NCBI RefSeq assembly: GCF_964204645.1
Contig: NC_134032.1
Span: forward strand, 10,782,275 to 10,846,274
Reading direction: 5' to 3'
DNA from: Tubulanus polymorphus
Lineage: Eukaryota > Nemertea > Palaeonemertea > Tubulaniformes > Tubulanidae
DNA length: 64,000 nucleotides
Shown: positions 1 to 64,000 of the stretch, one piece after another
How positions within the stretch are numbered: position 1 is the stretch's first letter
How the letters are laid out: every line of letters begins with the position of its first letter
Position numbers and translations under genes: made by a program
The notes under the pieces: generated by a model
Databases searched by the model: none
What the model was told of the DNA's origin: nothing
The model's input: only the letters and a program-made list of their open reading frames with translations

Positions 1-1770
1 CCGCTTGGCAAGAAGTTCGATTTCAGGATTGCCCCAGTGCTTGCACGTTGAGCCTCAGCCAAAGAGTCGGATCGCGACAAAAGGGGTGGCACATCTAGTC
101 TTAGATCGAGGTCGATGAAGCTGCCGAGCTAGATGCAACCTTCTAGATGTTCTCACAGATATTAGACGGATAGGACTAATATTTCCGAAGAATGAAATTG
201 GAATTCGTCGTCGGCTTCGGAAATTGAAACAATTCCTTCTCGAAAGATGTTCATCCTACTTTCCCGAAAACGACATCAAATATCAAATACGAAAAGCCAA
301 CTTACGTTTTTTTATCTATCAATTTCGATATCGACTTTTTTATTCATCCATTTATTACACATTTTTACACGAATTACTTCGAGGTTATTTTCATCCGTTT
401 ACAAAAGTAAATAAAAATATATTCATATACATATATGTATATATACATAAAATATCAATTACTACTAGAACCTGGTATAATATTCCTCTAATTAGTCGTA
501 GTTCGTTAAGTTTAATGAACTAAATATTCTCTTAAAATTTTCACATCTTGAATTGATATCTAATATGACTGTACATAGAATATCCGGATTATATATATAT
601 ATATATAAGTAGTATACACGAACATTTCATAAATACCAAAGTAAAAATGTTAAAACTGTTCAAAGCACTGAATTGTCAGTATCCGGGGCAGTTCCACAAA
701 AACGAAAAATTTAACACTTAAATCGATTCAATTTCTTCACTATCTAGTTAATCTTAACTTTTTGAGTGCGTTTACACTGCAGTACGGCGTATATATCGGT
801 GATGTACTTCACTAATACACCGCATTATGGTGTTTCGATGTAATAAGTAATTCGTTTCGTATCTCCATTAAAAGATGGCAGCACCCGTCAAACTTGGTGA
901 TATATTAGTAACCCAGTATGGCGGTCAGATAGTCAGCACAGAAAGGGTTTTATCGATTTAGCAGTTGAACTTTTTTATGAAACTGGGTGCCGAACAAACT
1001 TGATCATTGTCGGTTCATAATAAACTGTATATCCAACATACAAACATTAAAAAAAACAAATCATAAAATCCTAAAACACAGGTTTTGATATACATTTTTT
1101 GTTGATGAAAAAAAGTCTAATAAAATGAAGTCATCAGTTGCCGGAACTTGACACAAAGAATCCTGCTTAAATCCTGTAGTTAGGGGCCGTCAATGAAGTA
1201 TGTTTATGCAAAATTAGCCTATTTTAAAGCATCAGAATTTTTGCCTTGCCTCCCTGAGGATGCATGGATGCATGCAATTCCAACATATAATGGTCTATTT
1301 GACCCCTAACAGTGGACGGCTAGTAAAATTAAAGGGATACTTCGTATCGAAAAAAAAATGCAGACATTCTGGTTTACATTGCATGCCCCCCTCAGGGGCG
1401 ATCTGATTAACACAACCACTCCCCATCCCCCGCCCCTGACCATAATATGGTCATGGATATGTGCAAATTTCATTTATCCGGGTATTTCATTTTCTTAAAA
1501 CTATTCTATCGTTTCATGGAACCTCGCTAAAACAAATTACCCTTTTTCGTCCCAATATCCGACAAGTACCATGATACCAATTGTAATTGGGCTAATGAAC
1601 TATCACTTAAAAGACCGATTCCCTGAATTCAAAATAAAGTCTTCAATAAGAAATGGTCATTAAAGCTTAACGTGATTAATTTGCAGACAAGAACTTTAGG
1701 AGTCCGGTTTAAAAAGGTTCCACATAGGTATCCTAAAATGCAGTTAAATTCGAATGAATCTTGTAAAGGA
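1..1770. other. 3' flank of the zinc-finger gene, no gene seen
   Basis: AT-rich DNA beyond the last zinc-finger exon. I see no C2H2 exon, no convincing splice-flanked frame and no RNA gene. An inverted copy of a dispersed element at about 770-920 is listed separately. The short frame at 224-523 has no ATG (it opens at TTG) and is low-complexity AT-rich sequence, so it is not called. Confidence 0.5.
770..920 (-). mobile_element. Dispersed repeat, copy 1 of 2 (pair with 19255-19430)
   Basis: Reverse-complementing this stretch gives the same order of blocks as 19255-19430: a TTACTAATAT block, a TTTGACRGGTGCTGCCATCTT block, a GCGGTGTA block and a terminal GTGTARACGCACT block. The two copies are diverged and in opposite orientation, as expected of an old dispersed element. 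The internal GCGGTGTA motifs are partly palindromic. Family unknown. Confidence 0.5.
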
Positions 1771-1830
1771 GTATCGGCCAATAGGAACGAGCGTTACTGG
1801 CGGTATCAGCCAATAGGAGCGAGCGTTACT
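1771..1830 (-). repeat. Two-unit tandem repeat at the stop codon of zinc-finger exon D
   Basis: Two units of about 30-32 bp containing CCAATAGGARCGAGCGTTAC sit end to end, and the second runs into the stop codon of the zinc-finger exon ending at 1829. On the gene strand the repeat starts at the stop and fills the first part of the 3' UTR. The other three last exons have comparable tails. Confidence 0.7.
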
Positions 1831-2082
1831 ACATCGGCTGAATCGAGTATCCGAACGGCAAATCGAAGCCGTGACAGTGCCGCACGTGGCAGCGCAGTTT
1901 GTCTTTGCGCGCGAAACGTTTTTGACAGACCATACATTCGAACGGTTTGACTCCGCTGTGTATCAACAGGTGGCGCTTCAAGTTATACGCGTTCTTAAAA
2001 TATTTACCACATTGCGAACAGTATTGTACGACCGAGCCGGACGAGGTTTGACTGCCGAACATACAGGACTGCGGCTGTGCCC
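1829..2082 (-). CDS. Zinc-finger gene, alternative last exon D
   Basis: A short spacer after the acceptor TTTTGTGCCGTTTCAG leads straight into two C2H2 fingers, CSQCGKYF...H-x3-H and CMVCQKRF...H-x4-H, with linker HSGVKPFE. It ends HGFDLPFGYSIQPM. Helix contacts are about N,Y,N,R and R,D,K,C. The acceptor motif TGCCGTTTCAG is shared with exon C, another sign that the ends are duplicates. This is the most distal alternative end in the window; further ends beyond base 1 cannot be excluded. Confidence 0.8.
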
Positions 2083-5000
2083 CTGAAACGGCACAAAAAT
2101 ATATAATAATTACTAACTGATCAACATTATTAATTAATTACTATTCGGTGCTAATAAACTACGAATCTACTACGCTTCGTTTAGGGTTAAAAAAAAAAAT
2201 ATGGCTGCAAAGCAGTTATAATGGGTTTTTCTGCGTTGCCGGTTCACAACGAGGTAAACAAAGTTTCATTGGAATTGCGGCCATTATCAGTACAACGAAT
2301 AGGGTTTTTTTGTAGGAGCGCCACCTAGGGGTCAAAACACGTATTATACGTGCGGTGCAATACGGGTTACTAAATACAAAGTTTATTCATCTATACACTC
2401 CCCTGGTATAGATAACGATTTTCAAATTCTTTTGATTATAATAGCTACGTAATCGTGAACATCGACCCAGTACGGGGAGTTGGAAAAAAAATTGAATCGC
2501 AAGTGAAATCTGCGACTCGTGGAAATTGGACGAAAACATTTTGCAAATGAGCAGGCCCGATCTCTCAACGAGTTCATAATAGCTAAACGATCAAATATTT
2601 TTTGCTCCCATTGCTGAATACGGAATCATCATACAACGCCGCCGTACGAATATTGATTAGACTTTAGCTTATCTAATGAAATGCCCATTAGGAATGTTTC
2701 GGATATAAAAATACTGGACTCAGTCGCACGGTCATGACTTAATGCGCACAAGTTGTCGTCTTCAAATCACAAGACTTAAATCGTAAGTAGTTAGATCGGT
2801 TATGGATGTAACTTCTTAAATTCAAGCCATGACGGTGTAACTTCGCTAGCTCAATTCACGCATCTTAATTACGATGATCACTTTTGGATTTCTAACGGAT
2901 AAAAAAATGGCCAGCCAGCAGTCCCGAAAAAAGCGGGTTTAGCAGTCAAAGGATTAATCAATATCAATTATACAAAAAATACCGAATAAAAAAATGCGCT
3001 CGGCAATAAAACTTAACAACATAGAGTTCTTCGGCTAAAATTCTATCACTCGTAACATTCAATTGAATTTTTGATTTATTCAATAATGGAAAGGGCCAGC
3101 CAGCAGTCCGAGAATTTGCAAGTTTAGCAGTCAAAGGATTAATTGATATGTTATCGATAACACAAAATTTATACCAAATAAAAAAACGCTCGGCAAAAAT
3201 GTACAAAACACGAGATCTCCTAAAATTCAAGAACTTTTTCAGAAATTGTGGATTTATCATATCAGTCAATAAAACATGAGGCCCAACCGGCAGTCCTGAG
3301 AAATGGTGGAATTCGAGACGATGGGTTTATCGATTGGAATTCGCGAGCGGAATTATTCAGGGTTAGCCGGTACGGGATAGCCCTGCGGCAGCTCGAATCC
3401 GTGCCGCGTGCGTATGTGCACGCGCAGGTGATCCTTGCGTTGGAATCGCTTCTTGCACACCATGCACTCGAACGGTTTGACGCCGGTGTGAATCAGCGAG
3501 TGCCGCGTGACGAGCTGTTTCGACGAGAATCCTTTACCGCACGTCGTGCACGCGTACGACGTCTGAATCGCGAACACCGCGCCCGAGTTCGCGCCGCCAA
3601 CCTTCGTACGCGCGTTACCCTTACTCGCCGGCGACCGCGTCCCGCCGCGTCCTCGACCCTTCGCGGCGACCGGCGTTGACCGATTCCGTCGCGTCGGCGT
3701 CGACGTCAAGTTGTAGTCGTCGTAATCCGGTTGCCGGTAGTCGGTCGACTGGTCGATGTTCTCGTACGCGAAGTAGTCGGCGTTACCGGGAAACACGGGT
3801 TGTTGTTGCTGTTGCAGATGACCGCCGTAAATATCGTCGTCGAAGTCCGGCGGCATCTGCTCCTGCAGTTGTTGCTGCTGTTCGATTTTCAGGCCGTCAG
3901 GTAAACCTGAAACGGCAGAAAATAGAACAGGTTACAACAACAACTTACACGTCACCCGAGGACTTGGAAACGTCCGAGCAACCCTTTTCGCTCGTTTACG
4001 CGACTTCGGGCGTCTGGTTTTATTACCGCGGGAGGTTTAGAAAATCACGTCGCGAATCATAAAATCTTATCGAATTTCGAAATACACCGCGATCACGTAA
4101 CAATCAGGTACCGGCGACACAGCGCCATCTGGCAACCAGCCTACTGGATGGATGACGCGCGACTTAATAACAGCAGGTCTTACGCGCCGAATAAACGGTG
4201 GCCGTCGTGATCTCACGAGAGTCCGCGCGATAAAAATGCCCTCTTTTCTCTGCTGCTTTTATTCCACGAAAATATCTTCAATTTTTCCGTCCTCGCAACA
4301 TTTGCTTGAAAGCTCAATACAGCATTGATAAATCCAACAAGACAACCACCTAAACATCCATCCATGCTTACGGTGTGGATCTTCACCAAACAAGGTCGTA
4401 CGTGAACCGCCCCCAATGATTAAGGTGCGCAGGGATAACATCCTAATGGAGTCCAGTACGGGTTAAAACCCTCTTAGTAGGTTGCATGGGACTATCCCGG
4501 CTCACTTTGAACACAGTAAGGGGTTCCCCACGTAGTAGACACGACAGGACTAACCCCGCTCACTCGGTTGACTGTACAGGACTAGCCCTGCTTATTGAAT
4601 AGACTGTACGAGATAAACCCCGCTCACGGACAGTACAGGGTTCCCCTCGTAGTAGGCTGTACGGGACTAGCCCCGCTCACCGAGAAGACAGTAAGGGGTT
4701 CCCCTTGTAGTAGACTGTACGGGGATACCCCGCTCACTGAGTAGACTGTACGGGGATACCCCGCTCACTGAGTAGACTGTACGGGGATACCCCGCTCACT
4801 CAGTAGACTGTACGGGGATACCCCGCTCACTGAGTAGACTGTACGGGGATACCCCGCTCACTCAGTAGACTGTACGGGGATACCCCGCTCACTCAGTAGA
4901 CTGTACGGGGATACCCCGCTCACTCAGTAGACTGTACGGGGTAACCCTGCGGCAACTCGAACCCGTGACACGAGCGTATGTGAACGCGCAGGACGTCTTT

Positions 5001-8000
5001 GCGATTGAAACGTTTTTTGCACACCATACACTCGAACGGTTTCAGCCCGGTGTGTATGAACATGTGACGCGTGACGAGTTGACGCGACGAGAATCCCTTC
5101 CCGCAGGTGGCGCAGTTGTACACGACGGCCGTCGAGTATCCGCCGGTCGCCGCCGCCGCTGAACTCGAGGAGGTCGGAAGCTTCGTCGGTGTTTTGTTGG
5201 TTTTCGTGCCTCTTCGGTTATTTTGGCGACTGCCGACGCCTGAAAAGGCACAAAAACCGACATATTAATCCGACGGAGCAAATTACAAAAAGCCGCGCAG
5301 ATTGTTCGTTTTTCGAGGGGGGAGGGTTAATGAATAATAATAATAATAGTGTCGATATAGCGCAGGTATCCTAACCAGTCCAGTTCAAACCCGTTAATTT
5401 GATATCATTACCCCTCGCCTATAACTCTATTTTCTGTATCAGTCATCTCTCGCTGGGGAGAAGTTACATCATCCCAGCAACTACCGGGCGCATCTATCTA
5501 AGGAGTCATCTATCAGGCCAGGTACCCATTTACTCCTGGGCGGATAGAGGCAATGAGGATGTCTTGCCCACTACGGTAATATACGGGTTCGAACCCACGA
5601 CCAGGCTTCCCAAGGAGTCAAACACTCTAACCACTCAGCCACACCACTTTGAGGGTAAGTAGATTGTCACCGATTCATACACCATGGTGCAGTCCATATA
5701 TTTCTATGATTTTTTCTTTGTGGGAGGCGGTCACAAACCTACAAGTCCGAGCACAGGAATATTCTAATCCGACAGAAATATAGCGATATAAGGAGACGGA
5801 GCCATTTCTTACTTTTTGTTGGCGGGAATATCACGAGGTCTCCTAACGTCGTGGATACAATCATTAGAAATGCCGGGGATGTATTTGGCAGCTATGAAAT
5901 GTTATCGACGTTTGGGGAGGGGATATTCCTCGTCGTAACAACTCTAACAAAGACCATAGACAAACCGTCTTCAAGGGGCGGATTCAGGGGGACAGGTGAG
6001 ACTTGTACGAGTCCATCTTTTTTCGAGTACCCTTTCTCGTCGTGTCAACAAAGATAATTGGCGCATTTCAGTACGGCAGTGCGCCTTATATTTCCCTCGT
6101 GTGACAAGTCCTTGAAAATTTGCACCTGGATCCGTGCGCACTCTTGAAATTGCAAAAACAAACAAACGATAAAATCGTGAAAAATTATATTATATAAATT
6201 TATCTTTGATTATCGTCGAATCAGCTAAACGTACATACATCGTACTATAACGATATATCCATACATAGAATATTTGATTATTTTTTTCCCTCGATTTTAA
6301 GTTAATGTCGATTACAACGATTTCTGAACTGGAAGAATTTGCCTACTTTTTGCCCACGCGGCAAACACAGCCTGCCGGCATATACAACAACAAAAAACCA
6401 CTCGCCCAATTTTCATCAAAATTTTCTTTAAAAACTCATGCACAATCACATTAAAACAACATATTTACGCTAAATCATCTCGTTTAAGTATCTTGACTGC
6501 ACGCGATTCTAAATTACACATTTGACCAGAGGTCCCTCCCAGATATCAAAATCAGGTAAAAGGTGCGATCACACGTAGACGATTTCGCCCAGGTCAAACT
6601 GGTCCGGACTAGGCCGAATTAAATTTGGCCCGTGCTCAAGTAGAGAGCGCATTCACGTAAATGTAAATTAATACTTTGTCGCAGTTACTTCCAGAACTGG
6701 TTACCATTCAGATGGAGTAATTCAAAAGATACCTAAGTTCGGCACGGACATCTACAATACCAGCCAATTTGACCAGGGTAAGAAATGCTTACGTGCCATC
6801 GCAACCAAAGTCTTAACCGTTTTAAAATAAATGCAAGTTCATTTTTTACTGACTAAAATATTACCAAATAATATCTCGACCGCGTAACTATAGCTCATGA
6901 TCACAGAAAGCCTATCGATTCTTATGGAATTAAAACGAACAACGAACTGATCGGTCAAACCGCGACGAATTTTAACATCTAGCATCAACGGTTACCTCGA
7001 AAATTTAATATCTGATTAAAACAATTCAACTAAAACTACAGATTAACTGGAATAACTTTCTAGAACTGATCCGCCAAAACCACGGCGAATTTTAACATCT
7101 AGCGTTAACAGTTACCTCGAAATATTCAATATCTGATTAAAACAATTTAACTAAAACTAACGATTAACTGGAATAACTTTCTACAAAAAAATTGCGTCTC
7201 ACGAAACATTTTCTCTTTTTGAGAAAAGAAAAACACGTATTTAAAAACTAGCAAACGTAATAATAACATAAAACATCAAGCCTTGCAATCGAGCAAATTT
7301 TTATGATAAAATCAAATTTTGATTCAGTTAAGTTCACGCCGACACATTTAGCGTAGCCCGCTAAAATTGAACAGGAAAATCAACCACGCCATAACACACA
7401 CACAACCACGCATACTACACTGTCCATGAAATGCGCTGGTAATTTCAAAAATTTTCATAAAAAACAAATCACCGCGAGACATTTTCCCCATGATTTTTCG
7501 GTCTGACGGGTATAAAAAAATAATCACATTCTGGTCGTAAATCATGTAAAGCTCTTCGTAAAAAACATCAATGCACAGCGTACGAGAGCGGAGCAAAACT
7601 AGGGAATCCCCCATGTATCAGGGAATTCCCTCAAAAATGGGGTTCCCGACTTACACCCGGGAAATCCCTACACTTAGGGGTTAAAGAATACCCCCTCCAC
7701 AGAACCAGAGAATAACCTTTCCATCGGGTATTCCCTAAAAAGGAATTCCCAGCCAATACCAGGGTATCCCCGCGACGAGGCACCAAACAGCGATCAGTCA
7801 GTGAACCAGAACGTATATCAGGGAATTCCCTTGAAAACAGGGATTCCCCAGCCAACACAAGGGAATCCCCTGCATTGAGGCATCAAACACTGATCGGTGC
7901 TACGTGATAACGTAAAAAAAAACACACAATGAATCGTTCAGACATGATACTCAGCAAAGCCGATGAGAGAATCTCTCCATACACCTGGAAAGAGCCTCCT

Positions 8001-9105
8001 ATCAAGGGGAATCCATCGTATCAGGGGGGGGGGGGGTGATCTGGGAGTTCCATTAGACTTGCAGCATATCCTTATGCATACGATTCATGTGCACCTCGAG
8101 ACCGGACGTGTTGCGGAAGCACTTCGTGCAGAAACGGCAGCTGAACGGCGCGATGCCAGGATGCGTACGCAGGTGCCGCGTCAAACTCGACTGCACCATG
8201 AACGCCTTGTCGCAGAACTGACACGCGTAACGCAGACGCGGATCGCGCGCAGGCGACGACGACGCCTTCACGCCGTACACGAGCTGCTGCTGCTGCTGCG
8301 CGACGGCCCCGTCCGCGTAGACGTCGTACTTAACGTCGATATCCGGGAGTTCCTCTTTATAATCCTCGTCGTCTTCATCATCATCGACGGCTATAGGCAC
8401 GGGATCACCGTCATCATCATCGCCGTCGATTACATCCCCGTAATCGTACGCGTAATCGACCTTCTGATTACCGCCCGAGGTCGTGCGACCGCGTGTGTTG
8501 TAAATGCGACTCGATGCCGACCCTTCGACCTTAACACCGAGCGAACCTTCGACCTTCACCCCCGACGACGATCCTTCGACCTTCACCCCTGACGACGGAG
8601 GCCGATATTTCTGCGGAGTCGTCGCGACGTTATTGTTGTGATAACTCGAACGGTTTATGACGGGCGGTTTTACCGGAGTACGCGCCGCCCGGCCCGGCGT
8701 GAGACGATGCGGGGAACGGGCGATACCGCCGGGCGTACGAGGAGACCGCGCCATTGCCTTCGACGGCGATGGATCGGGCGTCCGAAAAATCTTCGCGTCC
8801 GCCGGCGTTTTGCGATCGTCGTCGACCGCCCAATCGTCCGTCGACGGTTTCGCCGGTGACGACTGCACGTTTTTGATCTCGTGTCCGGTGATGCCGTAGT
8901 TGATGAACAAGCGGTCGCCGAAGTTCGGCGGCGTGCTCTCGTCCTCGACGATCTCGATGTCGTTATCGACGTCCGCCACCGGTGGCGCCGGCGGTTTAGC
9001 GTCTTCCGTCGCAGATCCCTCATTCCATCCGGCATCATCTGCAAAATACGGATGGAAGAGGAGACTTAGAACAGAAGTTGCTGATGATGTTGTTGATGGC
9101 GGAGG

Positions 9106-9136
<31 letters not shown>

Positions 9137-10283
9137 TATAAATTAAAATCATTCCTTTAGATCATCTTTTGTTAGTAGCAACGGTAGCAAATATACATCG
9201 TTAATAGAAGCACCGTTAAAAAACTAGAAATAGACGGAAAATCTTGAAGTGCGAGACCTGATTTTCCATACTTTTTCCATAGCCATAGAGGAAAACAAGC
9301 AACAAAATTTCCATTGCCTTTTAAGGGCGTGCAAAAAAAATCGATTCCCATTTTTGAAAACCTTAGAAGACCCGTCCGACCCCTGTAAACCAATGAACAA
9401 CAAATCTCTCAGATAAGTCAGGGAAAAGAGGAGGATGAACAAGGGCAGATCCGAGAACGAATTTAATCATAGTACCAACAGTAAAAAGGCTGGTACTATT
9501 CAATCGAAAACGAGATATCCTCCGAGAAACACGAACAACTGCGATTATACCCGAACTCGGTGTAGGGTGATTCGTTAATGCAAAATCTAATGCGTCCGGC
9601 GCTACTATAGAAATAATCCTATAGATACTTAATGCAGGTAGGTCGAATACTATAGAAAAAATCCTATAATTAATACAGGTAGGTCGAACCAAGATGAAAA
9701 CCTGCAAAAGACATCATAAACGGGGATGAGAAGATTTTCAACCTGAAATCGTTCACCTTACGCCTCTTTAGTCTATCCGTTTTAACAATGACCCATCCGT
9801 CAAATTCTGTCTTTTAATTGACTACAATCTCTCAAACTCCACCAACTTTATGCACCAGTCGATATCTATGCTTATATACGCGCGTTCAAATTATCGAGAG
9901 TTCATTCCAGTTAATCGTATATGCAAATTCCGCACTGAGTTTCGTTAGAATTGAGGAAGATTTTAAAAAGTCGAGTAAATCTCGCGATTTCAACCGATAA
10001 CGCGTCGCTTTGTCGCGAAGAAGCCGTCGTCTGCCGCTGTCACACGGGATTAATACGCAACGCGCACATCCGTGATCGCTCCTTGATCAGTATTGTATGG
10101 TAGCGAACGATTCTCATCGTCGCTCCGACCTAGTGGCCGTGTGCGCACGCGGATCCAACTCGTGGTCGTCATGGCAACGATATGTCAGTCGCCTCTCTCT
10201 CTCTTTGTCTCAAGGGAGGCGTTCTTTGATTTTCCACCAGAACAGGTTAAATATCGCATGGACATATCGTATCTGATTAAAAG

Positions 10284-10315
<32 letters not shown>

Positions 10316-13300
10316 GGGGGTTCAACAAACATCGACCCACAATAAGACTAGAGTGCGAAATCGCGAATAACGTCTTTCGAAAAAATAGATACCTTTTTCT
10401 TGTTTCTGCTGAGCTTAAAAAGTTGACCCTGCCGGCCGCCTATATACCCCTGTATACATTACTTTCTTAAAAATTATGATCGAGCTTATCATAAAAGACG
10501 CGCAAGTCGTTATAGAAATGAACTGGTGACAAACTTCATTGCGGTTTACGTAAGTGACCCAGTCCATTAGGAGAAACTTTAAGGTATCATTTTTTTAGCC
10601 AGAAAAACGATTTTCAAGCCTTGAAAAATCGTTTATAGCGACTAAGTGATAATCCAGTTGTGTCCATCTGAAAAAATTTCACACGGGAAAAAAATATCAC
10701 GAAACTTCCACCACCATTTTGAAAACCAGCGAAACGCGACTCTTTCACTGTTTTCCGGACGACTTTCCCAGTAAGAGAAATGGTTCATATATTTTTACAA
10801 GTACTACTACACCAGCCAGATTTTTCTATCATTTCAGGTTGCCAAATAACCTGAAATATCTAAATAAATGCAGTGCAGGAACCCATTTCGGAAAAACTGA
10901 AATGGCCAAGGACTTCGGGTTGAAAATTTTTTAACCCGTTAAATATGTTGCGTTTTCGAACGCATTTCGGAACCAGGTCCACCGATATCATGACACTATA
11001 TGCCACGTACCAGTATCGAAGCTAGACATATTTCACTTAAATGACGGAACCTTGTGTTATAAATAAATAAGACCATCATCCCATATAAGATGAAATAAAT
11101 CTACTTTTTAACTGGACACGACAAACAATATCGGTTCATCGTTCCTCCGTATATATACCCTGCATATATAGATCGACACGTGCACGCTGGTCTCGGACGG
11201 TTCGACCGTACAAACTCGTCGAAATATATCTTACCGTTAATTCCCGACATTTCTCATTAAAAACACGCAACATATGTCTGTGAACCAAATGCCCAATGAG
11301 AATGAGAGTGAGAGGAAACAAGGAATGGCTTTCATAAACGAGAAATGAGGCATGGCTTATTCAGTTGTTCAGGGATAAGGGATGCGTTAAGGATATCTTA
11401 TCAACCATTTATAAGTTATAAGTCATGCGACTAAGGCAGTCTCAACCTCTACCACAGACTCAAATCTATGAATCATATTCAGATTAAGGATAAACAATTA
11501 TCACTAGACGAAATTATCTACCCTCGATGATTCACAACCCGTAGAGGGGCTGCGGCCCACCTCGACAGGGATTCGAACCTGATGGCATATCTACACTCAG
11601 CCACGGCGTGAAACCCTGCCGCACTCGACCGAGTGCGCAGGTACATAAGCAGATAATGTCATAATTGGCCAAACAGAAATCCCATAATTATTTAAGCCCA
11701 GGTTTTCTGATAGTTAACCCGTCAAATTTGCTTTCAGCGATAATACAACGAGCAATCTGATCGGTGCGACAGGGTGAAAAGAGAACGCAATAACTCGAAA
11801 TGGAGTGCCACACAACGCCACCAAGCAAACTACAATTACGCACAACAACCGATTTGCAAATAGCGATTATTATCATCCATCAGAATCGAATTAAGTTTGT
11901 TGATATTTGAAGATTTGTCTTTAACAACTGAACTTTTGACCTCCCTCAATGGTGCTTACATAGGCCCGCATCTGAGTGTGGCCACTTTCCGGCCATTTAC
12001 AAATCAAAAGTTTTCAATGTGATCAAACTAAATTCCCTGAGCTAACCAGTTAAGGAATACACGCGGTCAATAGCTCTCATCCAAACTCCCTCAGTTTTCC
12101 AAGGTTTTTGAGGTCTGCGGCCACCCAGTTATTAATAAGGGCAGGCTTAAATCACTCAGCCACTACCCCTATGAGGAAGGTCAGGACCGTTGTGTTAAAT
12201 CTTGAAATATCGACTTGAATATACTTTCGTGAGTGTTGTTGTCTGATCTAGGCGCATATTATTTCTCAACGGATTTTTTCGAAATTCTGGCATTTTGTAG
12301 GATAATAATCACATCTAAGCAATTCGAAGTGAGTCGTACCAATCGTGCCGATTTGAGGTTCAACAACCGATTAACTCGGCCTTAATCAAATTCACTTAGT
12401 ACTGGTTATGCTCCATGTAGCCTGGCTTCTCACTGGAAAGAACAGAGCTACAAAATACTCAGGAGCAATTTTCAGAGCACTATACGCAAAATCAGAAATC
12501 AAATAGAGACGTGTTTTTAATCTTTTCAATTATCGTCGGTTTTCATGTCTCATATTCTCAAATCCCAGTCATTGTGCTTTTACATTCAACAACAGGGCCG
12601 GTTGCATAGTAACGGCTTAGACTTAAGACCAGTCTTAAGGCCAGTCTACCAACTTGGTTCTATAGCCAATCTAACACCTTAAGACCAGTCTTAGAATTTA
12701 AGACCACTTTGGACTTAAGTCACGACTGTGCAACTGGGCCCAGGACTCATTGCCACAGTCATGAGTTCACTATCGCGTTGAAATTATAAGCTATCACAAA
12801 AGGTTCAACTCCGACTTAAAATTTATTCAATTTCTTCATAAATCTAGTGTATCTTAAACGGATTTAGGAATTAGCTATTTTAGTGAAAATGGTCTCCCCG
12901 AGTCAGATCTTATCTCGGATCCGTGGAACTAGATCGAGAGGAATATATTTTCAACATCTCTGGTTATAAATTTTGAACCTCCCGCGCGATTAATACGACT
13001 CGTCCTCAGCAAAACGACGACGAAGAATCGAACGAAGGAAAATAAATCCGAGAAACTTACCGGTCGAATGCGAACTAGGACCGGGCATCGGTTGACCCGG
13101 CGCGCCATGGTGGTGATGATGATGCCCCATCAACTGATTCTCGTAGCCGGCCATCATGCCCGGTTCGACTTTGATAATCTCGATCGGATCGTCGATATCC
13201 TCTTCGCCGTCGTCGGCGTAGTTATCCGCCGCCGTCGCCGACGAGTCGTGGTGATACTCCGGTTTCGGTTCGAATATCTCCGTGTTTTGTAACGGCGCCG

Positions 13301-14851
13301 ACACGTCCGTTGTCTCGCGGCTATCATCGCCGCCGCCACCGGTCGGTATATACGACTCGTAGCTACCGTCCACGGGCGGCGCCACCGTGCCGTCGTCCGT
13401 CCGTCGTTGCTGCTGCTCCGGTTTGACGTCCTGCTCGGAGTTCTTAATGCTCAACAACGTCGACTCGATCTCCTCGGTCGTGAACATTTCCGCCGACGGC
13501 CGCACGACGCCGCCCGCGTCGCCGACGCCGTGCGCGCCGGACACGCGGTGCTCGCCGTCCTCGGCGGCCGGCGATACTGACGGAATAGACGACGGAATAT
13601 TTGCGGCCGCCGCGTTCGGCGACGACGACGAAGAATGATTAGGCGAAGACATATTGTTACTGAAAGACAACTGAGGCCGGTGTTTCGGACTCATCATTTG
13701 TTGGTGTTGCTGCTGATGCTGCGGTGATGGCATCGACATGCCGTGTTGCTGCTGCCCGGTAACCGGCGACATCGCCATTTTTTGCGGTGTCGACGACGGA
13801 GATTTGCGCGGAGTCATTTTTTGCGGCGTCGTCTGTTGTTGCATGCCGCCCGGCGAGCGATTCGCGTACGGCTGATGGAGCGGTCGCGGTCCGACGGCGC
13901 CGCCGCGACCACCGAAGTTCATTTGCGCGGCGCGATTCTGCGGGGGAATCGACGACATCATCGCCGGCGCGGTGCCACCGCCTCGCCGACGTTTCACGGC
14001 ACGTAAAACGTTCTGCGCGACCGCTTGTTTGCGGTTCATGTCCAGGCGACGTTTCGGCGAGTTCTGCTGGTGCGGCATCGCGACCACCATGCAATCGTCG
14101 TCCGCTAATCCGCCTTGACCTGTCGAGGGGCGAGAGAAAACAATTCATGTGTAATAGGACGCGACTTTGACCGTATCCAGCGAGGGTATTAGATTTTTCT
14201 TTGGGATACGTAGAACTCAAATGACAAGGTGGCCACTTATTTGCAAATTCCCTGATTTTTCCTTGTTATAACAGAAATTTCCTGAGTGAATCCAAAGAAT
14301 TTCTTCGTTTAAAATGCCGATAACAATTCATTCATTTTTCATTGAATCACGTATTGATAAAGAAACAAGTGGTCAATAATATATAGGCCTATCTTAATTC
14401 CCAAAGTTTTCTTATAAGTTTTTTCAGCAAGATTTGTCCCTGAGTTTTTTAATGTGAATCTGATTCCCATGAGTTTTCTATAGGTTTTCCAGGTCAGTGG
14501 CCAGGCTGTTTAATCGAAGATTCAATTTTGGTGCGCTATCCAGTGAGAAGGTACTATATTTTTTGTCAGGAAAGTTAAAATTGAAATGTAACCATCCCAA
14601 AAGAAATTTCTTAGCTTAGAGGAATCCTGAGTTCAGTTTCTTTTCCATGAAAAGAATTTGACCACTATATTCGTTTTCATGCAATAGTTATACGTACTTT
14701 TAACAGTTTGTCTCCGCGACGACCAACGAAACCACGTATTGTCATCGACCGTGACGACGATTTCGTCGAGCCAATCCAGATGGCGCCGCAAACAGAGTTT
14801 CAGCTCGTCCTCCCGGACGTGGAGCCCGACTCCTTCCATGAACAACACCAT
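1829..14851 (-). CDS. C2H2 zinc-finger transcription factor with four alternative last exons (whole gene model)
   Basis: Nuclear DNA-binding regulator by family inference. The model is a common N-terminal exon (14851-14698), a common linker exon (14119-13061), then one of four last exons: A 9038-8053, B 5239-4920, C 3906-3353 or D 2082-1829. The linker donor leaves one base of a codon, and all four acceptors leave exactly two, so every combination stays in frame (732, 510, 588 and 488 residues). Each last exon has a pyrimidine-AG acceptor, two C2H2 fingers and its own stop. This resembles the alternative zinc-finger ends of insect lola or broad, but I see no BTB domain in the window. Choice of last exon presumably changes target sites while keeping the linker. 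Four separate genes are unlikely, because none of the four has its own start region. Confidence 0.8.
2083..3352. other. Intron/3' UTR space between last exons D and C, with a 184-bp tandem repeat
   Basis: No coding exon seen. From about 2900 to 3305 there are two units of about 184 bp (each with GGCCAGCCAGCAGTCC, then TTTAGCAGTCAAAGGATTAAT, then CGCTCGGCAA) and a partial third unit ending just before exon C's stop. The rest is AT-rich. Exon C's 3' UTR therefore starts in repeats, as for the other last exons. Confidence 0.65.
3353..3906 (-). CDS. Zinc-finger gene, alternative last exon C
   Basis: After the acceptor TTCTGCCGTTTCAG the exon encodes a Gln-rich then Asp/Tyr-rich spacer, a basic segment GRGRGG and two C2H2 fingers (CTTCGKGF...H-x3-H; CMVCKKRF...H-x4-H) with linker HTGVKPFE. 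It ends HGFELPQGYPVPANPE. Helix contacts are about S,Q,L,R and R,D,H,V. Only finger 2 position 3 differs from exon B among the predicted base-contacting residues, so B and C should prefer related but not identical sites. Confidence 0.82.
3907..4444. other. Space between last exons C and B
   Basis: No exon with acceptor plus C2H2 pattern. CpG content is moderately high to about 4200. The reverse frame at 4259-4441 has no family match I recognise. Confidence 0.4.
4445..4942 (-). repeat. 31-bp minisatellite grown from the end of exon B
   Basis: Seven near-identical 31-bp units start at 4714, 4745, 4776, 4807, 4838, 4869 and 4900 (ACTGTACGGGGATACCCCGC plus CTCACTSAGTAG). An eighth, at 4931, is the coding end of exon B (codons for VQSTE and the stop). 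From 4445 to 4713 older, degraded units carry GGGGTTCCCC or similar. On the gene strand the array is 3' UTR, and every fresh unit contains the palindrome GGGGTATCCCC. There are no spacers, so this is not CRISPR-like. Confidence 0.9.
4920..5239 (-). CDS. Zinc-finger gene, alternative last exon B
   Basis: A short Thr/Ser/Ala spacer follows the acceptor TGCCTTTTCAG. Two C2H2 fingers come next, CATCGKGF...H-x3-H and CMVCKKRF...H-x4-H, joined by HTGLKPFE. It ends HGFELPQGYPVQSTE. Helix contacts are about S,Q,L,R for finger 1 and R,D,V,V for finger 2. It is a close relative of exon C, so the two arose by recent exon duplication. The final codons and stop are themselves the first unit of the 31-bp minisatellite that continues to about 4445. 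Confidence 0.82.
5395..5650 (-). mobile_element. tRNA-derived SINE
   Basis: Read on the minus strand from 5650 it opens with a tRNA-Ser/Leu-like head: GTGTGGCTGAGTGGTTAGAG (box A region), then GGGTTCGAACC (box B) about 40 bases on. A body follows that contains CAGGAGTAAATGGGTACC. That body resembles the conserved central part of widespread invertebrate SINEs; the family assignment is from memory. It is not a functional tRNA: there is no matching acceptor stem, and the body continues past the T-arm. Confidence 0.7.
6565..6662 (-). mobile_element. Partial foldback element (same family as 38931-39100)
   Basis: Begins GCGATCACACGTAGACGAT and continues with TTTGGCCCGTGCTCAAGTAGAGAGCGC, matching the reverse complement of the element at 38931-39100. 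The far terminal repeat is missing here, so this is a truncated copy. Confidence 0.6.
6948..7188 (+). repeat. Direct repeat, two units of about 121 bp
   Basis: Both units contain GCGAATTTTAACATCTAGC (first unit with GACGAATTTT), GTTACCTCGAAA, ATCTGATTAAAACAATT and GATTAACTGGAATAACTTTCT in the same order. Diverged at a few per cent. No coding content. Confidence 0.8.
7580..7905. repeat. Diverged hairpin-rich repeat downstream of exon A
   Basis: Many short palindromes of the form GGGAATTCCC, GGGGTTCCC, GGGATTCCCC and GGGTATCCCC. At least two longer units are recognisable (about 7741-7800 and 7841-7903), each ending with GCACCAAACAGCGATCAG or GCATCAAACACTGATCGG. It lies beyond the stop of exon A and resembles in kind, though not in exact unit, the GGGGATACCCC array downstream of exon B. 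Confidence 0.65.
8024..8036 (+). repeat. Poly-G run next to exon A stop
   Basis: Thirteen consecutive G, 16 bases from the stop codon of exon A. On the transcript strand it is poly-C. Confidence 0.95.
8053..9038 (-). CDS. Zinc-finger gene, alternative last exon A
   Basis: The longest alternative end, 328 codons. A long acidic/disordered part (TPPNFGDRL, TPGGIARSP and similar) contains three tandem GVKVEGS units, each a SUMO-type VKVE site. An Asp/Glu-rich tract and a Gln run follow. The C-terminus has two C2H2 fingers: CQFC...H-x3-H and CRFC...H-x4-H with an atypical linker PGIAPFSC, ending MHKDMLQV. Predicted helix contact residues (-1,2,3,6) are V,S,S,R and N,S,G,V, unlike the other three ends. 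The acceptor is ATTTTGCAG before 9038. The exon is bracketed by G runs on the plus strand at 8024-8036 and 9123-9136. Confidence 0.8.
9113..9136 (+). repeat. T10-G14 run upstream of exon A acceptor
   Basis: Ten T followed by fourteen G, about 75 bases upstream (gene direction) of the exon A acceptor. Prone to polymerase slippage and possibly to length error in the assembly. Confidence 0.95.
10285..10314 (+). repeat. AGC microsatellite
   Basis: About ten tandem AGC triplets in an intron of the zinc-finger gene, followed by CGGGGG. Not in any supported coding frame. Confidence 0.9.
11540..11790 (-). mobile_element. tRNA-related SINE, second family (copy 1)
   Basis: On the minus strand it has GCCGTGGCTGAGTG (box A-like) and CAGGTTCGAATCCCTG (box B). 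A shared body follows with CGCACTCGGTCGAGTGCGGC, GGGATTTCTGTTTGGCC and a tail region GATCAGATTGCTCGTTGTAT in the order expected from 42966-43200. The two copies match over most of about 230 bp. Degenerate relatives are visible at about 12090-12180, 15235-15330, 40305-40410 and 57440-57480. Confidence 0.65.
12595..12741. mobile_element. Foldback MITE, family with GGGCC-GTTGCA ends (copy 1)
   Basis: About 147 bp, nearly palindromic. It starts GGGCCGGTTGCATAGT and ends TGTGCAACTGGGCCC, with internal AAGACCAGTCTTAAG palindromes. No coding capacity. The copies at 35907-36046 and 60859-61006 share both ends and the internal motif. Probably a non-autonomous DNA transposon. Confidence 0.75.
13061..14119 (-). 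CDS. Common linker exon of the zinc-finger gene
   Basis: 353 codons of low-complexity, Gln/Ser/Pro-rich sequence typical of disordered linkers in transcription factors. Near its start is a basic stretch (SPKRRLDMNRK, AVKRRRGG) that looks like a nuclear localisation signal. Two candidate SUMO sites of form psi-K-x-E follow: VKPE and, in an acidic context, IKVE. A run of six His lies near the end. The acceptor CCCCTCGACAG precedes 14119 and the donor ACCG|GTAAGT follows 13061. The entry phase matches the donor at 14698. High CpG content sets it apart from the surrounding intron. There is no recognised folded domain. Confidence 0.8.
14120..14697. other. Intron 2 of the zinc-finger gene
   Basis: AT-rich, GT...AG bounded (donor GTACGT at 14697, acceptor CTCGACAG before 14119). 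Nothing else seen. Confidence 0.6.
14698..14851 (-). CDS. N-terminal coding exon of the zinc-finger gene
   Basis: 51 codons starting MVLFMEGVGLHVREDE, then a hydrophobic/charged segment with LRRHLDWLDEIVV. The exon probably begins at an acceptor TTTTTCTAGCAG before 14904 or CACTCAG before 14860. An in-frame TGA at about 14881-14886 means translation cannot come from further upstream if the first acceptor is used. The first ATG (14851) has G at -3 and G at +4. The donor AAAA|GTACGT leaves phase 1, which joins in frame to the linker exon. I do not recognise the sequence as BTB, BEN, SCAN or any other N-terminal domain. If the downstream acceptor were used, the frame would be open to a further upstream exon that I cannot find. 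Confidence 0.55.
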
Positions 14852-14904
14852 GACTCTTTCCTGAGTGTCTCTCGATCAGATGTAAATCTGGCCTGCTAGA
14901 AAAA

Positions 14905-16099
14905 TATCAATACTCAATGAAAGCTCATGACTAAAAAGGAAATTAGCGCTCCAGGCCCATATTTTCCATTGTCGGTCATTTAAGTTTCAAGTGTTCAGAG
15001 TTAAAATTTGTTCATTTTCAGTGTTTGGCTTCGACAGTCCACCCTTTTTCTAAACTTTTAAGCCCTAATAGGTATTTTCCGAATTATTTGATATGGTATG
15101 ATCCTGTACGAACCTACCACACCTGCTTGAAGTGGTTTTGATTTTGAAAATGGAAATGGAATTTAAGCCCAAGTTGGGCGAAGTGTTGAATTTAAATAAT
15201 TATTCGCTTAAACCAAAGCACGCAAATAGAGAGAATGCATCCTCCCCCAGCAAGTATTCGAATTCCTGTTGGCTACGAGACACGCCACGGTACGAAACCC
15301 TGCCACAATAGACTGAATGTGCTGGATCACTCCAAGGATAAACAGTGATCAAATATTGGATTTCTATCTATCTTCTTCACTGAGATCCAAGGACATCAGT
15401 CGATCTGTCTTGTCAAACTTTTGCATTTGCAAATTTTGATATAGAAAATACTAAGTAACCATTAGCAACTAATCCAAAAAGCTCTACCGATTCAATTTTA
15501 GTAGTTGAATAAATCTGTCTAACCCGTATAATATGTAGGCTGGTAGATGAATGAAGTAGTTCCACAAGTGAATTTCATATGATAAAATTTATTAAAATGA
15601 AAGCACATTTCAACCGTCAAAAGCTATATCATCAAGTAAACAAACCAAATATTTTGACAAATACTACATTCAATAGCAACTGAAAATATGAGTTCTTAAC
15701 TCTATTTGAAACTGGACCATCCGCGAAGTCAATTAAAAAAATTAAGTTTCATAATAGGCCTAAAAGAAAAATAATTCATCATGCCTAAACTTGTACTGCA
15801 ATAAATAATTTCAAATTCTAAGTTATAAAATTCTAATGATCAATATTCCAATAACCCGATTAGAGCCTTTCAAAAACCTATTGAATTCGACATCAACAAA
15901 GAGGTTCACCTAAGGTTCATCGATTCAGGGTTCAATAATAATGGCGTCGACACAATGCACCCCGATGCAGCAACTAGCAGCCATGATGGCGAACCCAGAT
16001 GTCGTTTAGCCCCAGTTCAAAGCGCCCACTTCACACCCGATTTACAACCTTTTCGGCCCAGAATAAATCGCGAAATATGCATTAAATGATTCTCAATAC
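14905..16099. other. Intron 1 of the zinc-finger gene (proposed)
   Basis: AT-rich DNA without a supported exon. It contains a degraded SINE head near 15235-15330 and one copy of a dispersed repeat of about 150 bp (15345-15490) whose partner is at 17940-18080. Confidence 0.4.
15345..15490 (+). repeat. Dispersed repeat, partner at 17940-18080
   Basis: Shares TTGGATTTCTATYYATCTTCTTCACTGAGAT, AATACWAAGTAACCA and TTAGTAGTTGAAT-like blocks in order with 17940-18080, which lies in a MED30 intron. Same orientation. Unknown family. Confidence 0.6.
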
Positions 16100-16380
16100 C
16101 TTCGACTGCGTAACTTCAATAATCGGGATCCGTTTTCGTCGATCGATCGCGAGATATTCCGGTTAACTCGAGCGGATAGTTCGGCAGATGCTGCGCGCCG
16201 TCGACCATAATTAACATGGAGCGCTCGTTCGCGGCGTCAAAACCTAGTACATCAACATAGGCGAAAAGACGCCGCGCACCGACGCGCCAGAACATCAATT
16301 AAGTCGCGTCTAAAACCAGAACTCGCGCTAATTGATCAGTCACCCCTTAATACGAAACGTCGGTTTGGGGGATATATATA
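16100..16380 (-). promoter_or_regulatory. Candidate core promoter and non-coding first exon of the zinc-finger gene
   Basis: On the minus strand a TATATATA lies at 16380-16372. About 30 bases downstream begins a CpG-rich stretch that ends at 16100 with CGAAG|GTATTG, a plausible donor. No frame crosses the stretch from an ATG into the next exon, which fits a 5' UTR exon. Its place between MED30 and the first coding exon, with CpG content above its flanks, is the main support. There is no transcript evidence. Confidence 0.35.
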
Positions 16381-16384
16381 CAAT

Positions 16385-17554
16385 TTCGTTTGAATCATAT
16401 CATAATGTGTCATTATTTACCATCGCAGAACAATCAAGGTGCATCTAGGATTATTTTGAGGGGTGTTAGTAGCTGCATATTGAAAATGGTACTTAATTTG
16501 AAGAAAAGGGCTGATTAGGAATGGGCTCAACTGCAAAACATTGGTAGGGGTTTTGGTGGCCTTACCACCACAGAAAATTGAAGAAAAGAACAAAAAGGGG
16601 CTCTTCTGGACATTAACAGAGGGCATATCGATTCATTTTTTGTCTTTTTAAAATTTCTTTGCAAAAGAAATTGTTATACTTTTTGGAAGTCAAATTTTGA
16701 TGGAGTCCACCCCTAAATCCACCCTTGAAAGACCTAGCCTATACCCAGAAAGCCTCTTAGTTTAAGTATATGGTGGCATTTATGATGAAGGTACTCAAAT
16801 AACCTGTCTTATATTGGCTGCTATGATCATATGTTATGTTAGTGGAAGTTTCTAAAAGCTTAAAATCAGTTTTCCCAATTTAGTTAATTGTTGTAAAAAA
16901 TATCAATGCTCTCTTAATCCATCTACCGGTAAGCGCACTTTTAAGTCGCCCTGATGGCATTGTAGAGTGGATAACAGCATCGGGGCTGTAGATTACTTGA
17001 CCACTTGTGTGGGTTCAATTTGGACAGTCCCACATTACCGGGAATTAGGATGCTGTTCTACAGTTATGAGGATTTAATTTGACGGGATCCAGTTTCACAG
17101 TTGTGGGCTTTTAATTTGCACAATAGCGAAACCAATTTGCACAACAGTTTTGTGGGTTTAATTATCTCCTGAACCAGTTCTACGGCAAAACTAAAGAATA
17201 GCCTACTCCAAACACTCCGAACAAAATCCTTCCAAATCAAAAGCACAGCAATGCGTAAATGAATATCTTTATTTCATTTCAATTTCATCCTTTGACTTAA
17301 ATACATAAACCATAAAAAAATAAAATCCATTTTAAATGATTTTCAATCATGAGTTCTTACGTAGAAGACCAGACTGGCTAGGTCATCAAAATGTATCGGT
17401 ACAACAATTTCACTTGTCTCACGGTGGGCCCTGAGCCCTAGACTGTTTATATTCTAGAATGATCAGTTTCTACAAACTACATTCTGCGCACGCTGTAACC
17501 ATTACCTAAACCATCTCTCAGTTCCAAACTGCATCAAAAACTAACGATTGCGCA
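16385..17554. other. Intergenic/3' region of MED30
   Basis: Between the proposed zinc-finger promoter and the MED30 stop. A candidate AATAAA for MED30 lies on the minus strand at 17268-17273. No other feature seen. Confidence 0.5.
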
Positions 17555-20500
17555 TCAAGTCTTGCGCATCGCCATCATCGTATTAATCTCCCAAACGATC
17601 GTTCGCAGTTGATCGATCACTTCTTTCATTTGACAATTCTTCATACGTAGCTGCTGCAAAAATCAAGTTTTAAGTCGTATTCGAAAATTTCCGCGTTAAT
17701 TAGTTTAAATCCCACTATATACAAAGTTCAAAAAAGATTAAAAGCAAATCTGATTCATCAAAAATTAAAATCAAAAGACACGACGTTTAGAACTCCTGCT
17801 AGATAAGAGATCACCTGAAGACGATTTCCAGTGAAATTTCGAAACCTTTCCGTATTTTGATTTTAATCTTTGAGAAATGAAATTTGCTTTTAATCTTAAA
17901 AATTCCGTACACAGCGGATTTAATCTGATTATCTAAACAGTCATCAACTGTTGGATTTCTATTCATCTTCTTCACTGAGATTCAAGTACATTAGTTGATC
18001 CGACATGTCAAAATTTTGTAGATATCGAAAATACAAAGTAACCACTGGCAACTAAACCAAAAACCTCAAAGGGTTCAAATTTTGTTAGTCGAATGAAACT
18101 ATCAAATCCATGTGAACTATAGATGAATAATATTCTCAACGTCAGAGTCTGACTATTCTAAACTATTTCCGAGTTATTTCGATTTAATTCGCGGAAAAAA
18201 AATTAATTCATCGTTACCTCCGCGTATTCCTTTTTCTCCTCGGTGACAGCGAACTGCAGCAACGTCGACTCTACTTTAACGGAAGGCTCCGAATTTTCGA
18301 GGGGTATCAGATTCTGCATAGTACAAAATAGACGAGACTTATTTCGGCGGATGAAAACACCTTTTCGGATCAATAGAACAATTTTGGCATATCAACAGTT
18401 GAAAATTGTTTGAATTAATTACACGATAGATTTCAGGACAGATATGCCAAAAATTTTCATCGATTTCAATGAATTGATGTAAAGCAGATTGATTGAACAC
18501 ATTTTAGACAAATAGAACAATTTTTGGCATATTACCAGTTGAAATATTTTGGGATAAACGAATCAAAAGGTTTCTTCTTTTCCCTCATTCAACTTGAACA
18601 AAAAGTATCTTTTTTGGTAATCAAAACCTTCAATACAATACAGTGAAAGATCGATCAAAGATCGATGAGTCTAACTGCAGTTTAGGTTAACCGTTTCACT
18701 TTTCCCGATCGATACGAACCTCGGGCGACGTTTCGTCCAACATGCCGCAGTTTTCGTTCACTTTCGTGTAGATCAATCGCAACTTTTTGAACGTGACGTT
18801 GATCGTGCGGAACAACTCTTCGATTTTCGCCTTGCGATCGTTGTACATCTGCGTCGAATTCGGCTGCGTGTTCGGCACCTGAAATAACGCGATTGAAATT
18901 TTCGCATTTTCGCTCTACACCGCGGTCTAAATACGATTTCTTACACCCCAAAAGATGAAACCATTCAAGCCGAACAATAGATTGCCCATGGGCAAAGCGA
19001 TAACCTTGAAAACTGGAGCTTGCTCACCAAGGGCATAAACAAGACAAGTTTTTTCAAACGATATCATTAAATTTTATATCCATTCACACTATCATATCGG
19101 CAAAAATGGTAAAATAATTTAAGTAAAACCCGCTTAACCCTTTCAGTGCTGGCTATTTAATATCCTAAAGTGCTGAAGATAATTTGAAAATTCTGAAAAA
19201 TTCCACCCTCGTGTGTTGAATAATGGGAATAGCACTATAGTGCGTCTACACCCTGGGGCGGTTGATCGTTAGTTACTAATATTTCACTATGTTTGACAGG
19301 TGCTGCCATCTTTCAAGAGAGATAATTAGTAATTTCTAATTAAATCAATACACCGCAGTGCGGTGTACTAGCAAAATCCATCACCGATTCGTACACCGCT
19401 CTGCGGTGTAGACGCACTGAAAGGGTTAATCCGAATCAGCTTAATCCAAATTTTGGTCTGATCTGGATAATATTTGCAGTCCATATGTTCATAAATATAC
19501 AAGAAAATTACTTTCAATCCGCAGCAGATTTCCCGTAAAGCGGATGAATTTCGTTGGTCCCAAACGATCCGGATCGAACGGATTCTACCGTAGAACGTTT
19601 CGGTTTTTCGTGAAACTGGACCTGACATAGGTAACATACGGAGGTCACCTAGGCACCAGCCGCACTTGGAGACGAATACCAATTTCTTCGTCCCTTTTTC
19701 AATGAAACGCGGGCAGCGCGCATAAAACCTTACTATAGAATTGGACCAAGTCATTTAAAACTCTATCAACTTATAAATTCTAGAGAGAACATGTCCGGAC
19801 TTAGTTCTTCGTATCAGAAAAGGCTTTAAATACTTTTAGAACTATTGTTATATTTGCCATCCTGTTAAAACAATTATTGTAAATTTGCACTTTTTGCTTT
19901 AAGCAAATTATTTTTTGTGGGCAATAAATATGAATGAATGAAAAGGCTAGAACGGTCACCTGAGTGGCTTTTAACTGGTTGCACATCTCCGTAGTTTTCT
20001 GCACGATATCTTGCACGGTTTCCTGACCGATGCGACACAGCGAAGCCGTGTTGACCTCTTTCGTAGGTGAAATCATACTCGACTGTTGAGTTAACGCGGG
20101 CGCTGTCGAAAATCCTGCTTGTACGGCATTACCTTTTGAAATAACATTAATGAGCTTAATCAATTGTTAGTTTAAAACACACGACGCAGGGAAACAAGGA
20201 AATACAGAAACACAAAATCAAACATGTTTGATGCCAGAAATATTGTTTCCCCAAACAATGTTTCAGTTTCTTGTTTCTGGTAAACGCACACTACACAGGA
20301 AATATGTTTCCGTTCCCTGTTTTCATGTGCGTTGCTGGAATTTCATAAAACCAGATACAGATATTAGCTCTCCTCTAGTCTCCCCTATCTATCCGGCATC
20401 GCCTCTCCCCTCTCGACTCAACCCTTCCTGGCTCTAGTTAGTTACCTAATCGTTGGTGGTAAGCTTTTTATAATCGGATGGGCGTTTGTGAAAATATCCG

Positions 20501-20839
20501 ATCGTGAAACTAAACCACAGACAGGTTACTGACTATCCTGGCTCCATCTCCCCTCCTTCCACAGGAATAGGCCTTGGTGAAATACTAACCTGTCTTGTCT
20601 CCTCTCTCGACTCAGCCCCTTCTATCTCCTCTCCCCCACAAGAATAAGCCTAATTATTTAATGAGACAAATACCTGAAGCCACAGTTGTTGCAGGTGTCG
20701 GATACTGTTGTTGTGCTGCCCCATATTGCTGCTGTTGTTGTTGCTGTTGTTGTTGTGACGTTGGTTGTCCGGGCGTACCGGGTGTACCCGGCTGTGTACC
20801 AATATTCGGTGTGCCCGGTCCGCCAGTCGGTAGGGCCAT
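17555..20839 (-). CDS. MED30: Mediator complex subunit 30
   Basis: Subunit of the Mediator coactivator, which links transcription factors to RNA polymerase II in the nucleus. Exons: 20839-20674, 20132-19960, 18878-18720, 18313-18218, 17653-17555. All junctions are GT-AG and in phase, giving 230 residues. The N-terminus is Gly/Pro/Thr-rich with a run of ten Gln (about 29-38). Exon 2 carries the family signature EVNTASLCRIGQETVQDIV (about 81-99). Exon 3 has FKKLRLIYTKVNENCG, matching the conserved RKLRLVYDKCNENCG-type helix. The last exon gives QMKEVIDQLRTIVWEINTMMAMR, the known C-terminal coiled coil. It is longer than vertebrate MED30 (about 178) because of the N-terminal Gln/Pro segment. The start is the first ATG upstream of that segment. 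Coding end and likely poly(A) signal (17268-17273) agree. Confidence 0.93.
17940..18080 (+). repeat. Dispersed repeat in MED30 intron 4, partner at 15345-15490
   Basis: Second copy of the repeat described at 15345-15490. The same introns also show short direct repeats with GAACAATTTTTGGCATAT (about 18375 and 18515). Confidence 0.6.
18879..19959. other. MED30 intron 2
   Basis: Non-coding; contains the dispersed element at 19255-19430. The reverse frame 19368-19754 has no homology I recognise and no splice support. Confidence 0.6.
19255..19430 (+). mobile_element. Dispersed repeat, copy 2 (pair with 770-920)
   Basis: Opposite orientation to 770-920 with the same series of blocks, including TTTGACAGGTGCTGCCATCTT and paired GCGGTGTA motifs, ending GTGTAGACGCACTGAAAGGG. 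Probably a small foldback element. Confidence 0.5.
20133..20673. other. MED30 intron 1
   Basis: Contains a C/T-rich stretch (about 20370-20440 and 20545-20640, CTCTCCCCTC-like). It also has a segment with CTAAACCACAGACAGGTTACTGAC that resembles part of the inverted-repeat arms at 47.7 and 51.0 kb. No exon. Confidence 0.5.
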
Positions 20840-21247
20840 TTCTACTATCTTCTGCCAGGCGCTTAAGTGAAAGTGAGAAAAAGAGGGTTTAATGAGGTTT
20901 TAAAGGCTAAAATAGATGCTAAAAGCTTCGACCCTAAAAATAGGGGACGAAAACTAACTGACTGGCCGGGGCCGCATTCCACTGATCATAGTCTGAATAC
21001 CAGTCGTAGTTACGGTTCCCTACAACTGTTGTTTGAGGAACAACGGCTAGCCTAGGTACTAGACTACACCAATCAATGCCGCAAATGGATCAAAATCCAA
21101 GCGAACTTTAACTAGCCTAGGCCTATTTTACCTTTATGATTTCCTTCGATCAGATATAGACTTTTTAAAGGTTTCTTCCTCACAGAATGGATGATTTTTT
21201 GCTTAATGTGTCAATTTCTGGAGTGAAGTCAATCTTAAGAATCAGCA
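20840..21247. other. MED30 upstream region
   Basis: Upstream of the MED30 start. No TATA box or clear 5' UTR exon identified. Nothing else seen. Confidence 0.4.
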
Positions 21248-22511
21248 GAACATGGCGTCACAAGCCCCGGGGCTTGTCACGCCATATCTGACATGGCGTC
21301 ACAAGCCCCGAGTAAAATGCAGACTATATATAATTCACGCGGAACGAAGATATATGTTCGCGTCGAACGGACCACGTTTTTAAGTCCGATACGACGTGTA
21401 AAACCTGAATGAGATAATTTCAAGTACCGGTATGTCAATGTGTAATGAATTTCTATTTTTTCTTAACTTATTGTCTAAATATATACTTACTAAATATTGT
21501 CTAAATATAATATGTACTTATACGTTATATTGTAGTATTCCGTTCAGTGCAACCACTTTGAAAGAAAATTATATCCCGTTTTTACTTCATAACTATATTC
21601 AGATGCATATATATCGAAAGATTTTTATGTAAAATTCTTCGAATATGTTTTTTACAGGTTTCCGTTATGGTGCGAGACGATCAGGAGATAATCAGCTACA
21701 TTTACATAAGCGATTTTGTATATTTTTACATATGAACAAAAAAGAAACAACGATTTATAAACCTATTTCTAAGACTTAATGATTATTGTACTAATTTAAG
21801 ATAATCAGTCACAATTTTTCATTTATTTCTACGGAAAACTGATCGGGTCCTCTCACGCCATGTAAATTGAAGCTATATTCTGTAGACCGTTTGGGGCCTG
21901 ACACGCCATATAGAAGACAAATCGCGATTTTTCTAGCAGTATTTGTTTTTTTTTCTTAGACTTTATGATTATGAACAATATATAACTAATTGAAACTAAA
22001 GATATGATTAGTGACAATTAATTGCTTCCATAGAAAACTGATCGCGTACTCTCACGCCATATTGGCGGCAGAACACTTTGGGGCCTGACACGCCATGTAG
22101 AAGACAGCGTGGTTTTAGGAGCTTTTTGTAACAGTATTTGCTTTTTTTTCTAAGACTAAATAATTGACAAATCATATAGAAGGATTAATCTTTGAACATT
22201 TAAGACAATTAGTGACAATTATTCATTTGTTTGTACGGAAAAATCGTTCGGGTCTTCTCACGCCATGTCTCAATTGAAGCTATTCGGCAGACCGTTTGGG
22301 GCCTGACACGCCATGTAGAAGACAGCGTGATTTTAGGAGCTTTTTGAAACAATATTTGCCTTTTGTTCTTAGTCTAAATGATTGACAATCCACGTAGAAT
22401 GATAAATCTTTGAATATTTATGATAATCAATGACAATTATTCATTTGTTTGTACGGAAAATCGTTCGGGTCTTCTCACGCCATGTCTCAATTGAAGCTAT
22501 TCTGCAGACCG
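21248..22511 (+). repeat. ACGCCAT repeat array, locus 1
   Basis: Begins with the near-palindrome CATGGCGTCACAAGCCCC / GGGGCTTGTCACGCCAT (21250-21285). It then carries units of about 190-220 bp, each with TTTGGGGCCTGACACGCCAT (at about 21890, 22077 and 22297), GAAGACARCG, TATTTGYYTTT and CTCACGCCAT followed by GAAGCTATTCTGCAGACC. The array stops abruptly at 22511 inside a unit, where a gene fragment on the minus strand begins. No protein coded. Internal tandem units with a palindromic end suggest a non-autonomous DNA element, but the family is unknown. Confidence 0.8.
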
Positions 22512-22846
22512 GCAGGAACCGGTCCACAGCAGTCTCCAAACACATGACAGTAGTAATCCGACTGGACACAATCCGTACAAGTTGGTTCCAGTTCAGCCTC
22601 GCCGTTTTTTATCCAGGTTACATTTTTGACGTAGATTACCTCGTCGCCAATTCGAAGTTCTTTAGCACCTACTGGCAGAATATCGCCATCCGCAACGACT
22701 AGAACATAAACGTGAAAAACAGCGTTTGAATTACATACTCGATGTTATGTATCTCTTCTGTAAATAGTTTCGACATTACCTGATTTTACCACTAAAACCA
22801 ATGTTAGAACACTCCCACATAATTTGAACCAATTTTTCGATGCCAT
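22512..22846 (-). pseudogene. 5' fragment of a secreted or receptor gene with a Cys-rich DCC motif
   Basis: Exon 1 (22846-22780) encodes MASKNWFKLCG and a hydrophobic run ending VVKS, a good signal peptide. Its donor CAG|GTAATG leaves phase 1. Exon 2 (22698 down) joins in frame after TTATGTTCTAG and reads VADGDILPVGAKELRIG, then TCTDCVQSDYYCHVFGDCCG. The Cys spacing with a terminal DCC resembles the Cys-rich N-termini of invertebrate adhesion-like receptors or a half somatomedin B domain. At 22512 the coding sequence runs into the ACGCCAT repeat and hits TGA at 22489-22487 after only a few residues. The gene is thus cut off; no continuation was found beyond the array. It may be a relic, or its true donor may lie at the junction. 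Confidence 0.6.
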
Positions 22847-23802
22847 TTTGTATCGCTAGGCACTCAATATCCTTAAAATTTTCGAATTCTACGAGCCTAT
22901 TGATTCAGAGTCCCTCTCACGCATCTCGGAAAATCATTATCTAACTGAATAAATAAATGGTTTTCAATTGGTGATTTGAAATATCTTCCTTGAACGACGT
23001 GCGGTTTTGAAGGGAGGATATTGTCTACCCACGAAACGAAATATAATCTCATACCAAAATCAAAAGACCCTCTGTAACTAAGACTTTAAAACCACACCCA
23101 TCTTTTGTTTCATTTTGACCCATTTCATCAACACTTATATGGCATCTACAGCTGCTGGCGAAGGCTATATGAAATTCAATCAACGATTGTTTGTCATTAG
23201 GATTTAGCTTCTTAGACCTTTTAGTTCGGTAATCTCTTCTACCGAAAATTACTAAATGAGCTTTAGAATAATTTCACGCAATCTTTCCATTTAAATCATT
23301 ATTGTATGTATATAATTTAGGAAAAACATATTACTTGGTCTGCGCATCCGCCTGCCAGAGTTCTGCAAAAATCATCAAATTAAAAAAGAATTTTTTAGCC
23401 CTGCTTTGTGTTTTCATCACATTTTATCAATGAAGTAATTCTTTTTATATGTCTTGATTTTCAATCTAGTAACTTGTAAAAGTTATGTTCAATTTCGCGA
23501 TTTGCAAAAAAGTGTTGCTTTTTTCATTTTTTCCCATCATTTGAATCAAGTTAATCACAATTTTCACTCCCTCTTTAACTTTTTTTCTGCAGTCCATGAG
23601 AGGTAATAAAAAAAATTTATCTTAATTATTTTCTTGCCCCCATTTCGAACCGCCGATGATAAGAAAAGCTTTTTTCCCATCACCCTCCAAATTTGTTCAT
23701 GAAAAAACCCGTATTCCAGGTAATTAGAAAAGGCCTTAATACAAATACACTATCTATTGTCAACCCGACGACCTGATGACAAACCTAATTCCTATGATTC
23801 TT
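22847..23802. other. Spacer, no gene seen
   Basis: AT-rich. A 28-base stretch (about 23366-23339, minus) is flanked by TTTTTGCAG and GTAATAT and might be a small exon. Nothing confirms it. Confidence 0.35.
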
Positions 23803-23990
23803 CTAAAACGTAAAATAGAGCCTGTTGTACCAATCTCCGCTATTTGACAAATGATTGGACGAACGAAGTGACCACCATTTGCTCTCGGACAAGAACGGCA
23901 TTGATTTTCCTTGCTGTTGGACGCGCGCCATGTCACCATGTGCATTCATGCGAGCAAGGCTCTCCCTTGCAGCATTCTTCCTTTCAGCAT
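23803..23990 (-). CDS. Possible orphan last exon, unknown product
   Basis: After an acceptor CAAATTTTAG the minus strand reads DAERKNAARESLARMN, then GKSMPFLSESKWWSLRSSN, GDWYNRLYFTF and stop. Composition (charged helix, then Trp/Tyr-rich end) looks like real protein, and CpG/GC is higher than the flanks. I do not recognise the family, and no partner exon was found between here and 24656. It could be a gene fragment moved by repeats. Confidence 0.3.
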
Positions 23991-24032
23991 CTAAAATTTG
24001 CAAAATTCCATTTTATTGCTGATCTCCTGTGA

Positions 24033-24656
24033 TGTTTTTAATTGGCCGGGGTCGACATTTCCTCGGCTCTCTAGCTCATTCGAGGCGAAAAACGATAACA
24101 ATTTAGCACGCCTCGAGCGTATGAAACCTACGTATTCTCGATTATAGCTTGTAGCTTATAAGTTGGAACCACAGAAAAATCAGAAAATTTGAACGTTTTA
24201 GATGCGTTTCTTAGCCATTCTAAAAAAAAAAAACGGGAATCAAACGCCGAACATCGACAAGCGGGAACTGGTAACGACCTAAGTGGACGAGTCGGTAGAA
24301 AACACGACTATTATCATTACCATCATGAACCGCAGTTAAAATTCATTTTTTTAATGAAATATTTTCATTAATTTTATTTCGTCGTGGTAACCGTGAGCTA
24401 CAAAGACAATTTCTCCATTTAACTTAATCGCGACGATGCATTTGCCAAATGATTCCATATAATGACACTGTACCTGCAACTTAACTTTCTTCTAAAACTT
24501 ATAACATGCATTCTGCTTATAACCAGCAGAGAATCCGTCTGTCTATTCCTTTCTATATTCTATACTAATTGTGAAGTGGCGAATGTATCCTTATAGTGGA
24601 ATGTAGTGAATGCAACTAATTTGATTTAACGTTCAGTAACCATGGGTGTTCGTTGT
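24033..24656. other. 3' flank of receptor 1
   Basis: No gene. An A9-10 run lies near 24222; TTTATT at 24373-24378 would be AATAAA on the minus strand for the receptor gene. Confidence 0.45.
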
Positions 24657-26799
24657 TCACATATGATTACTGCTGCTTATGTCGGCCATCGTTCTTTTCG
24701 TTTGAATGCTCAAGGAATCTTCATACATCGACGAAGCCGGGTTTCTGGTGAACGACACACCGACGAATCTCATACACGACAGCACCCTACGCTTCATAAC
24801 CAGACGAACCTCGTTGCCGGAAATGACGTAGATGAAGAAATTTATGCCGTAGTTCATCTGATAGAAGAACTCGATGATTTCACGAGCCGGTAACTCGCCG
24901 CTGATCGAGCCGAAATAGCGCTTGACGACACCTTCGAAGATCCAGGCGGGAAGGGTCAGAATCAAGAACGAGCATGTTAGCAAGAGTAACATGGCGGTGA
25001 TTTTGTTACGCGCTTTGGACGAAACTTTGCTGGTGTCGGTCGGCCGGTGGCGGAAAAGCGAGAAAACTACCAAAGCATTGCTTATTATGATGACTAGTGC
25101 TGGTATATACTCCATGGGAAAGCCGAGATAGAGTTGGGTAATCCATCCGATTTCCTGCGGGACCGCGCAGAAGTTTACATCACTCACGAAACGGATGTAA
25201 ATGATATAATATAGCGTGGACAGAATGGCAAATATGAAGACCCCGACGATAATCAATCTTGCGACCTTTGGACTGAGCCTGGTCGTAATAAACGGGAACC
25301 AGACGATAAGAAAACGCTCGAACGCAATAGTAGCCATCATCCACGCACCCGTTATCTGCATCACATCTGGAATACCTGCGAGTGAACAAAACAGTCCATC
25401 ATTAATTACTGAATTTGTCTTAACCCTGTTTTTTGAACATAAGAATACCGATATATTGACTTTGTCGTCCAAGTCTAGGCTTCAGAATTTAACGCTTCAA
25501 TCATATATTCAACTGGTTAGATTGCCAGCGCCCATCATCGACATATTCAAGACGTAGGCTTCGTATTTATGGCTTTTTGTAGTCATACCAACGTTCACAA
25601 GCGAATCGGATCCTAGTTCAACAGATGTGAGCTACGTTTAAATCAGAACGGTGGAACTGGCACCTGTATTATATCGGGACTTATTTCGCATTGGCGACAC
25701 GCGAATTTGATGAATACAGAGCTAATTCCCTTTCTCTCTCTCGGTACTAATCCCCTCCGTATATTTGTACAGAGCTAGGGAGACAGGAAATAGCACATCG
25801 TTTGAAGATTTTTTCTCGCTTTGTATCCGTATTACTGCAATAGTGCAATTCACTGTCAAAAATATACCAGTGAGTGAGGAAATAACTGTCATAATTCATA
25901 TCAATTCTAATTATAGATATTATTAGCATCACTCATCAATGTGGCGAATGCTTCTTTTCTAAGTTTGGATTTTAATATCTTCACCTAATACTTTTAAACA
26001 ATAAGAATCTGCATCTTCTGTATAAGGGGGAAATGTCGAGATCCCTACAAGCAAAACAGTCATTGGTAGTTTGTATCACTCCCATAAGAGATTTATAAAT
26101 CATTATCACAATTGTCTCTAACTTCTTTAGTTTCTTATATTTCACACACATAGCTTAGGTCTGAAACAACTAAGATATATTTAGAAAATTGGAATGATAT
26201 TCCTGAGTCATGTTTGGGAAATTCTGGGAGCTTTTAAAAAAATAACAGTTATAGGCTCCTACTTTTTTCGGCAGCAGTATCCATAGCAACCTTGCCTGAT
26301 CATACAGGACAGGTGGCAGCCCCCTCTCAACAATGTTCTGGCTACGCTCCTGAAAGAAATGTAATATAGGCCCTAACTTATACAGAATTTGCATACCTTC
26401 ACCGAGGATACAGCCGACATCGTTATAAAAACCAATAACCGCTTTCTTTCCCATAGCCAATAAAATCATGTTCAACCAAGAACAAAACCGTGCCGACAGC
26501 ATGGCGTTGTCGCAAACAGCTAAGGTGGCGATGTACCAGGCGTATGTGTGCTTTCTCATAGCGCTGTCCATCATTATCACCAGGGTCATCGTGTTACCGA
26601 AAAACCCGACCAAAATTATCATGAATGTCCCGATGAATCTCATCCACCGGACCCATTCGGGCAACTGATTTATGTCCCAGTAGAGGTTGGCAATCAAAGC
26701 TGGCCAATACTCGAGAATCCATTGCGTCTGAGATCCTACGGCGGTTGTACCGTTAGGGGGCGTCATGGTTTCCGTTGGAATGGTGGTGAATGTCGTCAT
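24657..26799 (-). CDS. Rhodopsin-family GPCR 1 (two exons), FMRFamide/orphan-like
   Basis: Plasma-membrane receptor, ligand unknown. Exon 1 26799-26397, exon 2 25375-24657, junction GAAG|GTATGC to TTCACTCGCAG|GT in phase, giving 373 residues. TM1 has GFFGNTMTLVIM (the conserved Asn), TM2 has LAVCD, and TM3 ends FERFLIVWFPF (residues 153-155 stand in for DRY). TM6 lies in ITAMLLLLTCSFLILTLPAW. TM7 reads YGINFFIYVISGNEVR in place of NPxxY. The N-terminus is Thr/Pro-rich with an NGT sequon. The reading frame stays open upstream of the ATG to a TTTTTGCAG at about 26847, so an additional 5' coding exon is possible. Family resemblance to invertebrate peptide receptors is by motif only. Confidence 0.85.
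25376..26396. other. Intron of GPCR 1
   Basis: About 1.02 kb, AT-rich, nothing else seen. Confidence 0.7.
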
Positions 26800-26849
26800 T
26801 CTTACGACTATCTTTCTTCTGGCCGACGTCACTTCCGCCGTAAACACTG

Positions 26850-27719
26850 CAAAAAGCGGTACCTGAAAATATCATACGAGAAAATCACAGATATATGCGA
26901 TCAGCTACGATCTCACTTTGATGGTTTCGACGAGACAATACTCGCAACTGGTGGTAAAGTTGGAACTGATCAATGCAGCAAAAAACAAGGAAACGAACTT
27001 TTAAACGCATGGATAATCCTCACGTCAAACACCTCATATAATCCTATTATTCTATTCTTTACATCTAAAACTGCTCCACAAAATGCTGGATTGGAAAGTA
27101 ATCAGTCCTAATGACTGAACGCGAATCGTTTGACATTTAAACCGTCCATAGCAAAGCTGGATTTCTATTGGAAACGCACAGTTTCCCTCACTAATACAAT
27201 TTGTCGCGAAAGTCAAATTGATCGACTACACATCCTTAATGAATAGCTGTTGATTAGCTACGATATTTACCTTCCATCGTTAGATAATTAATGACTTCCA
27301 ATAAATATTCATTCATCAGTCATTTTACAGGAAATTACACGAAATTACGGATCCATTCAAAATATGCATCTACGTGTAAAAAGACGAATTATGAACCCAC
27401 TTTCGAAGTTGGTGTTATTTTTCGCTTAGGTTAACAGGTTCTTTTACACCATATTGATGAGGTAGGGTTCCTAAATTGCATCGAAGATCACCTACGTACC
27501 ATATTGTCACATTGGAAGGTCTTGAAGTTGCGGGGTTAGAAGGTACATTCAACAGCACTGTATGAGAAGGGCCGAACTGTAACTCTATGTCGGGAAACTA
27601 ACTCCTGATGGTTTTGTACATTGAGAAGGGGAGATGAAGAAAAATAAGTTTAAAATAATGTCATCAGCTAACGCTTGACGCAGAACAAATGGAATCGGAC
27701 TGACATTACCTGAATTGAT
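26850..27719. other. Spacer between GPCR 1 and GPCR 2
   Basis: No gene or clear repeat seen on either strand. Confidence 0.45.
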
Positions 27720-28514
27720 CTATAGGTTACTAAAAGCTACATTATGAAATTTATACAGGGCAGTGACGATAAAGAATGTCGAAACCGTCACCAACATCAT
27801 AGTGGTTTGGTTCGTTCTCGACGATTTGTTGCCTCCTGAGCCAAATTTACTAGATCGGTAAAGTTGTACTCCGATTATTATATTAAATACTGACGTTAGT
27901 ACTATGGGTACAATGTAAAGGTAAGATACAGAAAATGTTAACCAGATTTGATAGACGTCTTGATTCGTGTACAAACATCCGATACTTGGAGAATAATCGT
28001 GGAATATGATAACAAGCGGTGCATTTAAGGCAGCACTTAAAAGAAAAACACCGCACACGACACACCTGGCAAAACGGGCAGTGCAAAGAACTCGTGACGT
28101 AAACGGGAATAAAACTAACATCAAACGTTCAAATGAAATGATAACCACGAATGAAGAACTACAGTACGTGCATGCTGCGAATAGAAATCCGTAAATTCGG
28201 CAGTTGGTTGCGCTAATTAGGTTAATCCCACCCATGAGATAACTGACTACTGGCATTAAGCACGACCCCACGGAAATCGACGTATCCGCCACTGCAAGAG
28301 CCGCCAGATAGCTAGCGAATGACAATCGCCTGAAATTTTCGGACGTCATGATCAGAAAGCTCGAACAATTTCCAAACAATCCAAAGGCGAAAATGGTTGG
28401 CAACAGAATAAGTGAGGTGATCCTCAATTCTGGGGGTAGGTTTAACAAGCTAAGTAGCAACGTGCCAGAATAAAAGGGTCGGCTTACGCGCCTCGTAACG
28501 GAGATATTCATCAT
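27720..28514 (-). CDS. GPCR 2, C-terminally truncated (no TM7)
   Basis: A single frame of 264 residues from an ATG at 28514. TM1 has FGLFGNCSSFLIM, TM2 LAALAVAD, and TM3 ends SFERLMLVLFPF. TM5 reads LYIVPIVLTSVFNIIIG, ICL3 FGSGGNKSSRTNQTT and TM6 LVTVSTFFIVTAL. Directly after TAL the sequence departs from its relative at 29277-29733 and stops 12 codons later, so TM7 and the tail are absent. It is therefore probably a damaged gene, unless a downstream exon (none seen) supplies TM7. Closest relatives are its neighbours at 29277-29733 (very similar over TM5-TM6) and 31528-32478. An earlier in-frame TTG is ignored. Confidence 0.7.
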   Translation of the reverse strand: MMNISVTRRVSRPFYSGTLLLSLLNLPPELRITSLILLPTIFAFGLFGNCSSFLIMTSENFRRLSFASYLAALAVADTSISVGSCLMPVVSYLMGGINLISATNCRIYGFLFAACTYCSSSFVVIISFERLMLVLFPFTSRVLCTARFARCVVCGVFLLSAALNAPLVIIFHDYSPSIGCLYTNQDVYQIWLTFSVSYLYIVPIVLTSVFNIIIGVQLYRSSKFGSGGNKSSRTNQTTMMLVTVSTFFIVTALYKFHNVAFSNL

Positions 28515-28562
28515 GTAACACCACTGCCCGCCTGATCGCTTTGTCTTCTGATTCAAATGCAA

Positions 28563-29276
28563 CAGTTTCCAGAAGAATATAAATCAAAAATCAATGCTAA
28601 TTCAGCGCACACGACATTTTCATTATCATCAATCAGCTGAGGCTGTACATCTATAGAAGCATTCATGTTTTCATTATCTAGGGCATAGACAATTATTTTA
28701 TGCGTGGTAAGCATCAATAACACGCGATACAATGAATATGTTACAAGTATATTTATTTCGATTTTTGATATTTCTCATTGTGTTCTGGTAAAAATCAAGC
28801 AGAGTCATTCGACGCATGCAATGTTACAAAAGACATACAATACACATGTAAAACGTTCTACTACGTTTTCAAAGAGAATGTAATCATGTAAAAAAATTAA
28901 AAGAGTGCTGCCATTTCTTAATGATGATAGATTATTTCGTATTCCTCGACATGAGAAGAAATGTGATTATTCTAACATAGTCGGAGTGTTTCAGATTCTT
29001 TTCGATTGTAACCAATTTGTCCCTGAAAAGTCTAAATTATTCCCTCGTTACTTTTGGCGAAATCTAAATTCTCTTAAGTTTTTCGAATTCATATCATCTT
29101 TAGGATTTCAGAAACGAACATGTGATTTCATAATCGAAGCAGAATGTACATTCCAAGTTTACAATCTCACGCATTCCCTAACCTCGGGTAGGATACGGAT
29201 ACTAGTGCTAAGACTGAAGATCTCGGAAATGGTACTGTATTCAGTTTTTACTTTGAATGAAATTGAAGTCAATTTT
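28563..29276. other. Spacer between GPCR 2 and the GPCR fragment
   Basis: AT-rich. The plus-strand frame at 28905-29333 opens at CTG rather than ATG, overlaps the broken receptor on the other strand and has no recognisable domain. Confidence 0.45.
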
Positions 29277-29733
29277 CTATTGGAGACAAGATATCATTTT
29301 CTTGAATGTGTTCCTCACCTCCGAACCGAGTAACAGATAAATATAGAAATTGAAGTTATAATTGCAACTGACAATGATTGGTAAATCTTTTGAATCGTGT
29401 CCATCGATGCAGGAATGTACGTACTAAGTACTGACGGCAGGGCAGTGACGATAAAGAATGTCGAAACGGTCACCAACATGATAGTGGTTTGGTTCGTTCT
29501 CGACGATTTGTTGCCTCCTGAGCCAAATTTACTAGATCGGTAAAGTTGTAATCCGATTATTATATTAAATACTGACGTTAGTACTATGGGTACAATGTAA
29601 AGGTAAGATACAGAAAATGTTAACCAGATTTGCAAATTATCTTTATTCGTGTACAAACATCCGATACTTGGAGAAAAATCGTGGAATACGATAACAATCG
29701 GGGCGTTGAAGGCAGCATTTACGAGAAATACAC
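29277..29733 (-). pseudogene. GPCR fragment (end of TM4 to tail), truncated and frameshifted
   Basis: Reads VFLVNAAFNAPIVIVFHD onward, nearly the same as GPCR 2 through TM5, ICL3 and TM6. It then continues PSVLSTYIPASMD, which GPCR 2 lacks. After that a shift of frame near 29395-29410 is needed to reach the genuine TM7, SCNYNFNFYIYLLLGSEVR, and a short tail ending at a TAG (29279-29277). The 5' side is cut at 29733, where ACGCCAT repeat sequence starts inside a unit. Both breaks mark it as a pseudogene. GPCR 2 lost the 3' end and this copy lost the 5' half. Confidence 0.8.
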
Positions 29734-30620
29734 TGATCGGGTCCTCTCACGCCATGTTTCAATTGAAGCTATTCTGCAGACCATTTGGGGCCTGACACGC
29801 CATATTGGCTGCAGAACATTCGGGGCTTGACACGCCATATAGAAGACAAATCGCGGTTTTTCTAGCAGTATTTGTTTTGTGATTATCAAATCATGAACAA
29901 TATATAACTAATTGAAACTAAAGATATAATTTAATTGCTTCCATAGAAAACCGTTCGACAAACCATGTTTCAATTATTGAAGCTATTCTGCAGACAATTT
30001 GGGGCTTGACACGCCATATTGGCTGCAGAACATTTGGGGCCTGACACGCCATGTAGAAGGCTTAGCGATTTTAGGAGCAATATGACTGCAGATCACACTA
30101 GATTGGAGCCTGGCTCACCATATATGTTTTTCTAACATTATCCATGTTCTTCTAAGACTGATTGATCAACAAATCATGTGAAATAGATGAATGATTCATT
30201 GAAATGTAAGATAGTTAATTAAAATCTTTATTCTGCAAAACTCATTCAGTAGATATATATGTAATGTTTTTGTATTTTTCATATGCTGGCGAAATATATG
30301 ATTGTTTAAATTGTGTTTCAAAATGTGTGTACACTGCATTAGATTAACAAACAACGATCAATTTCTATTCTGTAAAACTCATTTTAGTGTAAATGCGATG
30401 TAATATGTAGTTCTTATTATGTATATATAATACGTTGTAAATCATCTAAGACAAATTAATATCCAACCGAATATTTCAACTTCGGAAGAAAAACCCGCGA
30501 GACTTAGTCGACGTTTCATCTCATGCATAGGATTTGATTTTCATTTTACGTTTACCACATGGCGTGTCAGGCCCCAATATGGCGTGACAAGCCTCGGGGC
30601 TTGTGACGCCATATGCAGCA
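29734..30620 (+). repeat. ACGCCAT repeat array, locus 2
   Basis: Same units as locus 1 (CTCACGCCATGTTTCAATTG, GAAGCTATTCTGCAGACC, TTTGGGGCCTGACACGCCAT), with two inserted GGCTGCAGAACATT variants. It ends at the right with ATGGCGTGACAAGCCTC / GGGGCTTGTGACGCCAT (about 30579-30616), the counterpart of the palindrome at 21250-21285. The palindromic end is thus on the outer side in both loci, and the gene-fragment junction is at the other. Confidence 0.8.
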
Positions 30621-31527
30621 GGTCTTAAGATTGCCCTAGATGAATTTCTGAGCCCTTTCAAAAATTATTTTCTGCAGCTGTCCACGACCTTCAAACAGCC
30701 AATGGCACTAAATAGTGGATCTGGCTCAAACTACTGTGGCATGCGAGTAGTACATTAAATAGCGGATAAGGATTGTTGAACCTTTACGTACTGTGTGGGA
30801 TGGTTAGTAAACGTTTCCAGCGTCTTCTTGTGCTCATAAAATGCCGAATGTGCATTATGAAAAGTTTAGAACCATAGTCATTCATTTTCTCAACGCGGTA
30901 TTTTATTAAAAATTAAAGCGCAGTTTTCCGATAGAGGGCACCAACGCTGAAAGTTATCAGCGACAGCGATTGACTAATTATTAATTAACATTAGTGTTTT
31001 CCGCCTTTCCGTCTTAGCCCGATCCGATGAATTTCTCATTATTCGTTGAACACTTACTTCTGCTACCCTTAACATAAATTAAATGATTCCAGGGGATGTT
31101 TGCAGAAACTACGACTGACGACCTTTCATTACATTAGTTGGGCCCATCACTACTTTTGCTTTATTCGACTAAAAATTCGAAAAATATCATTTTTCTGTGA
31201 GACGCGTCAAAATTCAATTTAAACTTTCTGATTTAACATCATTCAATTTAGTTAGATTTATATTCATCGCGATGAACGCGATTTCACAAATATGAGCGCT
31301 AGATTTCTGAGAATTGATTGCCGAGTTTTCTAACAAATGATAAATTACTATAAATGCGACTTTATCTTGTTCGCATGAAATTGTTCACTGTCAATGTTTG
31401 TGCACAGCAAACGATTTGTATAACATACTTATACCTTGTCGATTATCCTGTTGTCTCCTTAGCTCGCGGATGGATCGATGGTGCATTTGAATTTGAATCA
31501 TCAAGTCAGTTCTTTTCTCGTGGAATT
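30621..31527. other. Upstream region of GPCR 3
   Basis: No exon seen. The segment 30735-30955 has a diverged copy at 36850-37070. Confidence 0.55.
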
Positions 31528-32478
31528 ATGAATTTGACTCGGACGCAAATTGCTAGACCGTATGCTAGCTACATCGTTCTCATGTCGGTGGAAAACAAGA
31601 CCGGTAGCTACCGCACGCTTTCGTTGGCCATTTTGCCGACGTTGTTCGTGTTAGGCGCCTTCGGAAATTCGGCTACTTTCCTAATAATGATCAGTCGCAG
31701 ATTCCGGAATTTATCTTACGCTAACTATCTGATCGGTTTGTCTCTAAGCGATTGCGTGTACTGCATGAATTTCACGCTGATGCCCGTTTTACAGTTTGTT
31801 CTCTTGCGCGGAACAACTGGTCCTGCACTTTTGATGAATTCGCTGATCAGTTGTCAAATCTATGAATTCATTACCACGCTGGCGGCCTGCAATAGCTCAT
31901 GGTTAATAGTAGCTATATCTCTAGAACGTGCGGCAGTTGTGCTCTTCCCGTTCACATCTCGTTTGATATGTACACCGAGATTTGCCAGACTTGTTACACT
32001 CATAATTACTGCAGTGAACGCACTAGTTCTATATCTTCTGCCAACTTTGTCCATGCATTTTACCGACCAGCTTTCCAGATGTTACTATGAATTATCAAAG
32101 CAAATAACGTATTTCTCCATAATAGTCATATACGCTAACCTTTTACCGTTAATTCTGATTATCGTATCAAATTCTCTAATAATAGTTCAGTTATTCAGAG
32201 GCTCAGATATGGTTTCGTCAGATAAGAAATCTGCGAAGTCAAAACGCACGACTATAATGCTTGTAACAGTTTCACTCGCATTTGCGATATTCACACTTCC
32301 AGACACTATTGCCGTTTACGTACCACTCCCTGACGACCGAAAAACATTTCTCTACGATATTTGTTTTCACCTGCAGATTTGCAATTATGTGGTAAATTTC
32401 TACATATATCTTTTATTGGGACGAGAAATTCGTGAATATTTCAGCGCGCAATTCCGCTGTAGAAAACCGACGAAATAA
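31528..32478 (+). CDS. Rhodopsin-family GPCR 3, single exon, intact
   Basis: 316 residues from MNLTRTQIA (ATG at 31528). This start was chosen because it places a glycosylation sequon at the N-terminus and aligns with GPCR 2. The frame is open further up to an ATG at 31354, which would add 58 residues with a hydrophobic stretch. TM1 has GAFGNSATFLIM, TM2 LSLSDC, TM3 ends SLERAAVVLFPF (LER at 132-134), and Cys in ECL1 and ECL2 are present. TM6 ends FAIFTLPDT. TM7 reads QICNYVVNFYIYLLLGREIR. It is an intact relative of GPCR 2 and of the fragment at 29277-29733, from which it lies divergently across repeat locus 2. A poly(A) signal AATAAA lies near 32678. Ligand unknown; probably a peptide. Confidence 0.85.
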   Translation: MNLTRTQIARPYASYIVLMSVENKTGSYRTLSLAILPTLFVLGAFGNSATFLIMISRRFRNLSYANYLIGLSLSDCVYCMNFTLMPVLQFVLLRGTTGPALLMNSLISCQIYEFITTLAACNSSWLIVAISLERAAVVLFPFTSRLICTPRFARLVTLIITAVNALVLYLLPTLSMHFTDQLSRCYYELSKQITYFSIIVIYANLLPLILIIVSNSLIIVQLFRGSDMVSSDKKSAKSKRTTIMLVTVSLAFAIFTLPDTIAVYVPLPDDRKTFLYDICFHLQICNYVVNFYIYLLLGREIREYFSAQFRCRKPTK

Positions 32479-33778
32479 AAATCAATTTCAAGTTTGATTT
32501 GCAATCACGTGTCGTGAGAGCAAGTTTATTCCCTCAAATCGAGAAAAGTAATCAATTAACCCTAAATTAATCCGAAGTAGTAGTATAGTAGTATTATCAT
32601 CAGTCTTGGCGCTCTAGTCATTTTATACCTTATCATTTATTCAAGTATATAGTTTTTAATGGGGATTCCTCTAAATTGCAATAAAAAACCAATAAAACAC
32701 GAAGAATCGTTTATTTCAATGATAATTTACAAATCAACATTCTTCAATGTTTGTTATTATTTCCTAATTTACCTTGTCAATAGATCATCCATTCTCACTT
32801 ACATCTTACTCAGCCATCAGGTGCCGGGGGTACATACTCAATAATACTTGTAATCTGACCTTACGATATTTTTGTACTCTGAAAATAAATCAAACGACTT
32901 ATGGGATGAAGGCATCGCTCAGCAAAAAAGAGCAGCGTATGACACCCAATTTCATCATAGATTTGGAATGATGCATCATTACCCATTTAAACTGGGGTAC
33001 ATGGAGGGGGCTCCATGCCAACTTGGAAAGTGGCCTAAAATGCTCGACAACCTGGCAATTTAACAGCTCCAAAGAGCTTATACAGAAAGTGAAGCAATAG
33101 CCATGTTATGAATTCTCGCGCGGAGAAAACCAAAAAAGGGCCAATGTGAATTTTGTTATTGTTCCTCGGCCGCACAGAAAAATGTTTCAGTATGGCCCCA
33201 ATCAGCCACCATACTAGACGCTCTTAACTGACTGACACCTTTCCGGCTCAGTGACGTCAAAGAGTTATTCATGAAATATAGTTAAAAATGTGTTGTTAGT
33301 TTAGGCTACATTTAGTTGATATCTTGTTGGTATATAGGTATTTCACCGCAATATCAGCTGAATTCGGCGTTCGATTCCACTGGAGGCGATATTTTGACTT
33401 TAGATATGTCGAATATAGGATGGCTTCATCGGATTCGACTATTTGTATAACTGCAAAATATGAGCATGAATACACATGACGCGCGGTGCGTATGTATAAG
33501 TATATATTTACTTTTCAGACAGTCCGGTACATCAAAAATAATGTACTAACTTAATATAAAAAACAGCATTAGGGGAACGGATAATGCATCGGAATAATTT
33601 TAGACGCGCGTTTAGATAATCAGTTTTTCAATCTCAAAGATCCGAACTGTTTAGTATCCACAGCAGTTGTTCCTGACGTGTAGGAGAACTCGTACATCGT
33701 CTGGTGTTCAGACTAACCGAACCGCTGATTCGCCGCACTTAATAATTCCTGACGATATTTTCTAATGCAGCGAACAAA
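32479..33778. other. Spacer between GPCR 3 and GPCR 4
   Basis: No gene seen. Poly(A)-type signals near 32678 and 32690. The frame at 32659-32844 is AT-rich and unsupported. Confidence 0.5.
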
Positions 33779-34861
33779 ATGTCAAAAAACGATTCGAAGT
33801 GCGCCGGCAAACTTCACATATCGAATATGTTCATACAGCGCATCACATTTCTGCCCATATTGATAACGTTCGGTATTTTCTTCAACAGCCTCAGCATCGT
33901 GATCCTGAAACGACAGTCGTCGCAGCACAGATCGATATTTCTGCTCAGAGCTTTGGCGGTCGCCGATATATCCTTTCTCGCTGTTAAATTCTTTCGCGAG
34001 TTCCTGCGTCCGTTGCTGAATGTACTAGTCTACGGGGTTTCGTTTCAACGCGTTATAACTTATCAAATTCACCACAGTTCAAGATTTATCGGGTTTTATT
34101 GGATGTATTTCGCAATGCTTCTCTTCAACCGGACGACGAAATTGACGAGGAACTGGATAACGGTACTGATAGCGACGGAGCGGGTTATAAGCCTCGGTTT
34201 CCCGCTGTTCGCGCAGGCTCACATCACCAAACGACGCTTATTGATATGCGTTTGCTTGCAATACATTTTCTTCGCTTGCTTCGGTCTTCCTTATTTCATG
34301 TACATAAGCCATTCGTTTAACTGGTTAGATCACTGTACGGGAATTACCGTTCCGATACTGGCCCAAAGACATTTGAGTCGCATTGAAAGCCGTATTCTAT
34401 ATTACGTTGAACAGGTTTTAACGACGATTTTTACGAATCTGATACCGATTCTATTGCTTATAGTCCTCAACGCGGTTCTTATAGTTTTGCTGAGACGAAT
34501 CGGTAAAAGCAGACAAAATCTTGGCACCCAAGATTCAAAGTTCAGCAATCTCGATCGGAAAGCTACTAAAATGACGCTCGCTATTGTCATTTTATTCATA
34601 CTTTTAGAGTTCGCCACTTCCCTTTATACTTACATGCTGATGCTTTTCGAATTAGGCATGAAAAAGCCGAGTGTCGACGTTATATATCTGATCGCGCGTA
34701 TATCAACGATAGGGTCCGACGTGTTGACTCCGTTAGATTCGAGCGTCAATTATTTCGTATATTGCGGGACTAACGACAGATTCCGGGCCGAAGCGATAAA
34801 AATATTCAAAGGTTTTGGAAGTAAGTGTCGCTGTTCAAGGCGAGTACAGAAAGCGCTGTGA
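33779..34861 (+). CDS. Rhodopsin-family GPCR 4, single exon, intact
   Basis: 360 residues. TM1 about 22-44 with FFNSLSIVIL, TM2 RALAVADISFL (about 57-68), TM3 ITVLIATERVISLGFPL with TER (133-135) in the DRY position. An extended ECL1 with a Cys-poor loop follows TM2. TM5 lies about 211-238 and TM6 about 263-290. TM7 reads LDSSVNYFVYCG (319-330), the LDSSxNFxVYC form seen in many FMRFamide-receptor-like proteins, and is followed by FRAEAIKIFKGF and a Cys-rich tail (GSKCRCSRR). It is closest in kind to the receptor at 58152-59336. No introns, and the frame is clean. Confidence 0.85.
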   Translation: MSKNDSKCAGKLHISNMFIQRITFLPILITFGIFFNSLSIVILKRQSSQHRSIFLLRALAVADISFLAVKFFREFLRPLLNVLVYGVSFQRVITYQIHHSSRFIGFYWMYFAMLLFNRTTKLTRNWITVLIATERVISLGFPLFAQAHITKRRLLICVCLQYIFFACFGLPYFMYISHSFNWLDHCTGITVPILAQRHLSRIESRILYYVEQVLTTIFTNLIPILLLIVLNAVLIVLLRRIGKSRQNLGTQDSKFSNLDRKATKMTLAIVILFILLEFATSLYTYMLMLFELGMKKPSVDVIYLIARISTIGSDVLTPLDSSVNYFVYCGTNDRFRAEAIKIFKGFGSKCRCSRRVQKAL

Positions 34862-34910
34862 TCAGAGCCACGATATAAATGGTGTTTACCCGTTTTAGGC
34901 TAAACAAAAA

Positions 34911-35104
34911 TGATACCTTGTTTCTCCGCAGCGGCCGGGTCATTTTTGTAAAATATGATAAAATTCATAAACAGTTCATTTCCATAGCGGCCGGGTCTGT
35001 TATGGTGAAATTGATCACGATTTAAAAAAAAGTAATGTACAGGGTAGATAGGCGGCCGGCCGGGTCAACATTTAAGCTCAGCAGAGCGGAGAAACAAGGT
35101 ATCA
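34911..35104. mobile_element. Foldback MITE with 19-bp terminal inverted repeats
   Basis: Begins TGATACCTTGTTTCTCCGC and ends with its reverse complement GCGGAGAAACAAGGTATCA. Inside are three GCGGCCGGGTC motifs. It lies 50 bases beyond the GPCR 4 stop. The duplicated copy of this 3' flank at about 37190-37230 lacks it (TTTTAACAAAAC instead), so it moved in after the duplication. Confidence 0.85.
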
Positions 35105-36130
35105 ATTTTTTTTGGCCTTAACAAAACTCTTTCCGTCGATGACCTATCGAAAATATGTCCGATACGTATGCAAAAAACACGTTGTTTCATTTTGTTATAG
35201 CTAGCGTTTCTATCTGATTTTGTTCGTCAAGTTTTTACGTCAATATTCTCCTTCCAGTCAGTCAGGGTGATAAGGAACCGAAATTTGGGTGGAATTACTT
35301 TAAAGTATGATCATAATTTGAAAAGTTTATTGATATGAAATTTAAAAGTTGGAAATGGACCGCCGTGCATGTTTGAATCGATAGGAGTGAAAGATCGAAC
35401 CAATGTATAAATGAACTTAAACTCACCTGAATCCGTAGCGGGATGAGAAAATTCACAAGCAACAGACTCACGAAATTATTATATACAGACCCATCATAAT
35501 ACATGTATGTTCGATTATTAAAATCGCCCCATTATCCTTTTACATTTTTCTTCGTTTAATCATATTTATTATATCGTCCAATAATGTAACATCTTCATGA
35601 AAATAAATTTCAATTTCAATTTCATAAAATCGCTATTGACTTCGTCTCAAGTACAAATCAATATAGTACGTGCAGTGTATTAGGAAAATGAATAATAGTA
35701 TTCAGTTAAAGTAAAAGTCTAAAAGCACCTACATAGTATTTAAAACAACGGTTGAACCCAATCATCACTGAATCATTAACACTAAATTAAATAGAATTAA
35801 CCCTTACTAGAATTATGATTATTTTAACTCGAAACAAGTATTGGGTTGCCAATTTTATGATTCGTTGTTCTAATATCAGAACATCATTAGTTCCTGGTAA
35901 ACACCAGGGGCCAGTTGCACAGTCGTGACTTAAGTCCAAAAGGGGTCTTAAAACTTAAGACTGGTCTTAAGTTGTTAGATCGGCTATAGAACTAAGTTGG
36001 TCTTAGACTGGTCTTTAGTCTAAGCCACGACTATGCAACCGGCCCCAGGATCAATTATTGCTTTCTCAGGAAACGGGTTGAAATAGATAAGTTATTCTTG
36101 GAAAAGGCAAGTTAAACGGGTTGCCACAAT
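35105..36130. other. Non-coding spacer with one MITE
   Basis: Contains the GGGCC-GTTGCA element at 35907-36046. 35150-35680 is the source of part of the remnant at 37.2-37.5 kb. No gene seen. Confidence 0.55.
35907..36046. mobile_element. Foldback MITE, GGGCC-GTTGCA family (copy 2)
   Basis: Starts GGGGCCAGTTGCACAGTCGTG and ends CACGACTATGCAACCGGCCCC. It has internal CTTAAGACTGGTCTTAAG. About 140 bp, the best-preserved copy. Confidence 0.8.
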
Positions 36131-36180
36131 AAGAATTAGGCTTTATAAGCTCGCGTGACGTGGCAGTTTTGCGAGTGGTT

Positions 36181-36541
36181 TATATAAGGAGGGTCCCCGA
36201 ACTCGAGAGAGACACGGAGAGACACCGGAAGACACCTGCAGACGAGACTGCAGAGAGAACAGCAAAGCGTATTCAGACGGTAGCGCTGTAGGCACGTGTT
36301 ACCGTCGCGAGAATCTCGTGCTTTTTCATATTTGTTCATGCCCAAAATGGAAAAGCGCACATCTTTACAAGACGAGGTAGATAATCTTAAACAAAAGCAC
36401 ATAGTTCAAGATTTGTCTTTATTGCCTGGAAACTACATCTCAATGCAGTTAATTTGCGTCAGGACATTAATTGCAGCAAAAAGCAGATTTTCAGTATTTC
36501 AGAATGCCCTTTTTATTTCAAAATGCCCTTCTTATTAGTTG
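36181..36541 (+). promoter_or_regulatory. Candidate TATA promoter with a small coding frame
   Basis: TATATAAGG at 36181-36189 is followed by a GA-rich leader (GAGAGACACGGAGAGACACC). At 36338 an ATG starts a 67-codon frame beginning MPKMEKRTSLQDEVDNLKQK, which has heptad-like spacing of hydrophobics and could be a short coiled coil. I recognise no family. The end of the frame is low-complexity and may be intron. It may also be the 5' end of a longer gene, or part of a retroelement. Confidence 0.3.
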
Positions 36542-36849
36542 TGCTACCCTCGACAGTAATTTCTGGATCCGCTCCTGAGAGCGAACATACTCCTAAGAAT
36601 AAAGCATATTGTATCACTGGAGAAGATTCTTCTCACTTTCATTTCTAGCAAGTGTGATCATTTTTCTAGCCACATCTCTCAAAATTGTATCGATGAACGT
36701 TCATTGTTAAGATAGAAAACAGCTGCTATTTGAGACCTTATATAGATACATCTAACAGTCAAGTATTAGCGATCAATATGGCGACTGGCTCCAAGAATTT
36801 GATATCACTTAATAGTTAAGGCGCACGAACGTGCAGTTTAAAGGAGATC

Positions 36850-37500
36850 AAATGTGGCAAGGGAGTAATACATTAAATAGCGGATATGGACAGTTTAACC
36901 TCACCTACTGTGGAATGTGAGTAAACGTTTCCAGCGTCTTCTTATGCTCATAAAATGTCAAATGTGCATTATGAAAACACAGTTTAGAATCATTGTCGTT
37001 TTGTCAACGCGGTACTTTATTGAAAATTAAGGCGCAGTTTTCCGAGAGGGCACCAACAACGCCGGCAATTCTTAGATTGCAGAAAGGTATCTATCAGCTA
37101 TTGACTGTTTTCCAGCCTCTGAAGCGATAAAGATATTCAAAAGTTTTGGAAGTAAGTGTCGCTGTTCAAGACGACAGAAAGCATTGTGATCAGAGCCACA
37201 AATGGTGTTTACCAGTTTTAACAAAACCCATTCTGTCGATGGCGTATCGGAAATATGAACGATACAAATCCAATAAAACATTTCCGCGTTACTTCATTTT
37301 GTTGCGTTATAGCTAACGTTTCTATCTGATTTTGTTCGTCAAGTTTTTACGTCATCGTTTTAGTAGTCAGTCAGGGTGATAAGGAACCAACATTCGGATG
37401 GAACTACGAAATATACAGACCCATCATAATACATGTATGTTCGATTACTAAAATCGCTATTGACTTCGTCTCAAGTACATATTGTATGAATCATATCAAT
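36850..37500 (+). repeat. Deleted duplicate of the GPCR 3-GPCR 4 region
   Basis: 36850-37070 matches 30735-30955 (upstream of GPCR 3; shared GTAAACGTTTCCAGCGTCTTCTT and GGGCACCAACR blocks). Immediately after, 37121-37500 matches the end of GPCR 4 and its 3' flank (34790-35680, with parts missing). Everything between, about 3.8 kb with both receptor bodies, is gone. This is a tandem duplication reduced by internal deletion. Confidence 0.8.
37121..37189 (+). pseudogene. Remnant of a GPCR 4 copy (last 22 codons)
   Basis: Reads EAIKIFKSFGSKCRCSRRQKAL and stop, matching the GPCR 4 tail with one codon missing and one substitution. No upstream receptor sequence remains, so it cannot be a gene. Confidence 0.85.
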
Positions 37501-38140
37501 ATAGTACGTATTTGTACAGTGATTACTCCAAATTACTTAAAAAAACAGCTGTTCGGCTAGTACTTCAGAACGACTGAATCATTTTGATGATAAGTTTGGA
37601 AAAAGTGAAGGCTACGTGTATAATCAATTGTGTTCAATCAACCGAGATGAGAGAGTCCAAGATGCTTAATATCTATACTCGCTGCTCTTCAAAACTAATA
37701 ACATATTATAAGTGTTCCTTATGACAATTGATAGTAACTTCAGTCAGCTGTGGTCGGCGCTATTTATTTTCAGCATCTATTCGCATTTTGGCTCCGAAAC
37801 GATTGCACTGCTCGATAGACACAACAACGACGGCGCAGATACACTGTGACACCGGCGAAAGGTATCTACGTAATTGCTTGATTTTTTTGGTAATCAGCGC
37901 ACGAGAATGTAAGTAAAAATGAACGCCATTCTCAATCTTACGGTAAACTGTGATCGTACAGAACGAACAATTCCGTTTTTTACACATATTCCGCAGAACA
38001 TTTTTCGGGTAATCCTTTTCAAAAATTTGTTGGTATCAAACTATATATTAGTTTGCTTCCTATAGTTTTCGCTACCTGTTCTATCAACTTACTATAGTTT
38101 TTTTGGTCGTGATAACTAATACGCATTTCCCTCATTACAG
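37501..38140. other. Upstream region of the C-type lectin gene
   Basis: No confirmed exon. The lectin start codon is directly preceded by CTCATTACAG, an acceptor-like sequence, so a non-coding first exon probably lies somewhere here. Confidence 0.45.
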
Positions 38141-40148
38141 ATGTTTTTCCTAATGATCGGAGCCACCCTACTGGTGTCGCCGTATGCGACGCCGTGTTCG
38201 ATGTCGCCGAATAACGTCGGTAAGTTTCTCAGTTCTGAGATAGTGTAACACGCCCGATTGAATTTTCAGACGCCGTAAAAACCGTTACAATAATGTTCAT
38301 ATACGTTGTTAACTGTGCATGCGTTATTTAAGGAGTTCTGTGTGAGTCGATGTGCACAACGTCATCGATATTGGCGTTTCGAAATAACACGATAGAATTG
38401 TGGCATTTATTTTGTAATCGAATATATTTCATGACTCGATGAATTTCCACGTCTTTTTGATTACCAATTCTTTGAGTGCATGCGCACTACGTCATCAATA
38501 TATCGGGGCTCGACTGGTTGCCGGTCAATTCAATTCAATTATTGATTCATTCAAAATTCAAAGTAATTCTAAGTAATTTTGGTGATCCTTGATATCATAT
38601 CATTAGTATACAATTCGTTGTTGACAATTTTAGGCAATACATGTGTCGTTTTTCTTCATGGCGTTAAGAAAACTTTAAGTTCGTTTTCTTGTTAGTAACA
38701 CAGTTTCAATTCATCAGAAAGCTTATCATTTAAATGCATTTTATGCAACTGACCACTGTGTCTTTGTGTCACCTTCATAGCTACAAAAATATTGCATTCA
38801 TCGTTATCTTATCATTTAGAAGTAACGATAACTGAACCAGCGACTACTACTGAAGTAACTACAACGACCGAAACGCCTGCGCCAACCAACTGTGGTAAGT
38901 GGAATTAGTATCTTATGGTCGCGATCACACGGCCATTTTTACACGTGCCTAACTTAAGCTACGACCAGAGCAACTGGTTCCGGAAGCATTGAGTGAGTGG
39001 TTTACGTGTGAGCGCACTCTCTAATTAGGCGCGGGCCAAATTTGACTCGGACCTGATCCGTGCCAATTTGGCCCGAGCCGAATCGTCTCCGTGTGATTGC
39101 GGCTTATGTAGGACGATACGCTGAGAATTGGATGCATTTTCGATCATTGTTTTCACGAATAAATTTTCGATCGTAGAGTGCAGTTGCGAAAGCGGTTGGA
39201 CAAAGGCTGGAGAAAAGAAGTGCTTCAAGGTTTCTAAAGTCTCTAGTCGGTTCGATAGGCGCATACTCTGTCCTGGCAGTTCACCAGCTGCAATCGAGAG
39301 CGCAGTTGAAAACGAAGTAGCCAGAAGTAAGTAGTAAAAAATCTATCATATAAAATAAATGAGAAGAAAAGAGATTCATATTTTCAATTTTGATTTCATC
39401 TTCGTATTCTCTCGTATAGGACTTCTTATACCCCTACCGGGAAAGTATCCTAACTATCCTAAAGTGTTCCTTAATTTCACCAGACCGTTCAACAAATTGG
39501 TGAGTCTTTTTGTCTTCGAGTTATATTTTCTATGATACAAATCTTTAAGGCTAAATATCATATAACTCGCAAACATGAAATATAAAAAGAACGTGAAGGG
39601 TGAAACCTGGTGACTTACATGCATTCAAAGGCAAAGGGGCTTTCAGACAAGGATTACAGAAGATCTCCGAAATAATTTTTTTTTTGGGGGGAGGGTCATT
39701 AAATTGCTTTAAACATTTACAAAGATATAAACTCATATCGAGATAACATTAAGTTTACGTTTTATTATTCTCCTGACTTGAGCCAAGTAAAGTGAGGCCT
39801 GAATATGATTTCACCTCATCTTTCTGTAAATAAAGAAAGTCAAAAAATGTTTTGTTAATTTGTAATCATTACCTGCTGAATGCGCAGTAATTTATGGCGC
39901 CGAGAGTAGCTGCCTCACTGGTCAGAGCGATAAACAAAGCTTGGTGACCGATGGGTTTTGATGAAATATTAGATCTATTAAATGTGAAAAAAAAAACATT
40001 GCAGAAATACAAGAACTGGCGCCGCGGAGAACCTAACAACGCTCGCGGAGATGAAAATTGCGTGGTACTCCATCGCAAGGGTGGTGGATGGAACGATATG
40101 CCGTGTGATTGGCGACGCCGTGCAATCTGCTCGAAGCCGTGCCTATAG
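38141..40148 (+). CDS. Secreted C-type lectin-like protein (five exons)
   Basis: Exons 38141-38219, 38820-38894, 39177-39326, 39420-39499 and 40005-40148. All are GT-AG with matching phases, giving 175 residues. Exon 1 is a signal peptide (MFFLMIGATLLVSPYATP). Exon 2 is a Thr-rich spacer. Exon 3 opens a CTLD (CSCESGWTKAGEKKCFKV). Exon 5 has KYKNWRRGEPNN, EPN at 137-139 (the mannose-type calcium motif), ENCVVL, WND at 157-159 and the closing Cys pair. The central WIG and WxWxDG region of a normal CTLD is missing between exons 4 and 5, and no extra exon for it was found in 39500-40004. The domain is therefore short or degenerate. Intron 2 contains a foldback element. Likely extracellular sugar binding, perhaps immune or mucosal. 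Confidence 0.75.
38931..39100. mobile_element. Foldback MITE, GCRATCACACGG family
   Basis: Starts GCGATCACACGG and ends CCGTGTGATTGC (12-bp ends, one mismatch). Inner arms contain GGGCCAAATTTG and CCAATTTGGCCCG. It lies entirely within intron 2 of the lectin gene. A truncated copy is at 6565-6662. Confidence 0.75.
39500..40004. other. Intron 4 of the lectin gene
   Basis: Searched for the missing CTLD middle (WIG, WxWxDG) in all plus frames; none found. Contains a T10-G run near 39677-39695. Confidence 0.55.
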
Positions 40149-41139
40149 AGATGCGGCACTAATTACAACTTCTCTAAAGATATAGCAATATAAAAGTGAC
40201 CCATACGCGGCTAATTCGAAACGCCTTACAAAAAGAAACTATACAAACAAAAGATATCGTGGACGTGTTTAAAGCCGCGGCCCGGTTCCATCACAGTCCT
40301 CGATTGAATCATCCTTCCCCCGGTAGGGATTCACACCTGATGGTATCGAGATTCCACGGTAGATTTCGTGCCGTGGCTCAGTGTAGCGATGCCACCAGGT
40401 TTGAATCCCCAACGAAGGAGGATGCGATTGAATTTGACACTTCCTATTTCATTTAGAGTATTGATCTTTTATCATTAGATTTAATAGTTCGTTTTCGATA
40501 CTCTAAACTCTAAAAAAGTCAAGTATCACGACTCACAACTGCGGATTACTGGTTTCCAATTACCAAGAAATCACGACAAAACCGACCTGCTTCGACTTCT
40601 AATTTTTCGAAATGACTTTGATGTGAGTCTGTCATTCCAAACATTGTTGAGTCTCGTTACTACACATTTAAGGCCACCGCACACGGCCCCGAAAAAACGT
40701 TTTTTTCATGTTTTTTCTTTCCTATGCCGTGTGCGGGGAGTCAAAACGCAAAACGCCGAACATTATTCCCTGACCTTGACCTAACCTTGCTGGTTATCGA
40801 AACCGACTATATATTGAAATATACAATAATCTTGACCCGCGAGTTTCATTTAGCCGATATATTGGGTTTTATCTTCCCTGATTTAATGCTTATAATATGC
40901 AGTAACTGGATAACATATTATAGGAACTGAATAAATCTATACCCGCACTACGAGCTTCCTGCTGCACATAGGTCGTTCGTACATTTGATTTTTCTAACAC
41001 TGGCAGAAAGGTCAATAAGATATACAATATCCGTCTAAGTCGAACGAGATAAATCCTACAATACTTCGAGCGAAGATGTAAAAACAGTCTGGTTTAAAAG
41101 CAACGCCGCAGTCCGATCGTTAGCCAAATCATTAAGATA
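40149..41139. other. Spacer downstream of the lectin gene
   Basis: Contains a degraded SINE head (about 40305-40410, with TAGGGATTCACACC and CAGGTTTGAATCC) and a 66-bp hairpin (40674-40739) with CCGCACACGGC arms. No gene seen. Confidence 0.5.
40674..40739. mobile_element. Short hairpin with CCGCACACGGC arms
   Basis: CACCGCACACGGC at the left and GCCGTGTGCGGGG at the right flank a 40-base T-rich middle. It may be a minimal MITE or a structured site. Confidence 0.5.
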
Positions 41140-42965
41140 GAACAAGTTCTATTTCCTACGATCAGATCGTCGTAGCCAATCAGCGACGAGTTTTGCATCA
41201 CATGACTTTAAGACTCGGAGACGATTGAGTCGTAGTCGACCTGAAAGATCGTGAGACAAACGAATCAGCAATCAGTGGTCACGTGTTTACTACCGCTGTT
41301 CATACGACCATTTAGTCGCGGGTCGTTAGTCAACCTGAGCTTAGCTTTTAATTGACTATATATATATTTTCTTCACTGCCTTCCTCAGCAAGTTTTCCGA
41401 AAATGGATTTCTTAATTGTTACTTGATAATTATTATCACCAGCCTGATCCAGACCGGAACAAGGTAAATTCAGATAATTTCATCATTCTTCTTAAAAATG
41501 ATGAATTCAATCATAATTATTTGTACATATCCCCCTTAAAAGCCTTTTTAGGATATGTGAAAAAGATTGTGATTATTATTTTAATATCTACAAATTGTCA
41601 ACACTAAACATGGTCCAAGTTACTTCTAAAGACCTTGTAATTGTTATTTTGCCGGCTGTACTGTTCACTGGTGTCGCTTGTACCTGGCAAATAGCCGACC
41701 TTGGAGGGATAACTGAAGGTCAACCCACTTGAGCGGCGATCCTTTGTCGTCTGGATGGAATTTTAAATAAGCTAACATTGTAGAACACGTCAATCAAAAT
41801 TACCAGCAGGCACTTCTATCATCTGCTGAGTGGTTTACTGTTCAAATTGTCGTTCTACAGTCATTTTACAGCCGATTTGATTTCATTAACTCTTCATTTT
41901 CAATAGCATGGCGCAGCTGTGTCGTGGTCAACACAGTATCCAAAGAAGAAAAAGAACAAGGCTGTGTAGAGAACCCGTTATCGCTGCTTTGCAGCTATAT
42001 TTAGGAATTGACATTCGGCCGAACTAATAACATTTACCCTAGCGTCCATCCTATCTAACCAGAATGGTAGACCTGGGCCTTGTGTAACAATAAAGGGGAA
42101 CCACTGAACTTGTTACTCCAGCATCGTCCAAATCAATGCATTTCAAATTAACTTTCAAACTAGATTCTTTGGCTTCCGAATCCAAAGGTTATCGGTTTGG
42201 ATGCGGAAGGTTGATCCAAAGGTAGATTGATTCGCTTCTAAAAGAAATATGCAGGAGAAGTATGAATATGCATATATAAAGGGCGAATTCAGGGAATTAT
42301 TCTTAAGAACTTGTCACATCCCAAAAGGGAACTTTGATGTCCAGTATTAGGCAATATAAAAATGCACCCAATTTCGTTGTTAACAAAATGAAAAAGGGCA
42401 CTCAAAAATTGATGTAAGTCTCTCGAGTTCCCAATGGAGCCGCCCTTAGAGGTACTGGACATAGAAGACCGAACAACAAAGAAAGAAACATGTCGATCCA
42501 AACGGAATCTTCGATTGCCGCATTAACACATATCAACTCGTGCTTCGATGCACGTACGAAGGTGTTTCACGGATAGAAAATTGATTTTTACCAAACGCAT
42601 ATTACATTACACTAGAATAAGCAAAAAGAACCAATATCGTTACCGTCCAGTGGGCACACAACTACCGGTTTTTAATTTCAAATTGAAACCGCCATCAACC
42701 CAAGCCCTCCGAACCAAAGAAAATCACCCATCCTAAAAGAAATGAATACTTTCAGCGAGCAGAAAATCGATTTCTTCTTTTTTATAAGTGATTTTTTAAA
42801 TTTGTAAAAGAATGGTTTATATATGAATTATGTATAGTTCGTATTTAATGCATAGGCCATACACAGGTGAGACACAACCCATAAACAAGAAACAGAAACA
42901 ATTTTCTAGCTTTCTGTGTGCGATGCTCCGAAACACGAAAAGTCGAAACAATCCAAATACGCGTT

Positions 42966-43304
42966 CCGTAAATTAGGCATCCTCCTCCGACAGGGATTCG
43001 AACCTGATGGCATCGAGATTGCCACAGTACGAAACCCTGCTACACTAGACCGAGTGCGCAGCTACATGCACAACTTAAATGGTGTCATTGTTAGCTAATC
43101 AGAAATCCATTTTATTTTAGCCCGGGTTTTCCCGTTTATAGTTCTTCCGTGAAATTTGCCTCTGCGATTATACAACGAGCGATCTGATTGGTGCCGCTAG
43201 TTTTCGTGCGGCAAAGCTGCGCATGTACCTGCGCATCCGGTCTACTGTGACAGGGGTTTGGTGTTCGGATGCCGTCAGGTTCGAAACCCTGCCCAGGGAG
43301 GATA
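42966..43304. mobile_element. Two tRNA-related SINEs in opposite orientation
   Basis: 42966-43190 (minus) has CAGGTTCGAATCCCTG and a body shared with 11540-11790. 43195-43304 (plus) has GTACCTGCGCATCCGGTC and a second CAGGTTCGAAACCCTG box B. Both are absent from copy B of the segmental duplication. Confidence 0.7.
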
Positions 43305-44000
43305 TAAATTGGGGTAACTTGAGACACTTATTGGTGATTTTTTAAATGCAGCCCGGGGACTACCTACAATCCACCCAAATGGTAATGAATTGATCAACAA
43401 TCTTCAGTTCTAGGCTCGACGAAAAATATCTCTATTGATTTTCTAAATCCATTTAAAAAGAAACAAGGTAAACCCGAGGTGAGGGATAACTTAAGACATA
43501 CAAAAAATAACACAGAATTTGAGTAAAATGAACATTTAAGTTGTTCTTAACTCCTTTGGTTAAGAGTCTGGCAAAAAGGCCGACTCCTGTATATATGAAG
43601 TAACCTCAGTGAAGATGTTAGTCGGGGTGACTTGAGACACTGGTTTGGATGAACATCCCACCTTAATTTCATCTTTATAGAATAAGAATAAAAGATCAAA
43701 ACCTGGGGGTACAGAGTGCACAAAAGCTTTGTCGCTGCGTACAGAGAAATGAGTTAAGTGACCCGAATACATTTTTCTGGATGTTTGTTTCGTAAGTTAT
43801 GCAAGTTATGTAAAGCCTTACTTTCAAGATTAACACACTCCAGCTCATTGTGATCTTGTACTAACACTTTTACTCACAAATTTAATTTATACTATATGAA
43901 AACGAATCCATTCTATTCATTAAACTTATAGAGAAAATGAAACTAAAGAACGACACACCAATCACTATCAGCCATATCATCTCAAAGTCACCCCAATTTA
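43305..44000. mobile_element. Non-autonomous element with TAAATTGGGGT ends, about 0.7 kb
   Basis: Begins TAAATTGGGGTAACTTGAGA and ends TCAAAGTCACCCCAATTTA (inverted, a few mismatches). An internal GGGGTGACTTGAGACAC occurs near 43624. Absent from copy B. No transposase frame is seen. Confidence 0.7.
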
Positions 44001-44219
44001 CGGTTTCTGTTTTAGGTTTTGGGTGAACATCATGCTGTGAAGTTAGAGAAAGAGGTTTGTGGGCGTTGAGAAATTTTCATCAAAAAAGAATATTTGAAAT
44101 ATATACATTAAAAAAAATTCATATATAAATTATAGATTTTGCGCCGGGAGAAATTGAGTACCACTCACCCCATTTTTAATCTAAACTAATTCAAAAACAC
44201 CCGGCAGCTATTCTTTCTG

Positions 44220-44300
44220 TATAAATAACGCCACATTTCCCGGTCTGGACATCAACAATTGTTTCAGTTACCAACGCTGTATTCGTGCTGTTCTTTCAAG
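44220..44300 (+). promoter_or_regulatory. Promoter and non-coding exon 1 of VWA gene A
   Basis: TATAAATAA at 44220. Transcription is expected near 44250. The leader ends CTTTCAAG|GTAAGT at 44300, and the next exon starts at 44462 after CACGTTCAG, six bases before the ATG. Copy B keeps the same TATA, leader and donor. Confidence 0.7.
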
Positions 44301-44467
44301 GTAAGTTGCATAAACATAATCAAAATTTCGTGCTTCTTGTTTGAAAACGCAACTAATTTACGTCTGAAAAGTCACAGTCGGGCGGTTGAGGTGTTCACGC
44401 CATTTTCTTCTGATAGGTATTTTATTCATTTTATTTCTATTAATTTCTATTTCACGTTCAGCTGAAA

Positions 44468-46586
44468 ATGACTGCAATCTTCTACGGGATGCTATTGGTA
44501 GTCGCGTTCGTGTTGGCGCCGGTGGCAGTAATGGCGGACCCTCCCGTCTTATCAGACTCAGTACCAGGTAAAACGTGTTTATTTTTGTTAGCAGTGTTAG
44601 CTTCTATACTTTTCCCAGTAATTATGAAACAACGGCACCAAACGTATAAATGTGGCCAGGGTTTATTTAACAAAGCATTCAGTGCTGTAGATACGTATCG
44701 AATTATTCTTATAAATTAGTTAATTTATTCTACGAACCTATAAATGCTTCTTCAAGTAGCGTATATTAGTAGCCTATCCGGCGAGAGCTAGAATTTATGA
44801 ATATAGCGCTAATATCTAGTGAATTTGTCAAGCACCAAAAAAGTCATGATTTTATCTATTTTAGTGTGTTTCAAAGACACTGATGTTGTTCTCATGCTGG
44901 ACCAGAGTGGAAGTCTGAGAAACGGAATAAATAATCAAGGACCAAACCACATACCGACTGTCAGGAAAGCAGCGGGAGACATCGTCAAAGGCTTGCCGCT
45001 TCCTGTTGAAAATAATCCAGCGATTTTCGGGGTAACAACAAAAATATCGAAAGCCCATCGCACATGTATAGGGAAATACGGAAACAGGAGGCTGAAACAT
45101 GTTTCCGTGTGTCGTCACGAGGAACGAGAACCACATTGATTCCGAGATCAAAGATTATTGTTTCCGTGTTTCTGTGGTAACCTGCGTCGTGTGCGTTGGA
45201 CTTAAGCTATAATGGACGGCTTTCGATGCTTATCGGTTTACCGGTCAACCATTGGTTTAGGACGCAGCTATTTTGAAGGCACTTCCTGTAAAAGGAAGTC
45301 ACCAAAAGGGACATTTTGACAAACTAAAATTTTTGATAGCCTATTTCTTAAAAATTGAATTTTCCATTAACGATTAGCTGATCACGTAACAACTATGGAA
45401 CAAATGATTTTAAGCTTAAAATCGTTGTACTGATTGGAAATATGAATTATGCCATAGCAACTAAACAACAAATCTTTGAGTTTAACTTAACTTGACCAAT
45501 CAGAATATTTTATGAATAATTTTACATTAAATATAAGCTTTCTGATTTGAGTTTTTTTTCTAAGTTATCTTTTAGGTAGACGCGTATAGATTATCATGTT
45601 CATACGGTATTTCCATATTAACAATGTATATTGTTTATTCTCAGATGGGGGTGTACATGTTTTCGGGAGCAGCTGAACAGCTCATAGTTCAACAAATGAC
45701 CGAGTTGCAAACGATGCAAGACGTTGATAATATCGTGACTAAAATCGATAATGCAAACATTAACCACGGCCAGACGCATACAGATACAGCGCTGAAGAAT
45801 GTCCGAGAACAGGTAGATTGATATACTTGTCTCAGAAAGAACCACCTTGTACTTTCATCACAATTTTGAAATTGAGTATCAGATTATAGTTATTGTCACA
45901 TGATTTGGCATCGTTGCGTGCAAGGGTTTAGTTGCCTTTGCACTATTGGTGATGCAACCGAATCCATCATTTGGTCATTAGTACTTCTCGAGAGAGATAC
46001 GTGGCAAAATTTCAATCAGATCTTGATGTGCAGGTGAATACGTAAACTGATTCATTACTCACACGCCACAGTAAGAACATCGAAAATCTTGACCATAGCG
46101 TGCTGCCCCTATATAAACCATTGGCGGTGAATACGTGAACTAAACGAGTACTCGCATGCCACTGTAAGAATATTGAGCTGTGTAAAATGATGCTCGTTGG
46201 ATATGTGCATTTTTCCTCGAAATTCCCCCAAATCATCATGAAATATTTTCATTCATTTTCAGATGTTGCCGAACAGTCGCCCAGACGTGAACAACACGGT
46301 CGTATTGATCACTGACGGCGAAATCTTCAAAGGGAACGAGTTTATTGATATCGCAGAAGGCTTATTGCTCGAGCAGGCGGATAAACTACGAAGCCCCAAC
46401 ACCCGCATCATCGGGGTCGGGGTCGGAGCAAAACTGCCGCAATTCAAGGAGCAGTTGAAGAAAGTGGTCAGTCAACCGGTGAACGCAAACTACTTCGAAA
46501 TAGAAGATTGGGTCAACGTCGAGCATTTTCTGGCGAGCACGATCGTGGCCACGATAACATGTCCTCCGATGTGCCCACCGCAGTAA
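44468..46586 (+). CDS. Secreted single VWA-domain protein A
   Basis: Exons 44468-44567, 44865-45031, 45645-45812 and 46263-46586. Phases match, giving 252 residues. Residues 1-23 are a signal peptide (MTAIFYGMLLVVAFVLAPVA). The rest is one VWA domain. The metal site is DQSGS (46-50), the Thr lies in GQTHTDTAL (about 131-139) and the Asp in LITDGE (163). Later strands are IIGVGVGA and YFEIEDW. Such domains bind proteins through a divalent cation; likely an extracellular matrix, defence or adhesion role. There is no second domain or membrane anchor. It ends with CPPMCPPQ. A poly(A) signal AATAAA is at 46669-46674. Paralogue of the gene at 54163-56364. Confidence 0.88.
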
Positions 46587-46790
46587 CAAGTCAAATCATA
46601 CAGATGAGCCCTATATCTGTTCATCTATATTCAGTCGTATTCCGAAGAAACGTCATATGAAATCAAGCAATAAACGTAAACATTTACGAAAAAGTGACTT
46701 CGTTTTTGTCATCTCGTCCGAGCTCATGTATTCGCCGCTGAAATATAGAGGCAGAACGTGACAATCAAGGTCAAACGCTGCTCGATATTC

Positions 46791-47389
46791 CAACTGTGGC
46801 ATGCGAGTGGTAATAATACGTCGGTTTATAGTCAGGATCGGATCGGAGCGTTTTGCCAACAATGATAAACCAACAAGACCCACGTCAAGACATCATGCCT
46901 GTTAAATCTGCAATAGGCCTTTCTATCTTTCCTACCCATGTTTTTATCTATCACAAATCCTCCTTTGAAAATACGAAATTGCACTAGACATTTTTACGAA
47001 ACTAATGTTAATCTAACACGTCAAAGGCTTGGTCAGTTTGATTTGAATAACCTCGATAATATGAACCCTGACAACGCGAATAGTTCATTTATCGATAGAT
47101 TACATCATTAACGAGGTTTCACCTAAGCAACTAAAAATGGCACGAAAAATCAAAATTACCTTAACCCTGGATGACTAGAGGGAAATTTAGATATTCCAAA
47201 AAAAGGGTTAGATTGTATAGAGCTTCTATAGGACTTGATAAAAGCTCTGTTGAATATCAGAACTTTGTTACCGAAATAGATATAATCAGATGAAACGTAC
47301 TGCTGAAAAATCCTACAAACAGTCACCGAAAATCCGATCATCCAGAAACTAAAGCACAGTCTTGCCGCTGACTAACACTCAATCTTCTG
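46791..47389. other. Spacer, no gene seen
   Basis: AT-rich, no supported exon or repeat. Confidence 0.5.
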
Positions 47390-48865
47390 CTCCGCCCTCT
47401 CTCCTTCCTGTCATCTCCACTGCCCGCCCCTCTCTTCTTTTATCCTCTCCCCTCCCTGTTCCTGGTTTACAATTCTTGTGAATTTCCGATAGTGGGACTT
47501 AACCACGGACCCGTTACCGAGTGGTAGTTTTGGCAGATCTTTACATTTACATTCCTTCAAAATGACAGTCAATTTTTGAAAATGCTCCATGGTTTGTGTA
47601 GTCAAACTCGCGGCTTCATTTTCTGCTGACTAATTCCTCCATTTTGCCATCCCTGAATCCATCTTCCTAACAGTTGTTACTGTAAATATCTCAATAAGGA
47701 GCTAAACCAAAGCCCTGTTACTGACATTCCTGTAGATTTCCACACACTTCCTTTTTGGTCAAACTAACAGCCAAGATTTTGCAAATCCACCACGAATTCG
47801 AACAGTCACAGCAGCTGAAAGAACACCACATTTTCTATCCAAGAACTGGAAGAGTCAGGCATCAAAAACCACGGAGCTTTTCTATTTAATTAAACCCGAT
47901 GAAAGATAACAGTTTTATAGATAAAACAGATTCGACCTCTCGATTCGGACATTTTTTTATAGTATTTTTTATGCTAAACACATTTCGTAGTGAACTGATG
48001 ATTAAAATATCTAATAATGAGTCTTCGACTGCGGCTGCCCGACAAAATTAAACTCTATGAGTTTGCTTACGTCCAATCGTGTATCTGGAACAAAATTCCT
48101 CACAGATCTCGGCAAAAGTCCGATACCAAAGGTCAAAACGTTGAATATTAACTCGTTTAACTTACTGCATAAGTGAGTTCTCCCTCCATCGATTCGAATC
48201 TGAGACTAAGATTCATTTTTTGATTCGCGTTCATAATCAGAGCACGAAATTTCGGTCAAAAATGATTTCAAAATTGTATTTACGCATTTTGAATGACTGC
48301 GGTATTCTGTATCTACCTCTTGATACTCATGCGGAATACAGAAATTCTTCCTTCGGATTTCTAGGCCGAGTCAAGATTCATTTTTCAATCACTTTAAAAA
48401 TCTATGTATGAAATCTCAGTCAAAAGCCATTTCAAAGTATAACCGTATTTCAAGTTCAGCCCAGTCAATGTACATAGAAAAATACCAACAAAGAAAAACC
48501 AAAACAAACCGCAAATATTTAATATTTCGATGTTAAACTCACTCAGATAAAAATCACAAGTCTCTCGACAGATTCCTTATTCCCATAGAAATTCCATTAT
48601 CAATTTCATAATTAAGTAATTTAGATAAGATCTTAAAAGATCACGTATAAACATTGCTGCAGTGGGTATCAACTACACAATGTTAAAAGGCACAAATAAT
48701 CCATACATATTCTATAGTAAAAATCTATATATACCTAAGAGGTTGAGTTTAAGATAAAGAAAGGTATCAGATATACATCAAATGGTTAACCATTTTCGAG
48801 ATAAGTATCTGATGACGATGATACACCGATCTTTTGTGAGGAGTATCTCTAGAACCTAGATCAAA

Positions 48866-49408
48866 AAACCTTTTCCGAGCAGCCTTACGTTGTTCCTTTC
48901 TCTCTCTGTACGGCCGTTTCTTTTATTTCATTTTTTGTCCTTTTTTTCTATTTTTCATATATTTGCGAACCGAGCTTTTCTGAGCTTATATGCGTGCGTG
49001 CTTTTTTCTATCAGAGGCGGGAGGCTCAAAGCACATCCTCGGACACGCAGTGAACTTGTCCCTTCGTACAAAGTGACCTCATCAATCACAATATACTCAG
49101 ACCCCTGTGTATATTCGTTCGCTGCGAGAGGCGGGGGCCCAAAGCACATCCTCGGACATGCAGTGATCTTGTCCCTTCGTACAAAGTGATCAATCACAAC
49201 GTACTCAGACCCCTCCTGCTGTTTGTAAGGGAGTCCACATCTAGCGGATCATACCCTGAAGCACTTGTCGTGATGAGCGACATAAGTTCGCTTATTACTT
49301 ACCTGTATCTTAATTCTTATTATTTCATTTTCTCTTTCATATATGTTTCTATTTCTTTCATATATTTTCTTCCCGCCGTTTTGAGAAAACGTTGCTCGGA
49401 AAAGGTTG
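48866..49408. mobile_element. MITE-like element with AACCTTTTCCGAGCA ends
   Basis: Begins AACCTTTTCCGAGCAGC and ends GTTGCTCGGAAAAGGTT. The interior has two direct units of about 110 bp with AAAGCACATCCTCGGACA, CTTGTCCCTTCGTACAAAGTGA and CTCAGACCCCT. No transposase. Confidence 0.75.
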
Positions 49409-49499
49409 GGCGTGCGTGCAATACCCTTTTGGCACAAACTATAAGAGATTTACTCAACACGATCCAATAAGCAATTCAAAATTCAGGTGAATCATCGCA

Positions 49500-49945
49500 C
49501 ATCAATTCCGGGTTCGATCCCCGAACTTATGTATTACTCGTCAACCATAGATTCAAACCGGGTTCAAACCCCGGACTACTGGTCTACTGGTTAACTAAAG
49601 GATATAGAATAATACCGGGTTCAAACCCCGCGCTACTGGACTACTGGTTAACTAAACGATATACAATAATACCGGGTTCAAACCCCGGACTACTGGACTA
49701 CTGGTTAACTAAACGATTTAAAATGATACCGGGTTCAAACCCCGTACTAATGTTTTACCGGTTAATTTGAAAATATAGATGACCCGGTCCATACCCAGGA
49801 CCAATGTTTTACTGGTTAACTAAACGTAATAAAATGATTCCGGGTTCAAACCCCGGACTAATGGTTAACTTGACAATTTAGCAGTTTACCGGGTTCAAAA
49901 CCCGGACTACTGAATAGCTCAACAATAGATTCATACTGGGTTCGA
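49500..49945 (+). repeat. 57-bp minisatellite with tRNA T-arm-like hairpins
   Basis: About eight units, period 57 in the best three (start near 49611, 49668 and 49725). Each carries CCGGGTTCAAACCCCGG: a 5-bp GC stem closing a 7-base TTCAAAC loop, the shape and loop of a tRNA T-arm and Pol III box B. Between hairpins is GGACTACTGGTTAACTAAACG. The outer units are degraded. No box A partner, so not tRNA genes. Confidence 0.85.
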
Positions 49946-51300
49946 AACACGGGCAGCACCAGCTAGTAAAAAGTCTACCATCAAAACTTGTGAACGAAAC
50001 GTCTTGTATAGGGTTGTGAATAACTCCTCTCCAAATACAGAATTGGAAAAAAATATTTGGAGATTGATTATAGATATTTCAATTAAATGAGAATTTTTGA
50101 TTCGGTATTTTTCTGTACAACTAACAAGGACGAACTCTAACTACAGCCCTGCGCCGAAATACGTATTCAAATCGGGATATTCCGACCGTGCATGAGCTCT
50201 TTCAGAAATACAGTCAATGTATCAGCGACAAAAGTACTCTTTATTTACTCTTTATATAGAAAAGTGCAGAAACGATAATCTCGTTCTGTTCAGTGATTTT
50301 GAATATGCATCTTAACACGTTCACACGGAGCCATAAGTTGATTCAAAATATATATGAGTTTAAAAACTCTCAAAAGTCGCTTCATGTGTTTTGAACTAAT
50401 TTTTCGATTTAGCTCATAATCATGTAACGGAATGTATTCAAAGTATTCCGCAATTTTGAAAACATCTCCTCAAATTTTTCGCCTATATTCATATACCAGA
50501 AATAATCTACGCAAGTTTTATCACATACACACAAAGATACATGAAAATGCGTGTACCTATAAGCAAGCATCAAATGAATTTTGAAATCACGAAATATCTG
50601 AAGTCAGCCAAATACGCAATCTACTTAACATGAAAAATACGAGACAAATTTCTTCCATCGAGACACGTCGAATCTGTTTTATCTATAGAGATTTAAATCA
50701 GGTATATTTGATAGTTTCCATCGGAAAGAAGAACTCATTGACTGCTATCTTAGTCAAAACAGTAGAAAAAATCCTGTATGCTTTGGTTGTTGATTTATCA
50801 AATAGTGGACCTCGGAGCCCTGGCATCTGCCAGTTTGTGATAGAAAATGCATCAGTTCTTCCAGAAACTTTGCTGTTAGTTTGGGACGATTCGAACTCTT
50901 GTTGGATTTGCAAAAAATGACTGTTGGTTTGACGAAAAAGAAGTGTGGAAATCGGTACAGAAAAGTCGGTAACAGGGCTGTGGTATAGTTCCACAATGGG
51001 ATATTTACAGAAACAACAGCCAGGAGGCGGGAGACGGGGAAGGCAAAATGGAGTGATTAGTCAGCAGAAATGTAGCTATGAGTTTGACAACACAAACCAT
51101 GGCGATTTCTCAAAAATCGACTGTCAATTTGAGGCGATGGAAATATGAAAATCTGCTAAAACTATCACTAAGTAACCGGACAGCGGTTTTGTCTCACAAT
51201 CGGATATCAACACGAACCATAGGCCAAGAAGAGGGAATGAGGGGATGACAGAAGGAAGGGCATGGGCAGTGGGGAGGATTGTGGTTTAGCTTGAACACAA

Positions 51301-52039
51301 ACCAAGGGTAGGGAGGAGGGGAGGTTGATAAAAATGAGGGGTATAGTTAACAGGACTGGGTTTAGATTTACACCAACTACGAAGAGAACGGGTGAAAGAA
51401 GGGAGGGGGAAGACAGCGATGGGGGAGGGAGAAGGCCTGAATGAGTTGTCAGAAAGAGGGCTCATAGACAGTAAGATCATTGCATGACTGTGACCAGTAT
51501 GGTTTCACGATATCCGAAAACTAACTTTTAAATACTATGAATTATGTAAATATGAATTTAAGTTTGAGTCAAATTGTAAAACCGTCAAAAATAGAAGGAA
51601 TGCACCTCACCACAATATCATACGAGCTGAAATTCATTTCTCTGCCGTCTTTCTTCTATCGGCCATAATATTCGCCATCATCATCTCAACGCTTGTGGTT
51701 ACTGTTAGCATCCTTAAAGATATGAGTTAGTTTCAGCTAGACGTGCCTTAATTCAAACTGTTTAGTTCTGGTGAATCCGGTTTGCGATAAGGAAAGGTGG
51801 TCAATATGGCCACCCGCAGTAGTGTAGTGTATACGGACTACAAATGTAAATCGAGAGCGACGACGGTCACTTTGAATACGAATTCACCGTCTGCTGAACA
51901 ATATTCAACCTTGACCACAACGTCGTATACGACTTACGACCCGATCCGATCGTTGGGTCGGAGGGAAGCGAGTCTGCGTCAGACTCGATTTTTTAATCGG
52001 GAACATTTTCGACAGAGTTTACTTTCCGACCACAAGGAT
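51301..52039. other. Spacer before duplication copy B
   Basis: Purine-rich at the start, otherwise unremarkable. The frame at 51797-52081 is unsupported. Confidence 0.4.
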
Positions 52040-53894
52040 AGAATAAGTTTTATTTTCTACGACCCGATCAGATCGTCGTAGCCAATCAGCGACGGGTTTT
52101 GCATCACATGTCTTTAAGACTCGGCGATGATCGAGTCGTATTTATGTCGACCCGAGTGCTCCTAGGATCGTGAGACAAATGAATCGGCAATCAGTGGTCA
52201 TACGACGATTTAGTCGGGTCGTAAGTCGACCTTAGCTTAGCTATAAATAGACTATTTTCTTCACAACCTTCCTCGGCAAATTTTCCCCCAAAAATGGTTT
52301 TGTTCGTAATTGCAATCCATAATTGCTATTATCAGCCTATATTCAGATATTTCATAATTTTTCTTTAAAATACTAACTAAACTTTTTGTACATATCCCTC
52401 TTAAAGGCCTCTTTAGGAGGGATGTGCGAAAATGATTATGATTATTATTTCAATATCTACTAATTATCAGCGCTAAGCTAATCAAAGTTACTTTTTAAGA
52501 CCTTGCCGGCTCTGCAGTTCACTGATGTCGCTTGTACCTCGCAACTGGTTGACCTTGGAGTGATAACTGAAGGTTAACTCACTTGAGCGGCAATCCTTTT
52601 TCGTCTGGATGGAATGCAATATAAGCTTTATACACTTAGCTTTATACACTTTAGTTACATAACATCGCAACACACGTCAACCACGTATCCCACGCAGCTG
52701 GCACTTCTGTCGAGTGCGCTTGTTCAAATTGCCGTTCTACAGTAACGTGAGCAATTCCAGTCGATAAATTCAACAAGCTGTAAAAATTGGGAATTGAAAT
52801 TTGACCAAACTAATTCTTTTAACTCCAGCGTCCATCCTATCAAACCAGAATGGTGGACCTAGGCCTTGAGTTACATACAATTAATGGGAACCGCAAGAAT
52901 CCACCACCATCGTCCAAGATAATGCATTTCAAATTTCAACTTTCGAACTAGATTTTTTGCTTCTATATCCAAAGGTTATCACTTGAACCACCGAATATTG
53001 ATTACAATGATAGTTTTCTTCAAGATTATTTGCTTTTAAAAGAAATATAAATAATCTTTACAGGTATATAAGGGGCGGATACACGGGCTAATTTTGAAGA
53101 ACCCGTCACATCCTAAAAGGGCTCATTGATGATGTCCATTATTAGGCAATATTAGGCGTACTCCCGAACAAAAATACACCAATTTTCATCGTTGACAAGA
53201 TGAAAAAGGGCACGTGGAAGACCGAAAAACTACAAGCAGACCTGGTGGATCCTCTTTTGGAATCTTCGATTGCCGCAGTAGCACACATCAACTCGCGCTT
53301 CGATGAACGAACGTAGGTGTTTCACGGATCGAAAATTGAAATTCAACATCCGTATAGTAAGAGGAACCAAGATCGTTACCGTCCAGTGAGCATGCGCAGG
53401 ACGCAACTACCGGCGTATATTTCAAACTGTAAACGTCACCAACCCTAGCCCTCCAAACCAAAGAAAATCACTAATCCCAGAAGAAGGGAAATGTTTCAGC
53501 GAGTAAATTCGATTTCAGTTATCATTTTTGTAAGTGATTTGTCCAATCGTAAAAGAAAATGGTTTTTTTAGGCCTATATAGTTCGTGTTTTATGCCCAGG
53601 CCATACACAGGGAGACACAACCCGGAAAAAAGAAACAGAAAGTATTTCGTGTGTGATGCTCCGAAACAAGAAGAGTCGAAACAACCCAAAAAAGCGTTTC
53701 TGTTTTATGTTTCGGGTGAACCGTCTTACTACGGTTTAGAGAAAGAGGTTTGTGAGAAAATATTATGAAAAAATATTTTTCAATATATATTTTAAAAATA
53801 TTCATATAAATTATAGATATGACGGGGAAGAAATTAAAAACCACATCGAGTTATCGATAACCAATATAAAAACGACCGGCAGCTATTCGTTCGG

Positions 53895-53976
53895 TATAAA
53901 TAACACCACATTTCCCCGGTCCAGACATCAACTATTGTTTCAGTAACCAACACTGTATTCGTGCTGTAATTTAAAG
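53895..53976 (+). promoter_or_regulatory. Promoter and non-coding exon 1 of VWA gene B
   Basis: TATAAATAA at 53895-53903. The leader ends TTTAAAG|GTAAGT at 53976, and the following acceptor CACGTTCAG is at 54144-54152. Same architecture as gene A. Confidence 0.7.
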
Positions 53977-54162
53977 GTAAGTTGCGTAAACCTCATCATG
54001 ATTTTGTTCGTCTTCTATGAAACTGCAAATTATCTACGTCTGCTGGTCTGTGATTAGTTAAGTCACAAGCGGGCGGTCGAAGTGTTCACGCCATTTTCTT
54101 CTGAAAGGTATTTCATTCAATTTATTTCTATTAATTTCTATTTCACGTTCAGCTGAAAGAAA

Positions 54163-56364
54163 ATGACTGCAATCTTCTACGGGATGCTATTGGTAGTCGC
54201 GTTCGTCTTGGCGCCGGTGGCAGCAATGGTGGAACCTCCCGTCTTGTCGGACTCAAAACCAAGTAAAACGTGTTTATTTTTAAAAGCAGTGTTAGCGTCT
54301 ATAATTTTCGGTGATGGTAAAACAAACGGCACCAAACATATATAAATTTATGTACACAAAGTCCAACAAAGCATTCAGTGTTATAAATACTTTTTGAATT
54401 TTTTTATTATTGAATTATTATTATTATTTCAAAAGGGAAAAAATTAATAACTTACCAACCTATACATGCTTTTTTCAGGCACAGTATATATTAGTAGCCT
54501 ATCCGGTGACAGCTAGAATCTATGAATATAGCGCTAATCTATTGAATTCGTCAAATCCCAGAGCAGTCATGATTTTTCCAATTTTTAGTGTGTTTGATAA
54601 AGAACGATGTTGTTCTCGTGCTGGACCAGAGTGGAAGTTTGAAAAACGGAATAAATGGACAAGGACCAGACAACATACCGACTGTCAGGAAAGCAACGGA
54701 AGACATCGTCAGGGGCTTGCCGCTTCCTAAAGCTCAAGGCGATTCCGCAATTTACGAGGTAACAAAAAAATGTTGAAAGCACATCGCACATGTACAGGAA
54801 AACACTGAAACAGGAGACATGAACATGTTTCCCTATGTCATCACGAGAGCCGAGAAATATGGTTTTGAGAACATTTTGTTTCCGAGATCAAACATGTTTG
54901 TTTCCGTGTTTCTGTATTTTCCTGCGTCGTGTGCGATGGGCTTGAAGCTTATGGATGACTCACCGGTCTACCGGTCAACCATTGGTTTAGGATTTAAAAT
55001 TCGAATTAAGCGAAAGAAACTAAACAAAAAATCTCTGAGTTTAACTTAACTTGACCAATCTGAATACTTTATGAATAATTCTGAATAGATATAAGCTTTA
55101 ACTGGTAATTCATTTTAGAATGTTTTTCTAAATCATCTTTTAGGTAGAAGTGTATAGGTGGTCATATCTATACGGTATTTCCATATCAATAATGTACTAA
55201 ATTGTTTTTTGTTCAGGTCGGGGTGTACATGTTTTCGGGAGCTGATGAACAGCTCATAGTTCAACAAATGACCGAGTTGCAAACGACGCAAGACGTTGAT
55301 AATATCGTGACTAAAATCGATAATGCAAAAATTAACCACGGCCAGACGCATACAGATACAGCGCTGAAGAATGTCCGAGAACAGGTAGATAAATATTATA
55401 GTCTCAGAAAATACCACCTGTAACCACATCCCAATCCAGCGATAAAGTACAACATCTGTTATGAGTTATGGACTCGCAAGTAATCGAGATCCGTTGGATG
55501 CGGAGTCTCAGAATAAGTTAATTTTACGAATCTTTCCAAAAACGGACCATTTCAACTCATTAAAAACTGGCATCTAAATAAAAGTCAACTTGCTGAATAT
55601 CTCGGCGATCATCACTCACTATGTACTTCCATCGTACTTTTAAAATTGAATTAACAAATTAGTTATTGTCACATGATTTGGCATCGTCGCATGCCAGGGT
55701 TTGGTTGCCTTTGCGCTATTGGTGATGCAACCAAACCCATCCTGGTAGTACTTGTCGAGAGAGATGCGTAAGAATCTTGACCATCATGTGCTGCTCCCGA
55801 ATGGTGAATATGAGAACTAATTCACTTCTCACATGTCACAGTAGGAAAATCGAAAATCTTGACTATCACGTGCTGCCCCTATATAAACCATTGGCGGTGA
55901 ATGCGTGAATTAATCGAGTACTCGCATGCCACTGTAAGAATATTGATCTGCGTAGAATTCTGCCCATTGAATATGTGTATTTTCCCTAGAAATTCCCCCA
56001 AATCATCATACAATATTTCATTCACTTTCAGATGTTGCCGAACAGTCGCCCAGACGTGAACAACACGGTCGTATTGATCACAGACGGCGAAATTTACAAA
56101 GGGAACGAGTTCATTAATATCGCAGAAGGTTTGTTGCTCGAGCAGGCGGATAAACTACGAAGCCCCAACACCCGCATCATCGGAGTCGGGGTCGGAGCAA
56201 AACTGCCGGAATTCAGAGAGCAGTTGAAGAAAGTGGTCAGTCGTCCGGTGAGCGAAAACTACTTCGAAATAAAAGATTGGGAAAACGTCAAGAATTATAT
56301 GGGGGAAGCGATCACGGCCACTTTGATATGCCCCCCGCCGTGCCGAATGAAATCATACAAATGA
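54163..56364 (+). CDS. Secreted single VWA-domain protein B
   Basis: Exons 54163-54262, 54589-54758, 55217-55384 and 56032-56364. All are in phase, giving 256 residues. The signal peptide is almost the same as in A. The metal site DQSGS, the Thr loop GQTHTDTAL and LITDGE are kept. Differences cluster in exon 2 (PLPKAQGDSAIYE against PLPVENNPAIFG) and the C-terminus (ITATLICPPPCRMKSYK). With the fold and promoter intact, both copies look functional. The site corresponding to A's AATAAA reads AATTAA here. Confidence 0.88.
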
Positions 56365-56555
56365 ATCCTTTATCTGTTCATCTATATTCAGTCGTATTCC
56401 GATGAAACGTCATATGAAATCAAACAATTAACGTAAACATTTACAAAAAAATCACTTTGTTATTGTCATCTCGTCTGGAGTTCATATCATATTTGCCCCT
56501 GAAATATTACGGCAGAACGTGGCAGTCAAGGTCAAACGAAGCTCAATATTCTTAC

Positions 56556-58151
56556 TCAACTTCAACTCAATTTAGATTAATTTCATAAGGAAGCATGTTT
56601 TAGGAATATTAACTAACAGAACAAAAATGAAAATTGAGAAGGCTTTCACATGAGGGCCAAGCAAAGGCCGCTACAGCCAGCACCCAAGGAAAAACAAAAA
56701 GATAGAAAACAAGAGAAGAGAGAAAGGACAATAAAAAAAGAATGAGGCCGAGTTAAGCGTGAGAGAGCCGTTTTGTTACAATATCATTGATCACTTGAGT
56801 CAAATTAACTTAGGGTCAATGCGGACAACCTTCGCGCTCGTATCGAGCTGAAATATAAGATGATATTTTTTCTTACAGAGTACTTTTTTCAAGCTAGTTA
56901 CTTTTTCTCAATTTCGACAAATCAAGGTATCTTAAAGGATGAAGGAATGGGATCGATGGTATACGTTCATGAGAATTTAGTTACGTAGTGAATATTCAGT
57001 AAAGATCGGTAATGTACTGTGTACCAGAAATCTTAAAAAAACCGTTCAACTGCTGGAAAAGAGTAAAATTGTCATACCACAGCGGAAATTGCACCAAAAT
57101 AAACAACCTAACTTTTCCCGTAATTAAGTGTGTTCCCGGAAAAAATCCCATTCATATCAATGAATTATAATCAATGAAAAGCTTTGTTATCAACTTTCAC
57201 TGAAAATATTACAAAGAAACACATTCGATAAAATCAGACATCATTTACCAAATCAAGAGGCCCCATTAGAGGCACATTAACAACGAGATGAAATCTTATT
57301 TGCACGGTGCGAAAAAATTACTTATCGTTTAAATGAAAATCGCAACCCCCGACCTGACTCTAAATGCAACTTCACCATAACTACTAGGGACAAATTTGGG
57401 CGAAATAAACGAAACCCTAATGTCACGTGTTAGCATCAACGCATTCTCCCTCGATAGGGATTCGTACCTGGTGGCACCGCTTATAGGGCGAACTTCGGTT
57501 ATCGGAGTTAGTCGACTATAGTCGAACTAAACGAAACCAAATGTCCGTTAGTCTGAACTATCGTCCGGATATGGTCGACCACGGGATTGGGCACGGTCGC
57601 TGTAGTTCCGACCCATTTCCATGGCCGAAAGTGTGAAATTTTACGTTACGACCGAACTATGGTTACCGAGCGTTCGGATATTAGTTCCGACCACTAGTCG
57701 ACTAGCTACGAAAACCGAAGTTGGCCCTATTGCAGTGGCAGCCCCGATGTCATCAGGGTCCTCTTATTATGTTTATTTGATTGGTTGATTTGGTGTGATT
57801 TGATTTTGTGTCCCTTACAAATCGATCACGCCTGCCGGGAACGAAACAGGGGGTTCGATTTTGAAATCGGAAATAAGAGTATAGCCAGTGAGACAGCATT
57901 TCGAGCAAGACGGTGAAATAATTGGAGGTGTTACATACAGATTAATCGAATGACTTGTTTAAATCTATTCACAAGCAACTTGTATAGTAACGAACCACAC
58001 GCAAAGTAAGGACTGAATTAGATTATCATAAATCTACAGTTGTTCTGGATACGATATGTATTACAAATGTTTTATATCGTGTTCGACTAAATACGTATTT
58101 TCTCAAGTGGCATCTACTTCAATCAGCGCACAATTTGACTCCGGCGTCTGC
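56556..58151. other. Spacer with one foldback element
   Basis: No gene. Degraded SINE head at about 57440-57480 (GATAGGGATTCGTACC) directly abuts the element at 57481-57731. Confidence 0.55.
57481..57731. mobile_element. Foldback MITE with ATAGGGC-AACTTCGGTT ends
   Basis: Starts TATAGGGCGAACTTCGGTTAT and ends AACCGAAGTTGGCCCTAT (inverted, few mismatches). Further inner arms are TTAGTCGACTA and TAGTCGACTAGC. About 250 bp, no coding frame. Confidence 0.8.
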
Positions 58152-59336
58152 TCATTTCCTTCGCGGGCAACCTTTGAATGCAAGCGATCGGAATTTTTTA
58201 CTAGACAAACAGTAAACAACGAAATTGACGGAGGAATCAAGTTGAACAAACAGAGAGGCCATAAAGTAGAAATTAAGATTTGGGATAAAACCTTTGAACT
58301 TGAAAAAGTGAATTAGTAACTTGTGTAAAGCCATTGGCATTTCGAGTAAAGCAAAAGTTGTTACAACTGAAATCGCTAGTATAACAGGTTGGTTATCACT
58401 GATTTTATGAGTGCTCATTTCGGAGCGTCTTTTAGAAGCTATATACAGAGAAAATATTAGAATTACATTTGCAAGAGCTATTCCAAAAAATGGTGCAAAT
58501 ACACCCAATATGTGTATCACGTTAACCGTCTTTTCAATTCGGAGAGGGCGACTTACTGCTGTCCAAAAATTTCCTCTAAACGGGCAAAGAACGCTAACCA
58601 TTGCAACATCTCTAGTAAAATATTGCCAGACTTGAGAAGCGACACTCAAAATAACTATCAATAATAAACAAATGTTACACGTCGATTTAGTGCAGATAAT
58701 CCTAGATTTTAATGGAAAGAACACGACAATTAATCGTTCTAAACTGATCAACATTATAAGCAGATTCCTTATCATTTTCGAAATTTCTTGCACCAGGTTT
58801 GTGTGACGGGCTAGAAATGGACCAAGGAAACTGACGTTATATAAATAATAGATTTTTTGGCCGTACGAAAGCATGCTGTGGAAATACCTTCCAGACTTTG
58901 CAGTAGCCGTACCCAATAGAAACATATTATCCGCTATCGTTAGCAGACGTAAAATGTAATACGTGGTTATTACACTTTTAAAACGAAAGAGAACGAAATG
59001 TGTGTAAATATTAAGGAAGAATCCCGTAGTCCACACTACAGGTGAACAGTATAGGAGCACAATTATTCTGTTGGCGATTTCTTTATTGAACGGACAATCT
59101 TTTCCAACTGTAGCGTTTAGCCATGACGCATTTCCGCCGTCACTAATCGTCGGTGTTTTCAGCAACATACCGAACGAGAGTCCGCGTCTGATATACTTTC
59201 GACGATTAATGAAATAATCAGTGAATGGTCGCACACACGTTCTCACTAGTAGAATCCCGGAAAAAAGGTTAATCGTATCTAATTTACATCGCTTCCTCGA
59301 CACAGCGCAATCGTTTGAAGCAACATTTTCATTCAT
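58152..59336 (-). CDS. Rhodopsin-family GPCR 5, single exon, intact
   Basis: 394 residues from the ATG at 59336; an alternative start at 59168 (MLLKTPTIS) would drop an odd basic N-terminus and is at least as likely. NAS and NAT sequons precede TM1. TM1 has TGFFLNIYTHFVLF, TM2 LRLLTIAD, and TM3 ends SLERLIVVFFPL (LER 199-201). The loop after TM3 has SRIICTKS. TM5 lies about 271-299 and TM6 about 317-340. TM7 reads LDSSVNFVVYCLSSKKFR (366-383), the hallmark seen in invertebrate FMRFamide-receptor-like GPCRs. It is a relative of GPCR 4, 23 kb away on the other strand. Probably a neuropeptide receptor of unknown ligand. Confidence 0.87.
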   Translation of the reverse strand: MNENVASNDCAVSRKRCKLDTINLFSGILLVRTCVRPFTDYFINRRKYIRRGLSFGMLLKTPTISDGGNASWLNATVGKDCPFNKEIANRIIVLLYCSPVVWTTGFFLNIYTHFVLFRFKSVITTYYILRLLTIADNMFLLGTATAKSGRYFHSMLSYGQKIYYLYNVSFLGPFLARHTNLVQEISKMIRNLLIMLISLERLIVVFFPLKSRIICTKSTCNICLLLIVILSVASQVWQYFTRDVAMVSVLCPFRGNFWTAVSRPLRIEKTVNVIHILGVFAPFFGIALANVILIFSLYIASKRRSEMSTHKISDNQPVILAISVVTTFALLEMPMALHKLLIHFFKFKGFIPNLNFYFMASLFVQLDSSVNFVVYCLSSKKFRSLAFKGCPRRK

Positions 59337-60150
59337 CTATTAATTCGTATACCATAATCTGTATGTCTGATATAATTCAAATATAGACATATTTATATTC
59401 TGACGTAGACCGCAGTCAGAATGTTTCTATTTATCAACGTACGACGTTTGTACTAATATCGATGAATTGTAACTTTCAGATATTAGCAGATTCAATATTC
59501 CTTTTACAGTCCTGAGCTTAAGGTTGCGCTCAGTATACTGCGTGTAGACCTACTGAGAGCTCGCGTCAAAACATGTGTCGCAATATGTACCACTGGCACT
59601 CAGATTCAGTGAAGACTCAGAACGACGCAGAATCGTTGACATTCAAAAGCGACAAACAGGTATCGACCCAATACATGATGATGGCACTAGTGACTTCAAC
59701 GATCTCATCATAAAGTTGTATACCACTATTACTTCATAACCATACAATGCACCTACATACAAATTTGTATTGTATACAAATTTTTCTCTATTAGGCAATA
59801 GGATAGGCTCGTATGCTGGGCTGCTGCATCTTCGTGGGAAAACATATTCTAAATTTTTTCAGACAATTCATCATATTCAAAGAAAATGAATTCACTCGGC
59901 AACGTGCAGCTTTAATGACAGTGTATACACATTTCGCTACAACAAGTTGGTTGCCTTTCAAATTCTGCGCACCTGCATTCGCAATCAGAATACTAACTTT
60001 TCTTATATTTCAAACTAGTTCTCAACAAAGCTTTATATAATTTACTTTTTGATAGAATTTCAGGCACTAGTAAAATGGGTCTACTTTGTGTCAACGAAAG
60101 ATATTAAACATAGCCGCAAAGCAGCGATATCGGGTTTTCTGACTTGAAAT
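59337..60150. other. Upstream region of GPCR 5
   Basis: No supported gene. The plus-strand frame 59813-60040 has no recognisable domain. Confidence 0.45.
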
Positions 60151-60705
60151 AAAAGCCGCATACCGGGGTATGAATCATTGAAACTTTCGCAACCCGGGTA
60201 AAAATACTTGAAACCCTCGCATACCGGGAAAAATCTTTGAAACCCTCGCATACCGGGATAAGAATCATTGAAACCCTCGCATACTGGGGTAAGAATCATT
60301 GAAACCCTCGCATACCGGGGTAAGAATCATTGAAACTTCGGCAAACCGGGTAAAAATCATTGAAACCCTCGCATACCGGGGTAAAAATCTTTGAAACCCT
60401 CGCATACCGGGGTAAAAATCTTTGAAACCCTCGCATATCGGGGTAAGAATCATTGAAACCCTCGCATACCGGGGTAAGAATCATTGAAACCCTCGCATAC
60501 CGGGGTAAGAATCATTGAAACCCTCGCATACCGGGGCAAGAATCATTGAAACCCTCGCATACCGGGGTAAGAATCATTGAAACCCTCGCATACCGGGGTA
60601 AGAATAATTGAAAGACACGCATACCGGGGTATGAATCATTGAAACCCACGCATACCGGGGTAAGAATCATTGAAACCCTCGCATACCGGGGTAAGAATCA
60701 TTGAA
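60151..60705 (+). repeat. 31-bp minisatellite, about 18 units
   Basis: Units of GAAACCCTCGCATACCGGGG plus TAAGAATCATT, nearly identical from about 60240 to 60700, degraded at the left. Because 31 is not a multiple of three and the unit lacks minus-strand stops, all three reverse frames stay open. The resulting long frames are artefacts. Confidence 0.95.
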
Positions 60706-61574
60706 ATGTAAGAGAATCGGGTTTATACATTTCAAGGGCCAGCTTCACAAAAACGGCTCATTTGCGAGCTGAACCGAGGGTTGGTCAATAATGCGAGCGT
60801 TTCAATCAGTTTTTAGAAGCCTGCAGTTTCATAGAATGAGTTTAGAATATTTAATCCCAGGGATCAGTTCACAGTGATGGCTTTAGGTTTGAGACCAGTC
60901 CAAGACCAGTTTCGTTCTATATACTGGTCTTAAGTTGTTAGATTGGTTATCTAACAACTTGAGACCGGTCTAAGCTCAGTTCGGACAACATCGTGCAACT
61001 GTCCCCTTGGATTCGTTTCACAAATATGATACATGAATTGTTTTTGTCAAACTGGACCCTCGGCTTAGTTTCATTTCATAAAACTTTACTCAATTCTTAA
61101 TTTCTTAATCGTGCCGAGTTGATCATTTTTTATGAAACTGAACCCTTGGGATGTGATTTATATAGGTTTATCATGTGTGACGCCGAGTCTATGAAACTGC
61201 TGGCGTCTGTAATCACAACTAGAACAACAGAGAAAACATATATTTATTTCAAATAAAACCATTCAACAGTTCATACAAAATCAAGTCCAATACCCATGAT
61301 AAAGAATCCTGTTGATGTATCAGCTATTAGATTTTTGATCGTGGGACACGTCTTGGCACATCGTACAAAATAGGTCAATTTACATTATTAATCATTAAGC
61401 AAATTAATTCAAGTTCACCCGGAACAAAACAGTTGAACCGGGTCCTGGGATACAAACAATTACAAACATACTGCTATTACATGGAGCGCGTAAAGTATCC
61501 AACGCCCTTGATCCATCTCAGAAAGGCCATCATTAATCCTCAATTCAATTTTCAGTGGCAATCAAAATGAGATT
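60706..61574. other. Repeat-rich spacer
   Basis: Contains the third GGGCC-GTTGCA element and repeated snippets of an older CAGTTTCATAAAA-type repeat that also appears near 665-1010 and 61050-61140. No gene. Confidence 0.5.
60859..61006. mobile_element. Foldback MITE, GGGCC-GTTGCA family (copy 3, degraded)
   Basis: Ends in ATCGTGCAACTGTCCCC with internal GGTCTTAAGTTGTTAGAT and CTAACAACTTGAGACC arms. The left end is eroded (GGATCAGTTCACAGT). Confidence 0.6.
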
Positions 61575-61863
61575 GAAACCCACTATATATAAATCTAATT
61601 AAAATCAAATAAAGACGTTTCGGAGTCTCTCTAGAGACCATCGTGAAGAAATAACTAGAACACAGGGAAAATATAGAGGAAAGAACATGTTAATTGAGAA
61701 GTAAAGAAAGTAGGTTATTTTGTGCTTATAGGTTGAGAGGTTTTGTTATTTTGTGCGTAGGTTGTTCTGGTTATTTCTTCATTCACTCCATCTATCTCTT
61801 GATTTTGAAGAAAAATGAATAAATTTCGTGCTTAATCACTTGAATTTCTATATAGTGGGTTCC
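61575..61863. mobile_element. Foldback element with AACCCACTATATA ends
   Basis: Begins GAAACCCACTATATATAAAT and ends ATTTCTATATAGTGGGTTCC. Second inner arms GAAGAAATAACTAGAACA and TGTTCTGGTTATTTCTTC. About 290 bp, no coding frame. Confidence 0.7.
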
Positions 61864-62187
61864 AATATCATTCTTATAATCTATTACCCCCGTATGAGGC
61901 TATGGGAGCTGCTCATTCTTCTGGAAAAATGACGTTACAGCTTTGAGACGAATGAGGGGGTGACTCCATTGTTTTTATAGATATGTGGTACGCAGTCTAT
62001 GAAACCATCACAAACAGAACAACCGTAGCCTGCCAAAACCGGCCGGCACAATTAAACAATATTCATTTGGCTTAAAACTTCAAAATAGATCTAGGGATGA
62101 TAAAGCAGATTTCTGAATAAAATGCAGCATATCGATCTCCCTGCAGGTAGATGGCTGGTCTCTATCAGATGGCCTATTGGTACTTAC

Positions 62188-64000
62188 TTCGTCCTGGAAT
62201 AAAGAGAAAATTGCATCAAGTGGAAATTGTTCTATGAAATATCATAAGTATAGTAGTGATGACATGACAACACAGCAACACACATAGCATTGAGGTAATG
62301 ACCCGGAAGTTAGTCAGAAAGGAATTACCAAGCATCTTTTGAATGGGGTATATCTGATAAATAATAAGTTCAAGCTCAAGATGATGAGGGTTTAGTTTGA
62401 ATTCAGCTACAGGAAAATAAAAATTTTAGAATAGAAGTAAGATACGTGCTCTAGATGGTCTACATATTGGGCAGCTAGCTGAGTCCCCTGAAAATAATTA
62501 ACACCTTCATAGTTCTAACATGGACTCTGCAGGATAGAAGCGATTGAAAATTCACCTTCACTGATTGATGTAGTTCTATGGTGTTTAATTCTGGTGGAAT
62601 GAATTAAAATTCTCCAATGTTTCTAGCGCAGAAGTAATTCATTCTATGTGTTGAGCTGGATGATCAAAAAAAAGGCTTTTTTTCAGGAAATGACTTTATA
62701 CATTTACAGTCTAATAGCTGCTATAGTAAAGAGACTGGAATCTGCAGACATATTTACCTGTACTTGTTCTGAAGTGTGACTTTCTAAAAGCGATATCCAT
62801 CATTTACAAATGTTCGGGGAATTCACAATGATTACTGTTCACAGATTTGTCAAAGGTTCCAATCATTTTTCCTCCTTTCAGCTTTATTCTGTCAATAGAG
62901 AATTGGTTTTTGCGGAATAAAGAAACATGTCGTGTGAGTCTGCTATTCAGAAAATTACCATCTTTCATACTTGTTTTGATTACTGTAGTATATCGTCCAC
63001 GGTATTCCCCAGTAAAATTGATTGCGGATTCAGCAGCAGCCGCATTTCCTACAAAGCATTCGAGAGAATCACACATGAAAATAATGTACGGAGTAACTAA
63101 TTGTAAGGTTATTATCAAATTAGAGGAAAACTCACCATTTTAAAACTATCGGATGAATTAAGTTACCATTTTGACTATGCAGACAATTTTCGGCAGGATT
63201 TCACCTCTAAGAGCCATATTGCCATATAGTTAAGAGCACTGATGATTTCCTGAAAAAAAATGAACGTATAATTGTTAAACCGTACAGTATAACAAGTGAG
63301 CACTAGGTTGAATTGTTTAGAGAATATTACTTAGTTTCTTTTTTTAAACGAATGATAGCTGTTTCAGCAACTTCTTCACTCATTGACGGTGAATATTCTT
63401 TTGGTCTTTACACCTGCAATTCGTGTTGGGTGCATCGCATTCTGGAAGGAGAAAATTATGCCAAAACATGATTATTAGTGTGATGAATAGAATTTGCAGA
63501 TTGTTCGTGTTCGATTGCAAGAAAACCCACCAGATTATTGAGTATAGTTTATCACAATGTGTTGAGTGTATACAGATTTCTGAGGGGGTCTGATGGTGGC
63601 TATCGACTGTCCTCTAGGAAAGCATTGATACCTGCTGACATTGACCGATCAAAAACCAACCATTTTCCTGACTTTATTCGACTTTATACATCTATTGAAT
63701 CTATTGATAACAGACAAATGTTAAATATAGTTATAAACTGATAAATCACCACAAATTACTGCGATAAATCAATAGAAAACTCACCGCTTATGAATTGTAT
63801 CTGATTCTAGAGCGCAAGGTTTACTGTTTGAACATTGCTAAGGTTCAACTTCATTTTGGCCCCTAAAATACAAATGCTGTATAGACGTATCTCACCCCTG
63901 AAAATGTATATATGCATGAGGAACATGATCACCTTGATGATGTTATCTTTGACCAGGATATTGAAAATTCACCTTCACTGATTAATGTAGTTCCATTGTG
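62188..64000 (-). CDS. Unrecognised gene with very short exons (partial, putative)
   Basis: Several short minus-strand stretches have good splice borders and open frames. 64000-63973 ends GTTTCTCA-type context at AGTGAAG|GTGAAT and is partial. 63253-63209 reads EIISALNYMAIWLLE between TTTTTTTTCAG and GTGAAA. 63046-62959 includes NAAAAESAINFTGEYRGRY between TGCTTTGTAG and GTAATT. 62785-62760 reads KVTLQNKY between CGCTTTTAG and GTAAAT. A 34-base exon near 62593-62560 ends AGTGAAG|GTGAAT. A 6-base GACGAA at 62193-62188 lies between TTATTCCAG and GTAAGT. Not all phases can be joined, and I recognise no family. The window ends inside the gene, so order and ends are uncertain. Confidence 0.35.

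Follow-up and report, generated by a model that had tools for sequence, protein, structure and literature searches.

A Tubulanus C2H2 zinc-finger family with a previously undescribed N-terminal domain and probable lola-type alternative terminal exons

A minus-strand gene in a 64,000-nucleotide stretch of the Tubulanus polymorphus genome (contig NC_134032.1, here C8; "the window" denotes that whole stretch) is very probably a C2H2 family gene in which one N-terminal domain stands in front of nine lola-type alternative terminal exons. Read from the sequence, the family is marked by a previously undescribed N-terminal domain, and the window gene consists of exon 1, a linker exon, and stop-ended finger exons entered in phase 1. 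Its parts and its upstream neighbor are listed in window coordinates unless marked C8.

14698..14892, minus strand: exon 1, carrying the N-terminal domain MVLFMEGVGLHVREDELKLCLRRHLDWLDEIVVTVDDNTWFRWSSRRQTVK; ATG at 14851, phase-1 donor after 14698
13061..14119, minus strand: linker exon, phase 1 to phase 1
8053..9038, minus strand: end A, terminal exon, two C2H2 fingers, contacts VSSR/NSGV, without the GFELP tail
4920..5239, minus strand: end B, terminal exon, two C2H2 fingers, contacts SQLR/RDVV, tail GFELPQGYPV
3353..3906, minus strand: end C, terminal exon, two C2H2 fingers, contacts SQLR/RDHV, tail GFELPQGYPV
1829..2082, minus strand: end D, terminal exon, two C2H2 fingers, contacts NYNR/RDKC, tail GFDLPFGYSI
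C8 exon starts 10781780, 10780904, 10780264, 10778154, and 10776854, same strand: five further ends beyond window base 1, two fingers, best acceptor phase 1
17555..18878, minus strand: last coding exons of MED30 (PF11315, E 9.7e-33), not part of the gene

Exon 1 opens with a short 5' leader holding an in-frame TGA at 14878-14876, 27 bases before the ATG; its outer boundary lies at 14892 (or 14895), not at 14904 as the first-pass annotation had placed it. GTACGT directly follows the exon end at 14698 and GTAAGT the linker end at 13061, and the coding sum from the ATG to 13061 is 1213 nt, which is phase 1. The linker contains a conserved basic block KRRLDMNRKQAVAQNVLRAVKRRR, an EIESTLLSIKN motif, and two psiKxE (SUMO-consensus) motifs, DVKPEQ and IIKVEP. 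MED30, the same-strand upstream neighbor, sets the 5' bound of the gene.

That annotation had matched the phase-1 linker donor to four downstream acceptors, and at 9038, 5239, 3906, and 2082 the finger frame is indeed entered open in phase 1. Each of ends A–D has a stop and a pair of C2H2 fingers, the fingers being confirmed by pattern and by Pfam zf-C2H2 matches (these four ends being the ones scanned), and the helix contacts proposed for them were reproduced. Four proved an undercount: Nine ends were found, five of them past the window edge. All nine lie on the exon 1 strand, downstream of the linker and within about 21 kb of exon 1; each is phase 1, holds two fingers by pattern, and ends in a stop. 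At the level of sequence, the suggested likeness to lola and broad—a common exon 1 and linker, then phase-1, stop-ended finger exons—thus stands.

The N-terminal part of the protein had been described as a short unrecognized segment. It does lack a Pfam match, but it is a recurrent domain of about 45 residues found at 48 loci in the genome (37 in the profile set and 11 of 11 more), the defining part of the family, and its recurrence bears out the idea of a distinct regulator family. The window exon 1 scores E 1.2e-19 within the 37-locus profile set, a small search space, and searches with three divergent members recover it at E 5.9e-8, 8.8e-7, and 0.006. The best donor after the domain is phase 1 in 36 of the 37 loci, the window included.

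Pfam and PDB searches gave no match to the domain. Against the 29-row domain alignment (28 tree loci plus C1:8024 kb), the ZAD, KRAB, and SCAN models matched no row at E <= 1; stray Pfam matches to PAH, SSXT, and ABC_membrane fell on one row each, with a best E of 0.046. From the alignment, we read the domain as a putative amphipathic helix followed by D-x-T-W-x-R-W-x3-R. Its single-sequence AlphaFold2 fold is weak (pLDDT 68.5, pTM 0.45), shows strands where the hydrophobic periodicity of the alignment suggests helix, and supports no claim; a PDB fold search with it returned nothing at E <= 0.001 (best E 1.2).

Splice-site statistics were compiled over 67 array ends with a simple scoring devised for this analysis. 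In 62 of these ends (42 of 43 at score >=8), phase 1 is the phase of the best-scoring acceptor, and in the other five it is not; among finger-free open frames used for comparison, the count is 196 of 534 (41 of 118 at score >=8). Finger frames at control loci, where the fetched stretch lacks the N-terminal domain, also favor phase 1 in 9 of 13 cases; these 13 come from 14 fetched control loci, one of which (L066) has no two-finger frame, and three of them, all in phase 2, are near-copies. Phase agreement alone is therefore weak evidence, and phase 1 loses force as a family-specific mark of the ends. At the scattered loci, the best acceptor is out of phase 1 in 5 of 35 finger frames. The ends look terminal because none of the 67 has a donor of score >=3 between the last finger and the stop (the linker donor scores 5.5); splicing of the ends in series is on this count judged unlikely.

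These features are consistent with a simple scheme. A single promoter region between MED30 and base 14892 would give a common pre-mRNA; exon 1, with its domain, would be spliced to the linker, which would contribute the nuclear-localization-like basic block and the SUMO-consensus motifs; and the linker donor would be joined in cis to one of the nine terminal exons, each bringing a two-finger head for reading DNA together with a stop and a 3' end of its own. One locus would then yield nine regulators with common partners and modification and different targets. The promoter, one-at-a-time cis splicing, the domain as an interaction module, nuclear localization, and SUMO modification are what we infer here from motifs and layout.

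Cis splicing is sufficient for this scheme because all nine ends lie downstream on one strand within the distance given above. The same layout speaks against an unlikely alternative, trans-splicing, in which each end would be transcribed separately and its transcript attached in trans to the common 5' part; such a mechanism would give identical anatomy and is reported for some lola isoforms.

It is decidedly unlikely that the ends are separate small genes, each two-finger exon having an unseen 5' exon of its own and only one or two ends belonging to the N-terminal exon. A separate start is possible for 37 of the 67 ends, in which an in-frame ATG precedes the fingers; poly(A) hexamers following the stops, present in 44 of 67 ends against about 39 expected from shuffles, are not enriched and do not mark each end; and finger exons are commonly phase 1. 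Against this, the remaining 30 ends (among the nine of the window gene, five) have no in-frame ATG between acceptor and fingers. The domain searches, the sole search for 5' exons, list no extra N-terminal exon lying among the ends of either the window gene or a 35-end array elsewhere on C8, and neighboring arrays align in order through N-terminal exon, linker, and ends.

A BTB-ZF gene with an overlooked BTB exon is highly improbable: Its ends would have the same anatomy as those of lola and broad, but the Pfam BTB model matched neither the common part of the window gene, as the first-pass annotation had held for the N terminus, nor any of the 29 family rows, and an upstream BTB exon is unlikely because an in-frame stop precedes the ATG, the MED30 coding end leaves only 2.7 kb, and the lone C8 match among 57 BTB matches in the genome, a search that may miss domains split by introns, lies about 10 Mb off at 722646. 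The TTK-type (lola-type) BTB motif is, moreover, reported as arthropod-specific and as not found in Annelida and Mollusca (PMC11426971).

The preferred reading, one N-terminal exon serving several alternative finger ends, extends beyond the window. Of 19 scattered stretches fetched around the domain, 18 have fingers after it on the same strand. A cluster on C8 holds 15 N-terminal exons in about 0.23 Mb, one of which precedes 35 finger end exons; the array adjoining this one is a shorter inverted copy that matches it in order, from N-terminal exon through linker to ends, at about 72-89% identity, which indicates that these parts are duplicated as a unit. The linker motifs, too, are conserved across loci; 26 linker-like frames hold 37 psiKxE occurrences, where shuffles give 4.3. 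Over 68 non-independent pairs, 297 of 544 comparisons at finger contact positions show a difference, against 718 of 2857 elsewhere in the fingers, and 66 finger pairs carry 64 distinct contact sets.

Known systems share parts of this plan. The insect ZAD-ZNF and tetrapod KRAB-ZNF families likewise join an N-terminal domain to fast-diversifying C2H2 fingers in expanded families; the domain here is set apart from these and from SCAN by the Pfam result above. To our knowledge, alternative terminal finger exons are not the usual plan of ZAD-ZNF or KRAB-ZNF genes. Among insect BTB-ZF genes, mod(mdg4) has some 30 isoforms. In lola, broad, and mod(mdg4), a common N-terminal part is combined with numerous alternative C-terminal exons, the majority bearing zinc fingers, a layout that the present family would share; here, a domain without a Pfam match takes the place of BTB, up to 35 end exons follow one N-terminal exon, and many genes follow the same plan. 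For lola, 20 isoforms are predicted via cis- and trans-splicing (PMC1947980). The FiNZ-ZNF genes of cyprinid fish, as described (PMC10547256), are alike in a short, lineage-limited N-terminal domain on its own exon upstream of the finger exons, greatly multiplied. That description also sets them apart: FiNZ has 28 residues and its genes one finger-array exon, whereas the Tubulanus domain is longer with a W..W motif, and one N-terminal exon is accompanied by several stop-ended finger exons in the window gene and the cluster.

We consider it somewhat probable that a lophotrochozoan C2H2 family with an undescribed domain evolved the plan of one front and many tails independently of insect BTB-ZF genes. 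It would have scaled that plan to the C8 cluster, with DNA-contact residues diversifying faster than other finger positions and a combinatorial regulator pool that may share one oligomerization module. A literature search found no account of the domain or of lola-like ends in lophotrochozoans; most subscription papers fell outside its coverage, which makes it weak evidence of novelty. If the reading holds, alternative zinc-finger tails would be no peculiarity of arthropod BTB genes, the plan having arisen at least twice on unrelated N-terminal domains, and a 35-tail gene would exceed the isoform number predicted for lola and reach the scale of mod(mdg4). One could then ask for the selective cause: neuronal identity, as for lola, or conflict with mobile elements, the arms race suggested for KRAB and FiNZ genes. 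The domain also offers a sequence signature for a C2H2 family unrecognized by Pfam, and the plan would be masked by gene models in which each end is annotated as a "two-finger gene" of its own.

No COX1 turned up in the assembly, and the Hox cluster of the same genome, used in its place, bears what we take to be lophotrochozoan marks. A domain tree covers 28 of the 48 loci; those not included are C1:8024 kb, the copy at C7:17708 kb, seven of the cluster copies, and the last 11 loci to be fetched. Of its 25 inner branches, 3 are well supported, and the window copy sits on a short terminal branch, closest to the cluster copies.

Downstream of exon 1 and a linker exon, the minus-strand window gene carries nine stop-ended C2H2 finger exons (ends), proposed as alternative terminal exons: the four that the first-pass annotation had counted, and five additional same-strand exons in the 20 kb past window base 1, each with two fingers and a best acceptor again in phase 1.

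Exons of the window gene (window positions, or positions on C8, the window's contig; contacts are predicted DNA-contact residues, four per finger)
Exon 1, 14892-14698, minus; start 14895 if an alternative AG is used; GTACGT after 14698
Linker exon, 14119-13061, minus; followed by GTAAGT
End A, acceptor 9038, minus; finger frame opened in phase 1; two C2H2 fingers and stop
End B, acceptor 5239, minus; finger frame opened in phase 1; two C2H2 fingers and stop
End C, acceptor 3906, minus; finger frame opened in phase 1; two C2H2 fingers and stop
End D, acceptor 2082, minus; finger frame opened in phase 1; two C2H2 fingers and stop
Fifth end, acceptor C8:10781780, minus; contacts SSHR/RDYH; phase 1
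Sixth end, acceptor C8:10780904, minus; contacts TRHR/RDNN; phase 1
Seventh end, acceptor C8:10780264, minus; contacts RGHR/RDAC; phase 1
Eighth end, acceptor C8:10778154, minus; contacts KFNR/RDNT; phase 1
Ninth end, acceptor C8:10776854, minus; contacts NFNR/RDTA; phase 1

The exon 1 ATG lies at 14851, with an in-frame TGA upstream at 14878-14876, and the coding sum of exon 1 and linker (1213 nt) leaves phase 1 at the linker donor. As had been claimed, this donor fits all four acceptors at 9038, 5239, 3906, and 2082, and the contacts proposed for ends A–D were recovered on re-derivation. A GF(E/D)(L/V)P-type tail occurs in six of the nine ends and is absent from end A and the last two. A 31-base minisatellite (window 4709-4941; 7.5 copies, 98% match) overlaps the end B stop (4922-4920) and last codons, such that the protein terminus falls inside its first unit. 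Intron segments judged by eye to be tRNA-like (GGTTCGAA; window 5380-5660 and 11540-11640) are perhaps tRNA-derived SINEs; ARAGORN reported no tRNA gene in window 1-20000.

Exon 1 encodes a domain of ~45 residues with a W..W motif, and its coding exon (domain exon) recurs at 48 loci on contigs C1, C2, C3, C4, C5, C7, C8, C9, and C11. A genome search with the N-terminal 101 residues gave 52 matches at E <= 1, some being separate matches to parts of the linker. A profile built from domain relatives, run on small sets and hence with E-values that are not genome-wide, confirmed 37 loci in the fetched DNA (one further row, E 52, was left out); 11 additional loci, some weak, came from the 101-residue search and searches with three divergent members, and all 11 pass the profile. 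Both tryptophans are present in 37/37 rows of the first set and 10/11 of the added loci, the exception (L072) having neither. For 29 aligned domain rows, Pfam hits were limited to stray matches in one row each (best, PAH at 0.046), and a PDB sequence search gave one match at E 1.5. The earlier description of an unrecognised segment holds in that no BTB or Pfam family is assigned, and falls short in that the segment is a recurrent domain. Hydrophobicity in the alignment favors helix over strand periodicity for all 11-residue windows with start positions from residue 9 to residue 29, whereas a low-confidence single-sequence model places a short helix between strands; given this disagreement, we assign no fold.

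Fifteen domain exons, six minus and nine plus, lie at C8:11.41-11.64 Mb, a cluster sampled as 95 kb in full, ten 2-kb pieces with a domain exon each, and 10 kb more; its remaining ends are known as finger-search matches, among the matches listed. The plus-strand domain exon at 11496543 precedes 35 frames of at least two fingers (11501.3-11536.4 kb), mostly with two each and some with three to seven; domain searches found no further domain exon inside this array, and the next 10 kb fetched (11540001-11550000) held no finger match. Its minus-strand neighbor (domain exon 11491916; 10 finger frames) aligns with it in order across domain exon, linker, and ends, at about 72–89% identity in collinear blocks, which shows that the three are duplicated as one block.

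Elsewhere, 19 stretches were fetched around 21 scattered domain exons, and in 18 of them (exception, L037) same-strand C2H2 fingers follow a domain exon inside the fetched stretch. L032 holds three domain exons, only one with fingers after it in the stretch, and single fingers alone matched in L033 and in part of L029 and L041. Where all domain exons of a stretch share a strand, no opposite-strand fingers were seen. L036 (C3:4064400-4071400) contains a family member with four successive frames of 9, 8, 13, and 7 fingers; the domain therefore heads long finger arrays too. C7:17697000-17718000 (L032 and L042) is a second small cluster, with two plus and one minus domain exons and six minus-strand ends (five two-finger, one single), all with best acceptors in phase 1.

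Splice phase was assessed under a simple scoring scheme devised for this analysis. At 36/37 loci the top-scoring donor that follows the domain is in phase 1, as is the best acceptor at 62/67 ends (window gene 9/9; cluster stretches 44/46 and 9/12) and at 42/43 of the ends scoring at least 8, compared with 196/534 finger-free open frames (41/118 at that score). Scattered loci gave 30/35 finger frames, including 6/6 in L042, a stretch picked for its fingers rather than a domain exon. Control finger frames, from loci lacking the domain in the stretch, were phase 1 in 9/13; this phase is therefore frequent in finger exons of the genome generally, and the match is compatible with alternative joining, not proof of it. 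No donor scoring at least 3 lies between last finger and stop in any of the 67 ends. An in-frame ATG separates acceptor from first finger in 37/67 (window gene, 4/9), and a poly(A) hexamer precedes the next end in 44/67 vs. about 39 expected, without enrichment.

The fingers themselves are diverse, with 64 distinct contact sets among 66 terminal finger pairs. In 68 pairs of modules with a similarity of 72% or more, differences affect 297/544 comparisons at contact positions and 718/2857 at other positions, an indicative comparison only, as the pairs are non-independent and the other positions include invariant zinc ligands. Linkers of the window gene, C8:15968 kb, and the cluster genes have in common a block KRR(L/F)(D/E)...VAQNVL(R/K)AVKRRR; EIESTL-x-SIKN occurs in the window gene linker and cluster genes. 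In 26 linker-like frames (longest finger-free frames of at least 200 codons after a domain exon, many being near-copies from the cluster), the SUMO consensus motif psi-K-x-E was counted 37 times vs. 4.3 after shuffling.

The sequence itself establishes the exon plan, the phases, the stops, membership in the family, and the block duplication. From this organization we infer that cis splicing would join a single end to the linker in each transcript; the domain would then serve as a putative interaction module common to all isoforms, the basic linker block as a candidate nuclear signal, the SUMO motif as a possible modification site, and each finger pair as an exchangeable DNA reader. With its common region and many ends, the gene would work as lola does, for which 20 predicted isoforms off one BTB-containing common region are reported (PMC1947980). 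The BTB result nevertheless places it outside the lola family: as first claimed, Pfam finds no BTB match in exon 1 plus linker, and the sole C8 match among 57 in a genome-wide search, which treats each exon separately and might overlook a domain split by introns, lies at 722646, ten megabases away. The lola-type BTB motif is reported as not found in Annelida or Mollusca (PMC11426971). FiNZ-ZNF genes, as described in PMC10547256, offer a precedent for expanded finger genes with a lineage-limited N-terminal domain. Within the partial literature covered, neither the domain nor the multi-end plan was found described for lophotrochozoans. The lophotrochozoan placement is supported by the Hox cluster at C6:5.32-5.63 Mb, where a Lox5-like gene has KLNGP shortly past its homeodomain and UbdA-like peptides occur in two genes, presumably lophotrochozoan marks.

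Upstream on the same strand lies MED30 (PF11315, E 9.7e-33), whose coding part ends at 17555, leaving 2.7 kb for the promoter and 5' exons of the window gene. On the downstream side, a homeodomain exon (L001:2357-2722, minus; E 3.7e-21), taken as a separate gene, follows the final two-finger module on the same strand at a distance of about 1.6 kb. Several rhodopsin-type GPCR frames on both strands (window 24660-34858 and 58155-59336; 7tm_1, 7TM_GPCR_Srw, and Srsx matches, that at 58155 below the Pfam cut-off) are perhaps a local receptor expansion. Two similar von Willebrand A-type frames lie to either side of the zinc-finger gene, at window 55990-56361 (plus; Pfam VWA, E 3.5e-9, Pfam being run on this frame only) and C8:10767379-10767747 (minus, in L002).
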